Shown here piece after piece: positions 1-64,000 of a DNA stretch of 64,000 bases. Positions within the stretch are counted from its first letter, which is position 1; each line of letters opens with the position of its first letter. This DNA is from Diplolepis rosae (Eukaryota > Arthropoda > Insecta > Hymenoptera > Diplolepididae): the NCBI GenBank assembly GCA_030998225.1, contig JAPYXD010000456.1:60778-124777 (forward strand), given 5' to 3'. The notes beneath the pieces were generated by a model. It was not told the DNA's origin and searched no databases. It was given only the letters and a program-made list of their open reading frames with translations. Position numbers and translations under genes: made by a program.

Positions 1-134
1 TTTATTCTTGGTAATTTTCGCTATAATTCTATTGCTTTCAAGAAAAAAATTCTCAATAACCTCGAAAGTACCGCAGTATTGAGAATTTTTTTCTTGAAAG
101 CAATAGACTTATAGCGAAAATTACCAAGAATAAA
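1..134. repeat. Near-perfect hairpin (palindromic MITE fragment)
   Basis: Two 58-base arms, 1-58 and 77-134, are reverse complements with one visible mismatch, around an 18-base loop. The left arm touches the window edge, so the element may extend outward. This looks like the end or the whole of a short palindromic MITE. Confidence 0.85.
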
Positions 135-1863
135 AAGTTCTTAAAATTGGTCAAGGAATACAAACAAATTTTTCGGGTTGATTTGAGCATTTTTTTTATT
201 TTAAAAAAATTATGCTATTTCCAAAATTGAAAAGTTGCTCGAAACGTTTTGAAAGAATTCAAACGTATTCTTGGAGTGATTCTAAGAACTTTTCATTCTC
301 AGTAATTTCCTTGGTTTGTTCGTATCTTCTGACAAAAACAATCCTGAATTTATTCGTGAAAATTTTGTAATTCGGGCGCCATTTTGTAAAGACAAAAGTG
401 AAAAAATAATCTCCGAACCACACCTTCTTAAAGTTCAGACATTTATTCCACCGGTTATAAATGTTCCAGGTCGATGAAAGACCGGGGAACCTTTCAAAAC
501 TCGCTTTCAAAAAAAAAAAAAGATCGAAAAAATCGCGCTTTTTTTTTTTAACTGAATATTTTTATAATTAATAGTTTTTTAGATCAATTTCGTATTTACC
601 ATCGGAAAGGGCACGTCTTGAACTTCACAAATATGTCCCTCTCAATTTTTTCAATCGCGAATAGCATAAGTTACACGGCCTCAAAGACCGGTGCATCGTT
701 TATGCCATTTTGGCCCTTTAAGGGTTAAGCGACAAATTTTTTCGGTGTAGGTTAATAATCATGTTTTTGCGGATACATTGAATTTGAAACATTGAATTTA
801 ATACATAGACTTTTTTTGGCACAATTAATAATGATTACATTGATGATGATTAAAATTTAAAAATTGTCATACAATGAAGCTGTTTTATATGATTACAAGA
901 TATATGGATACATTGTTTTAAATATTTGGAGAAAGATAATTCTAAATGAATACAATACAAAATATGGATTAGAAACTTCTGAAAAGTTTAATTTTATGAG
1001 ATTTGTTTTGTATATATTTTCCTTCATTAAAATTCGATTAGTAAGACTAATGAAGTAAGATTAATGAATAATCTCAATAATTTGATATATATATCGATAT
1101 ATCTAAACATGATTTCTTGAAATGCCATTTAGTTTAAATGTAAAAGGAACATCTATTACACATACATCATTTTTATTATTTTTTAATCTTTGCTTTGTTA
1201 TTTTTATGAATGAATCTGCATACATACACATACGTAATTCGTTTTATTTTCATTTCTATCCAAAAATTCAGCATATGTTTCGATTAAAAATTACTTTGTC
1301 TATAAATTATCAGTTACATACATATTGATATAAGTGAATTTGATAATAAGATATAATTAGACGTATAAATATTTTATTTATTAATATGTATTCGTAAACA
1401 TACTTTATTTCGCATTCCTAAATTTAAACAATCTAACATATTTTGATTAAACATTATTTTCTTAATAGAGCTCTGATGATTATACATATTGGTGTAAGCA
1501 AATGTAATTACAATATCAAATGACCTTTATTACACAAATAAATATTTTTATTTGTTATTTTTTTATTTTTATTTCATTTTTTAAATAATTCAATACATGC
1601 TTTACTCAAACATTTATATATTTGTAATACATATATCTTTGTTATATAACATAGTTTCTATAAACTTTTCTGCATACATGTTCCTAAAAGCATTTAAAAA
1701 TATCGAAATTTTAGCGAAATTTGTTTTGATAGTGATTGAATATAATAAATTGATTCCAATATATTTTCACGCAGATTACTTTGTGAATTAGATTATATAA
1801 TTTCATGAAAGAGAAAAAATTTCTTATATTTAAGTCGCATTCATGATAGTCACGTGACGTGAC
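135..1863. other. AT-rich non-coding stretch, probably including a relic LTR
   Basis: I find no convincing gene. The short open frames here have low-complexity A/T composition. The right end of this stretch (to about 1,864) should belong to a relic LTR read on the minus strand, because it abuts a polypurine tract identical to that of the large retroelement at 45.7 kb. The far edge of that LTR could not be found by eye. Confidence 0.4.
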
Positions 1864-1864
1864 A

Positions 1865-1877
1865 CCTCCCCCCTTTT
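1865..1877 (-). promoter_or_regulatory. Relic polypurine tract and LTR edge
   Basis: On the minus strand a G/A run is followed by TGTCACGTCACG. The 19 bases around it match the polypurine tract and LTR start of the 45-62 kb element (45,688-45,707). This is where plus-strand DNA synthesis would prime. It marks the 3' end of the older element whose genes lie at 5.97-6.44, 7.63-7.79 and 15.7-16.0 kb. Confidence 0.65.
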
Positions 1878-2063
1878 GTTTGAACATGGGGATGAAATCG
1901 ACATGTTTGAACTAACTCAATTTTCACTTATATGCTTCATTTTTTTACATTCTCATCATGGATGAGAAGGTATTGGTTTTATGTGAAAAATGACTTTTGA
2001 AATTTTTATCAAATCTTTACGTTTTGAGACCCCCTGAGTCAGAAAAAACGGTTTTTACGAAAG

Positions 2064-2130
2064 TGTCTGTCTGCCTGTCTGTCTGTCTGTCTGTCCGTCT
2101 TTCTGTCTGTCTGTCTGTCTGTCTGTCTGT
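2064..2130. repeat. (TCTG)n microsatellite
   Basis: About 16 TCTG units with two interruptions. It follows a GAGACCCCCTGAGTCAG stretch, so it appears to be part of a dispersed repeat and not an isolated microsatellite. Confidence 0.9.
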
Positions 2131-2239
2131 AGGTCGTGTGCAGCATAACTTTTTGAAAAAATCAAAAATTTCAACACTGGTTTTTGATAGTGCTCATAAA
2201 TCTCTACAAATTATCCTGATAACATTTTTTGATTAAATC

Positions 2240-2870
2240 AAAATTAAAAATGTTACAGCATATTCAAATTCGAAAAAAGTCAATATCAAAATTCCATTTT
2301 CCAGTTAAATTATACGAGATACGAAAAGACGTTATGATAAAATATTATTGAATGCATAAAGACCTACAAATTTGAATTGTAACATTTTTTCATAAGATGC
2401 ATATTTTTCGTTTTAATTAAAAAAAAACTATTGAAAATCCAAAATTCAATTCTTTAACAATAATATGTAAAATACGAAAAAAACGTAAGAATACAAAGTT
2501 GTTCGTTTCAAAAAGATCTACAAATTTTGTATGACGCAGTTTCTGGTAAAACATATATTTTTCGTTTTAATTCCAAAAAATACGTTTAAAATTCAAAAAT
2601 TCCATTTTTTAGACAAAATATGTGAGATACAAAAAAAAACGTTTATCTGGAAAATTGTTTGCCTAAATGAGGTTTACAAATTCTCATTGAGACATTTCGG
2701 GACAGGATGTATATTTTATGTTTTGATTTTTAATATTTAAAATATTCGATTTTTTTCACCAAAATATGTGAGATACGAAATAAGCGTTGTTCTGTAAAAT
2801 CGTTTCCTTAAATAAGGTCTACAATTGTTTTTTTATTTTTGAGAGATTTGGAAGAAAATAAATTATTTTA
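2240..2870. repeat. Degenerate ~150-bp tandem repeats
   Basis: The phrase TGTGAGATACGAAAA recurs in diverged form near 2,319, 2,466, 2,622 and 2,768, with similar text between occurrences (a TTTTCGTTTTAATT phrase and a TCTACAAATTT phrase). The spacing is about 146-156 bases, giving four old copies. No coding capacity is seen. Confidence 0.6.
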
Positions 2871-2904
2871 ATCATGTAATTTATTAAAAAGTTACTGAAA
2901 TGTA

Positions 2905-5598
2905 CACTGAGAGAAAGTATTAGTCGTGGTTACCCATTTTTTTTTTGTAAAAAAGGGTCACAAGTATGTTTTTTTGTTCTGTATCATCTAAACACCTTAT
3001 TCCTTACAGCTAGCTTCACTGAGTAGCAATGATTAAAATTTTTGGTAAAATTTACAAAATCCGATTAATCGTTCTATTTTGTAGCCAGGACTATTTTCAT
3101 GTATTTATACATTGTATCGATCTTATAATAGAAGTTACCAATACGTTTTTGTAAAACTTACTAATAGCGTTAATTGTTATTACTATTTGTCCAGTTTAGT
3201 TATTACAAAAATATATTTTTCTGACGTATAGCGTAGAATCGTTGTCTTGAAAACTATTCTAATAAAGTAAGTTGGAATTGATAAATTTTTTCATACGTAC
3301 ATGATTAAAATAGTAATCCCAACTTTGAAAAAAATGTTAAATTTAACAATTTCTGTAAATGGTGAGTTACATTATAATTATTTAACTTATGGGTTGAAAA
3401 GAGATTAAACAGCAGTTTGAGGAATTTACATTTTTATTTTTGTATAATATTTTCCAGACGGACGTAAAAAAATACTTAGAATTAATTTACATGTAACATT
3501 TTTCATAGGAGCATTTTTATAATTACTTAATATTATTAATGAACAAATTCTCATAGACTAGATAAGTAACAAACATATGCAAATAAGATATCTTGCAGAA
3601 AAACGATAAATATTTTATTCCTTGAAACACGAAAACAAATTGAAATTACCCAATCCTAAATTAATCCATATTAGTGTCGAAGCTAGTGTAATATTTTTCA
3701 TTTTTCATGAAAACTAAATTTTGTGGTTTCAAAAATGACAATGACTGGAAGACACAAAATTCATAAACTTCTTTTTCTTGCAATTGAAAACTTTGTAAGT
3801 GATAGTCAGCAGCGATGGAGGAAAAAATTTTCACAGAAAAAGCAAAATTTGAAGTGTCTGTCGAACTATTACTTTTTTTTTAAAGACGTTGACGATTTTT
3901 CCATATTTAAGAAATTCCCCTGATGCCATTTTAACAACAGTGCCAATTTTATAAGTATATTTTCCAAAATAAAACTTTTTATTTAATAAAAATGATCAAG
4001 AACCTCGTCTTTAACTGTGATAATTGGTTTTTCGAAATTTGACTAGAATTCTGCATATTCAAACTCGTTTTTGAATCCAATATTGTCGAGGAAAATTTGA
4101 GACGAATGAAGCTGACTTTTCAACGCTATTGTATATGGTTAATTTATTCTATTGGATGAAGTTTGGGCTCCTTGTTTAAGGGGTCGATGCTTAGCTTCAA
4201 ATCGAATTGTTGACAATTGACTTAAGGGACCAACAATCGATGCTACTAAAGAATAGTGTAATAAGTTGTAATATTTCGCTTTAAGTGTAGTACCGGTTAA
4301 TTTGAGAAATAATTCATGGTGTTTTCGAATTAATTCTTTAAGATCGTCAATATCATTTTGAAATATACTTGATTTCAAGCATAATATCGTTATACTTCTC
4401 ATTTACCAACTTCGTGTAATGTCCAGTCAGATAGTCCCCAAGGATTTCACATTAAACTTTGTCATCTTTTCCTGATAAATGTCTTTTAGTTTACAAATAC
4501 TTCACACGTTGAGATTGCACCAACAACTTTTTTAATTGCTGTAAGAAAGAGAAAATAAAACATTTCATGTATTAAAAAATTGTGGGTATGAACAAAAATC
4601 GTACCAAACCAGGTTCTCGTGCCCTATTTGAATCGTCATGTAATAAAAAATTATAATAAGTTCTCTTTGTCAATAAATATTTAATTTTATTAATAAGGAA
4701 ATTATTGATTATTTAATTGAAGAGAACCGCAAACTGTACTGAGCTTGCAACTGGCAAAAATTTATTTAAGTGTAAAAATTGACATGCATAACGGAAATTG
4801 TGGGGAACAATGTATCTCGGTTGAGAAAAAATTTGTAGCGATGTCCAATTGGTTTTATGATTTTGGCCACATCCGATTCGGAAAGATGAAGACAAATTTC
4901 CCCGTCAATTTTTTCGCCTGTCAAAATCCAACAATTTTTTTCAAAACAGTTTTTTTCAATGCATTTAGAGGGCTTAAATGCCAATGCCAACTAAAAAGAA
5001 TTTTATGATTGTAAATATTTGTGTAATTACAGCTCACTTTCAAAAGCTGCAATGTATTCTTCCAGGTCCCATTTTTTAAGACAATCTTTAATCAAATTTT
5101 GGTGGAATTCAATTTCGGCTGGAACAGGGCTTGCAAGCATTTTTCACAAAATTATTGAATTATCTAAGAATTGCAATCTGTAATATCTAATTTATATATT
5201 TATTTGCTCAGAATGAAATTGTAAAGGTTAATCACGATGATTCAACTCTTCTCATTTCGATGAAAAACAAAAACAAACTTGACTCTTCTAAATTTCATGG
5301 GTATTACACACAGTAGGCAGGTTAAATCTAATTCGTCTGTACAATTATTTCTTAAAGTTTACTATTACCGAAGAATTGCAAGTTATATTTAGCAAACGAA
5401 ATATTGCAAGTAGAAATAAAATATTTATATTTCTCAAACTAAATGAATTTTATCAATTTTACAAAAAAAATTTAGTCGCATACATAGTTCCATGGACTTT
5501 TGAATATTGGTAAGTTTTAAAAAATGTTTAGTACCGCTAACTAAAAATATATAGTTGTGACCTTTTAGTCAGCACAACTAATGGGATTTCTCTCAGTG
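2905..5598. mobile_element. DNA transposon with CACTGAGAGAAA inverted termini and TA target duplication
   Basis: The left end CACTGAGAGAAA and right end TTTCTCTCAGTG are inverted and flanked by TA on both sides (2,903-2,904 and 5,599-5,600). It is about 2.7 kb. The interior holds minus-strand fragments of a coding region (4,139-4,990). TA duplication fits Tc1/mariner-like or related superfamilies, but I cannot assign one. It sits between the polypurine tract and the last ORF of a relic retroelement, which explains why those are about 4 kb apart here and about 0.4 kb apart in the younger copy. Confidence 0.65.
4139..4990 (-). pseudogene. Fragmented transposon-associated protein (SAM-like segment, then RFEAKH segment)
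   Basis: Two minus-strand segments in different frames. The upstream one (about 4,990-4,766) contains a stretch beginning IDGEICLHLSESD and ending IGHRYKFF, which resembles the end of a SAM-type helical domain. The downstream one (4,402-4,139) contains a Leu-His-Tyr then Gly-Pro-Leu then RFEAKHR pattern that I recall from uncharacterised multicopy insect proteins. They probably form one broken gene of the CACTGAGAGAAA element that contains them. Function is unknown. The assignment rests on pattern memory only. Confidence 0.35.
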
Positions 5599-5604
5599 TA
5601 TACA

Positions 5605-5940
5605 GAAAATCGAGCGCGAAGCGCGAGCGCCATGATGAGAATGTGTTCCTTAAGGCTGATAGAGCCTTAAGTAAATTGAATTTCCTGTTTCACTTAAATT
5701 CAAAAAGAAATTGAGTGACTTTGAGAAAATGTGTAATTCACATCATCTGTAATATTATTATAAAATTGGTTTGAGCTTCAGTATCAAATTATAAGAAATA
5801 AACTTAAATGTATGCGAAGAGGACAAGACCGAGCGCGAAGCGCGACGATCGAATCGCGCGCCCTAGGCGCGCTCAAACTTGCGAGCTGCGCGCAAAGCGC
5901 GCGATGAGAATGTGCTCGCGAAGCGGGCAGATTTTTTTTA
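5605..5940 (+). repeat. GC-rich dispersed repeat with GAGCGCGAAGCGCG motifs
   Basis: Short palindromic GAGCGCGAAGCGCG/GCGCGC blocks flank an AT-rich core. A second copy, inverted and diverged, lies at 33,121-33,400 and shares both the GC motifs and the core (TTGGTTTGAGCTTCAGTAT against its complement). It is non-coding. Confidence 0.75.
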
Positions 5941-5973
5941 TTAAGAATGTGTCACATTGCGTCATTACATTTT

Positions 5974-6435
5974 TTATTCGCTTTTAACTGCCATTAATTC
6001 CACAAATTTTTTATTACGCTTCGGAGCAGTACAATTTACTGGTTCGTGATCTCTTTGATAACAGCGCTTACATGTGCCATTCCATTTATACAATATAACT
6101 TTTTCTGATTCATTTTCCATAGGTTTTTCGAATTTAATTTCAGGTTCTTTTTGTTTGCTAAACAAATAGTCCTTATACAAAGATTCTAATAACTTATGTG
6201 CTGAACCCTGTTCAGATGCTTTTTTTATTTTTGACTTTTCTCCTATACTTATATACGTTCTTGAATCTTTTTGAATTTTACATGTTGCTACAAATATTGG
6301 GGTATGATTTGACGAATTACATTGAATAACTTCAAATATTGGATCGTCAAAGTCATATTCTAAGCTAATCTCGTATATGGTTTGAACTGGACTGTTAGTA
6401 ACTGTAATATTTCTTTCTTCGACATTGTCTTCCAT
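5974..6435 (-). CDS. dsRNA-binding-domain / zinc-knuckle accessory protein of a relic retroelement
   Basis: A 153-residue open frame, intact. The first ~90 residues fit a double-stranded-RNA-binding domain (helix, three strands, then a C-terminal helix with KIKKASEQGSAHKLLESL). The tail has a CCHC zinc knuckle, C-x2-C-x4-H-x4-C (CKRCYQRDHEPVNC). The ATG at 6,435 was chosen because a splice acceptor (TTTTGTTTCAG) lies four bases upstream of it on the minus strand. It is the counterpart of the broken ORF at 46,143-46,586, the last gene before the 3' LTR in the younger copy. Known of the domain: it binds dsRNA. Inferred: an RNAi suppressor, or a packaging factor. It is striking that this gene alone stays open in an otherwise shattered relic. 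Confidence 0.75.
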   Translation of the reverse strand: MEDNVEERNITVTNSPVQTIYEISLEYDFDDPIFEVIQCNSSNHTPIFVATCKIQKDSRTYISIGEKSKIKKASEQGSAHKLLESLYKDYLFSKQKEPEIKFEKPMENESEKVILYKWNGTCKRCYQRDHEPVNCTAPKRNKKFVELMAVKSE

Positions 6436-7019
6436 TTCCTGAAACAAAATTTTTGTTTTCTTTGAAAATGTTTACAATACTATTTAAATATTATATTTGT
6501 AAATTTCTGTTCTTCTTTTAATTTCCTATCTCAATTTTATCAAATTAATATAGCACATCCAAATATTATTTATTAAAATTTTGAAGCTTATGTGTTTGTT
6601 ATTGATATAAAAGAATGATTTTCTCTATCAATTTGATCTCGATATTATTGAGTACAGTCCGGAAATTATGTGCTTTTCACTCATTTAGACATTATTCTAC
6701 AGTTTCTGGCATTTTCTGATACAATCTAGACATTTTTAATATCATTACTGATTAAAATAGTGATTTTATATTATTAGAAAGAGGAGACATGACCAACCTC
6801 GGACTGTGTAAAATTGTAATCCTTATTTATTGATCTTGATAACGTTTCGATGACTAAATCTGATCCTCTTCAGATCATCGCACATTAATTGAATTGAAAT
6901 TTCTTTTAATCTGTCATTACAAACTTTAAAAAAAATTTTAAATTTAAAAATTTATATAAATTAGGTGCTTCAGTTTTACCTTTCCAACTTAATTCAAATA
7001 TTTTGATACAATTCTTAGG
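6436..7019. other. AT-rich interval without a gene
   Basis: I see nothing codable. In the younger copy a Cys-rich ORF (46,701-47,063) occupies the corresponding interval; no recognisable counterpart remains here. Confidence 0.4.
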
Positions 7020-7629
7020 TTTATACGCCCTGTTAATAATTCGAATAGTGATTTTGACTTAGATTATGTATTTCTTATATTTTGCAATTGATTTGAACAG
7101 TGATTTTTGATTTGCATAATCTAAGTATTATTTTAATATAATTCAAAAGTTGAATACGTTATTACTGATTTAAGTAGTAACTTTTGTAGAGTCTGAGTAT
7201 TATTTTGGTATATCTTAAAAATTTGAATACGCTTTTACCAATTAAAGCAGTAACCTTTTATGAGATCTAAGTATTATTTTGGTATACCTTAAAATTTCGA
7301 ATACTTTGTTACTGATTCAAGTGGTAACTGTTTGTATGGTCTGAGTATTATTTTCATATAATTTAAAAAATTGAAATGTTTTGATACTGTTTTAAACAGT
7401 AACTGTTTTAATGATTTAAGTGTTATTTTTATATAATCCAAAATTTGAATACTTTATTACGGATTTAAATAGTAATTTCCTTGATGATCTAAGTATTATT
7501 TTAATGTGATTCAGAATTCAAATAATTCTTTACTGATTTAAGCAGTAATTTTTGGATGATCTAAGTATAATTATAATATGACTCAATATTTTATTTTTGA
7601 TTTAAACAGTAAAAATTATTCTGAATAAT
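7020..7629. repeat. ~73-bp degenerate tandem repeat array
   Basis: A CTAAGTATTATTTT phrase recurs near 7,123, 7,195, 7,269, 7,343, 7,418, 7,489 and 7,561, giving a steady 71-75 base period. Each unit also has a GATTTAAACAGTAA phrase. Similar phrases (GATTCAAACAGTGA and GGTCTAAGTATT) occur in the adjacent Cys-rich ORF remnant at 7,660-7,735, so the array may have grown from the end of that gene. Confidence 0.75.
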
Positions 7630-7789
7630 CTACAAATTATTTAAATATTCTTCGTGAATTTGATTCAAACAGTGATTTTTAACTTTAACTTCATATCCCG
7701 AATTTATTCTACCAATATGGTCTAAGTATTGCTCAATGCAATCTAGACATTTATATGCTGGTTGAAAGCGTTGCAGTAATTCTGTTTCA
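7630..7789 (-). pseudogene. C-terminal part of Cys-rich accessory ORF (split by LINE)
   Basis: Minus-strand reading gives a segment starting CLDCIEQYL and ending at a stop at 7,630. It is the downstream half of the gene whose upstream half lies at 15,683-15,960; the LINE inserted between them and duplicated 14 bases of target. It is the relic counterpart of the Cys-rich ORF at 47,185-47,592. Confidence 0.6.
7776..7789. repeat. Target-site duplication of the LINE, left copy
   Basis: GTAATTCTGTTTCA matches GTGATTCTGTTTCA at 15,669-15,682 with one difference. The second copy directly follows the LINE's A-run, as expected for target-primed reverse transcription. Confidence 0.8.
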
Positions 7790-8655
7790 ACTCCGCCATT
7801 GCCGGTCCCAAGCCCGGATGAGAAAGGAGGAGGGGTTACACGGTCATCAACATGACACGACACATTCACAGCAACACTGAACACAACACATACAAGACCT
7901 GAGAATGCGTTTTGCGGGCGGGCAGGGTCTCGCCGAGACGAATGCATGAGGCCAAGCACGGAGCAGACGCGTCCTGCAGCCCTTCAATATTAGTAGCCGC
8001 AAGAACTCTGCCAGCAGCAGGGCTGTCGCCGTCAGGATGGCCGCCAAGGGAGGCCTATAGACAGGCCACGACGGTTGCTCTGCGACCTTCAAGCGCGTGA
8101 GGACGCGGTGTGGAGCGAAAGCATCAGGGGATCTTGAACAGGTTCCTTGATGCCGAATAAACAAACACGGGGTGAATGTGGGGGGCCCCTTAATCGGGGT
8201 ATCGCCCCAAATGCGCATGTGGCGTTGACGCTGAACCTTCCGCGTGTGCTCCTGCAGTCTCACCACAATCTCATGCACGAGATCGACACCCACACACACC
8301 AGAATGAATGGAATGCTGAGTGAATGGGGCTGCGGCCGGCGCCTGGTGGATAGTCCTGATAGACTAGCCAAGAGAGGAGTAGTAGCTTCTCGACCAGGGT
8401 AGGACGTGATGTCAGTACCTCACCTCTGTGGAAGTAATATGGGTACCCGTAAGTCCCTCCGGTGTCCGGCCGCGAAGGGCAAAGATCCCGTGAAACCACA
8501 TGTTAAACTGGAAAAACCGCTCACGAGCCTACTGTATGGAGCCAATTTCAACGTTGAAATCTTGGATGCACTATAGCAGCCAACAAGGACTTGGGTGCTT
8601 CTCCAAAAGTTGAAGGAAGGACATCCTTCAGCTCCTGAAGGAGCAGAGTAAGAAG
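7790..8655 (+). other. LINE 5' leader
   Basis: GC-rich, without a long sense-strand frame. The several open frames on both strands here reflect base composition and show no recognisable domain. Confidence 0.5.
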
Positions 8656-9640
8656 ATGGAGAGGTTAGCCAGGGCCCGTAGTGTTATCCAACAGAGAATG
8701 CTGAGGAATAACCCTGGCTTTGTCAAAGATAGCGTAAACGAGGCCACAGAGGTGTTGAGCGGAATGCTCAACACCCATAAATGCCTTCTAGAAAGCGCTC
8801 TGCGTCTCTGGGAGATACCCCAAAAAAGCCGACAAAGGGGGAGAAGAGGGTTTCTCCTTCTCCTCTCGAGGATCAGCTCCCCAAGAAAGGAAAAGGCGGA
8901 ACATCGCCAGATTACGCTGCGGCTACCAGAGGCCAGACCCCACAGAAGGATGGGGAATGGCAGCTGGTGGGGAAAAAGAAAAAAAAGAGATAAAAAAAAA
9001 GCAGAAAGAGAAAAAGGAAAAAAGGGTTCCTGTGCCCTCTGTACAGGCCCTAAAGAGAAGGGGAAGTTGCTGAAACGCTCTCCGGCCGCTAGGTCAGGAA
9101 ATGCTATCAGGATGTCGGCGAAGGACGGTGAGTCCTACGCCGATATCCTGAAAGCCGTGAAGGCCATGGTGGACCCCCAAAATTCGGGAGCGGAGGTCCT
9201 TTCCATCCTAAAAACAAGGAGGGAGGAGATCCCCTTCATGCTCAAAAGGGGGGGGGGGACGTCTCGGCCTTGGATAAGGCGCTTGATCAGGCGGTCGGGC
9301 AGAAGGCCGATGTTAAGTCTTTGGTCTCGAAGAGGTCGCTAGAAGTTAGGGACCTCAACGAGACCGTCACAAGGGAAGAGGTTTTTGCCGCATTGTGCAT
9401 CGCGCTGGGCAAGCCAGACCTCGGGAACCAGTGCAGGCTGTACAAGCGGTTCGGCGGTGTACAGACTGCGGTGGTCCGTTTAACCCAGGCGGACGCTCGA
9501 AGCTTGTTCGGGCTCGGTAAGCTAAGGGTGGGGTGGATGAACTGCCGCATCTGAGAGCATGTTAAGGTTTCCCGGTGCTTCAGGTGCCCAGAAATTTCTG
9601 ATGCAGACTGCCAGGGAGGGGGGGGGGGTGTGTTGACATT
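8656..9640 (+). pseudogene. LINE ORF1 (gag-like) remnant, frameshifted
   Basis: The reading starts at 8,656 (MERLARARSVIQQ) and changes frame at least twice: near 8,780 into a Lys/Pro-rich stretch with PSPLEDQ, and near 9,255 into the conserved segment with VRDLNETVTREEV and LGKLRVGWMNC, typical of R1-clade ORF1 just ahead of the CCHC knuckles. A stop near 9,552 follows MNCRI, where the family continues into RCFRC-type knuckles; a RCFRC-like codon run is visible at about 9,570. Poly-G runs at 9,250 and 9,620 may be sites of frameshift or assembly error. Confidence 0.7.
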
Positions 9641-9961
9641 AGTGAGCAGCGCAAATGGTCCGAAAACTCTGCTGGGTACCAGGATGCATCATGGAGGGCT
9701 GGGATCCTTGTTTTGAGCCCTGATTTGAGCATCGGGGATTCCGTGGAGACCGACGCGGGGTTCGTTTGGGTGGAGGTGGCAGGGGTACGTGTGTACAGCT
9801 GCTACTTCTCTCCCAACGATCCTTTCGAGATCTTCAAGACCCAGATCATCCTCCTTGTGGAAAGCCTCAGAGAGGCTAGTGGGCGGTCCCTTATCGCGGG
9901 TGACTTGAATAGTAAGTTGCCCGAGTGGGGCAAGCCCGTCTGGACAGGAGGGGGATCTTGA
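9641..9961 (+). pseudogene. LINE endonuclease domain fragment
   Basis: The frame contains CYFSPND and AGDLNSKLPEWG, hallmarks of the apurinic-like endonuclease at the N-terminus of R1-type ORF2 (strand cleavage of target DNA). Upstream EN motifs are missing and the frame stops at 9,959. The next recognisable sequence is from the far C-terminus, so an internal deletion removed the whole RT core. Confidence 0.7.
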
Positions 9962-10840
9962 ACAGCGAGATGGCCGCCGATCGAAAGCTTAGCTTCGGCG
10001 AACACCTGCAAATCGCGACTGCCAAAGCCATCCAATGTGAGGCCGCCCTGACTCGGCTCATGCCCAACATTGGTGGACCCAGGGAAGCTAAGAGAAGGCT
10101 GGTGGCGAGCGTGGTAAATTTGAAGCTGCTTTATGCAGCTCCGATCTGGACAAGTTCCCTTAACAACCATGCTATCCTGAAGAAGCTGTTCTCGGCACAG
10201 AGAGGTGTGGTTATGAGAATTGTCTCAGCATACCGAACTGTGTCGACGAGTGCTATGCTGGTCCTGGCGACCGTCCCGCCAATTGACTTATTGGCGGAGG
10301 AAAGGAAAGATACCTTTCAGCTCCGTAAGGAGCTCACCTGCTTAACCAACCTGCAGGAAATCGCTCGCGCGAAGGAGGCCATCCGCAAGGATGAAAGGCG
10401 CAGACTCGTCGAGAAATGGCAGACGAGATGGCATGGTGACCAATCCGGGAGATGGACACACCGTCTAATCCCGGAGCTCACCACCTGGCTGGTTAGAAAG
10501 CACGGTCAAGTCGGCTTTTACCTGGCGCAAGCGCTTTCAGGCAATAGCTGCTTTAATGCGTACCTGAAGCGCTTCGAGAAAAGAGACGACGAGTCGTATA
10601 TTCACTGCGGATCCCTTGTGGACAATGCAGAGCACACAATCTTTTTCTGTGCCAGGTGAGGCGTGGGAAGAGAGGCTGTCGGTCGGGAAGTGGGCGCACA
10701 TCTCACCCCTGACACGATGGTCTCTCTCATGCTCCAGTCTGAACGTATATGGATGCTTATTGAGTCATTCGTCACCCTGGTGATGAAGACGAGGGAGCTC
10801 GATGGGCGTGCGGAGCGCGGCAACAACGAGGGCCAATAGA
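9961..10840 (+). pseudogene. LINE ORF2 C-terminal region
   Basis: The segment contains KLLYAAPIWT, then RTVSTSAMLVLATVPPIDLLAEER, then a Cys/His cluster ending AEHTIFFCAR, the usual post-RT region of R1-clade ORF2. A TGA at about 10,657 interrupts at the position of a conserved Trp; reading continues in the same frame to a TAG near 10,838. The RT palm is absent. Confidence 0.75.
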
Positions 10841-11117
10841 AATCGCATCGGGACTTGCACCTGCGGTCCTACGCCGTGGGCGAACTTGGCTGTCCGCGTT
10901 GACCGGGGGAGGAATCGTCTTTTTCCTCCCCAGGTTGTCACGGCTAGTCGGTCTGCCTAACGGGCGTGTGGCCGCGGATGGGAGTTCCGGGCGAAGGGAT
11001 GATGGAAGAATCGTACGCGACATTAAGCTGGAACCAACCACCCGTGAAGTTTAAAGCCGAAAGGCGGTTCCACGGGTGGTGTTTTGGTTCGAGAGAGGGG
11101 GTTTTTGTTTCAAACAG
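10841..11117 (+). other. LINE 3' untranslated region, proximal part
   Basis: GC-rich, non-coding; continues after the inserted transposon at 15,592-15,668 and ends in the A-run. Confidence 0.55.
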
Positions 11118-11962
11118 GTATGTCTCAGTGATCCCAGATCGTGGGAGCTGGCGGCCCCCACCACGCTCCCATGTGGGAGCACACACAATCAAGCGCGCCG
11201 TGTCGGTGTGTCCCCCACTTCCTCGCTTCGATTTCACGCTTTCGTCTGTTGAGCCAAGATCGAAAATTATGTTTCTGTCGACTTCGTGTCAAAGTGGCGC
11301 GAAGCAGACGACAAATTTAAAATCACCAAATTTATCATTTAGGATATTACCTTTCTTTCTTTGATATTTCCAAAAACATTCACTTAAAATGAATATCTAA
11401 ACATTTTATTTTAAATTTTAGGATGATTTAAAGACTCAAAAGATGATTTTCTATTAAAATTTAAACTCAATAAATTTTCAAAGTTTCAAAACAAAATATC
11501 AATTTCAATATTTTTTAGCTGTGCAAATCAAATAGTTCAATTAGAAAATTATGTAGAGAATATTATATATTAAGGAATGGTAAAATATGATATTGTAGTT
11601 TAAAAAATAAAATATTAAAATACTTAAGTAATACATAAATTATATCTAGTTATACACTCGAAATTATACGATAGAGTTTCTTCTTTGGTACGAGGCAAGA
11701 TTGAAAAAAATTTCATTCAAATAAAATACTCAGAAAACTTTTTAAAATACGTAATATTATTCACATATGAATTTTATTATAAAACTGTGAATAAAAGGTT
11801 TCAGTATTCAAAAAACCAAAATCACATCTAAATTTGCATACGAAATTACACTTTACGATTTCTCTTATATAAAATACAAATATTTATTTCAAATAAAATA
11901 GTTTTTAAAAAATTTTGTAGTACGTGAATCAACTATATCAATTAAAAAATTAAATGGAAAAT

Positions 11963-12077
11963 TGATTTCAAATTAATTAGGAGCAGTCGACCGGCAATCG
12001 AAAGACCTGGGCTCAAATTCCAGCACAGTCGAAAGCGTCTTTTTTTCCACAGAAAGATTTACAAATTCTTTAATATT
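11963..12077. mobile_element. Short retroposed insertion with tRNA-like segment
   Basis: 115 bases present in the left arm of the palindrome but absent from the right arm. They are flanked by a perfect 12-base duplication TAAATGGAAAAT (11,951-11,962 and 12,078-12,089). Inside, ACCTGGGCTCAAATTCCAGC resembles the T-arm/B-box of a tRNA. It may be a tRNA-derived SINE fragment or a retroposed tRNA half; the source tRNA is not identified. Confidence 0.55.
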
Positions 12078-12165
12078 TAAATGGAAAATATTTTTTTTTA
12101 AATAAGAAATTAAGGTTAAAAATCTACATTCCTAATTACATGGTGATAGTAGATGAAAATTCTAT

Positions 12166-13022
12166 ACGATGTTGTTGCTAATAATTGGCTTTAGGGTCCA
12201 GAAAGGATAACTCAGGAAGTCACATACTTTCAAACATTCCAAATCTAATTGGAGTCCTCATCAGTGATCTTTATTTCTAATATTTTAAAACAGTGGATAA
12301 AATATTACACATATGATCCCTATTTTGAATTAAACTTCAAAATGTAAAATATCGTGAGAAAATTTACATAAAATTGTACAGAAAACATTGGTAAATTATC
12401 TAAAAACTTCCTTAGGAATAAAAATAAATTTCTAGCACATAACTCTGATGTAAATCAACTAAAAAGTAGTATATATTTGTGTCTAAATGCTACTGATGAT
12501 ATAGATGTAAGTACATATGTAGTATAAAATTACAAAGGATTATTTATGAAAATTAGCTTAGAATTGCTAATACGAATTCTACACTGTTAGAATTTTCTAC
12601 CGCAATTTCCTAGAACATGTAAGTGGAGTTTTATTCAGCTACAGCCTCCCAAAATTTAGACAGAATTTCAGGAAATTCTGTTACTTTTTAGTAAATTTAT
12701 AAAAACAATTTTTTTTATTAAACTTCAGTTCCAAAGTGTTGAATATTCTGTATATGTTTACCTGGAAATACTGATACTTGTAACAGGAATAATTTTACGT
12801 TTTGGTAACTGAAGTTCAATGCACTCACATGCAACTGAAAATTCATCCACATGCAATTGAAACTCAGTTACAGTTACACAATTTTATGATAATTTTATAA
12901 AAGTTCTGTTACAGTTTGGTAGTTTTTAAGATACATTTTTTGAAAATTCAGTTGAGCTCTATAATATTAAGAAAACTTTGTTTTTATGTATATATAAAAC
13001 TTCAGTACATTTTTTCCAATTT
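12166..13022. other. Unmatched insertion in left arm of the hAT-like palindrome
   Basis: The flanking palindrome text (GGTGATAGTAGAT and GTTCTCATTTAACG) is contiguous in the opposite arm near 14,645-14,675, so these ~857 bases were inserted or lost asymmetrically. AT-rich, no coding frame and no clear termini. Confidence 0.5.
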
Positions 13023-13054
13023 CAAGTTCTCATTTAACGTTTTAGTGGCTTATA

Positions 13055-13402
13055 CACGGAGAAAAAAAAACTGTTGAATCAACAGATGTCATCTGCTGGA
13101 ATAAGGACAGTAGATTTTTTTTGTAATATTTACAGACTTTTCTGTTGGATTCACAGATTGTTTGTAAACTCAACAGATGAACCTGTAAAATCTACAGAAA
13201 TGTCTGTTAGAATTACGGATTTCTCTGTTTTCTTGAAATCTGCAATTCTAACAGACATGTCTGTAGATTTTACAGGTTCATCTGTTGAGTTTACAAACAA
13301 TCTGTGAATCCAACAGAAAAATCTGTAAATATTACCAAAAAAAACTGCTGTCCCTATTCCAGCAGATGACATCTGTTGATTCAACAGTTTTTTTTCTCCG
13401 TG
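13055..13402. mobile_element. Palindromic MITE with CACGGAGAAAAAAA ends
   Basis: A 348-bp nearly perfect palindrome flanked by TA (13,053-13,054 and 13,403-13,404). It is full of short TCTGTTGA/TCTGT motifs. It sits in the left arm of the hAT-like palindrome and is absent from the right arm, so it inserted later. The open frames read through it on both strands are mirror images of one another and not genes. Confidence 0.85.
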
Positions 13403-15591
13403 TATGATAGACTTTTTAATGAAAAAAGAAATGCTTTACACAAAGGCAAAATTTTCTAATTGATGCAGTTGATCAAATTTTCAAACCCAAAATATTTTTT
13501 AATTAATATATTGATTTAAGTCTTCAAATATTTATTGACTTTGAATTTTACTGAGAATTTTCCAAGAATTTCACATAATCTTAAAAATGTTTTTATTAGG
13601 CGAATATTTTTACAAATAGCAATAAAATTCCATAGTCAATAAATGTTTAAAATTTCAAGTTGAGGTATTGATTGTAAATTCAGTAGCTTTGTTAGTTAAC
13701 TATTTTAATCAGAAAATTCTTCATTTTCGTAGATTTTTCAATTTCTTAATTAAAAATTTATGCTTAGGCCACAAAAACGTGAGGTGAAAATTTTGAATCA
13801 CCAGTTACAATTTCTAGGCAACAGAAATTTTAATTCGATTGTGTAGGGTCCTAGCTGTTTGATAAAATCGATTAAAAATTTTGTAGATGTACAGGGGTTT
13901 GAACTCGCATTTGCTGCATATCAGCCAATCACCTTGATCATTCTAATACGATCGTTATTGAATACTATTAATTTACGGACATTATATTATTAGGACGACA
14001 TGTTTTTCCAAATTTCTGAAAAAAGATTATTTATACATTGCATTCAAAGAAATATTTTTCAGATTTGGCTACAATCTTGCATACAATGTTATTTATTATA
14101 TAATTAGAACTATTTTTTTTCGCATTCGTCTTATTGCATATTTTTGAAAAAATGGATCAGCACCTGATTACTGACAGGGCAAAACAGCTAGGGCCCTATC
14201 ACAATCGAATTAAATTTTCTGTTGCCTAGAAATTGTGGCTGATGATTCCAAATTTTCACCTCACGTTTTTGTGGCCTATGCATAAATTTTTAATTAAAAA
14301 GTTGAAAAAATCTACGAAAATGAAGAATTTTCTGATTAAAATAGTTAACTAACAAAGCTACTGAATTTACAATCAATACCTCAACTTGAAATTTTAAACA
14401 TTTATTGACTATGGAATTTTATTGATATTTGTAAAAATATTCGCCTAATAAAAACATTTTTAAGATTATTTGAAATTCTTGGAAAATTCCAAGTAAAATT
14501 TTAAGTTAATAAATCTTTGAAGCTTTAAATTAATATATTAATTAAAACATGTTTCGGTTTTACAAATTTGATCAACTGCATCAATTAGAAAATTTTGCTT
14601 ATGTGTTTGCTTTTTTTCATTGAAAAGTCTATGCATATAAGCCACTAAAACGTAAAATGAGAACATTTTTATCTACTATCACCATGTAATTAAGAAAGTA
14701 GATTTTTAACCTTAATTTCTTATTACTTATTTTTTTTAAATAAAATATTTTCCATTTAATTTTTTAAATGATATAGTTGATTCACGTACTACAAAATTTT
14801 TTAAAAACTATTTTATTTGAAATAAATATTTGTATTTTATATAAGAGAAATCGTAAAGTGTAATTTCGTATGCAAATTTAGATGTGATTTTGGTTTTTTG
14901 AATACTGAAACCTTTTATTCACAGTTTTATAATAAAATTCATATGTGAATAATATTACGTATTTTAAAAAGTTTTCTGAGTATTTTATTTGAATGAAATT
15001 TTTTTCAATCTTGCCTCATACCAAAGAAGAAACTCTATCGTATAATTTCGAGTGTATAACTAGATATAATTTATGTATTACTTAAGTATTTTAATATTTT
15101 ATTTTTTAAACTACAATATCATATTTTACCATTCCTTAATATATAATATTCTCTACATAATTTTCTAATTGAACTATTTGATTTGCATAGCTAAAAAATA
15201 TTGAAATTGATATTTTGTTTTGAAACTTTGAAAATTTATTGAGTTTAAATTTTAATAGAAAATCATCTTTTGAGTCTTTAAATCATCCTAAAATTTAAAA
15301 TAAAATGTTTAGATATTCATTTTAAGTGAATGTTTTTGGAAATATCAAAGAAAGAAAGGTAATATCCTAAATGATAAATTTGGTGATTTTAAATTTGTCG
15401 TCTGCTTCGCACCACTTTGACACGAAGTCGACAGAAACATAATTTTCGATCTTGGCTCAACAGACGAAAGCGTGAAATCGAAGCGAGGAAGTGGGGGACA
15501 CACCGACACGGCGCGCTTGATTGTGTGTGCTCCCACATGGGAGCGTGGTGGGGGCCGCCAGCTCCCACGATCTGGGATCACTGGTATGTCT

Positions 15592-15668
15592 AGACCCGTC
15601 CTAGGAGAGTCCTGTACAACGTCTATAAAAGATTTAGCCATTTTTCCTCTTCACCAAGAAAAAAAAAA
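15592..15668 (+). other. LINE 3' end with A-run
   Basis: Continuation of the LINE 3' untranslated region after the hAT-like insertion; ends in an A-run directly before the right target duplication at 15,669-15,682. Confidence 0.75.
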
Positions 15669-15682
15669 GTGATTCTGTTTCA

Positions 15683-15960
15683 CAGAGTTGGCAATTTGTT
15701 TTTAATAATTCCTCTTTTACTATTGCGTGCCAATAATTTTTAAGTTCGTAATTGAAGCGAAAAGGGATATGTAACTGTACATAGCATGATTCGCAAATTT
15801 TAAATGTTTTAATTTTGTGAACGTATATTTTGATTACTTCTGGTAATAAAGAAATACATGAACAATTTAAGAGGATTTGATAAGATCTAGGATAATCTTG
15901 TGGGCAAATGCCATCAATATATTTTGGAAAATCTGATGAAGTGTTTTCACTTATTGGGGT
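15683..15960 (-). pseudogene. N-terminal part of Cys-rich accessory ORF (DGICPQDYP)
   Basis: Minus-strand reading from an ATG at 15,960. It has DGICPQDYP, then a C-x2-C (CESC) and another C-x2-C (CQLC) before the LINE cuts it. The intact homologue at 47,185-47,592 shares DG-x-CPQDYP and the Cys spacing, suggesting a small zinc-binding protein. The splice acceptor found upstream of the homologue is degraded here (ACAATA instead of ACAG). Function unknown. Confidence 0.65.
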
Positions 15961-15984
15961 CATTATTGTATAAAATGTGACTTC

Positions 15985-16297
15985 GTAGGTTTGCAATGAT
16001 TCCTCTTTTTTTTAAATTTTTATAATTTTGTTCAATTTCTATTTTTTCAAAAGTGTATTTAATGTAAACAATCGTTAATTTGAAGCAGTTTAATTATTTA
16101 ATCAACCAATGTAATTATTTAACTAATTTAGAAATATTTTAATATTTTGAATGAAGGAGGTGTATAGGTTTATTATTTTCTAAGAAGGTTATAAATAATT
16201 ATAAAAGTAACAGTTTTAATGAAATCTCAAAATTTATTAAATAGGCAGAAGAAAAAACCTTTTCTGATATTAATAGGAGTTATAATATAATCATTCA
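15985..16297. other. AT-rich spacer
   Basis: Between the relic Cys-rich ORF and the end of the BEN-domain gene. It should contain that gene's 3' untranslated region and polyadenylation signal; no other feature seen. Confidence 0.4.
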
Positions 16298-19200
16298 TCA
16301 TTCATTTTGATTTTCATTGAAGTCAATTTCTTCTTCCTCTTCAACTCCTTGTCCGCCCACAATTGTATTTTCTTCTTCAACTCCTTCTTCGTTTTCGCTT
16401 TCGCTTCCAACATGGTTTTCGCCTTTCATTTTTGCCACGTTGCCTTCAACTTCTGATTTGCGTTCATCTTCTTTATAGCTGTCACTATCGGCATGAAGAA
16501 TAATTTCATCTTCCGTTTCTTCCCCTTCTTTGTCTTCTTTTTCCGCTTCTTCCTTTTCTTCTTCCGCTTCTTTCTCTTCATTTTCCTCTTCTTCCTCTTC
16601 ATTTGTCGCTTCTTCCTCTTCATTTTCCGCTTCTTCCCCATATCTGTTCGTAGAGTCTCCAAGTCGTTTTTCTGCAGCTTTTCGGTCTTTTCTTTTAAGA
16701 TCAGATATCTTTGATCTAATATATGTACGAACTTTGTCTAGTTCTTCATCGACAATTATGTCATCGACTTTAAGCTTTTCACTTAAGTAGTATTTGAAAA
16801 TATCTAAAAAGAAATGTCAATTATTGAAGAAATATATATAAACGTTAAGGCCATGGATCAATCGTACCACGTGACTAAATTATATATTTATTCGTTCATG
16901 TAACATAACTTTTTGAATTTACAATGTATCTTTCTGATAATTTGGGAAACGTAACAAAAAATAATAAAGCATGTCTGTTAACTTCTTTTTAGCAAAAATT
17001 TTGAACAAAATTCGAAAACTTATCGACAATTACAGTTCACTGTAAAATTTTTTGCAAAATTTTCACTCATACAAAGTTGACAGACGTTCTCTATCATGTT
17101 CTGTAGTATTTTCCAAATTTTCAGGAAGATATTTTGTAAAAGAAAAAAGTTGTCTTACACGAACTTTTACAGGAATTTGCTCACGTGATCTGGTTGATCC
17201 ATGGCCTTAATAAGAAAAATATATTGCAAGAAGAATTTTTGTACGCATACTACAAACCTTTTAAGCACAAAATCTTTTCATTGTCCAATTTATATTGCGG
17301 TTTTGTCAACGCCTTATTACGATTAGACCCTTTTCCAGTAATCATAGCATTCTTTAACGTGTATTGTATCCAAATATGGCTACCGCTAAGTTTTTAACAA
17401 TTTGCGCGTAAGTCTTGACATGATCTACGCTACATTTGAAATTGTCATATCCCATCCACTTATCCCTGCCAATGCAAATCTAAAAGGGAAATGAAAAAAT
17501 AAGTAATAAGTATAAAACCATCACAAATTATTTCTGAAAATTTTGTACTACTTTCGGGTTTATTCAACAATGTAAATTTTTTGGGAATAACGCGAAATCA
17601 AATGAACGCTTGGGTCACAAATTTGGGCCCCCGTGAATATAAAAATTTATTATAAAAATTTCTGAAATTATCATGCAAGTGAAGTTATTCAGAGGGAATG
17701 AAAAGAATTTTTCTTACTACCCTAGTCGAAAGTACGTGGTTTCGGCACCAATTTCACGGCAGAAAGTCTAACTTTCATGCATTGGTCAAGCTATATGCGC
17801 GCCCTCTATAATAGCGGGAGTAAAAACGTAAATAACCTCAAGCGTCAAAATTTGTCCGCTCTCTGCTATTGTTTATTAGTGGCAATGAGTGAATATTATT
17901 TAGAATGTAATAGTAGTGACAGAAGTGTAACAAAAATAAAAATAAAAAAATGAATGATATATCATCTGATGAATCGACAGATGAAGAAGACATTAATAAA
18001 AACTTTGAAACTGAAGCTCAATTAATAGTAGAAACTGACACCTTACCCAAAAAGTCCGTTGACAGATACATGCTAGTCTATGATAATTTCCAAAAATAGA
18101 AACAAGGAAGTAGAAATCTAAACCTTAATTCATAGGTTTATTTGATGCCTGCCCCCTCGACCAGCAGCACTCGCTCCGCTCGTGCCGCAAATGTCGGGGC
18201 AGGCATCAATATATTCCAATGGACACATGCAATTGTTTTCCTACTTTCGACCGGGTAGCAAGAAAAATAGTATACACTACATGGGCAGAAATTTGAGAGC
18301 CCTGAACTGCGTGCCATGATGCCCTTGGCTTCGCCTCGGGCATTATGGCGCGCAGTGCAGGAATCTCAACTTTCTGCCCTTGTTATGTAATATACTATTT
18401 ACCAATCTTCCAGTATCATAAAGTTCTGCAGGTTTTCTCGCCGAATCGTCAGCTTTCTCTTTTCCTTTTTCAACCGTCAGTTCTGTTGTGAGCACTCTAA
18501 AACAATATAATTATATTTATCATCATGATGTACTTAATAGTTGTAAATGATCAAAAATTTATGTATGATATAAACCTTAATATATATAACCTTTTACTGT
18601 GTCCAGGTGCTCTATCGCTACTCTTTGCAGTTCCCTGTTTAAAGACCTTAATTCTTCCAATTCTTTCTCTTTTCTGATAATCATGATCTTTCTTCCTTCC
18701 AATAATCTGTTACTTTCCTCCAGCTCTTTTAAATCTCCTCTGCAGGCCGCATAATCCTGATTTTTTTTTGTCAAAGAAGATATTTTGTCTTGTAAAATCT
18801 TTTTTTCTTCCATGCATATATTATTCTGAAAAATTAAATAATTTTTCCACGGTGGAAAAACAAAGGAGTTATAATTTTCAGAAATTGCGGGAAATGATAA
18901 GAGGCCAAAATTTCAAGTTTCTTGTACACTCACACACATAGGAATTTGTGGTTGAACGTCAATGACAGTTGTCTGTGAGGAAGAGGATTCCTTGCTATTT
19001 ATTTTGAAATTCGCAGCTAATGGTAAGGAATTGTCCGCCTTTTTTTTTTCTTTGGTTGAGTTAGTAGTGTTTCGGGCTTCTTGAAATGTTGCATGTCCTT
19101 TGCCTTTTCCAACTATGACGAAATATTTCAATGATTCAAGTACTCAACAAACACAATGTGAAAGAAAATCTATGTTTGAATAAGAATTTCTTATTAAACT

Positions 19201-19720
19201 GAAAAATTTTCATACATGAAACTGTAATATATAATTATAAAATTTGTTGCAAGCATATTATGACGTGGTTTTTGAAACGCGCAGAAAATAAATTCAAATT
19301 CAAAATTAGCAGGGTTGAGCAGATTCAAAATATTGATTATATCATTAGCTTAGTAAATTAAAATTTATTAAACTATCAAAATTAAGAATTCTAAAAATAT
19401 TAGATCATAATTATTTCGGATTTTAAAATATAAAAGGTTAAAGAAAATTAAAAGGTTACAATATGTAGAAAAATGAATTAATTTTATAAATGTCAGAGAA
19501 AGCATATTACGCATCTTACCCCTAAATTAGTAGTATCAGTGTTGTCACAAAAGATATTGTAATCAGAGTCGTCGTTCTCAATACCCAGGAAAAAAAAACC
19601 GATAGAACGCGCGTCTCTTCGAATTGTGTATCTGTCATTTGCATATTCAGGAAATAAAAATTCAATCGGATGGTAACACTTGGAATCTGCCATTTGTGCG
19701 CAATGTTTTAAATCTGCCAT
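16298..19720 (-). CDS. BEN-domain protein with coiled coil and acidic tail, six exons
   Basis: Minus-strand exons by splice consensus: 19,720-19,520; 19,112-18,934; 18,825-18,591; 18,494-18,403; 17,479-17,258; 16,803-16,298. Exon 3 is a coiled coil (KEKELEELRSLNRELQ). Exons 4-6 build a BEN domain, a DNA/protein-interaction fold of chromatin and transcription factors, with VKNLAVAIFG and ITGKGSNR. The tail is Glu-rich. Phases agree across exons 2-3, 3-4, 4-5 and 5-6, except that exon 5 appears one base short near 17,358 (frameshift or assembly error). The exon 1-2 join is out of phase, so an exon is missing or the first acceptor is wrong. Two MITE-type elements sit in introns. It lies between two relic pieces of the retroelement and in the same orientation. 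Probably a host gene or degenerate duplicate; the function is inferred from the domain only. Confidence 0.65.
16849..17206. mobile_element. MITE with TTAA flanks, in BEN-gene intron
   Basis: 358 bp. Inverted ends GGCCATGGATCAA / TTGATCCATGGCC continue into ACCACGTGA / TCACGTGA. TTAA occurs on both sides (16,845-16,848 and 17,207-17,210). TTAA duplication suggests a piggyBac-like target preference, although the termini are not the usual CCC type. It lies in the last intron of the BEN gene. Confidence 0.75.
17717..18258 (+). mobile_element. Non-autonomous element with CTACCC...GTCGAAAGTA inverted ends
   Basis: The left end CTACCCTAGTCGAAAGTACG and right end (complement of CTACCCGGTCGAAAGTAGG) are inverted and about 540 bp apart. 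No clear target duplication was seen. The interior carries a short plus-strand start exon (17,950-18,099) and a small hairpin around the GCCTGCCCC/GGGGCAGGC pair (18,144-18,209). It is inserted in an intron of the BEN gene, opposite to its transcription. Confidence 0.55.
17950..18099 (+). pseudogene. Start fragment of a putative recombinase-type transposon protein
   Basis: A 49-codon frame from an ATG preceded by AAAAAAA. It is acidic and Ser-rich at first and ends LPKKSVDRYMLVYDNFQK. That ending resembles the start of a multicopy insect protein family with an N-terminal core-binding domain of tyrosine-recombinase type. It stops at 18,097, where the family would continue. It looks like a captured first exon of an autonomous relative; this is pattern memory without a search. 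Confidence 0.35.
18266..18401. repeat. Imperfect hairpin directly beside a BEN-gene splice donor
   Basis: AAATAGTATACACTACATGGGCAGAAA pairs with TTTCTGCCCTTGTTATGTAATATACTATTT; the inner part, around CTGCGTGCCATGATGCCC/GGGCATTATGGCGCGCAG, also pairs. Its right end overlaps the donor after exon 4 (18,403), so the donor's GTAAATAG bases may come from the repeat. Confidence 0.65.
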
Positions 19721-19890
19721 TCGACATTGGTTAAATCGTTAAGTGAATAGGGTTGAATAAGACTGATTAACCTCAAATAATTTCTAATGGCAATGTACGA
19801 TTCATTGATGTTCGCATGAATCGGTTGAAATTCCAAATGAAATGGAAGTCTTAAAAGGTCACTCTGAATAAGAGAAATACAATAAAAACA
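19721..19890. promoter_or_regulatory. Likely 5' region of the BEN gene
   Basis: Upstream of the BEN-gene ATG (minus strand). No TATA box is distinctive against the AT-rich background; assigned by position only. Confidence 0.25.
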
Positions 19891-20166
19891 GAATACGAAT
19901 TGTATTGTAAACGATTGTTCACTTTAAATACATTATTTTCTATCGGAAATATTGGTTTTCAATCTGTTAATGCTGAAATTCCAGTAACAGATACGCAATT
20001 TAGAACACCTCAAAGCCCATGCAAATTTAACGCAAGTGAATGGTTTTTTGTTTCCTGGGTAGTCCTTGGTATAGGTTGGGTATCCATGTTAATGTTTTTC
20101 CTCAAAGAAAATAAAATTAAAATTGTTAATTTATTATATGTATTTAATTTTTTGATTTTTATTTAA
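19891..20166 (+). CDS. Unrecognised exon-like frame with one membrane segment
   Basis: An open plus-strand frame without an ATG near its start. It encodes about 90 residues including a hydrophobic helix (WFFVSWVVLGIGWVSMLMFFL) followed by Lys-rich residues and a second hydrophobic end. A CAG ahead of it could be a splice acceptor, so it may be the last exon of a membrane protein. I do not recognise the family. Its neighbours are all on the opposite strand. Confidence 0.25.
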   Translation, partial: EYELYCKRLFTLNTLFSIGNIGFQSVNAEIPVTDTQFRTPQSPCKFNASEWFFVSWVVLGIGWVSMLMFFLKENKIKIVNLLYVFNFLIFI

Positions 20167-20343
20167 GGTTGTTATTATTATTTTATGTTGTCTTACGAGT
20201 GAGTGATTTTAAGGCTTTTATTGAGGCTGACATTTTTGCTGATAAACACCGTATCTTAAATTGCCAATTTTGCAAATTGCTATGCAATTAAATTTTCTGT
20301 TCGAAATTTTTGTTTTGATGTATGAGTACATTGGTTTTTCCAT

Positions 20344-20691
20344 TTAATACAAAATGCAATGTTTTTCTAGTTGCATAGGTATTATGTTTGTATAATCTTC
20401 GTATTTACTTTCTGGAATACGTCCATCCGTTACTAGGTAATAAAGGGTTTGTGCTGCGTTTTGTTTTGCTATATCTGTTTGATCTGAAGTGGTTATTATT
20501 GTATAATTTTCATATTCGATTGCTACAGTATAGTAGACGGCACCTCTTATTATATGACTAATGGTAGTGTTAAAGTGTGGAAGCATGTTATTATTTGTTT
20601 GTTTTATATATTCATATAGATATTCAATAGGTTTCTTGTTTCCTTTGGCTATTTCTTTTTGCGGATCATTTTGTATGGTTGTTTCTAGCAA
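20344..20691 (-). pseudogene. Relic dsRBD accessory ORF (first dsRBD only)
   Basis: The segment KPIEYLYEYIKQTNNN, a run of strands, then DIAKQNAAQTLYYLV matches the first dsRBD of the ORF at 48,954-49,685. It follows the env relic as in the younger copy. The second dsRBD and the half zinc knuckle are missing and no in-frame ATG is evident, so it is truncated. Confidence 0.6.
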
Positions 20692-20727
20692 GTAACAGTT
20701 GTTATTGACACTTTATGACGTTAATTA

Positions 20728-21519
20728 TTACAAACGGATAGGATAGGTTGATGGTTCTTCAATATTATTCAGTTGGGCGTGAGGATAAATGTTTGCTTCA
20801 GTATGAGTGCGTATATTACCTGTATGGTTGAGTTCTGTGTACAGTGGCGTTTGTACTCCTTGTTGGGGGGTTGAAGGGTTTCCTTTTTGTAACTCCAATG
20901 CTGGTTCTCTCACTTGTTCCGTGTTTGTTCCAGGTTTTCCTATATGCAATAAAAGATTAGCTACTGAATCCCAAAGTGCACCAAGAAGATGGATTCACCA
21001 TCCAAATACACTATGTAGGGCATATCCATGTATGATCGTGTCTGCTATTAGCTAATTCCTCTAATTATTATTATTATTCCTATAAATCCTGCACTTGCTG
21101 CACCAAAATTTGTAAATAATGTCCAGAATCTTCCCCAAGCTGTATCAGCTATTTTAATTAAGGTTTCTTCATCTAAGAGGTTAATAAGGATATTTTATGC
21201 TTCATATTTGAATGTCCTAGGATTTCTCGTGCTAGTGAGTTTAACGCGTTTGGTTTTTCTGCTGGAAACATGATATGATCTCTTCATTTGGCTAGATCTG
21301 CTTGTGATTCAGTTGGTTTTGGAGATAATTTATACCAAACGTCGTTTAAATAATACATTGATGGTAGGAAAATATTACAACTTGTTTCCGTTCCTTTTCC
21401 TATTATTATGTGTGTACGAGGGGTAAGAAATAGTGTTTCATTTCCTTTATGAATTGGAAGGTGAAAAAAACATTGATCAGTTTGTCTGAATTTCTCTTCG
21501 ATGGGAATGCATTTAACTA
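20728..21519 (-). pseudogene. Relic envelope glycoprotein, C-terminal part
   Basis: Minus-strand fragments match the end of the env gene at 49,697-50,500: the membrane-proximal stretch with a His-Gly-Tyr-Ala-like motif, the Trp-Asp-Ser-Val helix (about 20,945-21,180), and a Thr/Pro/Asn-rich tail ending YPIRL. Several frameshifts and stops separate them. Its upstream part lies beyond the foldback that ends at 24,086. Confidence 0.7.
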
Positions 21520-21521
21520 TA

Positions 21522-24086
21522 TGGCGTGTTCCATGGCAAATCGGACGGGTTCAGGACTCCATGTTTCCGATTTCCTTGAAATTTTAAGGATTGATAAACT
21601 AACATAAATAATGAAGAAACCCAAAATTTGAGATTATTTCAAGCATTATTTAAAAAGTTATGGGATAAACGAACAAAAAAAAATATTTTTGTTCTTTTTC
21701 AATTATTTAAAAACTGATTCTAGGAAAAATTCTGAAAAAATTACACAAACGTATTATTAGATGGCCGATGTGGCAGTATTTTTTGGGAAAATTTTTACTC
21801 CAAATTTAATGATAAAAAAAATGTTTTTTTCAGACAAATTGATTTTTTGAAAAAACGCCGCCTTTGAAAAATCTGAAAAAATTCACAGTGATAGCCGCAA
21901 GTATTACGCAAATTTTAGGTATGTAATTAAGGTGCGCACTCAAAAATTGTGCGAAATATGAATTTTTTTGTAAAGTGGTGCGCGTGGAATCACGATCTTC
22001 GATCGACGGCGTCGGGCGCAAGTTCCACTATATACTTACTATCTGCTTTTTCGAGAACGTTATTATCAAAAAGTGATGGGAAGTGATGATTAATTGTTCA
22101 ATTATCGCTTTATACTCATAACATATGAATAATGTAATGATTTTTATAATTATACATAAATTATCAAAAAAATAATTTTTTTTGTTATCATGAAAATAAA
22201 TTAGTTGGTAAGAAATCCACGAGAGTTTATTTTCAAAGAGCAGTTGACATGATTCGACAAAAAAGGAAACATTGTTGTAATCCATACAAAAACAAAAACC
22301 GTAAGTGAATATTACGTGATTTTTGACTCTCGATACAAATAGAAATATACTGAAATCATCACGTGCTGATTTATAAATAATTTTATGTGCCTCAGCCGCG
22401 GAAACTCGTTTTTCCGTTACAGCTGAGAGTAAAGCAATGTTGTATATTCCGTTACAGAGGAATACAATGTAGAAATTGAACTGCGCATGTGCATTATAGT
22501 CTTACAGCGGAACGCAATCTGTTTCTTATTCTTCTTCTTCTTTCTTCTTCTTCGTACAGCGTTAGCACTGACTACTACACAAGACCGATAAAATCAAAAT
22601 GGCCGGGACTAGTCGCCAATTTGCGCCCGCTTCGTACAACTAGCGCAGCAAACAACTACAATAAGTACTAGATTAGATTCCAATGTACGCATAAAAACTC
22701 TTATCCGCACCACAGTCACATAAAATAGAATATGTGCCAATGCACACAATTCGGGACATTGCGAGACTCGCGACAATGCTCGCAGGACTGATCGCGCCTC
22801 GGATTCGTCTCGGCTTTGTCTCGACTTCGTCTCGGCTTTGCCTCAGCTACGTCTCGGCTACGCCTCGACTACGCCTTGGCTTCGATCTCCTGCGAGCATT
22901 GTCGCTCGTCACGCAATCACCCTCATTGTATGCCTAGGCACATAATATACTATATCAAGCCTCAGCTTAAAAATCATTTTCCTCTTAATAGATTATACTG
23001 GCAGCTTCAAATGAAAGCAGTTTAAGGGCATTCCCAGAGCATTTTCTCAATAAATTTAAAGATGTCAAAAAAATGCTCTCCTTTGCAACACATACAGGAT
23101 AAGAGTTATAAAAGATGAAGTTTTAGAAGAAGGATAGAAAATAATAAGATTTGTTCCTCCTAGCATTTATGTTTTCTTTCTTAATTGTTAAAATTACCAG
23201 AAATCGGTGAATGACTCGCAAAATCTTCCTTCTCACGGCCTCCAGGTACCATCCGGTTCAAAAAATCTCTCGAAGACAATAATATTGACGAAAAATCAGA
23301 GTCCTTGCGATTTATCACATTCTCATCAACGTACAATTCAAAAAATCACTCTTCATACTTTCTGACGTAAAAAATTTGTTCGTGGATTTATTACGAACAC
23401 ATTTATTTTCATGATAATAAAAAAAATTATTTTTTTGATAATTTATGTATAATCATAAAACTCATTACATTATTCATATGTTATGAGTATAAAGCGATAA
23501 TTAAACAATTAATAATCACTTCCCATCACTTTTTGATAATAACGTTCTCGAAAAAGCAGATAGTAATAGAACATTAGTGGAACTTGCGCCCGACGCCGTC
23601 GATCGAAGATCGTGATTCCACGCGCATCACTTTACAAAAAAATTCATATTTCCCGCAATTTTCGAGTGCGCACCTTAATTATATACCTAAAATTTTGCGT
23701 AATACTCGGGGCTATCATTATACATTTTTTCAGATTTTTCAAAAATTTTCAAGATTTTCAAAAATCAATTTGCTCGAACAAAAAATATGTTTTGTTATTA
23801 AATTTGGAGTAAAAATTTGTCCGAAAAATGCTACTACATCGGCCATCTAATAAAACGTTGGTGTAATTTTTTTCAGAATTTTTCCTAGTTTCAGTTTTTA
23901 AATAATTGAAAAAGAACAAAAATATTTTTCTTTGTTCGTTTATCCCATAACTTTTTCAATAATGCTTGAAATAATCTCAAATTTTGGGTTTCTTCATTAT
24001 TTATGTTAGTTTATCAATCCTTAAAATTTCAAGGAAATCGGAAACATGGAGTCCTGAACCCGTTCGATTTGCCATGGAACACGCCA
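21522..24086. mobile_element. 2.6-kb foldback transposon inserted in relic env
   Basis: Long inverted arms (about 21,522-22,225 and 23,385-24,086) begin TGGCGTGTTCCATGGCAAATCG and are flanked by TA (21,520-21,521 and 24,087-24,088). The flanks join to the uninterrupted env text seen at 50,570-50,590. A longer ATAT duplication cannot be excluded because the site is ATAT. The loop contains another repeat (22,397-22,953). Frames read across the arms on either strand are mirror copies. Confidence 0.85.
22397..22953 (+). repeat. Dispersed repeat with CTCGGCTTCGT microrepeats, copy 1
   Basis: It starts near CGCGGAAACTCG and ends GCCTAGGCACATAATATACTAT. It includes a run of CTCGGCTtCGT-type 11-12-mers (22,800-22,890). 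A near-identical copy is at 29,259-29,815. ATTATGTGCCT at the right end is the complement-like partner of TTATGTGCCT just before copy 1, hinting at terminal inverted repeats. Non-coding. Confidence 0.75.
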
Positions 24087-24088
24087 TA

Positions 24089-25232
24089 TGTACTACTTCT
24101 CCTGCAATAATAGACATGTATCCTGGACCTTTCATCAGATCGTAGGCACATTCCTCAGGTGCTTGAGTTGCTATAATTAAGGAATTTTTGAAGATTCGTT
24201 GTTCAAGCTGACACTTATAGGTGTCATGATACAATTTACTCATTTCTCCGAAAATGTGTCTTTCGACATAAATGAATTTTGAATTTATATATGTAAAAAG
24301 GGCCATATTTTCAACTAATAGTTGTTTATTTTCCAAAAATGTATTCCTCGAGTAGTTTCGAAAATCAATAATTTTGGATGTTCTGTACGTACTAAAACGT
24401 AGTTACACAGAGGTTGCATGGCTTTTTGAGCTAAAACTAAAATTATATCATTGGTAGTTAGGGAGTATATAACTTGCGGGTTAAGAGTTGAATTATCATA
24501 CGTTTTATTTGCTGATCCTTCATATAGCACTGTATATTTTTGAAAATTACAATTGTCGTTGGGTAATGGATTCCGAAAAGTTTGTCCACCTCCTAGTTCA
24601 TCAGTACACGTAGTATCAGAGAGTGAACAAATTACTTCAGATTTTACATGAATTTTGTCTGTATTTATATTGATTGTTGCTTGGTATTCTTGTAGGGTTA
24701 TTCTGTATTTTGCATATGCAATAACGTTTTCCCATGTTCCAGAAAGATCAAAATATTGTGATCCTGAGCATTGTCCATTGACTTGTGTAGATCCTGCTAA
24801 CATTATAGCATGTGAGGAAGTTCTATTGATTTTTAGACCAGTTATTTGTGTATTTAGGGAGACTAAAAATACTCCAGTTTCATGCATTTTGCTACATTGA
24901 TCTTTAGACACTTCTTGGATGTATTCTCTGTATTCGTTAATAACGGCTGATGTGTGAGAGTGCATTCCACCATATTCAATTTTTCTGTCTACTTCTACTT
25001 TACATTGAATAATTTTTGTCAAGGTAAAGTCACTTAATTGTAAAAGTTGAAGGTATATTTTTTCTACTTGTACCTGAGCTTCTGGAATATCGCATTCTCC
25101 TACCTCCAGTAAAGACAATGTTGTTATATTCAGGTGATTTTTCCCACAGTCATATCCAATGATGGCGTGTACTGTACCACTCCAAAGTAAAAGGCAAAAG
25201 ATGTTGTAGATTTTCTTGACTTTTGGTTTCAT
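24089..25232 (-). pseudogene. Relic jingchuvirus-like envelope glycoprotein, N-terminal part
   Basis: From the ATG at 25,232 there is a hydrophobic signal-like start, then IIGYDCG, NITTLSLLEVGECDIP and many Cys and N-x-T/S sites, matching the ORF at 51,788-52,285 over its whole length. A frameshift near 24,335 and the foldback at 24,086 end it. A splice acceptor (TTTTACAG) sits three bases upstream of the ATG. Family: class III-type glycoprotein of chuvirus relatives captured by LTR elements. The gene is dead. Confidence 0.75.
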
Positions 25233-25320
25233 TATCTGTAAAATTTATTTCTCGATTAGCAGCTGGTAACTGCTAATAAATTCCTCTTTTTTTTCAAAAA
25301 AAAGTTATTAAATTTATACT

Positions 25321-25600
25321 TAGTTGGGCATATCTAGGATGTCGGCTAAAAATTCTTGATCGGATGGTCGTAAGCTTTTTAGTGAATATAATATGCGTAA
25401 GGTCCTCTTCTTTTGATTGTTAAAATTATGTCTTTGATTATTTCTGGATTTGTTATATCTGAAGACCAATGTGGTACGTTGCAATCATCATAATTAAATA
25501 TTTCATTTATGAATAAGTATGGCCATAAGGCTTTCATATCAATTGGACGAACGATTAAATCACATAATAAATCAATGCGTTGGCGATGTTTTGGTTCCAT
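25321..25600 (-). pseudogene. Relic CARD-only protein
   Basis: Homologue of the intact CARD ORF at 52,435-52,716 in the same position between integrase and env. Shared features: the first-helix HRQRID, ALWPYL, NYDDCNVP-type turn, a helix of KDI..TIK then RGP-x-AY, and, after one frameshift near 25,380, SLRPSD...LADILDM. The ATG at 25,600 follows a splice acceptor (GATTGCAG). The pattern of residues kept between the two copies suggests it encoded a folded protein when active. Confidence 0.7.
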
Positions 25601-25649
25601 TGTGATCTGCAATCATTTTTATTTAATTTTAATTCTCTTTCCTCTGATT

Positions 25650-27363
25650 GGTTGTTGGTGGCGTTATACACGAAAGTCTGAGTCTATTAATATTAACGAT
25701 TTTAGGTTTATTTTTAACTGAAATTTTTATGTTTCCTTTGCCTAATATTTCAAGTACTTCGTATGGTCCTGAGTATTGATTTTCGAATTTCTTTAGTTCT
25801 CCACCTTCCAGTAAAAATACACTATTTCCGATTTTAAAATTTTGTGAATTAATTTTTCTGTCGTAATATTCCTTTTATTTTTCTTTAGTTGTTATTAAAT
25901 TTTGTCTTGCTATTCCACGCATTTCATGTAATTTTGTAATTAATTTTGTCATATACATATCGTAAGTTTCCATTTTTTCGTGTTCTGGTAAAGGATCGCC
26001 TGATGGTAAACGTGCTAATTTTCCAAAAACTAATTCCAGTCATCCCATTCTGCATTATTTTCGATAAATTGTTTAAGATATTCCTTAAGAACATGATGGG
26101 ATCTTGCCAATGATCCGTTTGATTGAGGATGATAAGCAGTATCTGCTCCTTGATCTGTTAAAACCGCTTTTGGCGAGCCATATATGCTAATAAATTTCTT
26201 AACAAAAGCATCTGCTATTCTTCCAGCTTGATGATTTGGAAGTGGAATTGCTAAAGAATATTTAGTAAAATTACCCTGAATTGTAAGTATATACTGATTT
26301 TGTGCTGAAGTTATTGGTAGCTTTCCAACAATATCCATTGATATTTTTACGAATGCGGTTCCTGGGGTATCAGTAATTACCATGAGGTTTTTTGTTTTAA
26401 CTCTTACAAGTTTTTTAAGTTGGCATTGTAAGCAAAGTTGTATGTATTTTTGTATATCTAATTTCATGTTTCGCAATAATATCTTTGTCTGATTCTATTA
26501 TAAGTCTTTGTTACTCCTTTATGTCCTCCAATAGCAGATGAATGAGCTTCTTCAATTAGTTGATTTCTTTGCTTTTTTGTAGGGTATTGTGTGATTAGAT
26601 TACAAATTATTATTTTAATTGTAGAATCCAAAAATGCTATTTTTAATGTAGCCAAAATTTCTTCCCACAAAATATTGTTAATGTGTGGTGATTTCGCAAT
26701 ACTAATTGATTTAATATTTAATTCTTTTACCATGGAATGAAGAGAATAAATCGCTAATTTAATATCTTTAGTAGTTTCTCCTAGACTTGTCTTAAATTCG
26801 TCTTCGATTGTAAGTATAAAATGGTATTGATTTCCTTTACGTAATTTTTGGACTATTCCTTTTTGTAAATTTTTAAAATTAGGTTATTTTCCACATTTTT
26901 CCAAAAGTTTAGAGCCTATATCGCGAGGTTCTCCTTTATTGCTTACAAAATATGCATAATTATCTCTTCTCATCGTTAATTGGTCGCGGCATTCAATTAT
27001 ATTCTTTTGTGTCTTAAAAAATCCGGATGTTGAAGGTTGATCAGGGGGTGGCTCTGGGGGTGGTCTTTCTTCTGTAAAATCGCAATCATCAGAGTTTTCA
27101 GAATTCCTTATTTCTAATCTGTCCAAGTGCTCATTCTCACTTCCATTTCCTTCGTTCTGGAAATTTTCCTGTGTTTCTTTTTCTTCACCTGCACTTGATA
27201 AGTCAGAATTTGATTCAAAATAACATTCTTCTTTAAATTCTTCTTCTTCATTTTCCTTAAGGTAGTTGTCGTGCCAAAAATCAGTCTCTGGAAAAAGAAG
27301 TTTTTCTATGATTTCAAGACTGGTAATTATATCATCAGCCGTGTCATATGTAAGGAAAGACAC
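25650..27363 (-). pseudogene. Relic Gypsy pol: acidic linker and integrase
   Basis: 27,363-26,884 encodes a Glu/Ser-rich region, then PPPEPPP and ECRDQLTMRRDNYAYFV, matching the linker of the younger copy. 26,733-26,030 is integrase with the HLIEEAHSS-type zinc region (EEAHSSAIGGHKGV), the first catalytic Asp (SMDIVGKLP) and the second (LTDQGAD). Residues between the second Asp and HPQSNG are deleted. The expected catalytic Glu in SLERSHH is Ala (SLARSHH). The C-terminal chromodomain-like/GPY region decays from 26,030 to about 25,650. Nothing upstream (RT, gag) is present. Confidence 0.8.
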
Positions 27364-27478
27364 TCTTTTTAATAAAAAAACTTTTAAAATTACGAAAAAT
27401 AATATTTTAATAATGTTTTTTGTAATAGGATATTTCCTTATTATCGCTTCTTACCAATTTTTTGAAAACGATTGAAGT

Positions 27479-27709
27479 TTCTTAAATCGTAGCTTATTTT
27501 TTCGATGAAAATATTCTCTACAAATTAACCGTTTCCAATTTTTGAAAATGAATCAATTATTATCAAATTCAGCAATTTGTTTATAAAAATTTCGTTTTGG
27601 AAAATTGTTTTTTAATGATTTCAACCATTAAAGAATTTATTTTCAAAAATTGGAAACGGTTAAGTTGTAGAGAATATTTTCATCGAAAAAATAAGCTATG
27701 ATTCAAGAA
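27479..27709. repeat. Inverted repeat at the broken edge of the pol relic
   Basis: Arms about 27,479-27,553 and 27,632-27,709 are close reverse complements (CTTATTTTTTCGATGAAAATATTCTCTACAA and its partner), with a ~78-base loop. Likely a MITE. Confidence 0.8.
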
Positions 27710-27710
27710 A

Positions 27711-28463
27711 CTGTCACGTCCACCCTTTCTAACACCAGCTGTTTTTATTCCCCTTTAGTTTTCTTTGAGTTTGAAAACTTTTGCCGCGCGCCATACACAT
27801 GGCCCCACTTTGGCGCCATATCAGTCCCTCTTAAGGCAATAGCTTTCTTCCGCGACAGACAGCATATACAAAATTTACAAATACAGAAGAATTGACGAAC
27901 TTAATGGAAAAAGGTAATAAAAATGAAAGAAGAACAGATTTCCAGATTTCTTGAACCCTTCTAATATAAACTTTTCCAGGACCAATTGACGTACAGCACT
28001 TTAACTAGATTATAAACAGATGTTTCTCGCGTGGGAAAGTTATTCGTTTTACAAAAAGAAAAAGAAAAAAGATTACTTTTGAAGACCTAGTTAAATATTA
28101 TAAATTTATTATATTTAATTGTTAATACCCGTAAACCAACTTAACTGATCATCTTATGCGCAAAGCCTACGTTTATATACTATCACCTCCTCTTATTAAC
28201 ACTTATTTCTTTTTAATATAAACATTTTAACTAAATGATGTTGCCATACATACAAAAATTATTGTAAAATTTGATCTAACTTGTTATACAAAATATTTAG
28301 GGTTTATCTTTAAACAATTAGCCAATGTAAGTCTAAGTAACAAAATTATATGTATTAGAAATTATTGTTAAAAAACAGGAATCAGAAGCCTCGGTTGAAG
28401 ATGGGAAAGGTACTTGAAGAGCCATCTTTTGAGGGGAGCCAAAAACTACTTAAAGATGAGACA
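27711..28463 (-). mobile_element. Possible solo LTR (TGTCTC...GTGACA)
   Basis: Read on the minus strand it starts TGTCTCATC after a purine run GCGGGGGAG (like a polypurine tract) and ends GACGTGACA at 27,711. No partner LTR or internal genes are seen. Boundaries rest on TG...CA ends and the purine run only. Confidence 0.35.
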
Positions 28464-29258
28464 CTCCCCCGCACTTAAGCACTTATGGGTCTTAGAAATT
28501 TGATAAACCAATCATATAAGAAATTAACCACCTTCAAGGGGTTGGGAAATGGAAAAGTAGGGAGATTAGGGCGTGGATTAGTTTTTTAAAAGGACCAAAA
28601 AGTCTCTCGGTTAGTCACGAACTCGCTGACTTTCAGTCAGTCAGTTTTTAAAAAAACAAATACTAAAGCATTTCTCTCTTTTTCAAATTTCGGTAGTTCG
28701 GTTGTTCGGTTGTTCGGTTTTTTTAATAAAATAAAATCTCAAGTCTCGTTCAATCGGTTTTTATTCCTCGCAGTTAATTTTTATTCTCAACAACTTTCGG
28801 TTCGACCAGTTCCGGTTCCACAAGTGGCAGTGCTTACTTCAGCCCACCTTCAATTGAGACTTCTGAGGGTTTCTTTTCATCAAGAATTGTGTTTCTTCAA
28901 AATAAAGAGAAGTAAGTACCAATTTTTGTTGCTGTCTACCTTTTCCTTCTTTCGTTTTGTAAAAATTACATTTAGTCTGTTTTTTTTATTGGACGATAAT
29001 TTCTTTATCCTCCAAGGAGAGTCCATGGTCCTGTACCAGGACCGAATTGCTCCTTTTTCCTTCCTAAAACCTTCCCGGTTTTTCTTTTAAGCTCCAGCTT
29101 GGTTGGAGTACTAGGAAAACCATTTCTTTCAATTCACAAATAATTTTCCCTAGGTTAAGGAGCTTTTTCTAAAGGGTCCCAAGCTATTGAGCTAAAGCTC
29201 AAGCTTAAAAATTTTTTAATTTAAATATTTGTGTGATGTCCCTAGGACGTCACATAAA
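28464..29258. other. Non-coding; LTR-like features
   Basis: Contains repeated GGTTGTTCGGTT, a CTGACTTTCAGTCAGTCAG stretch and a near-palindrome TGTGATGTCCCTAGGACGTCACA (29,232-29,254) that could be the end of another LTR. The 126-codon frame read through it is Phe/Leu-rich and not gene-like. Confidence 0.35.
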
Positions 29259-29815
29259 CGCGGAAACTCGTTACAGCTGAGAGTAAAGCAATATTGTATA
29301 TTCCGTTACAGAGGAATACAATGTAGAAATTGAACTGCGCATGCGCATTATAGTCTTACAGCGGAACGCAATCTATTTCTTATTCTTCTTGTTCTCACTT
29401 CTCCTTCGTACAGCGTTAGCGTTAGTGCTAACGCTGTACGAAGAACACTACACAAGACCGATAAAATCAAAATGGCCGGGACTAGTCGCCAATTTGCGCC
29501 CGCTTCGTACAACTAGCGCAGCAAACAACTACAATAAGTACTAGATTAGATTCCAATGTACGCATAAAAACTCTCATCCGCACCACAGTCACATAAAATA
29601 GAATATGTGCCAATGCACACAATTCGGGACATTGCGAGACTCGCGACAATGCTCGCAGGACTGATCGCGCCTCGGATTCGTCTCGGCTTTGTCTCGGCCT
29701 TGCCTCAGCTACGTCTCGGCTACGCCTCGACTATGCCTTGGCTTCGATCTCCTGCGAACATTGTCGCTCGTCACGCAATCACCCTCATTGTGTGCCTAGG
29801 CACATAATATACTAT
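29259..29815 (+). repeat. Dispersed repeat with CTCGGCTTCGT microrepeats, copy 2
   Basis: Near-identical to 22,397-22,953 in the same orientation. It differs by an extra inverted GTACAGCGTTAGC...GCTAACGCTGTAC hairpin (29,408-29,440) and small indels. Confidence 0.8.
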
Positions 29816-30369
29816 TGGAGGCCCCGGAGGGATACTTTAGAAAAGCTCTTTAAATTTTGTGTTCGATTCTTTTTTTTACCTTTGTAAATATAAAGTAAAC
29901 TAATATTTTCTCTTTCCATACTAATTTTATTAAATCAAAAAGAATTCTAAACCTAAAATGAAACAAATTCTACTAAATTCATGAAAAATCATGAATCTCT
30001 GAATCTTTGAAGTAAAATAATTCAAGAATTTACTAAAACTACGAAAATTATAAAGTTCTAAATCTAAAAATCTATGAAGGGGGTCCACCTGTAAAATTTT
30101 CGAAAAATCGATTTTTTTTGGACATTTTTTGCATCTTTAAGATATGACTAATGATGTCCTTAAGCAATTTTCATGAATTCAACCTAATTAAAGTGTGACA
30201 GGACGCCAAATGTGAGTCTACAATAAAAGTTCTGTTGTGTTTCCAAACTTTAAACGCGTTTTTCTAGAAACCTTGTTTTTGAAATTTGTGTGCAGGATTG
30301 AAAAAAATCTACTTAACAGATTGACTTGAAATTTTAAAACAAACCTTCAAAATAACGTTAAACTTATTC
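29816..30369. other. AT-rich sequence and 3' part of a mariner
   Basis: The first part is related to the AATTCTAAATCTAA low-complexity sequence that resumes at 31,620. The last part should hold the mariner's non-coding end; its terminal repeats could not be paired by eye. Confidence 0.4.
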
Positions 30370-31444
30370 TCATTTTCGAATTAGTTCTCCTAACAAACAT
30401 TCCCGAAAAAGCGTTCGAAATGCCATTGGATTCTACACATTTTGCCCATCTTTTAGGCAAAACATGGATACCATTCCAAAAAAACTTTTTCTCTTTCAAG
30501 GCAAACCATTCGACGAGCCATTTTTCGACTTCTTCAAAATTGGCGAAGCGCTGCTATGCGAGTGAGTGTCCCATCGATGCGAAAAGGTGATAGTCGGACG
30601 AGGCGAGGTCTGAAGAGTACGGCGGGTGCGATAATATTTCCCAATTCAATGCTTTTAATGTGTTCTTCACCACTTTAGCGGTATGAGACGGTGCGTTGTC
30701 ATGTCGTAGGATAACTTTGCCATGTCTTCGGGCCCATTCCGGCCGTTTTTCGATCAACGCATGATTCAAATTGATAATTTGTTGTCGGTAGCGATCCGTA
30801 TTCACCGTCTCACCAGGTTTTAATAACTCGAAGTACACCACACCACACTGGTCCCACCAAACACAGGGCATTGTCTTACGGCCAAAGCGATTTGGCCTTG
30901 GAGTCGATGGGCCGACCTCACCCGGTGAAAGCCATGATTTTTTCCGCTTCGGGTTCTCGAAATAAATCCATTTTTCGTCCCCCGTGACAATTCGATGCAG
31001 AAAAGATTTCCTTTGGAACCGTTGAAGCAGCATTTCACAAATGGTTTTTCGATTTTCCATTTGTCTATCGTTCAGTTAGTGTGGTACCCATTTTCCATAC
31101 TTTTGGATTTTTCCCATGGCTTTTAAACGTTGGCAAATTGCTCCTCGGGTCATAGTTAGTGTCTGTGCCAATTGCTGTTGCGATTGGGTTGGGTCTTCAT
31201 CCAATAACACCTGCGATTTCTGGTCTTCGAACTTTTTCGCTGCACCAGGATGTTCATTGTTTGTTAAATCGAAATCTCCACTTTTAAATTGACGAAACCG
31301 TGGCTCACATGTTCTAATCACTGGAGCATGTTCACCATAAGTTTCTAGCAGCAATCGATGAGCTTCAACTGCTTTTTTCTTTTGATGAAATAAGAAAAGC
31401 AACGAATGCCGCAAACGCGATTTACTTGGAAAGAAACTCGACAT
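30370..31444 (-). pseudogene. Mariner transposase, dead
   Basis: A full-length mariner transposase (DD34D, cut-and-paste transposition at TA). The start MSSFFPSKSRLRHSLLFLF and helix-turn-helix region are recognisable, as are GDEKWIYFENP (first Asp), HDNAPSHTA (second Asp) and SSDYHLF (third Asp). A TAA at about 31,074 follows KWVPH, and a frameshift near 30,555 shifts the C-terminal tail, which then runs to a stop at 30,370. All three catalytic Asp codons are kept. Confidence 0.85.
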
Positions 31445-31619
31445 ATTCACTGAGGTAAACAACTATGATGCTATTATTTTGGCAGAGTGTAATTGTGTAT
31501 TTTTGAAGGTTATTGTCCATGGAAAAATATGACATAGATGCCAAATCATAGAAATGTATACATGTCTCTAGCGACATCTATGAGTAAAACCGGTAAATTT
31601 CAACTAACACCACTGGTAT

Positions 31620-33120
31620 GCTTAAAAAAAACTAAATGAAATTCTGATAAATCTACAAAAAATTATAAGATTCCAAATCTAGAAAATTCCATTGAATTAA
31701 CTATATCAAGAAAGAAATGAAATTTTACTAAATATATGAAAGATCATAAAATTCTAAATCTAAGAATCCATTCAATTTTCTATGTCAAAAAGGAAATAAA
31801 ATAAATTTATTAAAAAATTCATGAAACTCTAAATCTTTGAAAAAAAATAATTCAAGAATCTAATAAATCTACAAAAATTCTAAATCTAAAATTTACGAAA
31901 TCCGAAGAACTATTGAATTTATTATATCTGTGGAAGAAAAGAAACAAAATTTTACTAATTCTATAAATCGACTAAACCTATGAAAGATCATAAAATTCTA
32001 AATCTAGGAATCCATTCAATTTTCTATGTCAAAAAGGAAATAAAACAAAATCTAAGAAATTTATTAAAAAATTCATGAAACTCTAAATCTTTGAAAAAAA
32101 AATAATTCAAGAATCTAATAAATCTACGAAAAATTCTAAATCTAAAATTTACAAAATCCGAAGAACTATTGAATTTATTATATCTGTGGAAGAAAAGAAA
32201 CGAAATTTTACTAATTCTATAAATCGACTAAACCTATGAAAGATCATAAAATTCTAAATCTAAGAATCCATTCAATTTTCTATGTCAAAAAGGAAATAAA
32301 ACAAAATCTAATAAATTTATTAAAAAATTCATGAAACTCTAAATCTTTGAAAAAAAATAATTCAAGAATCTAATAAATCTACGAAAAATTCTAAATCTAA
32401 AATTTACAAAATCCGAAGAACTATTGAATTTATTATATCTGTGGAAGAAAAGAAACGAAATTTTACTAATTCTATAAATCGACTAAACCTATGAAAGATC
32501 ATAAAATTCTAAATCTAAGAATCCATTCAATTTTCTATGTCAAAAAGGAAATAAAACAAAATCTAATAAATTTATTAAAAAATTCATGAAACTCTAAATC
32601 TTTGAAAAAAAATAATTCAAGAATCTAATAAATCTACGAGAAATTCTAGATCTAAAATTTAAGAAATCCGAAGAACTATTGAATTTATTATATCTGTGGA
32701 AGAAAAGAAACGAAATTTTACTAATTCTATAAATCGACTAAACCTATGACAGATTATAAAATTCCAAATCTAAAATTCCTTGAATTTACTATGTGTTTAA
32801 AAGAAACTAAATGAAATTCTAATGAATCTATGAAAAATTTTAAGATTCTAAATCTGAAACTCCATTGAATATACTATATCAAAAAAGAAATTAAATTTTA
32901 CTAAATCTTTGAAAGGTCGAGAAACTCTAAATCTATAAAAAAATATCTATAAATCGACATAATCTATGAAAAATTATAAAATTCTAAATTTAAAAAAAAC
33001 CATTGAATATCTGCAAAGTTCCTAAATCTGAAAAAATACCGTATTCGAAATCTTCTAAATCTGAAAATTTAAATGCCTAAAAAAGTTCCTATATCTGAAT
33101 TCGACTAAATTTAAAGAAAA
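31620..33120. repeat. 254-bp satellite array and related low-complexity DNA
   Basis: Units beginning GAAAGATCATAAAATTCTAA recur near 31,738, 31,984, 32,238, 32,492 and 32,747 (periods about 246-255). The three central units are almost identical. Each contains a TTCAATTTTCTATGTCAAAA phrase and a TATATCTGTGGAAGAAAAG phrase. Flanks on both sides are diverged relatives. Non-coding. Confidence 0.9.
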
Positions 33121-33400
33121 AAATCTACCCGCCTCGCGGGCACATTCTCATCGCGCGCTTCGCGCGCAGCTCGCAAGCTTGAGCGCGCCTAGGGCGTGCG
33201 GTTTGATCGTCGTGCTTCGTGCTCCGTTCTCTCTGGACCTCGCGCTTCGCGCTCGGTCTTGTGCTCTTCGCATACATTTAAGTTTATTCCTTATAATTTA
33301 ATACTAAAGCTCAAACCAATTTTATAATATTAAAAGATGATGTAAATTACTCATTTTCTCAAATTCACTATATTTCTTTTTCAGTTTAAGGGGTTACAAC
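33121..33400 (-). repeat. GC-rich dispersed repeat, inverted copy
   Basis: Reverse-complement relative of 5,605-5,940: GCGCGCTTCGCGCGCAGCTCGC, GCGCTTCGCGCTCGGTCTTG and the AT-rich core with ACCAATTTTATAATATTA. Confidence 0.75.
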
Positions 33401-34498
33401 AGTGTGAAAATCTGAAAATGAAGTATTTTTTAAGAATCTTTGTTTTTGTAAAAACGACTTCACCGATTAATTTGAAACTTTAGGTATTTATTAAGTAAGT
33501 TATAAAGTGTACAAAAAAATTTTTTTTTATATATTCAATAACAAATAATGATAAAAACGGTCAGAAGATGGCCTACGAAAAAAGAAAACATCGTCCGGTT
33601 GACAGCGTCACTCTAACAGCAGACGTCTGAAATCAAAAATACAAAAAAGTTATTAAATTATATTTGAAAAACTATCGCCGGATGGTAGGAAATTTTTAAT
33701 TTTTGATTAGGAAAAAAATGGCGGCATTTTAAAAAAAAATTTTGAATTTTTCATCAAAATTTTGCACTAAATTGTTAATAAAAAAAATAATTAATTTAAA
33801 AAGAAACTGTACGATGCAGCGATAGCAATATATTTCCTGAAGAGAATCCATTTGGGATCGAGTCGATCGGACAAAATTTGATTGAGTTATGCTGTCAACG
33901 AGGTCAAAAAACATGATTTCGAGAAAATCGCGTTTAAAGTTTCAGAATAGCGCGTTCAGCCGTACGAAGACTCTGAGAGCCCCAGTATTTGGCGCTAATT
34001 TCGAATACTTCTAAACTAAATATGATTTTGGGAGTTTGCATACATATTCTTGAAGTCAAGAACTATAGATTAGAGCAAAAAAAAAATAAATAAAAAAAAA
34101 ATTTCAATTTTGAAACTATTAAATCCTAATGAAAAGGGAAGGCAATTGTATGAAATTTATTATTTTTGAAATTAAGTCTTGATTACTTATTACGAAAAAA
34201 AATTTTTTTACTGAATCAAAATTTATTAAACAAATAAGATACTATTAATTATAAATCCATTAAATATATCAAAACAAAGAAAATAATAATAAAGTTTTAC
34301 CAAGTAGCGAATCTTCTAAATCGTTTTAAATCTTTTTGTCTAAATTAGATATACTCGTGTTTTCAATCAATATTAATAAAAAACTAATATAAATTATAAA
34401 TTAATATTCCTTTTACTTTATAAGTCCAACTACCAGATTTGCAGAATATTTTTAAAATTTAAAAAAAAATTTTTTTCAAATTTTTTTCAAACCGATAC
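33401..34498. other. AT-rich, no gene seen
   Basis: Long A/T runs, scattered stops in all frames. A stretch near 33,560-33,620 (CGTCCGGTTGACAGCGTCAC) is unlike its surroundings and may be a repeat fragment. Confidence 0.35.
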
Positions 34499-34798
34499 TC
34501 TCAAAGGCAAAGAAGGTCCCATAATAAAAAATTAGCCAAGGCTAAAGCTGCGAAGGGAGAATCCTGGTTGCCTCTGGAGGAGTATAGGAAGCTCAAAAGA
34601 AATCTCCATAAAAATCCGGAACCAACACCACAGGTCGTCGCGCAGGATAATTTTAAGTGTCAAACCCTAGACGGAAAAATTGAACTCGTAAGGCCTCACA
34701 TCTGCAAACACGGTCTCCTACGAGCAAATTGTAGACGGTGTTTGAAAAAGTGGCGTAAAACTTATAAGATCCCAAAAATAAAACAAAGCTCTCAATGA
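34499..34798 (+). CDS. Small basic protein with Cys/His cluster, partial
   Basis: The open frame is continuous from about 34,499 without an early ATG; the first ATG-like start would be internal. Lys/Arg-rich, with ICKHGLLRANCRRCLKKW (Cys-x-His, then Cys-x2-Cys) near the end, a possible zinc site. Not recognised. It is the first of three small plus-strand frames ahead of a DIRS-like relic and may belong to the same element. Confidence 0.35.
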   Translation, partial: SQRQRRSHNKKLAKAKAAKGESWLPLEEYRKLKRNLHKNPEPTPQVVAQDNFKCQTLDGKIELVRPHICKHGLLRANCRRCLKKWRKTYKIPKIKQSSQ

Positions 34799-34956
34799 TA
34801 TTCTCCGAAATAATTATTATAACTTAATTATTATTCAGTGAAATAAACATTAAAATTGTAATAAAAATTAATTTAGTTCTTTTTCAAAAAATTTTTTGTA
34901 GAAAAATATAAATAAAATAAGCTCTTAATCTTTAGATCATTGTCCTTTTATTCTAA

Positions 34957-35262
34957 TTTATTACTCCTGACTTAAGAAAACTTTTATTCGACGTAAGTGA
35001 GCAAAGGTTCGCAGAAATTAACGAGAATTTACTTCATTTAACTGACCGCAATTTAAGAATTTTGAAATACTGTGCAATCCTAGAGAAACGTCAAAAGAAA
35101 TTAGATCAAAAGATCAATCTCCTATATCAAGCTGTTCGTTATAATAGTGAAGTAGATTTTGAATTAAGACAGAAAACAAAACAAGTAACACAAAAATTCA
35201 TCAAGCAGGAATCGAATATTAGAAAGGTAGAAAATCTTATGCAAGGATTAAAATTAAAATAA
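34957..35262 (+). CDS. Small coiled-coil ORF 1
   Basis: Open from about 34,957 with no ATG near the start. Heptad-rich, with an early VSEQRFAEINENL segment and an ending VENLMQGLKLK. It resembles the next ORF (FSEDRFLEVGEQIENL) in its opening, so the two look like diverged duplicates. Function unknown. Confidence 0.35.
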   Translation, partial: FITPDLRKLLFDVSEQRFAEINENLLHLTDRNLRILKYCAILEKRQKKLDQKINLLYQAVRYNSEVDFELRQKTKQVTQKFIKQESNIRKVENLMQGLKLK

Positions 35263-35344
35263 CCAACAGATTTACGAAAGCAACTTAAAAGCATTCAATT
35301 CTCTTTCTTGAATTTTTTTTTGGTTTTGTGAAGAATTCTTTCGA

Positions 35345-35647
35345 ATGATCCCCAGGCTGAATAGAATTGCACCTGGATTTTCAGAAGATAGGTTTTTAGA
35401 AGTAGGCGAACAAATCGAAAATTTAGAAGATCATAGTCAAGAATTAGCTAATTATTTCATACTTTTGCGTCATAATTTAGAAAAGGCTGAGGAAAAAGTA
35501 CAGTTTTTGACACGGTGGATTAGCGCTTTAACAGATCCAAACACGGCGTTAAGAGAGATAGTAGATACCTTACAACAAACTCAGTCCTGCCAACAAGACG
35601 CTATTGACGATTTAATCAAAAAATTCAAATCCATTAATTTGGACTAA
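35345..35647 (+). CDS. Small coiled-coil ORF 2
   Basis: 100 codons from the ATG at 35,345. It opens MIPRLNRIAPGFSEDRFLEV, then a long amphipathic helix (NLEKAEEKVQFLTRWISAL), and ends in a second helix with IDDLIKKFKSI. No family recognised. Codon pattern and length are consistent with a real gene; it lies 295 bases before the gag-like ORF of the DIRS-like relic. Confidence 0.4.
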   Translation: MIPRLNRIAPGFSEDRFLEVGEQIENLEDHSQELANYFILLRHNLEKAEEKVQFLTRWISALTDPNTALREIVDTLQQTQSCQQDAIDDLIKKFKSINLD

Positions 35648-35941
35648 ATTTAGGTTCACCTAATTATAACTAAATTCATTAAGAAGAAATATATACAAAT
35701 AATAAATTATACTACGCGTCTCGTTCTCGATGATTTGAAAATATGTAGTACTGTTAAGTTCGCGAATATCACCACAACGTTTAGATTTTTTTTTTTTTTT
35801 TTTAAATTGAAGGATTCTTCGCTTGTTCGTGGCCACCTTCATGTACTATTACTTTATTTCCTAATTATTTTTTTGTGCGAAAAAGTCACGACGTTAAGAT
35901 TTATAGTCCAAGGAATATAAATTCTGAAAGTGCATTTTCAA

Positions 35942-36685
35942 ATGCCAAAATCAAGAAAAAGGTCACGCTCTTGTTCCCACTCCAGGGAACGTTCAAGCAA
36001 AGATGAAAAGTCACCAAAAAAATTTAAAAATCTGCAAAGTCAGATTGACAATCTCACAAAATGTGTACAAAATTTGATCGACTGCCAAACTTTGACCAAG
36101 AATAATATTTCCATTGGGGAAAAAACTAATGGTAAGTATAAAAATCAAGTATGGAGTTTCCACACGAAACCCACACATAGGGTTGTTCCATTCGAACATA
36201 ATCCAGTTCTATACGAACAAAACCGCTCCACACGAGCAACGTCAAAAATCAAGTTACAAATAGTAACTTTGACCCTCTTTTCAGATAATTCTGATCAAGA
36301 GAATGTGGAATTAAATATTATTCCCGAGAATGCTTGTGAAGATAAACCTGGCGAGGTTGATAATTCTATTATGATCGAAAACGAGTCAACAGATTCCGCT
36401 ACGGTAAAACGCATAGAAAATCAAGATCATGATCTTGACCCAGAATTTCTGGAATTGATTGGCGAAGAAATCTCGTCGACAAACTCGGAAATCAAAATCG
36501 ATGAAGGGATAATAAAATGGTGGAAAAAATGGATGGCTCAAGGATTGGAAGAAGAAGATCAGGAAGAAATTGTTAAAAAATATCCGACAGAAGGAAAATT
36601 TTACACCAAAGCACCCATAGTTAACTTGGAAATCGAATGTCAAATGACGGAAATCGGAAAAAAAACGCGACCAACATTTTGTTAA
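35942..36685 (+). pseudogene. DIRS-like gag ORF
   Basis: ATG at 35,942 followed by an Arg/Ser-rich start (SRKRSRSCSHSRERSSK), a coiled coil, then LDPEFLELIGE, IIKWWKKWMAQGL, EIVKKYP and APIVNLEIE, in the order I recall from the gag-like protein of DIRS-group retrotransposons. It stops at 36,683; related text continues in other frames to about 36,980 (LMKYLWDAGK, then KMTLESSVADKWL). Inferred role: nucleic-acid-binding structural protein. Frameshifts downstream show it is dead. Confidence 0.45.
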
Positions 36686-37106
36686 TATCCAAGATTGCAC
36701 AGGATCGGCCCTTATTGCATTGAGCGCTGCCATTTCATAAGGCATGGGAGATCAGAATGAGCCGATTGATTATACCCAGTTGATGAAGTATCTTTGGGAC
36801 GCGGGAAAAAATACTTTCTTTGGTGTATTCTCAAGAAACCACGACAAGAAAAAGTTTTATCACGCCTATTCTTGACAAAGAGCTCAAAATGACATTGGAA
36901 TCCAGCGTTGCGGATAAATGGCTGTATGGTAGCAAATTAACTGAACAAGTCAAAGAAGCCAAAACAATTGAGAAATAGATGAGGTAAACGCTATTGCTGG
37001 CAGGCTTCGATACTTTCCAGATGCTTGGAAAGAAATAACCAATGACGAAAAAATCATTCATTGGTTAAGTGGTTATGAAATTCCTTTTGAAAAAATTCCA
37101 AATCAA
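36686..37106 (+). pseudogene. Degenerate end of gag-like ORF and start of an RT-type ORF
   Basis: Pieces in different frames: the gag continuation, then AGRLRYFPDAWKEIT...WLSGYEIPFEKIP (36,990-37,100), which resembles the opening of DIRS-type reverse transcriptases. The RT core itself is absent. Confidence 0.4.
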
Positions 37107-37514
37107 ATGACTGAACCAATTGAACCAGTAAGGTCGAGAGAGGAAAATGAAAAGTATCAAGAAAAAATTTTAAAATCTCCTTGCAGACAGAAGACGCATC
37201 CACTTGCGCACAAACCAAAGTATTCGACTACATGGGATACAGAACAAGTTTTAGAGTATATTGAAAATGTAAAAAATTTGGAACATTTAAAACTCAAAGA
37301 TATTTCAGAAATTGTAGTAACTTTACTTGCTCTTGTAACAGCGCATCGTTTACAAACTTTGGAACTAATCAAGGTTTATAATATTGATATAAAAGATTCT
37401 GGTTTACAAATTAAAATAACTGAATTGATAAAAACTTCTAAGCCTGGAAAAAATCAACCACTTTTATTATTTATTGGACAAGTAAAATCCACTTTTATGT
37501 CGATACTTCATTTT
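37107..37514 (+). pseudogene. Tyrosine-recombinase-like segment (DIRS type)
   Basis: After a basic stretch, PKYSTTWDTEQVLEYIENV and then VTLLALVTAHRLQTLELIKV match the core-binding/catalytic transition of DIRS-group tyrosine recombinases, where A-x-R-x-Q-T-L carries the first catalytic Arg (the Arg of HRLQTL). Catalytic residues further downstream (H-x-x-R, Tyr) were not found before the stop. DIRS elements use this enzyme instead of an integrase. Confidence 0.5.
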
Positions 37515-37564
37515 TAAGACTTTAGAGAGGATTTGAAAAACCCGCTGAAAATTAGTACACACAT

Positions 37565-38040
37565 TTGAAAGAGAATTTTCAACCCAGAAAAATGATTTAT
37601 TTTACAGATGGAGCCGCCCAGCACTTTAAAAATAAATATAACTTCATTAATTTGCTCCACCATGAAATGGATTTTGGTATTTCAGCCGAGTGGCATTTCC
37701 ATGCAAGGCGCACGGAAAAGGCCCTTGTGATGGTATTGGGGGAAATTTAAAAAGACTCACAGCGCGTGCTAGCCTACAAGCGTCATCTAAAGATCCGATT
37801 TTGACTGCTGATGCCTTGTATCAATGCGCAAAGAAAAATTTAGTTGAAACTTTAGTATTCTTTAGTTCCAAACAAAATCACGCCATCACAGCTCAAGAAC
37901 TTAAGAGTAGATTTGCATCAGCAAACACAGTGCCTGGTATACAAAAATATCACTCTTTCGTTCCCCCTGCTGAACTAACTCTCATGTTGAGAAAATATTC
38001 GTCATCATTACAATGTGATGTTTTCCCGAAAAAACTGTGA
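37565..38040 (+). pseudogene. Conserved insect protein fragment of transposon type (DGAAQHFKNK...HGKGPCDGIGG)
   Basis: Two overlapping frames (break near 37,710) together show YFTDGAAQHFKNKYNFINL, then AEWHF, then HGKGPCDGIGGNLKRLTARASLQ, a combination I remember from uncharacterised multicopy insect proteins. The Asp-rich spacing could belong to a DDE nuclease, but that is a guess. One frameshift makes it a pseudogene. Confidence 0.4.
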
Positions 38041-38930
38041 GGCAAAGAAGAAATAGAAGTGCACATACACTGTAATGAGCAAATTTTTTGACTCGATTTT
38101 TGATGTGAGAGGCGAGGGGACTCACACTAAAAAATCACCCCGAATTACAAATTAATTTTTATTTTTAATATCGTACCAGCCAAAAATAACAGTTTTACGA
38201 AAAAATTATACAAAGTACAATTAAATAAGTTCCCAATGGACGGTACGTCGTGATCGTGGCGCCTAGCTGAACTGCGAGGCAGAAGCCGCGCGCAAGGAGT
38301 TTTATATGTCTCCACCAATTTCTTCCGCCCCACTTTCGACCATGGCTCATTTCAAAGGGAAAAAGTCAAGCTTTTTTTTAAACATAATTTTGGAAAGAAA
38401 ATTAATGGCCGCACTTGAAGAAAAACTCAAAAATATGTTTAAAATTAAAAAATGAAGTTCAAATAATTTTTTTATCTAAGAGCGTAAAGCTGATGAAAAA
38501 ACGTTTCCAAGACCTCCATGAAAAAATTAATTTGGATAACTTTAGTAGAAGTTATGGTTAATTGAGTATCAGCGTGCGCGGTAAAAGGTTGAAAATTCGA
38601 GCCCCTGTATACTGACAACCCGTCGTACTAGAGACGTTCTCTTAGGGGAATTAAAAGAAGTTCACTAGGACAATAATTTCGCGAACTTTCAAGGAAATCG
38701 GAGACAAAAAGTTTTTAGGCGTGTACACTTGACGAATTTTGCACCATAACTCATATTTTGTATTTGTATTTATATTAATAAAACACTTATATTCGATTGA
38801 AGAAGCAATTTCTATATGTGGGTAAAATCTCTCTCTTTTCAAAAATATCTATATATCTTTCAAAGAAAATTTCACTAGAAAGTTAGGTATCATTTCATAT
38901 ATTAATTTTTCTCTCCTTTGTTGTTAGCTT
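38041..38930. other. No gene seen
   Basis: Mixed AT-rich DNA. A stretch at 38,575-38,615 with a TTGAAAATTCGAGCCCC phrase vaguely resembles a tRNA B-box, but no tRNA fold could be drawn. Confidence 0.35.
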
Positions 38931-38936
38931 TTATGT

Positions 38937-38971
38937 TTCCCGGCCGATGCATCAAAAATAGTGGAAAGGTA
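38937..38971 (-). promoter_or_regulatory. Scar of a tRNA-Gly primer-binding site next to an LTR edge
   Basis: TTCCCGGCCGATGCATCA differs by one base from the 18-base site at 61,828-61,845. It is followed 17 bases later by TGTAACATCC (38,972), the mirror of an LTR end. So a second minus-strand element of the same or a related family was once here; the LTR to its right is interrupted by a mariner at 39,162. Confidence 0.6.
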
Positions 38972-39161
38972 TGTAACATCCTAGTTACTCACCCTTCACT
39001 GCTTCTACATAAGAAAAACGAGAGAGAGAGTGAGAGAGGGGATAGGGGGGGGGAGGGATTTAATTACCGATGTGTAATTATAAAATAATTTCCATGCCTG
39101 TATGAATGAAGGGTTTGATTACAAAGCAAATTAAATTGTATCTAGTTTGCATAAGAAATGA

Positions 39162-40453
39162 ACACATCGTTCAATAAGTCCCGGGACTAACTAAGAATAC
39201 AACATTTGTTTTGCAAAATTCATTTTTATTCATCAATATAATCACCTTCAAGTGCGATACAATCATTCCAAATCTTCTCTAGCTTTTCGATACTATGCTT
39301 GTAAAATGATTTGTCCTTGGCCTCAAAATAAGCTTCAGTTTCAGCGATTACTTCCTCATTCCAGCCAAATCTTTTTCCCTGGAGCATCTTTTTGAGATCA
39401 GCAAAGAGCCAGTAGTCGCTGGGGGCTATATCTGGAGAGTATGGTGGGTGGGGAAGCAATTCGTAGCCTAATTCAGACAATTTTGCTATCGTTTTCATTG
39501 ACTTGTGGCACGGTGCATTGTCTTGATGAAAGATGATTTTTTCTTCTTCATGTGCGGTCGTTTTTTTGCGATTTCGTCCTTCAAACGCAGTAATAACTCA
39601 ATGTGATAGTCGCTGTTGATATATTTTCCTTTTTCAAGGTAGTCGATGTAAATTATACCGTGCGCATCCCAAAAAACTGACGCCATGACTTTGCCAGCTG
39701 ACTGTTGCGTTTTCGGACGCTTCGGACGGCTTTCATCGGCTGCACGCCACTCAACTGACTGCCGCTTCGACTCCGGAGTGAAATGATGGATCCATGTTTC
39801 GACCATTGTCACATACCGACGCAATAAATCCTGTTTATTGCGAGTAAACAGTGACAAACAGCTCTCTGAATCGTCGACTCGTTGTTGCTTTTGTTCCATT
39901 GTGATCAAACGCGGCACCCATTTGGAAAAGACCTCTTTCATGGCCAATTTTTCGTTTAAAATCGTAGACGCACTTCCAGTTGATATATTCACCATCTTAG
40001 CAATCTCACAGACTTTCAGTTTGCGGTCGTCCATCACGATTTTCAAAACTTGCTTAATATTTTCCGGAGTTACTGCTTCATTTGGCCTACCGGAGCGTTC
40101 CGCATCATTTGTATCAGTGCGGCCGCGTTTGAAATCAGCATACCACCGGAAAATCGTTGTTTTCGACGGAACACAGTCCGGATAATATTTTGCAAGTCAT
40201 TGTTGAGCTTGCACGGTATTTTTCTCCATTAAATAGCAATGTTTTATCAACACACGAAATTCGTTTTTGTCCATTTTGTACACAAATGCAAAAGTAGCGT
40301 CACTTTCACCACAGTAGCTTTGCTGTTTATGGTCTGATTGACTTCAAAGTCAGACACGTGTCATTTAAAGGTTAGTTCTTTTGAAAAAGGAAGTGGATTT
40401 GATATTACTAACACCATCTGTGAGTTAGTCCCGGGACTTATTGAACGATGTGT
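39162..40453 (-). mobile_element. Mariner element with 30-bp inverted termini
   Basis: ACACATCGTTCAATAAGTCC...GACTAAC at the left is mirrored by GTTAGTC...GGACTTATTGAACGATGTGT at the right. TA follows the right end; the left flank is GA, probably a mutated TA. About 1.3 kb, the normal mariner size. Confidence 0.85.
39226..40274 (-). pseudogene. Mariner transposase, dead
   Basis: The ATG at 40,274 begins a transposase with a helix-turn-helix half (TIFRWYADFKRGR), a WVPRL motif, a C-terminal half with VFWDAHGIIYIDYLEKG and a final SPDIAPSDYWLFADLK carrying the third catalytic Asp. A TGA near 40,198 replaces a Trp codon and a one-base frameshift near 39,497 disrupts the HQDNAPCH-type second motif. 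This mariner differs clearly from the one at 30.4-31.4 kb. Confidence 0.85.
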
Positions 40454-40543
40454 TAGATCATGAGATTTCCCTATGTGACGCGATCCGAGAAAAGGAACCT
40501 ACTATCCATTTAACGTAGGGTCGCTTTTCTAGGGGTTAGTATA

Positions 40544-42666
40544 TGGGTTATTCCATATCATATTTACAATCAAAATTTTGATTAACCTGAAAAATTTTTT
40601 TCTCGTTCTAGAGAGGAAAAAAAATGACACGTAGTTTTTTTTCAATATGATATTTAAATTTCTCAAGTTATTGATTTTTTTATTTTCAAAGTGCAAAAAA
40701 TGTTTTTTTCAATACTGCTTCTAATAATCAACGATGAGTATAAAATACATAAATAAAATATGCCATGGGATCTACTATTAAGTCCATGCTTTGATCAAAA
40801 CTCAGAAACGGTATTTAGTACTTTCTATGCAACAATTAAGTAAACAAATTAAATTATCTCAAAAGGGACATGTTTGAATTGAATCATTTTTTGTGTAATT
40901 TGTTCGTGAAGTATTCAGAACTTTATGTCAAAATTTGGTAGTGGACCGTTTGATACTTCTCGAGAAAAAAATTTTTTTGTGTGACCGTGCACTTGGAGCG
41001 CGCAACGCGAAGTATAGAGTCGATAGTCCAAGCAACAGGGCATTTATTATGAATGATTTATGACATTATTTCTTTCAGAAAACGGACTGCGCCATCAGAA
41101 GAAAGGTTGGTCATAGAGTAATTGTGTCATTTTTTGGACAATGAAATATGATTTATAAAATTTTTATCAACATTTAAGACCAAAAAATCGCACTTTTTTT
41201 AGTTTTTTGTTTATAACATTAAAGGTAATTATCCAATCTTGACGACATCAATTGATAAGTTGTAGGCAATTGAATTGCGAACAAAATGAGCTGTCGTTTG
41301 ATCTGATTCGATAACTAGAAGCGGAGAAAATTCGGAAAAACCGGGAAATTTAGCTTTTGTTAAACAAATTGATATCTCAGTTAATTTTTAACTTTTTATG
41401 TTGAGGTTTGGTGGATAAGTAGCAGACTTTATGCTCTTCAAATGCATAGAAAACGGACACTTTGAGATAATACGTTTTCGCGCTCTTGACACTTTAATTT
41501 ATTTAATCCGTTAATTGTAAAATGTCTGCTTGCCGCAGAGGTGGTCCGATTTTTATTTTGAATACAAATAAAACTAATAAAAGTCGGTAAATAATAAAAA
41601 GTCTTTTAAGAAAGAAACACTGTTTAATTCGAAAGCAGTCATGTAATTTATTGACAATGCACTTTTACATCCAATACTTTCAAATAAATGAAAATTCAAT
41701 TGTTGTCAGTATGTAATGTTTCTAACGGTGTCGTTATTTGATCATACACAGACCTTTGAAGACTAGCTTTTTGTGCTTGTCTTTCAGGAGTTTGAAGTCA
41801 TGTTTGGGCCTTTTTTTAATGTACTTTTGCAACATTTCAGCGAAAAACCAAGATTGAAGTTATTTTGGGCTTGATTTATATTTTTAAAAGCCGTTTTCAA
41901 AATAAAAATCTGACCACCTCTGCGGCAAGCAAACATTTTACAATTAACGGATTAAATAAATTAAAGTGTCAATAGCGCGAAAACGTATTATCTCAAAGTG
42001 TCCGTTTTTTATACATTTGAAGAGCATAAAGTCTGCTACTTTTCCACCAAACCTCAACCTAAAAAGTTAAAAATTAACAGAGATATTAATTTGTTTAACC
42101 AACCTTTCTTCTGATGGCGCAGTCCGTTTTCTGAAAGAAATAATGTCATAAATCATTCATAATAAATGCCCTGTTGCTTGGACTATCGACTCTATACTTC
42201 GCGTTGCGCGATCCAAGTGCATGGTCACACAAAAAAAAAATTTTTCTCGAGAAGTATCAAACGGTCCACTACCAAATTTTGACACAAAGTTCTGAGTACT
42301 TAACGAACAAATTACAAAAAAATGATTCAATTCAAACATGTCCCTTTTGAGATAATTTCATTTGTTTACTTAATTGTTGCATAGAAAGTACTAAATACCG
42401 TTTCTGAGTTTTGATCAAAGCATAAACTTAATAGTAGATCCTATAGCATATTTTATTTATGTATTTTATACTCTTCGTTGAATATTAGAAGCAGTATTGA
42501 AAAAAACATTTTTCGCACTTTGAAAATAAAAAAAAATCAATAACTTGAAAAATTTACATATCACATTGAAAAAAAATACGTGTCATTTTTTTTCCTTTCT
42601 AGAACGAGGAAAAAAATTTTCAGGTGAAACAAAATTTTGATTGTAAATCTGATATGGAATGACCCA
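40544..42666. mobile_element. 2.1-kb foldback transposon (GGGTTATTCCATATC ends)
   Basis: TGGGTTATTCCATATCA at the left mirrors the complement ending at 42,666. TA on both sides (40,542-40,543 and 42,667-42,668). The arms are long and near-identical, with a loop around 41,550-41,880; the left arm carries an extra ~250 bases near 41,110-41,370. No coding region. Confidence 0.85.
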
Positions 42667-44216
42667 TATGTATGTTTGTAACAACTATGACAAACCGTTA
42701 AATAGAAAAAAATGTATACTATGGTGGGACGAATATTTATTTGGAATGATACATTTTAAGTTGATAATGAGAGCGAATGTTTCTCAGAACGAGAATGATA
42801 AATTTTCAATTATATAGAAAATATGTTTCAAGTTTAAAAAACATGTAATCATAACAACTATGCCAAACGTTCAAATGAAATTTTTTCTTGAATGAATTCT
42901 TCCATTTTACTGTTCACAAAAAACATTTCTTTCAACTAAAGAAATAAATATTTAAGTAAACACAATATTTTATTCATATCAAGGAACGTTACATTGATAT
43001 ACATGTATCAACTCTTTGAATCGAATAAATATGTTCCTACTCTCTAAACCTGAATCAGTGAAATAGTCACTGATTATATCAGTGACAATATATCAAATGA
43101 TAAATCAGTGCCCTGCTTTGATTTCACTGAGGAATCAGTGTACGCGCCACGTGAGCATAACATACGAATTCGCGAATTCAAATGTTTCAACTACCCGTTA
43201 CATAATATAATTATACACAATAATAATTACAATATAAAGTAATAATTACGTTATTTCTTTTTATAGCAGCCCTATCCAACTGCCTAAACGATGTCCGTAA
43301 ATATGTGACCCCCACATGGTAGTTTCTTAAAATCTCGACTGAGGGCGCAGTTGCGCTTCAGCCTGACTTTAACATTGTTTCTTATGGGATAATGTTACAA
43401 ATAATTTAAAGAATTATATTTATCAATAAAAAATACTTATGGGACTATCACAATAAATTAACAAACATATAATTCAAATTTTCAGCAAAAAAAAATTTAA
43501 AATATAATGATAGGAATGGAGAAAATAAATTTTAAACGCAGTCGCGCTTCATCCTGACTTTTTAACATTTCCGGTAAGAAGGTATGGATTAAATTGAATT
43601 AAAAGTAGTTTGAATATGGGCGATTTTCCAGCACTTTTAATCCAAAGCAATAGCGTTGTTGAACGTAAACACTTCAATTCATTTTAGCGTGCTACGTTTG
43701 TGCTCGTTTCAATTCCGTTGAATCCTGCGACGAAGAATGAACACGTTTTAATTCTGTCAAGGGTGAAGGATTTGAAGTCAAGTTGATTCTGTTTAATCTC
43801 GCAAAGATACTTATAATATTAAAGACATCTTAATTCGTTTTTATGAGTCAAAATGTGATAGAAACTAATTCAATCTAATTACGTAGGATAACCTAAGAAG
43901 TTGAAGTCATTTTAATTTTATCCTGTGAGTGGATATGTGGAAGAAACTAATTTTGTTGTTTCTCGTCTAAAATTGAAGTCAATTTAATTCGGTTTGACTA
44001 CTGTAATGGCAGAAGTTTGAATTCTAATTAATTATTTTGCAAATTTTTTCTAAATAATTTAGATAAATTCCCTTAAAAAAGGCAATTGAGAAATAATAAA
44101 TATGCAATTAATATATCTTAAATAAATTTATCAAATAATACAATGAACTTTATGTTTACTAAATATGACAAAAAATGTAAATGAGAAACTCTTGTAAAAA
44201 TTAAATATAGGGGAGA
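42667..44216. other. Non-coding, repeat-derived
   Basis: Includes an ATCAGTGA-rich patch (43,040-43,140; repeated CACTGATT/AATCAGTG words), and a direct repeat of GCGCAGTTGCGCTTCAGCCTGACTTT near 43,345 and, diverged, near 43,540. No gene recognised. Confidence 0.45.
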
Positions 44217-44640
44217 AGCGGCGAAATTGGCGCGTCGTCTAAATTGGCGCACCCCATTTTTCAGAAAATGATAACATAACAAAAAATAAAAATAGTTCTA
44301 TCGTGTGCATTCTTGTATGATATGTATTTGATAGAAAACATTATAAAAATCTAATTGCTTAATACAGTTTTATTGCGATTAATCGTTTTTTGGCATAATG
44401 GTTATGCTCGAAGCCATTGAGTTAAATCGTTAAATAATAGTAATTCAAGGTGAATTAGATTAATGCAACGATTTTATAATCTTTGATATTTAATCTTACG
44501 ATTAGGATAGAATATTTGTATGAAAAAATAAGCATTTTACGTAAAAAGTATTTAATTAATGAACGATACACTTGCGGCAAAATTGGCGCATACGAGATTC
44601 AAATCAGAGGCGAAGTTGGCACACATGTTGTGTTTCTGGA
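44217..44640. repeat. Repeat with GCGAAATTGGCGC words
   Basis: AATTGGCGCA-type words occur at about 44,226, 44,245, 44,578 and 44,612, clustered at both ends of an AT-rich core, as in small MITE-like repeats. Termini are not perfectly paired. Confidence 0.4.
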
Positions 44641-44844
44641 AACCGGTGACTGAAGTCAAGTGCTCGGATGTTTATGATTGAAAATATAAAGAAAATAGTA
44701 AGTACACAATTATTAATATATAGATATATACATTTGAATGTTGCTGGACTTTTCTGCTAATCTTTTTCTTAAGATTTTTTGTGACATGGGAGGTAATGTG
44801 GTTCGCAAAACTGATGTAACGACTTTGTAAGGTTATATTCATTT

Positions 44845-45696
44845 TGTTACGTCACAAGTACGCAAATATACTTACTTTGATCGAAGATTCCTCGTTTTAA
44901 GTTAGGATCGAATGATCCTCGCTTAGGGATGAGGATAAGTCAATGAAAGATACAATAATTATGAAAATAATACAAATTGAATTTATTTTATTGGTTAAAA
45001 GGTCAGAATACACATTCGTTAAGACAATTCTTATATAATGTAGGCACAGGCTGGTTGGTACGTGGGTGAGAAAGAGACAAAGAATAAAGATAGAGAGAGA
45101 GAGGTTCGGTACCTTTATGATTCGTAAGTTGTGTTGAGGTTTAATCCACACGGCGGTGAGTTGTAAGTACTGGATCCCCACAGGTGTATTCCAAGTGTGT
45201 GAGAGAGACGGAGTTATAGGCCGCACAGGTATATTCCGTAAAGGGCGGTGATTCAAATTTACGACACTGTTCGAAGATCTTTACAAGATCTATTCAAGTC
45301 TACGATGACTTTTACGACTCCCGAACTTTGATTTTAAATTGTCCCGGTCGAATTTTATTAATCTCAAACTCAGAGATTTTCGAAGTTAAATTGAAATGCC
45401 GCACTGGACTATTGTCGCGAGACCGGTTATAAATCCGAAGGAAAATTTATACGTCGAACTAGACGAAGAATTTACTGACTGCTTTCTCTTGGTGTGGGCC
45501 TCTTTTATATTTTTTCATACAAATTGACGGTCAGCGAAAATCGTGACGTAGTCATATCTTCTTAGAGGAGAAGGGGCCCTATACTGCTCCCTACTTCCCC
45601 TACTCCCTATTCCCCTTTATCGATTTTCTCATAGATTTCTAACTCAAACCAGACTGTGTGTATTATATACATTCAAATACGTCGCGGGACGTGACA
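44845..45696 (-). repeat. 3' LTR
   Basis: 852 bases. On the minus strand it starts TGTCACGTCCCGCGACG directly after the polypurine tract and ends GTGACGTAACA. It holds a GTAAGTATAT splice-donor consensus close to its end, as in the other LTR. The open frame inside it on the minus strand is present in both LTR copies but has no recognisable domain. Confidence 0.85.
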
Positions 45697-45707
45697 CCTC
45701 CCCCCTC
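45697..45707 (-). promoter_or_regulatory. Polypurine tract
   Basis: GAGGGGGGAGG on the minus strand directly precedes the 3' LTR; primes plus-strand DNA synthesis in LTR elements. The same motif is at 1,865. Confidence 0.8.
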
Positions 45708-46142
45708 AGTTCGAGCGCGGGGGCAAGGCTTCCGCGATCGAATCTTCGGAAGAAAAATACATTAGTTTGTTTTGAAGAAATACATTCAACTCTTTTTCTG
45801 ATAACAATATCTGAATGATAAATATAACATTCATTTCGACGTTTGTTCTACAATTTGTATTTTTTTGCATTTTCACAATTTGATAAATTCAAATATTAAC
45901 ATATTTTTTGGATACAAATTTATATTATCTTAATATTAAAAGTTTTTGTTTTTGTTTTTTTTTTTTTGATAGTTTGAACTTAGTATTAATATAAGGTTAC
46001 AATGATTTATTTTGTTATATAACTTAATACATTAATATGTTTTATACGTGAATGGGGTATTTTATATTTGTAAATTATAAATAACATGCTGTAATATATA
46101 AAATATAATTTTTATAATGTAGTAGATTAGTGAAAATATTCT
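45708..46142. other. Non-coding region before the 3' LTR
   Basis: AT-rich, about 435 bases between the last accessory ORF and the polypurine tract, with a T-run at 45,956-45,967. Nothing codable. Confidence 0.5.
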
Positions 46143-46586
46143 TTAAGGGTTATTTTTATATTTTTTATTACGTAAAGGGTTGCGGCAGTTATGAGCTGAA
46201 TGTCCTCTATGAAAACACCTTTCACATGAATTAGTCCATTTTTGTAAAGCTTCTTTATTGTTTTTATCACTTATATTATAAAATTTAGATTCTGTTATTA
46301 AGCATTTTTCTAACTTTTCTTCTAAAAATACATATTTCGTGGAAAGTGTTTCCAAGACTCTAGCTGCTGCATTTTGTTTTGCTACTTTCTTTTGGGACGC
46401 AGGTTCTCCAACACAAGCATAGGTTAAATTATTTTTTTAAATTTCACAAGTTGCCTCAAATGGCGGTAGTTCTTGATGTATTCCAAGAGATTTTACTGTG
46501 TATTCTGGTATTGAAAAATCATATTCAATACTTATTTCATTAAGTATTTGTACTGCGCTACCCTTTGCCAAATCTCTTTGTTGCAT
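46143..46586 (-). pseudogene. Accessory ORF F: dsRBD plus zinc knuckle, one stop
   Basis: The ATG at 46,586 lies downstream of a strong acceptor (TTCTTTTGCAG, 46,602-46,603). The N-terminal domain ends in SQKKVAKQNAAARVLETL, the classic lysine-rich last helix of a double-stranded-RNA-binding domain. The C-terminus has the CCHC knuckle CERCFHRGHSAHNC. A single in-frame TAA at 46,437-46,439 splits the dsRBD. The intact relative is at 5,974-6,435. dsRNA binding is well founded on the KKxAK signature; a role against RNAi is inferred. Confidence 0.75.
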
Positions 46587-46700
46587 TGCTATTGTCCTTA
46601 TCTGCAAAAGAATTATCTATTTGAGTTGTTTGTGATTTAATTTGATATAAATGGAAATTAGTTATTATTATTGTTAATAATTATGTATATGGATTATAAA

Positions 46701-47063
46701 TTATTCGTTTTCCGCGTTTGCTAACTCAAAGAGATATTCAGTGCAAAGAAAACATTGGTCTGCTCTGAAACGTATGAAAAAAATTTGCTCTTCGCAGACA
46801 GAACATTTTAATTCGTTAAGATCCGTGGTTACAATGTGGCGGTTAAGGAAAGGTACAGATATTTCTGATTCAAAAAAGGTAACTTTAAATCTGTAACATT
46901 CTTTGCATATGAATTTTTGATCTAAAGTATTCTGATATATTTCGTTTTCTGGAGAGTAACAACAAAAATGTTTCATAATTATTTGATCGATATACGGTTG
47001 GTAGTACTGTTCGTCGTTTTCTGGATTTTCGGCTTGAATGGATTCAAAATCTTGAGGCAGCAT
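46701..47063 (-). CDS. Accessory ORF E: Cys-rich protein
   Basis: 120 residues from the ATG at 47,063, four bases after an acceptor (TTTGTTATAG). Cys pairs at FCCYS, CKEC, CSVC and CFLC suggest two zinc sites. No homology recognised beyond loose similarity of Cys spacing to ORF D, so the two may be old duplicates. The relic element at the left has no visible copy. Function unknown. Confidence 0.6.
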   Translation of the reverse strand: MLPQDFESIQAENPENDEQYYQPYIDQIIMKHFCCYSPENEIYQNTLDQKFICKECYRFKVTFFESEISVPFLNRHIVTTDLNELKCSVCEEQIFFIRFRADQCFLCTEYLFELANAENE

Positions 47064-47184
47064 TTTTCTATAACAAATTCGTTATTGAGCTTTGAAATAC
47101 TAACTAGATCCTAACAGTGTTTTGCTTAAAGAGAATTTTCTAGACATATTTGAAATTTTATTTATGACTACAATTTATAATATT

Positions 47185-47592
47185 TTATCGAAAAACGTTT
47201 TCAACTATAACCTCATTTCCTAATTGAAGTTGCATTTTATTTTTTAAGAATTGCTCAGTACAACCTTTACAGTCGATTGCCCTACAGCGTGGCGTTATTA
47301 ATGCTTCCCTACAACCGTTACAATTCATATTAACGCATTGTATTTTACAAACTGAGTGCCATGAGGTACAGAATTCGTATTTATTTTGTTCTGTTATTAG
47401 TAATTTTTCGAAACAAAATTGGCAAAATTTCTTTGTTGTTTCCTGACTGTAATAAATGAATAAGGTTGACGCTTCTAAGTCGAAACAAAAACTATTTATT
47501 AAATGTCCATAGGTGATTGGATAATCCTGTGGACATACACCGTCCACAGGTCCTGAGTGGAACACGATTGGTTCTGCCGCAGTCGGAATCAT
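47185..47592 (-). CDS. Accessory ORF D: Cys-rich DGVCPQDYP protein
   Basis: 135 residues from the ATG at 47,592, one base after an acceptor (AAATTTATAG). It carries DGVCPQDYP, then CQFC, a C...H...C...C stretch, CNGC and CKGC, up to four potential zinc-binding pairs, resembling but not matching RING or B-box patterns. A relic homologue split by the LINE exists at 15,960/7,630. Its conservation across two copies argues for a real protein. No transmembrane segment. Function unknown. Confidence 0.65.
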   Translation of the reverse strand: MIPTAAEPIVFHSGPVDGVCPQDYPITYGHLINSFCFDLEASTLFIYYSQETTKKFCQFCFEKLLITEQNKYEFCTSWHSVCKIQCVNMNCNGCREALITPRCRAIDCKGCTEQFLKNKMQLQLGNEVIVENVFR

Positions 47593-48011
47593 TCTATAAA
47601 TTTAAAAAGAAAGGGATCTAAATTTACTTAACTATACCCTTGATTATATAATTTTTATACTTTATCTATTTAATTCGTGCAAAAGTACCCAAAATTTAAT
47701 TCTAACAGAAGTTCTACATTATTGAAAGGTATTCTATTTCTCCATTAGAAAAACAATTCTTATATTACAATACCCTTACAAAAACTGTTCTTCTAAAGGT
47801 ACATTCCCAGTGATCATGCTGTGGTTTTACAGTATAGAAAGAGAGGGATGGATTGTACTTGTACCAGGAAGGTTGAAAGGATGGAAAATATGGGTCCTTT
47901 CCAGTTTATAGATACGTTTGAAAAGAAGTAGTTAAAATTTGAATGATAGGTCACTTAGAAGAGGTTTTGTTGATAGGCTAAGAGGAGTTTTCTGATCTAG
48001 TTTAATTTCAT
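47593..48011. other. Intergenic region within the accessory cluster
   Basis: AT-rich; contains the acceptor for ORF D at its left end. Nothing else seen. Confidence 0.45.
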
Positions 48012-48272
48012 TTATATTTTTATTAGTTTTTTTTGAAATTTTTGAATTTTAATTAGTATTATTAATAGAATAATTATTATAAGAAAATTAACTATAGTAT
48101 GTGCTATATATATTTTATGTGCACTAGAATTAAAAATAGATGGGATAATTTTCTGAATATTAGCATATTTTGTGAGTAGAAAAACATGACTTTCAAAAGT
48201 CGATATAAGCATGTCATCTTTCAGAATTAGCATCAAGTATACGCCATAAGGTAGTTGGTATAGGAATTTCAT
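48012..48272 (-). CDS. Accessory ORF C: small membrane protein
   Basis: 86 residues from the ATG at 48,272. A strong acceptor (TTTTTTTCTTTATCAG, 48,289-48,290) lies 17 bases upstream, which supports it as a spliced gene although its N-terminus overlaps no known domain. A single long hydrophobic helix near the end (FLIIIILLIILI) is followed by basic residues, as in viroporin-like or membrane-anchor proteins. No homologue was found in the relics. Moderate to low confidence. Confidence 0.45.
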   Translation of the reverse strand: MKFLYQLPYGVYLMLILKDDMLISTFESHVFLLTKYANIQKIIPSIFNSSAHKIYIAHTIVNFLIIIILLIILIKIQKFQKKLIKI

Positions 48273-48331
48273 TATGCTTCTCGAATGGCTGATAAAGAAA
48301 AAAAGGATTAGTATTGGATAAAATTGGATGT

Positions 48332-48916
48332 TTACATATGGTTGGATTTAGGTCTAGAAGTTTTTTGGAAAAAAGGGGAAAATAGATTACTAAATGTTGA
48401 GGAGTTTCGTGGTGGAAGTGGAGGGGGAACTTGTGTTGATTTATCAGCTTTAAAAACATTCCGTCTACGGCACTCTTTTGTAGCATGCATTTGAGTGTTA
48501 CAATATCTACATGAATTTTTCCATGTTACTAATTTTGGTCTTGGATCAGTTTGAACACTTTGATTCTTCGTTTTTTTTGTTTCTTTACATTTATTATTAT
48601 AAAAATCCTCATCGCAAAGATCATAAGATCTTATTAATATTTGTAGTAATTTTAAAGCAGCTCTATTTTCGGCTAACTCGCTTGTAGGACCCGCTTGTAC
48701 AGCAAAATGATCGTTTGTATTAACTTGAGCAAGAAAAAATGATTTGGTTTTTGAATTTGGATCAGGATAAACGATGTATTGTGGTAACGGTAATCCATAT
48801 TTTATCGTAAAATTTCTCAAAATTTCCACGTGGTTTAAAAGTCCCAGAGAGTCTGTTCTACATATCTTTTTTTTGTAACTTCGCACGTGGGTAGGCTCAT
48901 CATAGTAATGCTCCAT
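48332..48916 (-). CDS. Accessory ORF B: dsRBD, CCHC knuckle and PPPLPPR motif
   Basis: 194 residues from the ATG at 48,916. Residues about 40-100 form a dsRBD: LPQYIVYP, FFLAQV, then AGPTSELAENRAALKLLQIL, where the glycine and alanine positions fit the fold but the KKxAK lysines are replaced by acidic/neutral residues. A CCHC knuckle follows (CRYCNTQMHATKEC). The tail has PPPLPPRN, a proline motif of the SH3-ligand kind. The acceptor upstream (GATTGAG) is weak. Intact frame. Inferred: RNA-binding accessory factor. Confidence 0.7.
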   Translation of the reverse strand: MEHYYDEPTHVRSYKKKICRTDSLGLLNHVEILRNFTIKYGLPLPQYIVYPDPNSKTKSFFLAQVNTNDHFAVQAGPTSELAENRAALKLLQILIRSYDLCDEDFYNNKCKETKKTKNQSVQTDPRPKLVTWKNSCRYCNTQMHATKECRRRNVFKADKSTQVPPPLPPRNSSTFSNLFSPFFQKTSRPKSNHM

Positions 48917-48953
48917 TATAGATGATGTCCTCAATCAGTATGGAATATTTATA

Positions 48954-49685
48954 TTAGAATTTATTGTACTGATTGGGGGGTCTATATCCGCATTTAAAAC
49001 ATTTCTTAAAGCTTTTTCCAGAAAAAGGCGATGTAGTAGAAGTATTATTTCTTTTTATTTTATAAGGATTTATATTTTTAAAACGACTGTTAATATTAGG
49101 TTTTGTTATCTGACCACTCGTTGAAGGTTTTGGATCATTTATAAGTGATTCCTGGATTGTAACATGCAAATGTTCTAATGAGTTTATTAAATTTACTTCA
49201 CATTTTTTATCTTTTTGCAAAAGAGAATTTATCGTTTTTATAGCTGCGAAATCCATTGCTGTTTTTATTGTGTTTCCAATTCCTATTCGTTTGATATCAT
49301 TAATAAAACAAATTGCTATGTATGTTGAGTTTTTTGATGAAGTTTTTACTCGTAATACTGTATATTTTGGATACTCGATTTTATTTTGAGTGCAAATTTC
49401 GTTTAAGTTTTTGAAATTTTTACCAATAGAATTCGGTTGGACGTTTTCATTTGTTTCCTTTGATTCATTAATTAAGGCGTTATATAAATTTTGTGCTACC
49501 TTTTGCTTTACGTTTTCTTTATCTTTGCCACTATTCATTATTATATAATTGTTATATTGTAAATTAACGTGAAATAGACATTCATTATTATTGGTTTGTT
49601 CAATGAGTATCTCATAAATGAGGGGTGGATCTCCTCTTTGTTGAATAATTTTGTTTAGTAAGGTTGTGAAAGGAACATGCGACAT
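48954..49685 (-). CDS. Accessory ORF A: tandem dsRBD protein
   Basis: 243 residues; the ATG at 49,685 lies 12 bases after the env stop. Two successive dsRBD-like domains: about residues 12-68 (PPLIYEILIEQ ... KVAQNLYNALI) and 97-157 (YPKYTVLRVKTSS ... TAMDFAAIKTINSLL). A half knuckle (KCFKCGY) lies near the C-terminus, truncated compared with ORFs B and F. The relic at 20,344-20,691 keeps the first domain. Tandem dsRBDs occur in RNAi cofactors and viral RNAi suppressors; binding is likely, role inferred. A short AACATCTTAAAG acceptor candidate precedes the ATG. Confidence 0.75.
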   Translation of the reverse strand: MSHVPFTTLLNKIIQQRGDPPLIYEILIEQTNNNECLFHVNLQYNNYIIMNSGKDKENVKQKVAQNLYNALINESKETNENVQPNSIGKNFKNLNEICTQNKIEYPKYTVLRVKTSSKNSTYIAICFINDIKRIGIGNTIKTAMDFAAIKTINSLLQKDKKCEVNLINSLEHLHVTIQESLINDPKPSTSGQITKPNINSRFKNINPYKIKRNNTSTTSPFSGKSFKKCFKCGYRPPNQYNKF

Positions 49686-49696
49686 TCTTTAAGATG

Positions 49697-52285
49697 TTAG
49701 ATTCGGATTGAATAATGTGATCTACTAAGTTCTTCTTTTAGTTCAGAGTGAGGATAAAGAGTAGTCTTCGTACTATTATGATCTTTACCTGAATTGGTAT
49801 TTTCGTTAGGAGTTGAACTTTTAGTTTCCTCTATGGAGTTTTGTGGTGCTGAAGCTGTTAGCAGAAGTTGATGGCTTTCAGCAGGAGGTCCAGTAGGTTG
49901 ATGGATACCTAAGTGTAATAAAAGGTTAGTGACCGAATCCCAGAAGGCGCCTAGTAAATGGAGAGACCATCCAAATAATCTATGTAATGCATAACCATGA
50001 ATAATGGTATCTGCTATTAATTTGATCCCTCTAATTATTATAATTAATCCAATTAGACCTGCACTAGTAGTACCGAAATTTGTAAAAACTGTCCAAAATC
50101 TACCCCAAGCTGATTCAGCAATTTTATCAATTACTTCTTGGTTAAATAAATTTGTCAATGATATTCCTTGATTAATAGTCGGATGTCCTGTTATTTCTCT
50201 AGCTAAAGAATTTAAAATCATTGGTTTTTCTGCTGGGAACATTATATGATCTCGTAGCTTATCAAGGTCAGATTGAGAATAAATGCCACTTGTTGCTAAG
50301 GATGAAGGATTTGTGTATTTCCAGGTTGCTTTTGTGAGAGGTTTAACTATAGTTGGTGCTATGGATTCGACAGGATTTGGAAGTAATTTGTACCAGGTTT
50401 CTCCAAAAAGGTACATTGGTGGAAGGAAAGAATTGCAATTTGTTTGGATACCTGATTTTGTTAATATATGAGTTCGTGGAGAAAGAAAAAAGGATTGATT
50501 TCCTCTAAATATTGGTAGTTGTAGATAACATTCTTCAGTTTTGCGATATTTTACTTCAACCGGTATACATTTTACGATATGTACTACTTCTCCTGCAATT
50601 ACTGACATATATCCTGGGCCTTTCATTAAATGATATGCAAATTCGTCTGGTGATTGGGTTGCTAAGGTTAATGTATTTCTAAAAACTTGCTGTTCAAGCA
50701 TGCATCGTTGAGTAAGAACATCGTGATAAAGTCTATTTACTTCAGTGCGTATGTGTCGTTCTACATATATAAATTTAGAGTTGACGTATGTGAAAATGTC
50801 CATATTTTGAACTTCTAAATGTTTATTTTCTAAAAATGAATTCCCAGGTCTGGTTTCAAAAATTAATAATTTTGGATGTTCAGTTTGTATTAAAACGTAA
50901 CTGCAAACTGGTTTTCTTGTTTTTTCAGCCAGTACAAAGGTTATATCTTCAGTCGTTAAAGAATACAAGGTTTCAGAAATGTCTGTCGTGTTGTCATATG
51001 TTTTATTTGCTGGTCCTTCATAAATAATTTCATATTTGTTAAAATTACATACGTCATTAGGTAATGTATCCCAGAATGTCTGTCCATATTCTACGTCTGT
51101 ACAGAATGTGTCTGAAAGTGTGCATATTATTCCAGATCCTAATTGAATTTTATTTGAATTTAAATGTAGTCGCGTAATGTTCTTGTAAAGTTATTTTGAA
51201 TATTGCTTGGACTACGACATTATTCCATGTTCCATCCCTAGCGGACCCGTGTGAGAGAACGGTCATAGAATACTCTGACCGTTCTCTGACTGTTCTATGA
51301 CCGTTCTATGACCTCGTATTATTACGGCTAAGATCGGTAAAAAAGACATTAAAAGCTTTGCAATTATGATTCTGTGGCGAAATTTGGATTAGAAGGTGAA
51401 GCAATAAATACAATTATCTTATTTTTCAGCGATAAAAACTAGAAAAACATAATACCTGTCATTGAAGGCAGTGCAGTGGTTCACAATTGGCGGAACCTCT
51501 CCACCGTGAAGGTTTACTATTGGTGGGCACGTTCCGCAAATGGTGAACCACTGCACTGCCTTCAATGACAGGTACATGATGTATTCCTAGTTTTTATCGC
51601 TGAAAAATAAGATGATTGTATTTATTACTTCACTTTCTAATCCAAATTTCGCCACAGAATCATAATTGCAAAGCTTTTAATGTCTTTTTTACCGTTCTTA
51701 GCCGTAATAATGCGAGGTCATAGAACGATCATAGAACAGTCAGAGAACGGTCAGAGTATTCTATGACCGTTCTCTCACACGGGTCCGCTAGGGATATGGG
51801 TCAGAAAATTGTGTACCAGTACAGTCTCCATTAGGTGTTACAGAACCTGCTAAAGTAACGCTATGAAATGAAGTTTGATTTACTTTTAACTTTGATATCT
51901 GAAGAGAAGGGGTTACTAAAAATGTTCCTATTGTGTGCATTTGATTACATTGATCTCGTGTAACATCATGTATATATTCACTGTGGCCATTTGCAACTAT
52001 GGAACTGTGAGAATGCATACCACAATGAGAGATGGCGCGTCGAATTTCTATTTTGCATTGTATTACTTTTGTATTTGAAAATCCAGTTAATTGTAAAAGT
52101 TGTATATAAACTCTTTCAACATGTACTTGAGATCGAGGTAGATCACATTCTCCTACCTCTAGTAAAGATAATGTCGTAATATTTGATTGATTTGAACCGC
52201 AATCGAATCCTATGATGGCGTAGACTGTTGTTATATAGTTGAATTTGCAAATGAGCAGTGCCAAAAGGAAGCCTCGTAATCCCAT
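49697..52285 (-). pseudogene. Envelope glycoprotein, jingchuvirus-like, interrupted
   Basis: The ATG at 52,285 lies two bases after a strong acceptor (CCTCCTTTTTCCAG). A signal-peptide-like start of ~22 residues is followed by IIGFDCG, NITTLSLLEVGECDLP and many Cys and N-glycosylation sites. A palindromic MITE (51,236-51,793) interrupts at residue ~165, and a frameshift near 51,165 follows. The second half (to 49,697) has the conserved PGYMSVIAGEVVH and LSPRTHILTKSG segments, then a membrane-spanning helix (LIGLIIII) and a Thr/Asn-rich tail. Order and motifs match glycoproteins of chuviruses and their captured relatives in arthropod LTR elements. It would act in cell entry if intact; this copy cannot. 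Confidence 0.75.
51236..51793. mobile_element. Palindromic MITE inside env
   Basis: 558-bp near-perfect palindrome starting CCCTAGCGGACCCGTGTGAG, with repeated GTTCTATGACC/GTTCTCTGACC words near the ends and a second inner inverted repeat around 51,450-51,580. AT occurs on both sides (51,234-51,235 and 51,794-51,795); removing the element with one AT leaves the env frame continuous. Confidence 0.85.
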
Positions 52286-52434
52286 CTCTGGAAAAAGGAG
52301 GTTCCAATTAGCAGCTTGCTTTGTAAAAAAAAGAATTAATAAAATTACTTAATAAACAATTTTGTTGTTACTGTTATATATATATATTTTTTTTTTATTT
52401 TTATGATATTTATTAACTTTTTTATTTTATGTAC
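52286..52434 (-). promoter_or_regulatory. Spacer with env splice acceptor
   Basis: Contains the polypyrimidine-rich acceptor at 52,288-52,300 in front of env; otherwise AT-rich with a TATATATATA run. Confidence 0.5.
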
Positions 52435-52716
52435 TTAGTCTATAATATCCAACATGTCAGCTATGACAATATGATCTGATAGGCGTAAACTGATAATCAA
52501 GTTTTTGTATGCGTCTGGTCCTCTTGTTTTGATTGTTGAAAAAATGTCTTTTATTGTATCTGGATTGTTTAGGTTTTTGCTCCATGTGGGAATATTACAG
52601 TCGTCTTGGTTAAAAATTCCAGTTTGAATTAAGTATGGCCAGAGAGCTACCATGTCGATAAAACAGGGAACTATTTCAATGAGATCATCTATGCGTTTGC
52701 GATGAATTTGATCCAT
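52435..52716 (-). CDS. CARD-only protein between integrase and env
   Basis: 93 residues, intact; the ATG at 52,716 lies five bases after a splice acceptor (TTATTCCAG). The whole protein fits one caspase-recruitment domain: helix 1 HRKRIDDLIEIV, helix 2 MVALWPYLIQTGIF, the turn with DD-C, helices 3-4 NPDTIKDIFSTIKTRGP, helix 5 AYKNLIISLR, helix 6 IVIADMLDI. The RGP-x-A-Y/F motif is characteristic of CARDs of initiator caspases and their adaptors, such as insect Dronc. No other domain is attached. A relic homologue sits in the same place at 25,321-25,600. CARDs act by homotypic binding; a CARD-only viral protein would be expected to block or divert apoptosome assembly. That role is inferred, the fold is fairly sure. 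Confidence 0.8.
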   Translation of the reverse strand: MDQIHRKRIDDLIEIVPCFIDMVALWPYLIQTGIFNQDDCNIPTWSKNLNNPDTIKDIFSTIKTRGPDAYKNLIISLRLSDHIVIADMLDIID

Positions 52717-52939
52717 TATATCTGGAATAATGTGTTATGTCTAAATTTTTTGTATATATTTTTTATATAAAATATATATTTTTATATAAATTTTTTATAT
52801 ATGTATATTTTTATTTTTTTTTTATTTTTACCATTTATCGACAAAATAAAATTTCTATATTTTATTTAAATTGTATATGTATACATATTTTTTATGATTA
52901 AAGTAAAGATATTTTGTTTGCTATTTTTTTTTTATTTAT
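52717..52939. other. AT-rich spacer with CARD splice acceptor
   Basis: The acceptor lies at 52,722-52,723. The rest is TATATATTTTT-type sequence with nothing codable. Confidence 0.5.
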
Positions 52940-54154
52940 CTACATTTGTACTTGTACGTGTGAGCATTTTAGTCTATTAATGTGAACTACAGTAGGTTTG
53001 CCTTTATAGCTTATTTTGACATTCCCTTTTCCTAACACTTCCAACATTTCATAAGGCCCTGAATAATGGTTCTCTAGTTTTTTTATTTTACCTCCTTTTA
53101 ATAAAAATACGTTGTCTCCAATTTTTACTTCTAAAGGATTTATTTTTTTATCATAATATATTTTCGATTTTTCTTTTGCTGAAATAAGATTCTCTCTTGC
53201 TTGTGTTCGCATTTCGTGTAGTTGAGTTACGAAATTAATTAAATAATCATCATACGTTTGTAATTTTTCTTGTTGTGATAAAGGTTCGCTGGAAGGTTCA
53301 CGAGCTAATTTACCAAAAACCAATTCATAGGGTGTGCATTTTGTGCCTTCATGTACACTAGTATTATACGAGAACATTGCTAGTTCAAGCCAATCATCCC
53401 ATTCTGAATTTTTTGCAACAAATTGTTTGAGATATTCTCCTAAAACATGATGTGAACGTTCTAATGATCCGTTTGATTGAGGGTGAAAAGCTGTGGTACG
53501 AAATTGTTTAATTCTAAAACGCTTTGCCAATCTTTTTAATCAATTACTTAAAAAATCTCTGCCTTGGTCAGTAAGTACTCCTTTTGGTGATCCAAATATG
53601 CAAATAAATTTTTTCACAAAAGCATCTGCTATTGTACTAGCTTGGTGATTAGGAAGAGGTATTGCTAAAGAATATTTGGTAAAATTGTCTTGTATCGTTA
53701 GAATATATAAGTTACCGGATTTTGTTTCAGGTAGTGGGCCAACAATGTCCATTGATATTTTTTCAAAAGCAGTAGTGGGTGTGTCTGTGATTACCATAGG
53801 ATTTTTTGTTTTGACTCTGATTAATTTTTTCAGTTGACATTGTAAACAGCCTTGAATATATTTTTGAATGTCTACTTTCATATTTTCCCAAAAAAATTTT
53901 TGGCGAATTCGGCTATAAGTTTTTGTAACGCCTTTATGGCCTCCTAATGCCGAAGAATGAGCTTCTTCAATTAAATGAGTTCGTTGTTCCTTTGTTGGAT
54001 ATTGCGTTATTCCATTGCAAACTATAATTTTTGTAGTTGAATTTGAAAAAATTGAATTGAACATTGATTTCACTTCTTCCCAAGGTATATGATTAATTCT
54101 GGAAGTTTTTGAAATACTAATTGATCGTAATTTAAATTTTTTGAGATAATTCAT
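52940..54154 (-). pseudogene. Gypsy integrase region of pol
   Basis: The N-terminal zinc region (HLIEEAHSSALGGHKGV ... CLQCQ) is followed by the catalytic core: first Asp in SMDIVGPLP, second in LTDQGRDF, Glu in GSLERSHH, all present. A GPY-type C-terminal module (HYSGPYEMLEVLGKG) ends near 52,940. An in-frame TGA at 53,537 after LSN splits the core, and the frame changes at about 54,140 relative to the upstream linker. The enzyme inserts cDNA into host DNA. Family membership is secure; the copy is inactive. Confidence 0.85.
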
Positions 54155-55584
54155 GTAATGAGTGAATTGATAATTTCATATTATTTAAAGTTTCTGATAA
54201 ATTGTCCTTAGTTTCTTCTTCAATTGGAAGTGCAAAATGGTAGTAGTTTCCTTTTTTAATCTCTTTTGCTATTCCCTTTTGTAAATTTTTAAATTTTGGT
54301 AATGTTTCACGTTTTTCTAAAGTTTTTGATCCGTTGTCGCGAGGAGTTCCATTTGTTGTAACAAAGTATGCATAATTATCTTTTCGCATAGTTAATTGAT
54401 CGCGACATTCAACTAAATTTTTCCTTGTTATAATTTTTTCTGTTTGAGAGTTTATAGGAGGAGGTTCTGGGGGTGGACGATTATAATTATCATGATCTTT
54501 ATCGATTTTTTCACAATTTATTTGAGATCTTCGGTTTAATCTCAAATTTTCTTCAAAATAAGGCTCTTCAAATTCTTCTTCCAATTTTTCTTCTTGGTTT
54601 TCTTCAAACTTCTCTTCAAAATTCTGTTCAAAATTCTTTTTGAAATTTTCGTCAAAATCTTCTTCAAAGTTATCTTCCAAATTTTCTTCATATTTTTCTT
54701 CATCCTTTTATTTCGTGTGTGGTTTCAATGTCGTTGATTTCATCTTCTGAGGTTGAGAAATAATTTTCACTTTCTTCACTTTCAAATTCATTAATATTTT
54801 TTTGCTTTTTGGCATTCTTCTTTTTTCTGTTTCTTGCTTGAGCTTGTTTTAAATAATCTGAATAATCAGGGTCAGAGTCGGAATCTGATTCTACTTTTGT
54901 TCGGCTTCCCATTTGCATATTTATTTCTGGTAATTCGTTTTCAAATATTTGTTTTCTTGGCCTACCTCTCTTTCTTTTTGTTTGAGAGGGAATATTTTTT
55001 AAATAGGTAAGTAGATTTTTTCTTGGCCTACATCGTGATTTTTTCACAAGAGGTTTAGAACAAAAATTTTTGTCTAATTTTTCTTGAGTTTCATTTTGAT
55101 CCACATTTTTTGCTTTTTCTTGCTCTATTCTCTCTTGAGCTCTTGTAGTAATAGTTTTCCATGATAAATTTTCGTATTTTTTGGGAAACATTGGACTTAA
55201 TAAAAATATTGTCATAAAAATAAGTCTTGAAGCCATATTTTTGAATAAATTTGTGTATTTTAAAATATTCTTACCAATCTCACCAAATGATTCTTCACTA
55301 AGGAATTCTTGTAAAAATTCTGGAATTTTTGTGTCAATATTTAATATTTGGGCTTCTGGGATTTCGCTAAAATGATCTACGTCGTCTGGTACCATTCCTG
55401 GATTCAAGTTTTTTCGTTTTAAAGGTCTTACCTTATTTTTAGAGTTTTCTTGTTTATTTCTTGTAAAAGTTTTCTTGGAAATTGTTTTTTCTTGAGAAGT
55501 CATGAAAGTATCATTGTCATCAACTTGTAAATATTTTGATTTTTCCTGGCTATCATCAATAGGGTTTCTTGAGAGCGTCTGCAT
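54132..55584 (-). pseudogene. Pol linker between RNase H and integrase with AT-hooks
   Basis: Two consecutive frames. The first (55,584-54,700) begins in the RNase H tail (LSRNPIDD) and contains two AT-hook-like motifs, KSRCRPRKN (about 55,018-55,045) and KRKRGRPRKQ (about 54,950-54,980), plus an acidic Ser-rich end. The second (54,680-54,132) starts with a Phe/Glu repeat (NFEEKFEENQEE), then PPPEPPP and ECRDQLTMRKDNYAYFV, conserved in the relic at 26,884-27,363. A frame break lies at about 55,575 (apparent 2-base loss in a CTCTC run) and another between the two frames. AT-hooks bind the minor groove of AT-rich DNA; a targeting role is a guess. Confidence 0.65.
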
Positions 55585-57562
55585 TTACATTCATTTTTCC
55601 TGCTTTGTAAATTACATCAAAATCATATTCTGCGAGTTTCAATCTCCAACGTGAAACTCGTGAACAGGGGTCTTTAGAATTTTGAAACCAAACTAGAGGT
55701 TTGTGATCAGTCACTAAAGTACATTTTCTTCCGTACAAATAAGGACGAAAATGAGTTACACAAAATATTATAGCACGAGCTTCTTTTTCATATGTATCAT
55801 ATTTTTTCTCAGTATCACTTAGACTACGTGAAGCATATGCTATTGGTTTATCTTTACCTATTTTACCTTGTGATAAAATACCTCCTATTGCAAATCCTGA
55901 GGCATCTGTTATGAGTATAAAGGGTTGAGAAAAATCAGGTCGTTGTAAAAGTGGTTCTTCACATAACTTTGCTTTTAAAATATCGAAAGCTGCTTGTTGT
56001 TTTTCTGTCCAATTAAAAGGTATATCTTTTTTCAGAAGTTGATTTAAAGGACTTGCAATTTTTGAAAATCCATCAATAAATCGTCTATAATATCCTGCTA
56101 AGCCTAAAAATTGTTTAACATTTTTCTGTGTTTTTGGAATTGGAAAGTTTTTTACAGCTATTATCTTTTTTGGATCTGGACGTACTCCATTTTTATCAAT
56201 TATATGACCCAAATATCCTACTTCAGGTCGTAAAAATTCGCATTTGTCTGGTTGTAAGTGAAGATTTGCTTTTCTAAGTCTTTCTGCTAAATTATTGAAT
56301 TTAATTTCGTGCTCTTCTAGAGTATTTGCATATATAACTATGTCGTCAAGATATACAAAAAGTTCCGTTCCGATTAATCCAGTTAATGTTAAATCCATTA
56401 ATCTCTGAAATGTGGCTGGTGCAGTTTTTAAACCGAAAGGCATTCTATCGAATTCGTAATGACCGTGAGGTGTGGAAAATGCGGTTTTATGAGAGTCTTT
56501 TGGGTCCATTTTTATATGGTGAAAACCGGTAGCTAAATCAAACACTGAAAAATATTTTGCTGATCCTAGAGAATCAAGTATATCGTTTATATTAGGTAAA
56601 GGATACGAATCGCCAATTGTTTTTTTATTTAATTTACGAAAATCAAGAACCATTCTCCATTTTATTTTTCCTTGGGAATCAGGTTTTTTAGGAACTATCC
56701 ACACTGGAGTGTTATATGGTGATTGTGAGGGCTTGATTATTTTATTTTTTAATAATTCATCGACTTGTCTTGTAATTTCTTCCTTGTGAACTGGGGGAAA
56801 TCTATATTGTCTTGAAAAAATTGGAGCGTCATCTACAGTAGGAATTGAATGTTGTAATACATTAGTAGCTTCAAGTGGTTCTCCTGGGATATTAAATCTG
56901 TCTGCATTATTTTTAATTAATTTTTCTACATGTTCATATTCATCTTGATTCAAGTGGTCTAATCGAAGAAGTTTTTTAATACATTCTACTCTGTCTTCGT
57001 CTGTTACATTATAAAATTTGCATGAGTTAATTAGAGAATTGTCAGTTTTTAAAAAGTTATTTAATATTTTACTTGATAAATCTTCGTTATTTGTTTGTTT
57101 TAAATTAATTAAATTTTCAATTTGTTTATAACATTCTTGTTCTTCAAAGTCTTCTAAATTAACTAATGGAACGGATAATGTAATTGGGATTTCATTTGTG
57201 TTTGCAAATTTTAAATAAGCTTTTCCTCTGTGGTTTTTTACAACTGCGTCACCTACGTAGACGCCATCTTGGATATGTAATCGAGGTACATACGCTTCAC
57301 TCTTTTCTGTATTTTTTATATTAACATAAAATGTTGTAACTGTTCGAGCTGGAATCGTAAATGTATTGGCAGATTTAAAAGGGTAACAGTGGTTCTCAAT
57401 TTCTAAGCATTTTGAAGTATAGTTTATATTCACACTATTATCTTGAAAAAATTCTGATCCTAATACTCCATCTTCTTCTACTGGGACTTCATTGGGAATA
57501 ATGTTAAATATCGTTGGATAACCAAAAATGTTTATTTTTACCTGTCCTAACGTGTAAAGTGG
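55556..57562 (-). pseudogene. Gypsy pol: protease end, reverse transcriptase, RNase H
   Basis: From the edge of the MITE the frame gives the protease C-terminus (VLGSEFF), then RT with WRMVLDFRKLN, DLATGFHHI, FGLKTAPATFQRLMD and the catalytic YLDDIVIY (about 56,334-56,357), then RNase H with TDASGFAIGG and TDHKPLVW. These are complete and typical of the Ty3/Gypsy group. The frame ends at 55,556 by a small deletion just where RNase H joins the linker. RT copies RNA to DNA and RNase H removes the RNA strand. Confidence 0.9.
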
Positions 57563-57564
57563 TA

Positions 57565-58741
57565 GGGTAAATGTGCCAATTACTGCGGGTCGAAAATCAA
57601 GACGGCTTTTAAAGTTAAAAAAAAGATTTTGAGATGAAAAAGTCGTCGCGAATTAATTTTTAAAGCAGTATTTGTTATTAAGTAAGTAGCATGCAGTCCT
57701 TAAACCCTGAAAAGAAACCAGATTTACTTAAAAAATGCGAATATAAAAAAAATGTTCCATGTAGGTATTACTGCGGGTTTGCATGAATTACTGCGCACCA
57801 ATTACTGCGGAATCCCCAATTACTGCGCTCCAACTACTGCGGAAACCTAAATTTCTGCGCGCGTAATACTGCGATATTATTTTGAGTGAACTTACAATTA
57901 ATTTAGGAGTGTTGAACATTTTATTTAATCTCAATTATAAAAAGTAAACACGACGAACCATTCGTAACAAATTAAGATTAATAATTTTATTAATTTTATT
58001 TAATTTAACTTAAAATTATATCACTTGAGTTCCTCTTGCATCTTTAGTAACGATTAAGGAGTGTTGAACATTTTATTTAAACTAAATTATAAAAAGTGAA
58101 CATGAAGCATTTTTAACAAATTAAGATTAAATAATATTATAAGTCTTATTTCATTTACCTTAAAATTATATTACTTGACTTCCTCTTGCCTCATTAGCAA
58201 CGATTTTGGAGTTTTCAACATTTTGTTTAATCTCAATTATAAAAAGTAAGCATAACGAAGCATTTGTAATAAATTGAAAGGTTATGCAGTGCCGCCTGAC
58301 AGATCGCAGTAATTCATACACCTATGAAAATCATGTACCAAATACTGTTATGGTAAAAAAATGATTAAAAAACGTATTTTTTGTTATTTTGCATAAATAT
58401 TTAGAAAAATAAGATATTTAATTTGCAAAAAATAATATCACAATAAATATTTTATTTTCAGAAACGGAATTATAACAAGTTTTTCAGAACGTGTTCATGG
58501 CCTGTCAACAAATCTAAGCATTAAAACTATGGGAATCGGGAACATGAGAGTTTCAAATTGCAATCAATTAGCTACAAATATCGTAACTATTGATAATTCG
58601 TTGATACTTATTATGCTTGGATTAGAAATTAATTGTTTTTAATTGTTCTGTAGCGTTATATATCTTTAAAACATTGTATATCATTAGTTTTATTTGGAAC
58701 CGCAGTAACTGGGGCATCCACAGTAATACCCACACTTACCC
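57565..58741. mobile_element. Non-autonomous DNA transposon in protease (GGGTAAATGTG / TTACTGCGG)
   Basis: Inverted ends GGGTAAATGTG and CACACTTACCC, with further inverted AATTACTGCGG words inside. TA flanks (57,563-57,564 and 58,742-58,743). Several ATTACTGCGG/ACTACTGCGG words cluster near 57,770-57,860 as subterminal repeats, and a TTTATTTAATCTCAATTATAAAAAGT unit repeats three times (57,925, 58,075, 58,230). No coding region. Removing it with one TA leaves the protease frame open. Confidence 0.85.
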
Positions 58742-58743
58742 TA

Positions 58744-59041
58744 AATCATTAATTCCTGTAAGTTTCAATACGTTTTGGCTATTTATGGGTACTTCAGGGT
58801 TGAGAACCTTTTGTTTAATTAAATTTCGAGCAGCACCAGTATCAATCATCATGTGTGTTGGATTTTTTAGACCTTCCGTTGATATTATAATTGGTGGAAT
58901 TGAAGTGGACTTTGAAATATTTATTGTTGTTGTTGTATGATCGTTAGAAGTGGATGCCAGTGGTTTTCGATTTATTCTTTCCTCAGTGCACCCGTGCTGG
59001 GGAGAGCTTTGGAGTTTTCCTGATGAGCTGTTTGTGATTAG
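58744..59041 (-). pseudogene. Protease N-terminal part
   Basis: The frame opens at 59,041, overlapping the gag stop (59,038-59,040) by a few bases in the -1 frame. It contains the aspartic-protease active site MMIDTGAARN (about 58,820-58,850) before the transposon interrupts it at 58,743. It would be made as a Gag-Pol fusion by frameshifting or readthrough; no canonical slippery heptamer is seen at the very short overlap. Confidence 0.75.
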
Positions 59042-60843
59042 TTATTTGGTCGTATCTTGCAGTCTCGCACTAAATGACCGGGTTGTTTACAGTAATTGCA
59101 AATTGTTTCAGTATAATTTGAATTTTGTTGAGTGTTATTATTTTGTAAAAATCTATTTTCATATGGTTTATTTCGATTTTGAAACTGTCCTGAGTTAAAG
59201 TTTTTATACTGTCCTGGATTCAATTGTCTATTAGTATTATTAACATTATTGTTATTATTGTAAAAATTTCTAGGAAAATTATTATTATTGTTGTATCTTT
59301 GTTGTAAAGAATTATTATTATTGTTTCTATAATTGTTATTTCTATTTTGTAAAAAATGATTGTTGTTATTATTAAAGTTATAATTTTTATTTCTTAAAAA
59401 ATTGTTATTTGGAACATTATTGTAATTGTTTTTTGCAAAATTATTATTATTATTACTTCTTTGACCATTGAAATTACTATATCCTTGTTGGTTAGGATGC
59501 AAAAATTTTTTTTGTTTATTGTTAAGAACTGCATCTTGAGCTTTACTTAAATGAAAATATTTTTCAGTTGTGTGACCTGGTTTTTTACAAATTAAACAAA
59601 TAGTTTTATTTTCAAGTGCTACGTTGAATCGGGTGGTTTTATTATTTTTATTATTATTAGTTGATTCTTCGGTTTTTAAATAATCAGTATTTTTATTTCT
59701 TCGCAGTGCAGAACTTGCAGCCAATCTTCGTTCTATGTCTATCGTATCATTAATTACTTCCTTAAATGTGTCCTTTTCTTCCACACAAATTTCTAAATCA
59801 GGACGCAAACCGCGTATAAAACATTGAATTACATCTCTTTCTAAATTTTGTTTAAAAGCATTATCTACCTGACCGTCATTATTAAGTCTGTGAGCATCTT
59901 CTATTCTATCAGCAATTTCTTTAATTCTAGCAGCATAGGAAAGGACATTTTCTCTTTCCCACATAAATGTATTACCTAATTCTCCCTGCAATTGATATAC
60001 GCTTTTCGCAGGGGCATATACTCTTTTCAATTTTTCTATTAATTCCTCTATTGTTGCATACGTTGACCCAAAAATACATTTTCGTGCCTCACCAGACAAT
60101 TTACCTCTCAATAGACGTGCAAGATTTTCTTGGGCAGCAGGTGTCGGCAGCATTGCCTTTGCTTCCATGCAACCCTCAATAAAATGGGACAATGGGAGGT
60201 TACTTCCGTCGAACAAAGGGACCACCTCTAGCGCGTCGCGTAAGGATACCTGCTGGCTGTTAGGTATGGCTACGGCCATCTCTTCGTTGCTTACTATTAC
60301 GGGATTATCCTGATTTATGACTTCTGTATCGCTTTTGTCGTCGTCGCTATCGTTGTTACTAATTAGAGAGTCGCGTGCCAATGAGGTTTTCAATTTTTCA
60401 TTCAAAGTTCTTTTTTCTATTGTTATTACCGTTGAGCTTAGCAAATTAGATCCGTCAAAATAAGATAACTCGTTCGTTAAAGTTTGATCTTGATTACTAG
60501 ATCCTGTCACAATGCTCAAATCTGTACAGAAACTTGAATGAAATCCGCTAGTATTACTAGAATTTTCACTTGATATGGTTTGATCATTAATTAGAGTCTT
60601 GTCGAAACATGAATCGTCTAGCTGAAGAGTGTTATCTAATTCTTGTTCAGCAGAAAAAGTGTTTGAAATATCCTTGTATTTATTATAATCGACTAAATTT
60701 TCTTTGATTTTACCTGATCTTTTTAGTTTCAAGGAATCTATTTGATTCTGATCGACAATTTTTGCGAGTTGATTGTCTTGTTTTGCTTTACTACGCGTAA
60801 TAACTTTTTGGGCGGATTCTACAGGGGTATTTGAATTTGACAT
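59038..60843 (-). CDS. Gag polyprotein
   Basis: 601 residues, intact. An acidic/Ser-rich N-terminal third precedes the retrotransposon gag core (about residues 195-375, with VPLFDGSNLPLSHFIEGC, LLRGKLSGEARKC, LKRVYAPAKSVYQLQGEL). Two knuckle-type zinc sites follow: CLICKKPGHTTEKYF, whose last Cys is Tyr, and a complete CNYCKQPGHLVRDC at the very end, separated by an Asn-rich tract. Gag builds the particle and packages RNA. The long Asn run (about 59,230-59,480) may be repeat-expanded. It is the only large ORF of the element without a visible break. Confidence 0.9.
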   Translation of the reverse strand: MSNSNTPVESAQKVITRSKAKQDNQLAKIVDQNQIDSLKLKRSGKIKENLVDYNKYKDISNTFSAEQELDNTLQLDDSCFDKTLINDQTISSENSSNTSGFHSSFCTDLSIVTGSSNQDQTLTNELSYFDGSNLLSSTVITIEKRTLNEKLKTSLARDSLISNNDSDDDKSDTEVINQDNPVIVSNEEMAVAIPNSQQVSLRDALEVVPLFDGSNLPLSHFIEGCMEAKAMLPTPAAQENLARLLRGKLSGEARKCIFGSTYATIEELIEKLKRVYAPAKSVYQLQGELGNTFMWERENVLSYAARIKEIADRIEDAHRLNNDGQVDNAFKQNLERDVIQCFIRGLRPDLEICVEEKDTFKEVINDTIDIERRLAASSALRRNKNTDYLKTEESTNNNKNNKTTRFNVALENKTICLICKKPGHTTEKYFHLSKAQDAVLNNKQKKFLHPNQQGYSNFNGQRSNNNNNFAKNNYNNVPNNNFLRNKNYNFNNNNNHFLQNRNNNYRNNNNNSLQQRYNNNNNFPRNFYNNNNNVNNTNRQLNPGQYKNFNSGQFQNRNKPYENRFLQNNNTQQNSNYTETICNYCKQPGHLVRDCKIRPNN

Positions 60844-61825
60844 TGAGTCATTTTAAATTTACAGTTTCTTTTTATTGAGCGCTATCTTAGATTATTTATT
60901 GTTAATTATCGATTGCTTATAACAATTTAAAAAACTACATGTAAAATTTTGTTTGTAAATAAAGTGAAATTAGTAAAAATATAATTTTAATTTATAAAAA
61001 TTCAAAAAAAAATTATAATAATAATTCCAATATATAATTTAATTATTTTTATTCGTTTATAACAATAATTAATATTTTTAAAAATATTTAAAATTATAAT
61101 GTTAAATAATACATTTCTTAAAATTATAACAATATATATATATATATATATTTTGTACCAACCACGTGCGTCTTATAAATTATAATGATCTATTTTATTA
61201 ATTTATTGAATTATAAATTGTTTTTTTAAATAAATAAAATTGTTTATAACAAGGATCAGATAAGATTCGAGTTATGCACAATTTATTTTTCTCTAGACTG
61301 GACAAGTTAGGCTCAAGCTCAGATCCTTGGACAATCTTTGCAAATAAAAATATTCTGTTCCTTAACAGAGTTAAAATTAAAGTTATAAACAATACAATCA
61401 CAAGCACTTCGAACTTTGCCCTACCCAATGATCATAATCAATGGTGACCGTTCAACGTACCCAAAAGGGACTTATACTCTCGTGTGCTGTTTTTTTTGTT
61501 TGTTTTAACTTAAATCAAAACTTAGTTAACAAATTAGAATAATTTTTTAAATAAGATAAGTTACTTAATCACTTAGGTTAGCCTCAAGGTCAGATCCCTG
61601 CGTGATTTTTCAAACGTATTTTATTTTATACAATTTATATAAATTATAAAATTTCAAAGAAATGATTTGATTATTAAATCATTAAGGTTAGCCTCAAGGT
61701 CAAATCCCTTTGTGATCTAACAAATCTATTTTATTGAAATTTCAAGTTACAAGTTGAAATAATATTTCATAATCATTTATTTATTCACTAGAAATAATCA
61801 ATGTGTTAATTTTCAATTGACTTGT
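60844..61825 (-). promoter_or_regulatory. 5' leader of the retroelement
   Basis: Non-coding, about 980 bases between primer site and gag ATG. Three direct copies of a GGTTAGCCTCAAGGTCAGATCC-type motif at about 61,304-61,340 (diverged), 61,576-61,607 and 61,684-61,720, and a (TA)n run at 61,133-61,151. The repeats may be packaging or regulatory elements. Confidence 0.55.
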
Positions 61826-61827
61826 GT

Positions 61828-61845
61828 TTCCCGGCCGATGCACCA
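61828..61845 (-). promoter_or_regulatory. Primer-binding site for tRNA-Gly
   Basis: On the plus strand TTCCCGGCCGATGCACCA reproduces 18 bases of the 3' end (with CCA) of an insect tRNA-Gly(GCC), so the element's RNA is complementary to it. It lies 14 bases inside the 5' LTR edge. Confidence 0.85.
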
Positions 61846-61859
61846 GAAAAAAGGAAGTA

Positions 61860-62689
61860 TGTTACGTCACAAATACGTAAATACTTACTTTGATCGAAGA
61901 TTCCTCGTTTTAAGTTAGGATCGAATGATCCTCGCTTAGGGATGAGGATAAGTCAATGAAAGACACAATAATTATGAAAATAATACAAATTGAATTTATT
62001 TTATTGGTTAAAAGGTCAGAATACACATTCGTTAAGACAATTCTTATATAATGTAGGCACAGGCTGGTTGGTACGTGGGTGAGAAAGAGACAAAGAATAA
62101 AGATAGAGAGAGAGAGAGGTTCGGTACCTTTATGATTCGTAAGTTGTGTTGAGGTTTAATCCACACGGCGGTGAGTTGTAAGTACTGGATCCCCACAGGT
62201 GTATTCCAAGTGTGTGAGAGAGACGGAGTTATAGGCCGCACAGGTATATTCCGTAAAGGGCGGTGATTCAAATTTACGACACTGTTCGAAGATCTTTACA
62301 AGATCTATTCAAGTCTACGATGACTTTTACGACTCCCGAACTTTGATTTTAAATTGTCCCGGTCGAATTTTATTAATCTCAAACTCAGAGATTTTCGAAG
62401 TTAAATTGAAATGCCGCACTGGACTATTGTCGCGAGACCGGTTATAAATCCGAAGGAAAATTTATACGTCGAACTAGACGAAGAATTTACTGACTGCTTT
62501 CTCTTGGTGTGGGCCTCTTTTATATTTTTTCATACAAATTGACGGTCAGCGAAAATCGTGACGTAGTCATATCTTCTTAGAGGAGAAGGGGCCCTATACT
62601 TCCTACCCTACCCTATACCCTACTTCCCCTACTCCCTATACCCCTTTATCGATTTTCTCATAGATTTCTAACTCAAACCAGCCTGTGTT
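61860..62689 (-). repeat. 5' LTR, truncated at its outer edge
   Basis: Nearly identical to 44,845-45,655 with a few substitutions and one short CCCTA-rich insertion. After CCTGTGT (about 62,689) the outer ~40 bases present in the other LTR are replaced by unrelated DNA. Contains AAAGTAAGTATTT on the minus strand (GT at 61,887-61,888), a consensus splice donor ~28 bases from the LTR end. Confidence 0.8.
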
Positions 62690-63640
62690 TTTTTTAAATT
62701 CGCGCCAGCTCGAAAGAGATCGTGCATGTCTTTCGCATGTCTGTTCGCTTTTTTCTAGGTCGGTAATAGTGAAACCTGTCCATATTTAATTTTAAATATG
62801 GTACAGGTTAGGTTTTCAAATGTAATTTTTGAAAAAATATTAAAATTAAAAGTGTCATGTTTTAAAAATATTAGCGAAAGTGGGGCACAATTTTAAACAA
62901 CAGTGAGTGAATTTATTATTCAAACACACAAGTGTAAATAGTTGAAAATTGGAACCAAGTTTGACAGCAAGAAGCTCACCTTTGTAGTGAGTGATAAAAA
63001 TAATAAATTTTAAATAAATAAAGAGCTTTGTTGCTCTAAAAGATTGTTACGGCATGGAGAATGGTAAGATTTTAAATCTCTATGATAAAAAATATTGAAT
63101 ATTTTTTTAATATAAAATTTTCAATTACAACAATATGTTTTAAATTTTCAGAAAAATACCTACTCACTTCAAATGAAGTTAAAAAAAAAAAAATTAAAAA
63201 TTTTTAATTTGACGGGAAATTCAGATAAGTAATTTTTATTTCACTTTAAATGATATTCTTGAAAAGAGACGTTTACTTTGTGAAATGGATTTTTTCTTTT
63301 TCAGGAAGAGTCAAAAATGAAGCAAGTGGGAAAAATAAAGGATTTAAGAACTAAAATTGTGTAGGTATTTATGTTACTTATAAGTTGCAGTAGCAAAAGT
63401 ACATACATAATAATGTAAAAATAGTTTGAAATATCTTAGAAGCTAAACTTTATAATTTATCATTCTGAACAAAATATCAAAACACTAACTGATGTTTATG
63501 TAATCAAATCCTCAATAGCCATTGATTATTGTAAAAATTGTTCCCGGGACTAAAATAAAGGTTTCAAAATTCTGTAAACTGGCTCAGGAGTCTACGTTCA
63601 TTTATTCTGTTAGTTCTTATACTAAAAAGTTGTAAAAAAT
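62690..63640 (+). other. Splice-flanked mini-exons of a possible gene
   Basis: ATGGAGAATG|GTAAGA at about 63,054-63,068 looks like a start exon with donor. TTTTCAG precedes a Lys-rich segment at about 63,152-63,206, and another TTTTTCAG at about 63,305 precedes 50-60 bases ending TAG|GTATTT. Frames are short and broken. Upstream DNA has a GTCGGTAATAG...CCTGTCC promoter-like region but no clear TATA. It may be the start of a degraded gene or of a transposon-borne gene. Confidence 0.3.
63437..63535. repeat. Direct repeat, copy 1
   Basis: AGAAGCTAAACTTTATAATTTATCATT ... CTGATGTTTATGTAATCAAATCCTCAATAGCC matches 63,799-63,895 with differences. Also precedes the mariner-like TTCCCGGGAC word at 63,540. 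Confidence 0.7.
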
Positions 63641-63727
63641 TATTTTAACAAATCTTCAATACTCATAGCGGCCGGTCTAGAGTGGCCAAGTTCCAAATGC
63701 ACACAAAATATCACATAAATCCTTGAC

Positions 63728-64000
63728 TGTAACTAAACTAATTGCTCTAAATTCTTCTAATTTGGTTCTCAAGTAGCTATTCCTGTCTCTCATCAGCTCC
63801 TAAAGCTATACTTTATAATTTGTCATTTTAAAAAAATGTTGATGCCCTCACTGATGTTTATGTAATCAAATCCTAGGTAGGCATTATCATAATTTTTTTT
63901 AAATGACAAATTATAAAGTATAGCTTTAGGAACTGATGAGAGGCAGGAATATCCACTTGAGAACCAAATTAGAAGAATTTAGAGCAATTAGTTTAGTTAC
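63728..64000. repeat. Inverted repeat running off the window
   Basis: Arms 63,728-63,838 and about 63,890-64,000 are reverse complements (GTAACTAAACTAATTGCTCTAAATT and its complement at the last bases). The outer edge may extend past the window end. Confidence 0.85.

Follow-up and report, generated by a model that had tools for sequence, protein, structure and literature searches.

A retroelement bounded by LTRs in the genome of Diplolepis rosae carries, between its integrase and env genes, a small gene that is, judged by sequence profiles and predicted structure, a stand-alone CARD. The gene belongs to the element and is under purifying selection. By profile comparison, its nearest sequence relatives are the CARDs of initiator caspases. 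On balance, we lean slightly towards a role as a CARD-only decoy that would act on the host apoptosome and block caspase activation; both the binding partner and the direction of the effect are inferred. The DNA analysed here (the window) is a stretch of 64,000 nucleotides, and the features of the element and of an older relative in it are collected in Table 1.

The element and its gene content

The element that carries the CARD gene is ~17.8 kb long and lies on the minus strand. From 5′ to 3′ it encodes a gag-like protein, reverse transcriptase (RT) with RNase H, integrase in two ORFs, the CARD, env, two dsRBD-like ORFs and two Cys-rich ORFs. LTRs, gag, RT–RNase H followed by integrase, and env are all present, as in env-bearing Metaviridae (Gypsy), and by domain type and gene order the predicted RT, RNase H and integrase fit Gypsy/Metaviridae. 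The two LTRs align over 839 columns with 10 substitutions at 821 compared sites (K2P 0.012), several of the differences lying at the alignment edges; this small divergence marks a young insertion. The probable primer-binding site TGGTGCATCGGCCGGGAA is presumably complementary to the 3′ end of tRNA-Gly. Assignment to the Troyka LTR elements was rejected: the LTRs end in ...GACGTAACA, not in the CG...CG termini given for Troyka elements (PMC12440569).

The window copy is damaged: its integrase is spread over two ORFs, and its env is broken by a fold-back stretch of ~560 nt. Seven other copies (L001–L007) are without these ~560 nt, as the spacing of their two env pieces indicates; in the eighth (L008), no match to the second part of env was seen. 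The env is of Monjiviricetes type (52285–49697 in the window) and sits inside LTR-bounded elements with Gypsy-type domains in many copies.

A third ORF with a dsRNA-binding motif, beside the two of the young element, falls within the older copy's region (6447–5974; PF00035 1.9e-5). These ORFs could be suppressors of RNA interference. The two Cys-rich ORFs of the young element and one of the older copy (15996–15634), with paired CxxC, resemble a small element gene family that is much diverged between subfamilies. The structure model of the first was useless (pLDDT 38.5), and the best Pfam match of the second reached only E 0.59.

Table 1. Features of the CARD-bearing element, in its 5′ to 3′ order, and the CARD of its older relative (window positions)
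Feature	Position	Strand	Evidence and remarks
5′ LTR (extent aligning with 3′ LTR)	61860..62696	-	pairs with 44845-45667
Candidate splice donor CAAAGTAAGTAT	61881..61892	-	near 5′ LTR end; motif match only
Probable primer-binding site TGGTGCATCGGCCGGGAA	61828..61845	-	14 nt inward of 5′ LTR
Gag-like ORF, 601 aa, zinc knuckle near C-terminus	59038..60843	-	PF00098 1.5e-4
Reverse transcriptase + RNase H	55556..57433	-	RVT_1 2e-36, RT_RNaseH 1.9e-36
Integrase, zinc-binding and core part	53540..54154	-	Integrase_H2C2 1.4e-21, rve 4.6e-11
Integrase, rest and C-terminal part	52940..53530	-	Integrase_p58_C 4e-4, under cut-off; adjoins CARD in 8/8 other copies
Acceptor-like TTATTCCAG	52722..52730	-	ends 5 nt before CARD start codon; motif match only
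CARD-only gene, 93 aa (predicted)	52435..52716, including stop codon	-	Pfam members, AlphaFold, structure and profile matches
Env, first part, Monjiviricetes-type fusion glycoprotein	51788..52285	-	PF24664 1.3e-53
Fold-back stretch inside env	51234..51795	-	inverted repeat arms 51234-51453/51576-51795, 96%
Env, remaining part	49697..50968	-	PF24664 8.1e-156
ORF with two dsRNA-binding stretches	48954..49685	-	dsrm (PF00035) 1.4e-12
Second ORF, TTG start, dsRNA-binding-like stretch	48332..48934	-	dsrm 0.0038, under cut-off
Cys-rich accessory ORF, paired CxxC	47185..47592	-	31% identity to older-copy ORF 15634-15996
Second Cys-rich ORF	46701..47063	-	distantly like the first (21% in alignment)
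3′ LTR	44845..45667	-	pairs with 5′ LTR
CARD of older, broken relative	25391..25600	-	70 codons, 57% identity, then frame lost

Identity of the ORF as a CARD

The ORF between integrase and env is intact and comprises 93 codons. Its AlphaFold model has six helices (pLDDT 91.4), and the predicted CARD fold spans residues 1–93, with no effector domain. The model is a six-helix death fold with CARDs as its nearest structures; the CARDs of caspase-9 and Apaf-1 match best and score about equally. At the level of sequence, diverged members of the family pass the curated Pfam cut-off for PF00619 (23.9 bits), several of them at 26–31 bits. Above it are P0059, P0061 and P0075 (three of the nine family members given) and L037, L044, L045 and L055 (all four element CARDs given, which were chosen from a CARD search).

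Could the ORF nonetheless be a false CARD, or a helical ORF without function? By itself it scores 19.5 bits against PF00619, under the cut-off; a phmmer search with it as a single sequence against the PDB ranks a designed repeat protein first, with the MAVS CARD at E 0.66–0.87; and the Foldseek E-values of its model are weak. Against this stand the diverged members above the cut-off, the lack of in-frame stops in 141 of the best 150 copies and a dN/dS well under 1, which together refute this explanation and leave it only the slenderest probability. Chance origin of the ORF was likewise considered, its length being reached in 8 of 2000 samples, and was dismissed on homology and selection.

Similarity to initiator caspases

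CARDs in the PDB were reached only with the wider family alignment A3; the narrow alignment A1, used as a profile, gave a single PDB match, a designed repeat protein, and no CARD. With A3, 12 distinct sequences matched at E ≤ 10. All 12 are CARDs and 10 belong to initiator caspases, among them caspase-9 (E 0.0013), Dronc (0.0021) and CED-3 (0.0032); the remaining two are NLRC4 (0.71) and NOD1 (1.1). Neither Apaf-1 nor Dark is among these matches, an absence that carries no weight. An RGPxAY stretch is common to the element CARD and Dronc in the A3 alignment. By these profiles, the nearest sequence relatives of the element CARD are initiator-caspase CARDs. The profiles favour kinship with the caspases over kinship with Apaf-1, which by structure is about equal to caspase-9. 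A search of the whole genome with the Drosophila Dronc CARD gave no match anywhere and is uninformative about the host Dronc.

These results partly bear out a preliminary description of this DNA, whose further proposals, capture from a host Dronc- or Apaf-like gene and a block of apoptosis, would go beyond them. It had taken the ORF for one CARD from end to end, as the six predicted helices over residues 1–93 and the diverged members above the PF00619 cut-off now indicate. The comparison with CARD profiles and structures that it proposed gave CARD matches from both Pfam and PDB profiles and the predicted structure. It had also named an initiator-caspase type with an RGP-x-AY motif, and the closest A3 matches are indeed initiator caspases, including Dronc, which has the motif in common with the element CARD.

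The likeness to caspase-9 has a limit at the level of single residues. The basic residues of caspase-9 that contact Apaf-1, which we take to be R13, R52 and R56, align with I13, P52 and K56 of the ORF in the A3 alignment. Only one of the three positions is thus basic, a point against the proposed decoy, and the protein may bind in another way.

In a library of viral structures, the model of the ORF retrieves iridovirus CARD proteins first (best E 0.19, 11–14% identity), and the search also returns equine herpesvirus E10. Viral contigs scanned with the ORF contained four stretches that fit a pattern, none of the four encoding a relative. CARDs can activate as well as inhibit, and E10 activates signalling through a host CARD protein. 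The element CARD might accordingly nucleate host CARD assembly, for caspase or other signalling such as non-apoptotic caspase signalling. CARDs are assembly modules and E10 is among the viral structure matches, but we regard this activating role as unlikely: an initiator-caspase-type CARD that lacks a protease domain would most simply be a competitor for the apoptosome, and it is on this ground that a decoy is preferred.

Copies, subfamilies and relatives

A search of the 757.7-Mb genome for the CARD ORF returned 1166 candidates, and the best 150, the nearest copies and many of them near-identical, were scored. All 150 match at 89–100% identity over 90–93 residues; 63 of the rows, counting that of the window, are full-length with identical protein sequence. 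The preliminary description would have been refuted by absence of the ORF from all other copies; it recurs in all of these best 150 of 1166. It had further placed the CARD between the integrase and env of a retrovirus-like element, an order seen in the window and in all eight copies whose flanks were compared (L001–L008), with integrase upstream and env downstream of the CARD.

Scanning the genome with the Pfam CARD model, a search independent of the window ORF, gave 57 matches. Thirty-seven were over the cut-off, four of these qualifying only together with in-frame neighbours. The best 20 of the 57 comprise 19 element CARDs, at 127–177 bits with a family profile that was itself built from relatives of the window ORF, and one other match (L042); L037–L041 have identical ORFs, so the 19 are not independent cases. 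At these 20 loci, integrase and env were both found at 13, integrase only at four, env only at one and neither at two (L042 and the element CARD L046). The genome holds several subfamilies of the element, and the diverged ones keep the order of integrase, CARD and env.

L042 (G000:C284:24095373-24095615) scores 29.8 bits with Pfam CARD and is probably a host-gene CARD exon, given its 10.8 bits with the family profile and the lack of integrase or env nearby. Its presence provides a candidate for a further reading, in which the element CARD would bind some host CARD or death-fold protein outside the apoptosome, such as the protein encoded by this exon at C284. At E 0.011 with the element-family profile, the exon is no near relative, and we give such a target little credence.

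About 5700–33400 of the window is taken up by a relative of the element that is older, broken and cut up by other repeats; ORFs at 30554–31462 resemble, by eye, a mariner-type transposase. The CARD of this relative is flanked by integrase (25681–27063) and env (24086–25175), the same order as in the young element.

Fusions of the CARD to its neighbours also occur. A deletion copy (L057; G000:C357:525850-527150) runs from integrase into the CARD in a single open frame, and the database proteins P0046, P0050, P0094, P0133 and P0134 are other fusions of the CARD to integrase, env or apparent accessory-ORF sequence. A role in the element's own particle or replication, in which the CARD would self-assemble or provide Gag, integrase or the dsRNA-binding proteins with a scaffold and would have no host death target, would suit its place among the element's genes, a conservation similar to that of the longer env part, and the single frame of L057. 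It would also turn the closeness to initiator-caspase profiles into an accident of origin, and we hold it to be quite unlikely, if a shade less so than a host target outside the apoptosome. The decoy on the apoptosome is still preferred.

Relatives extend beyond this genome. With profile A2, 117 were found in a protein database at E ≤ 10, with identity down to 37% and two of them weaker than E 1e-3; profile A3 gave 116, one of them weaker than E 1e-3. Most of these matches come from short ENA contigs. Isoforms X5 and X6 of LOC117169146 in the gall wasp Belonocnema kinseyi (P0080, P0081) have 46–47% identity over the CARD. This locus, whose product is annotated as uncharacterized, has isoforms with different ends around the CARD and could be an element copy or an element-derived host gene.

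Selection on the CARD gene

Purifying selection on the CARD gene follows from a dN/dS of ~0.15–0.25 between diverged copies, the result of a comparison across element copies that the preliminary description had recommended. Two sets of ORFs were used, and the pairs within these comparisons are not independent. The first comprised 28 fetched copies and the window ORF (29 ORFs, 22 distinct), with 20 copies picked over the identity range. Its pN/pS was 0.25–0.27 in the 174 pairs with 10–60 substitutions and 0.49 in the 57 near-identical pairs (<10 substitutions). A lower ratio in diverged than in near-identical pairs is what constraint on active lineages, followed by decay of the inserted copies, would produce.

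The second set comprised 16 distinct ORFs from several subfamilies (120 pairs). Three loci whose ORF does not have 93 codons were left out (L050, L051 and L053, the last part of L051 and L053 being out of frame). Median dN/dS was 0.23 in 12 pairs with dS 0.05–0.3, 0.23 in six pairs with dS 0.3–0.8, and 0.15 in 46 pairs with dS 0.8–3.5; five very close pairs had a median of 0.75. Synonymous sites were saturated in 48 of the 120 pairs, for which the uncorrected pN/pS had a median of 0.40. Between the window and the CARD of the older copy, dN was 0.33 and dS 1.35, a ratio of 0.25 over 70 codons.

Gene by gene, the window was compared with five subfamily copies that have longer flanks. The CARD differs from the window at 9–11% of residues in the five, with pN/pS 0.22–0.28. 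The long part of env differs at 8–9%, with 0.20–0.26 in three long matches (one with two stops); L032 has only a short match to it, at 0.75. In the short first part of env substitutions are few, and the ratios are 0.92, 0.50, 2.09 and 0.69 in four copies. For the first dsRBD ORF the difference was 16–22% and the ratio 0.31–0.37 in four copies; for the second, the ratio was 0.21–0.43 in four copies, most of which have stops or gaps in it. For the Cys-rich ORFs, each compared in two copies, the difference was 36–37% (0.26–0.28) in the first and 62% (0.47–0.49) in the second; no match to them was found in L033 and L036, and the stretch available for L034 contains no env or later gene. By ratio, then, constraint on the CARD equals that on the long part of env and on the first Cys-rich ORF. 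Its residues have changed less than those of the dsRBD and Cys-rich ORFs, a contrast that partly reflects age or recombination, since those ORFs also have many more synonymous changes.

Proposed expression and role

Motif matches suggest that the element may make a set of spliced messengers. The candidate donor CAAAGTAAGTAT lies close to where the 5′ LTR ends and recurs in the other LTR, at 44875. An acceptor-like YAG lies ≤5 nt from the ATG of the CARD, env and both Cys-rich ORFs, which is four of the six ATG-start ORFs, the corresponding background being 41 of 278 ATGs; none was found within 5 nt of the start of gag, of the first dsRBD ORF or of the TTG-start second dsRBD ORF. The older copy has an acceptor-like TTGCAG that ends 6 nt ahead of its CARD start. 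The CARD would thus have its own spliced mRNA, running from the LTR donor to the acceptor just ahead of its start codon.

Once made, the caspase-like CARD would occupy the CARD of Dark, the host's Apaf-1 relative, or alternatively would co-assemble with the CARD of Dronc. The initiator caspase would thereby be kept inactive while the element is expressed or is moving between cells.

A broader picture can be drawn, which we offer as possible but rather more tentatively than the decoy itself. The element may represent an insect endogenous retrovirus lineage that evolved its own elaborate set of genes, comprising a chuvirus-type env, dsRNA-binding (perhaps anti-RNAi) and Cys-rich proteins, and an apoptosome-jamming CARD that would keep infected or germline cells alive. 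Selection would have maintained the CARD in several subfamilies of a single genome as well as in related elements from other sources.

Large DNA viruses that infect vertebrates are known to encode CARD-only decoys. A selected CARD decoy in a reverse-transcribing element, if true, would mean that retroelements too can manipulate the initiator step of cell death. The insect initiator step uses very few CARD proteins (Dark, Dronc), so the target of such a decoy can be named and directly tested. A further question opens to testing: does a transposable element benefit when it suppresses the death of the cells, perhaps of the germline, where it is active?

Comparison with known systems

No CARD gene of an LTR element or other retroelement was reported in the literature searched, most subscription papers lying outside its scope. 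Nor did such a gene appear in what was searched on insect and viral CARDs, dsRNA binding in Metaviridae, env-bearing Gypsy elements, or apoptosis and accessory genes of insect retroelements. The term CARD has no occurrences in the main texts of PMC7642597, PMC13172572 and PMC12992720, and in PMC12440569 it occurs only inside another word. Stand-alone viral CARDs are known.

The nearest functional parallel is with the iridoviruses, which likewise have a stand-alone CARD of ~90 residues in a virus-like genome and match the element CARD in structure. The 91-aa CARD of a grouper iridovirus (a ranavirus) is reported to inhibit apoptosis and to lower caspase-8 and -9 activity (PMC4457926). These are, however, large DNA viruses of cold-blooded vertebrates, whose CARDs are ICEBERG-like according to the authors (PMC4457926) and have 11–14% identity to the element CARD. 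The latter belongs to a reverse-transcribing element and has a profile of the caspase-9/Dronc/CED-3 type. Like the CARD-only dominant-negative inhibitors (ICEBERG, viral CARDs), the element protein, known here from its sequence, consists of a CARD alone. The CARDs of the initiator caspases (caspase-9, Dronc and CED-3) are its best profile matches and among its best structural matches, but the element gene encodes the CARD without a protease domain.

The element itself has several likenesses among LTR elements. Errantiviruses, the env-bearing insect Gypsy elements, share its gag-pol-env organization, with env downstream of integrase. To our knowledge, no errantivirus has a CARD gene. The present element differs from them in its other type of env (PF24664), its CARD, and its two dsRBD-like and two Cys-rich ORFs. 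A survey of arthropod genomes (2023) noted Gypsy fragments near chuvirus-type glycoproteins in Hymenoptera and no clear evidence of capture by Gypsy (PMC10084718); the present results document a Monjiviricetes-type (jingchuvirus-like) env within LTR-bounded elements with Gypsy-type domains. The mosquito element Anakin, described as a BEL/Pao element with a chuvirus glycoprotein (PMC7642597), is also an LTR element with a chuvirus-type env, whereas the CARD element is of Gypsy/Metaviridae type by its domains and carries in addition the CARD, dsRBD-like and Cys-rich ORFs.
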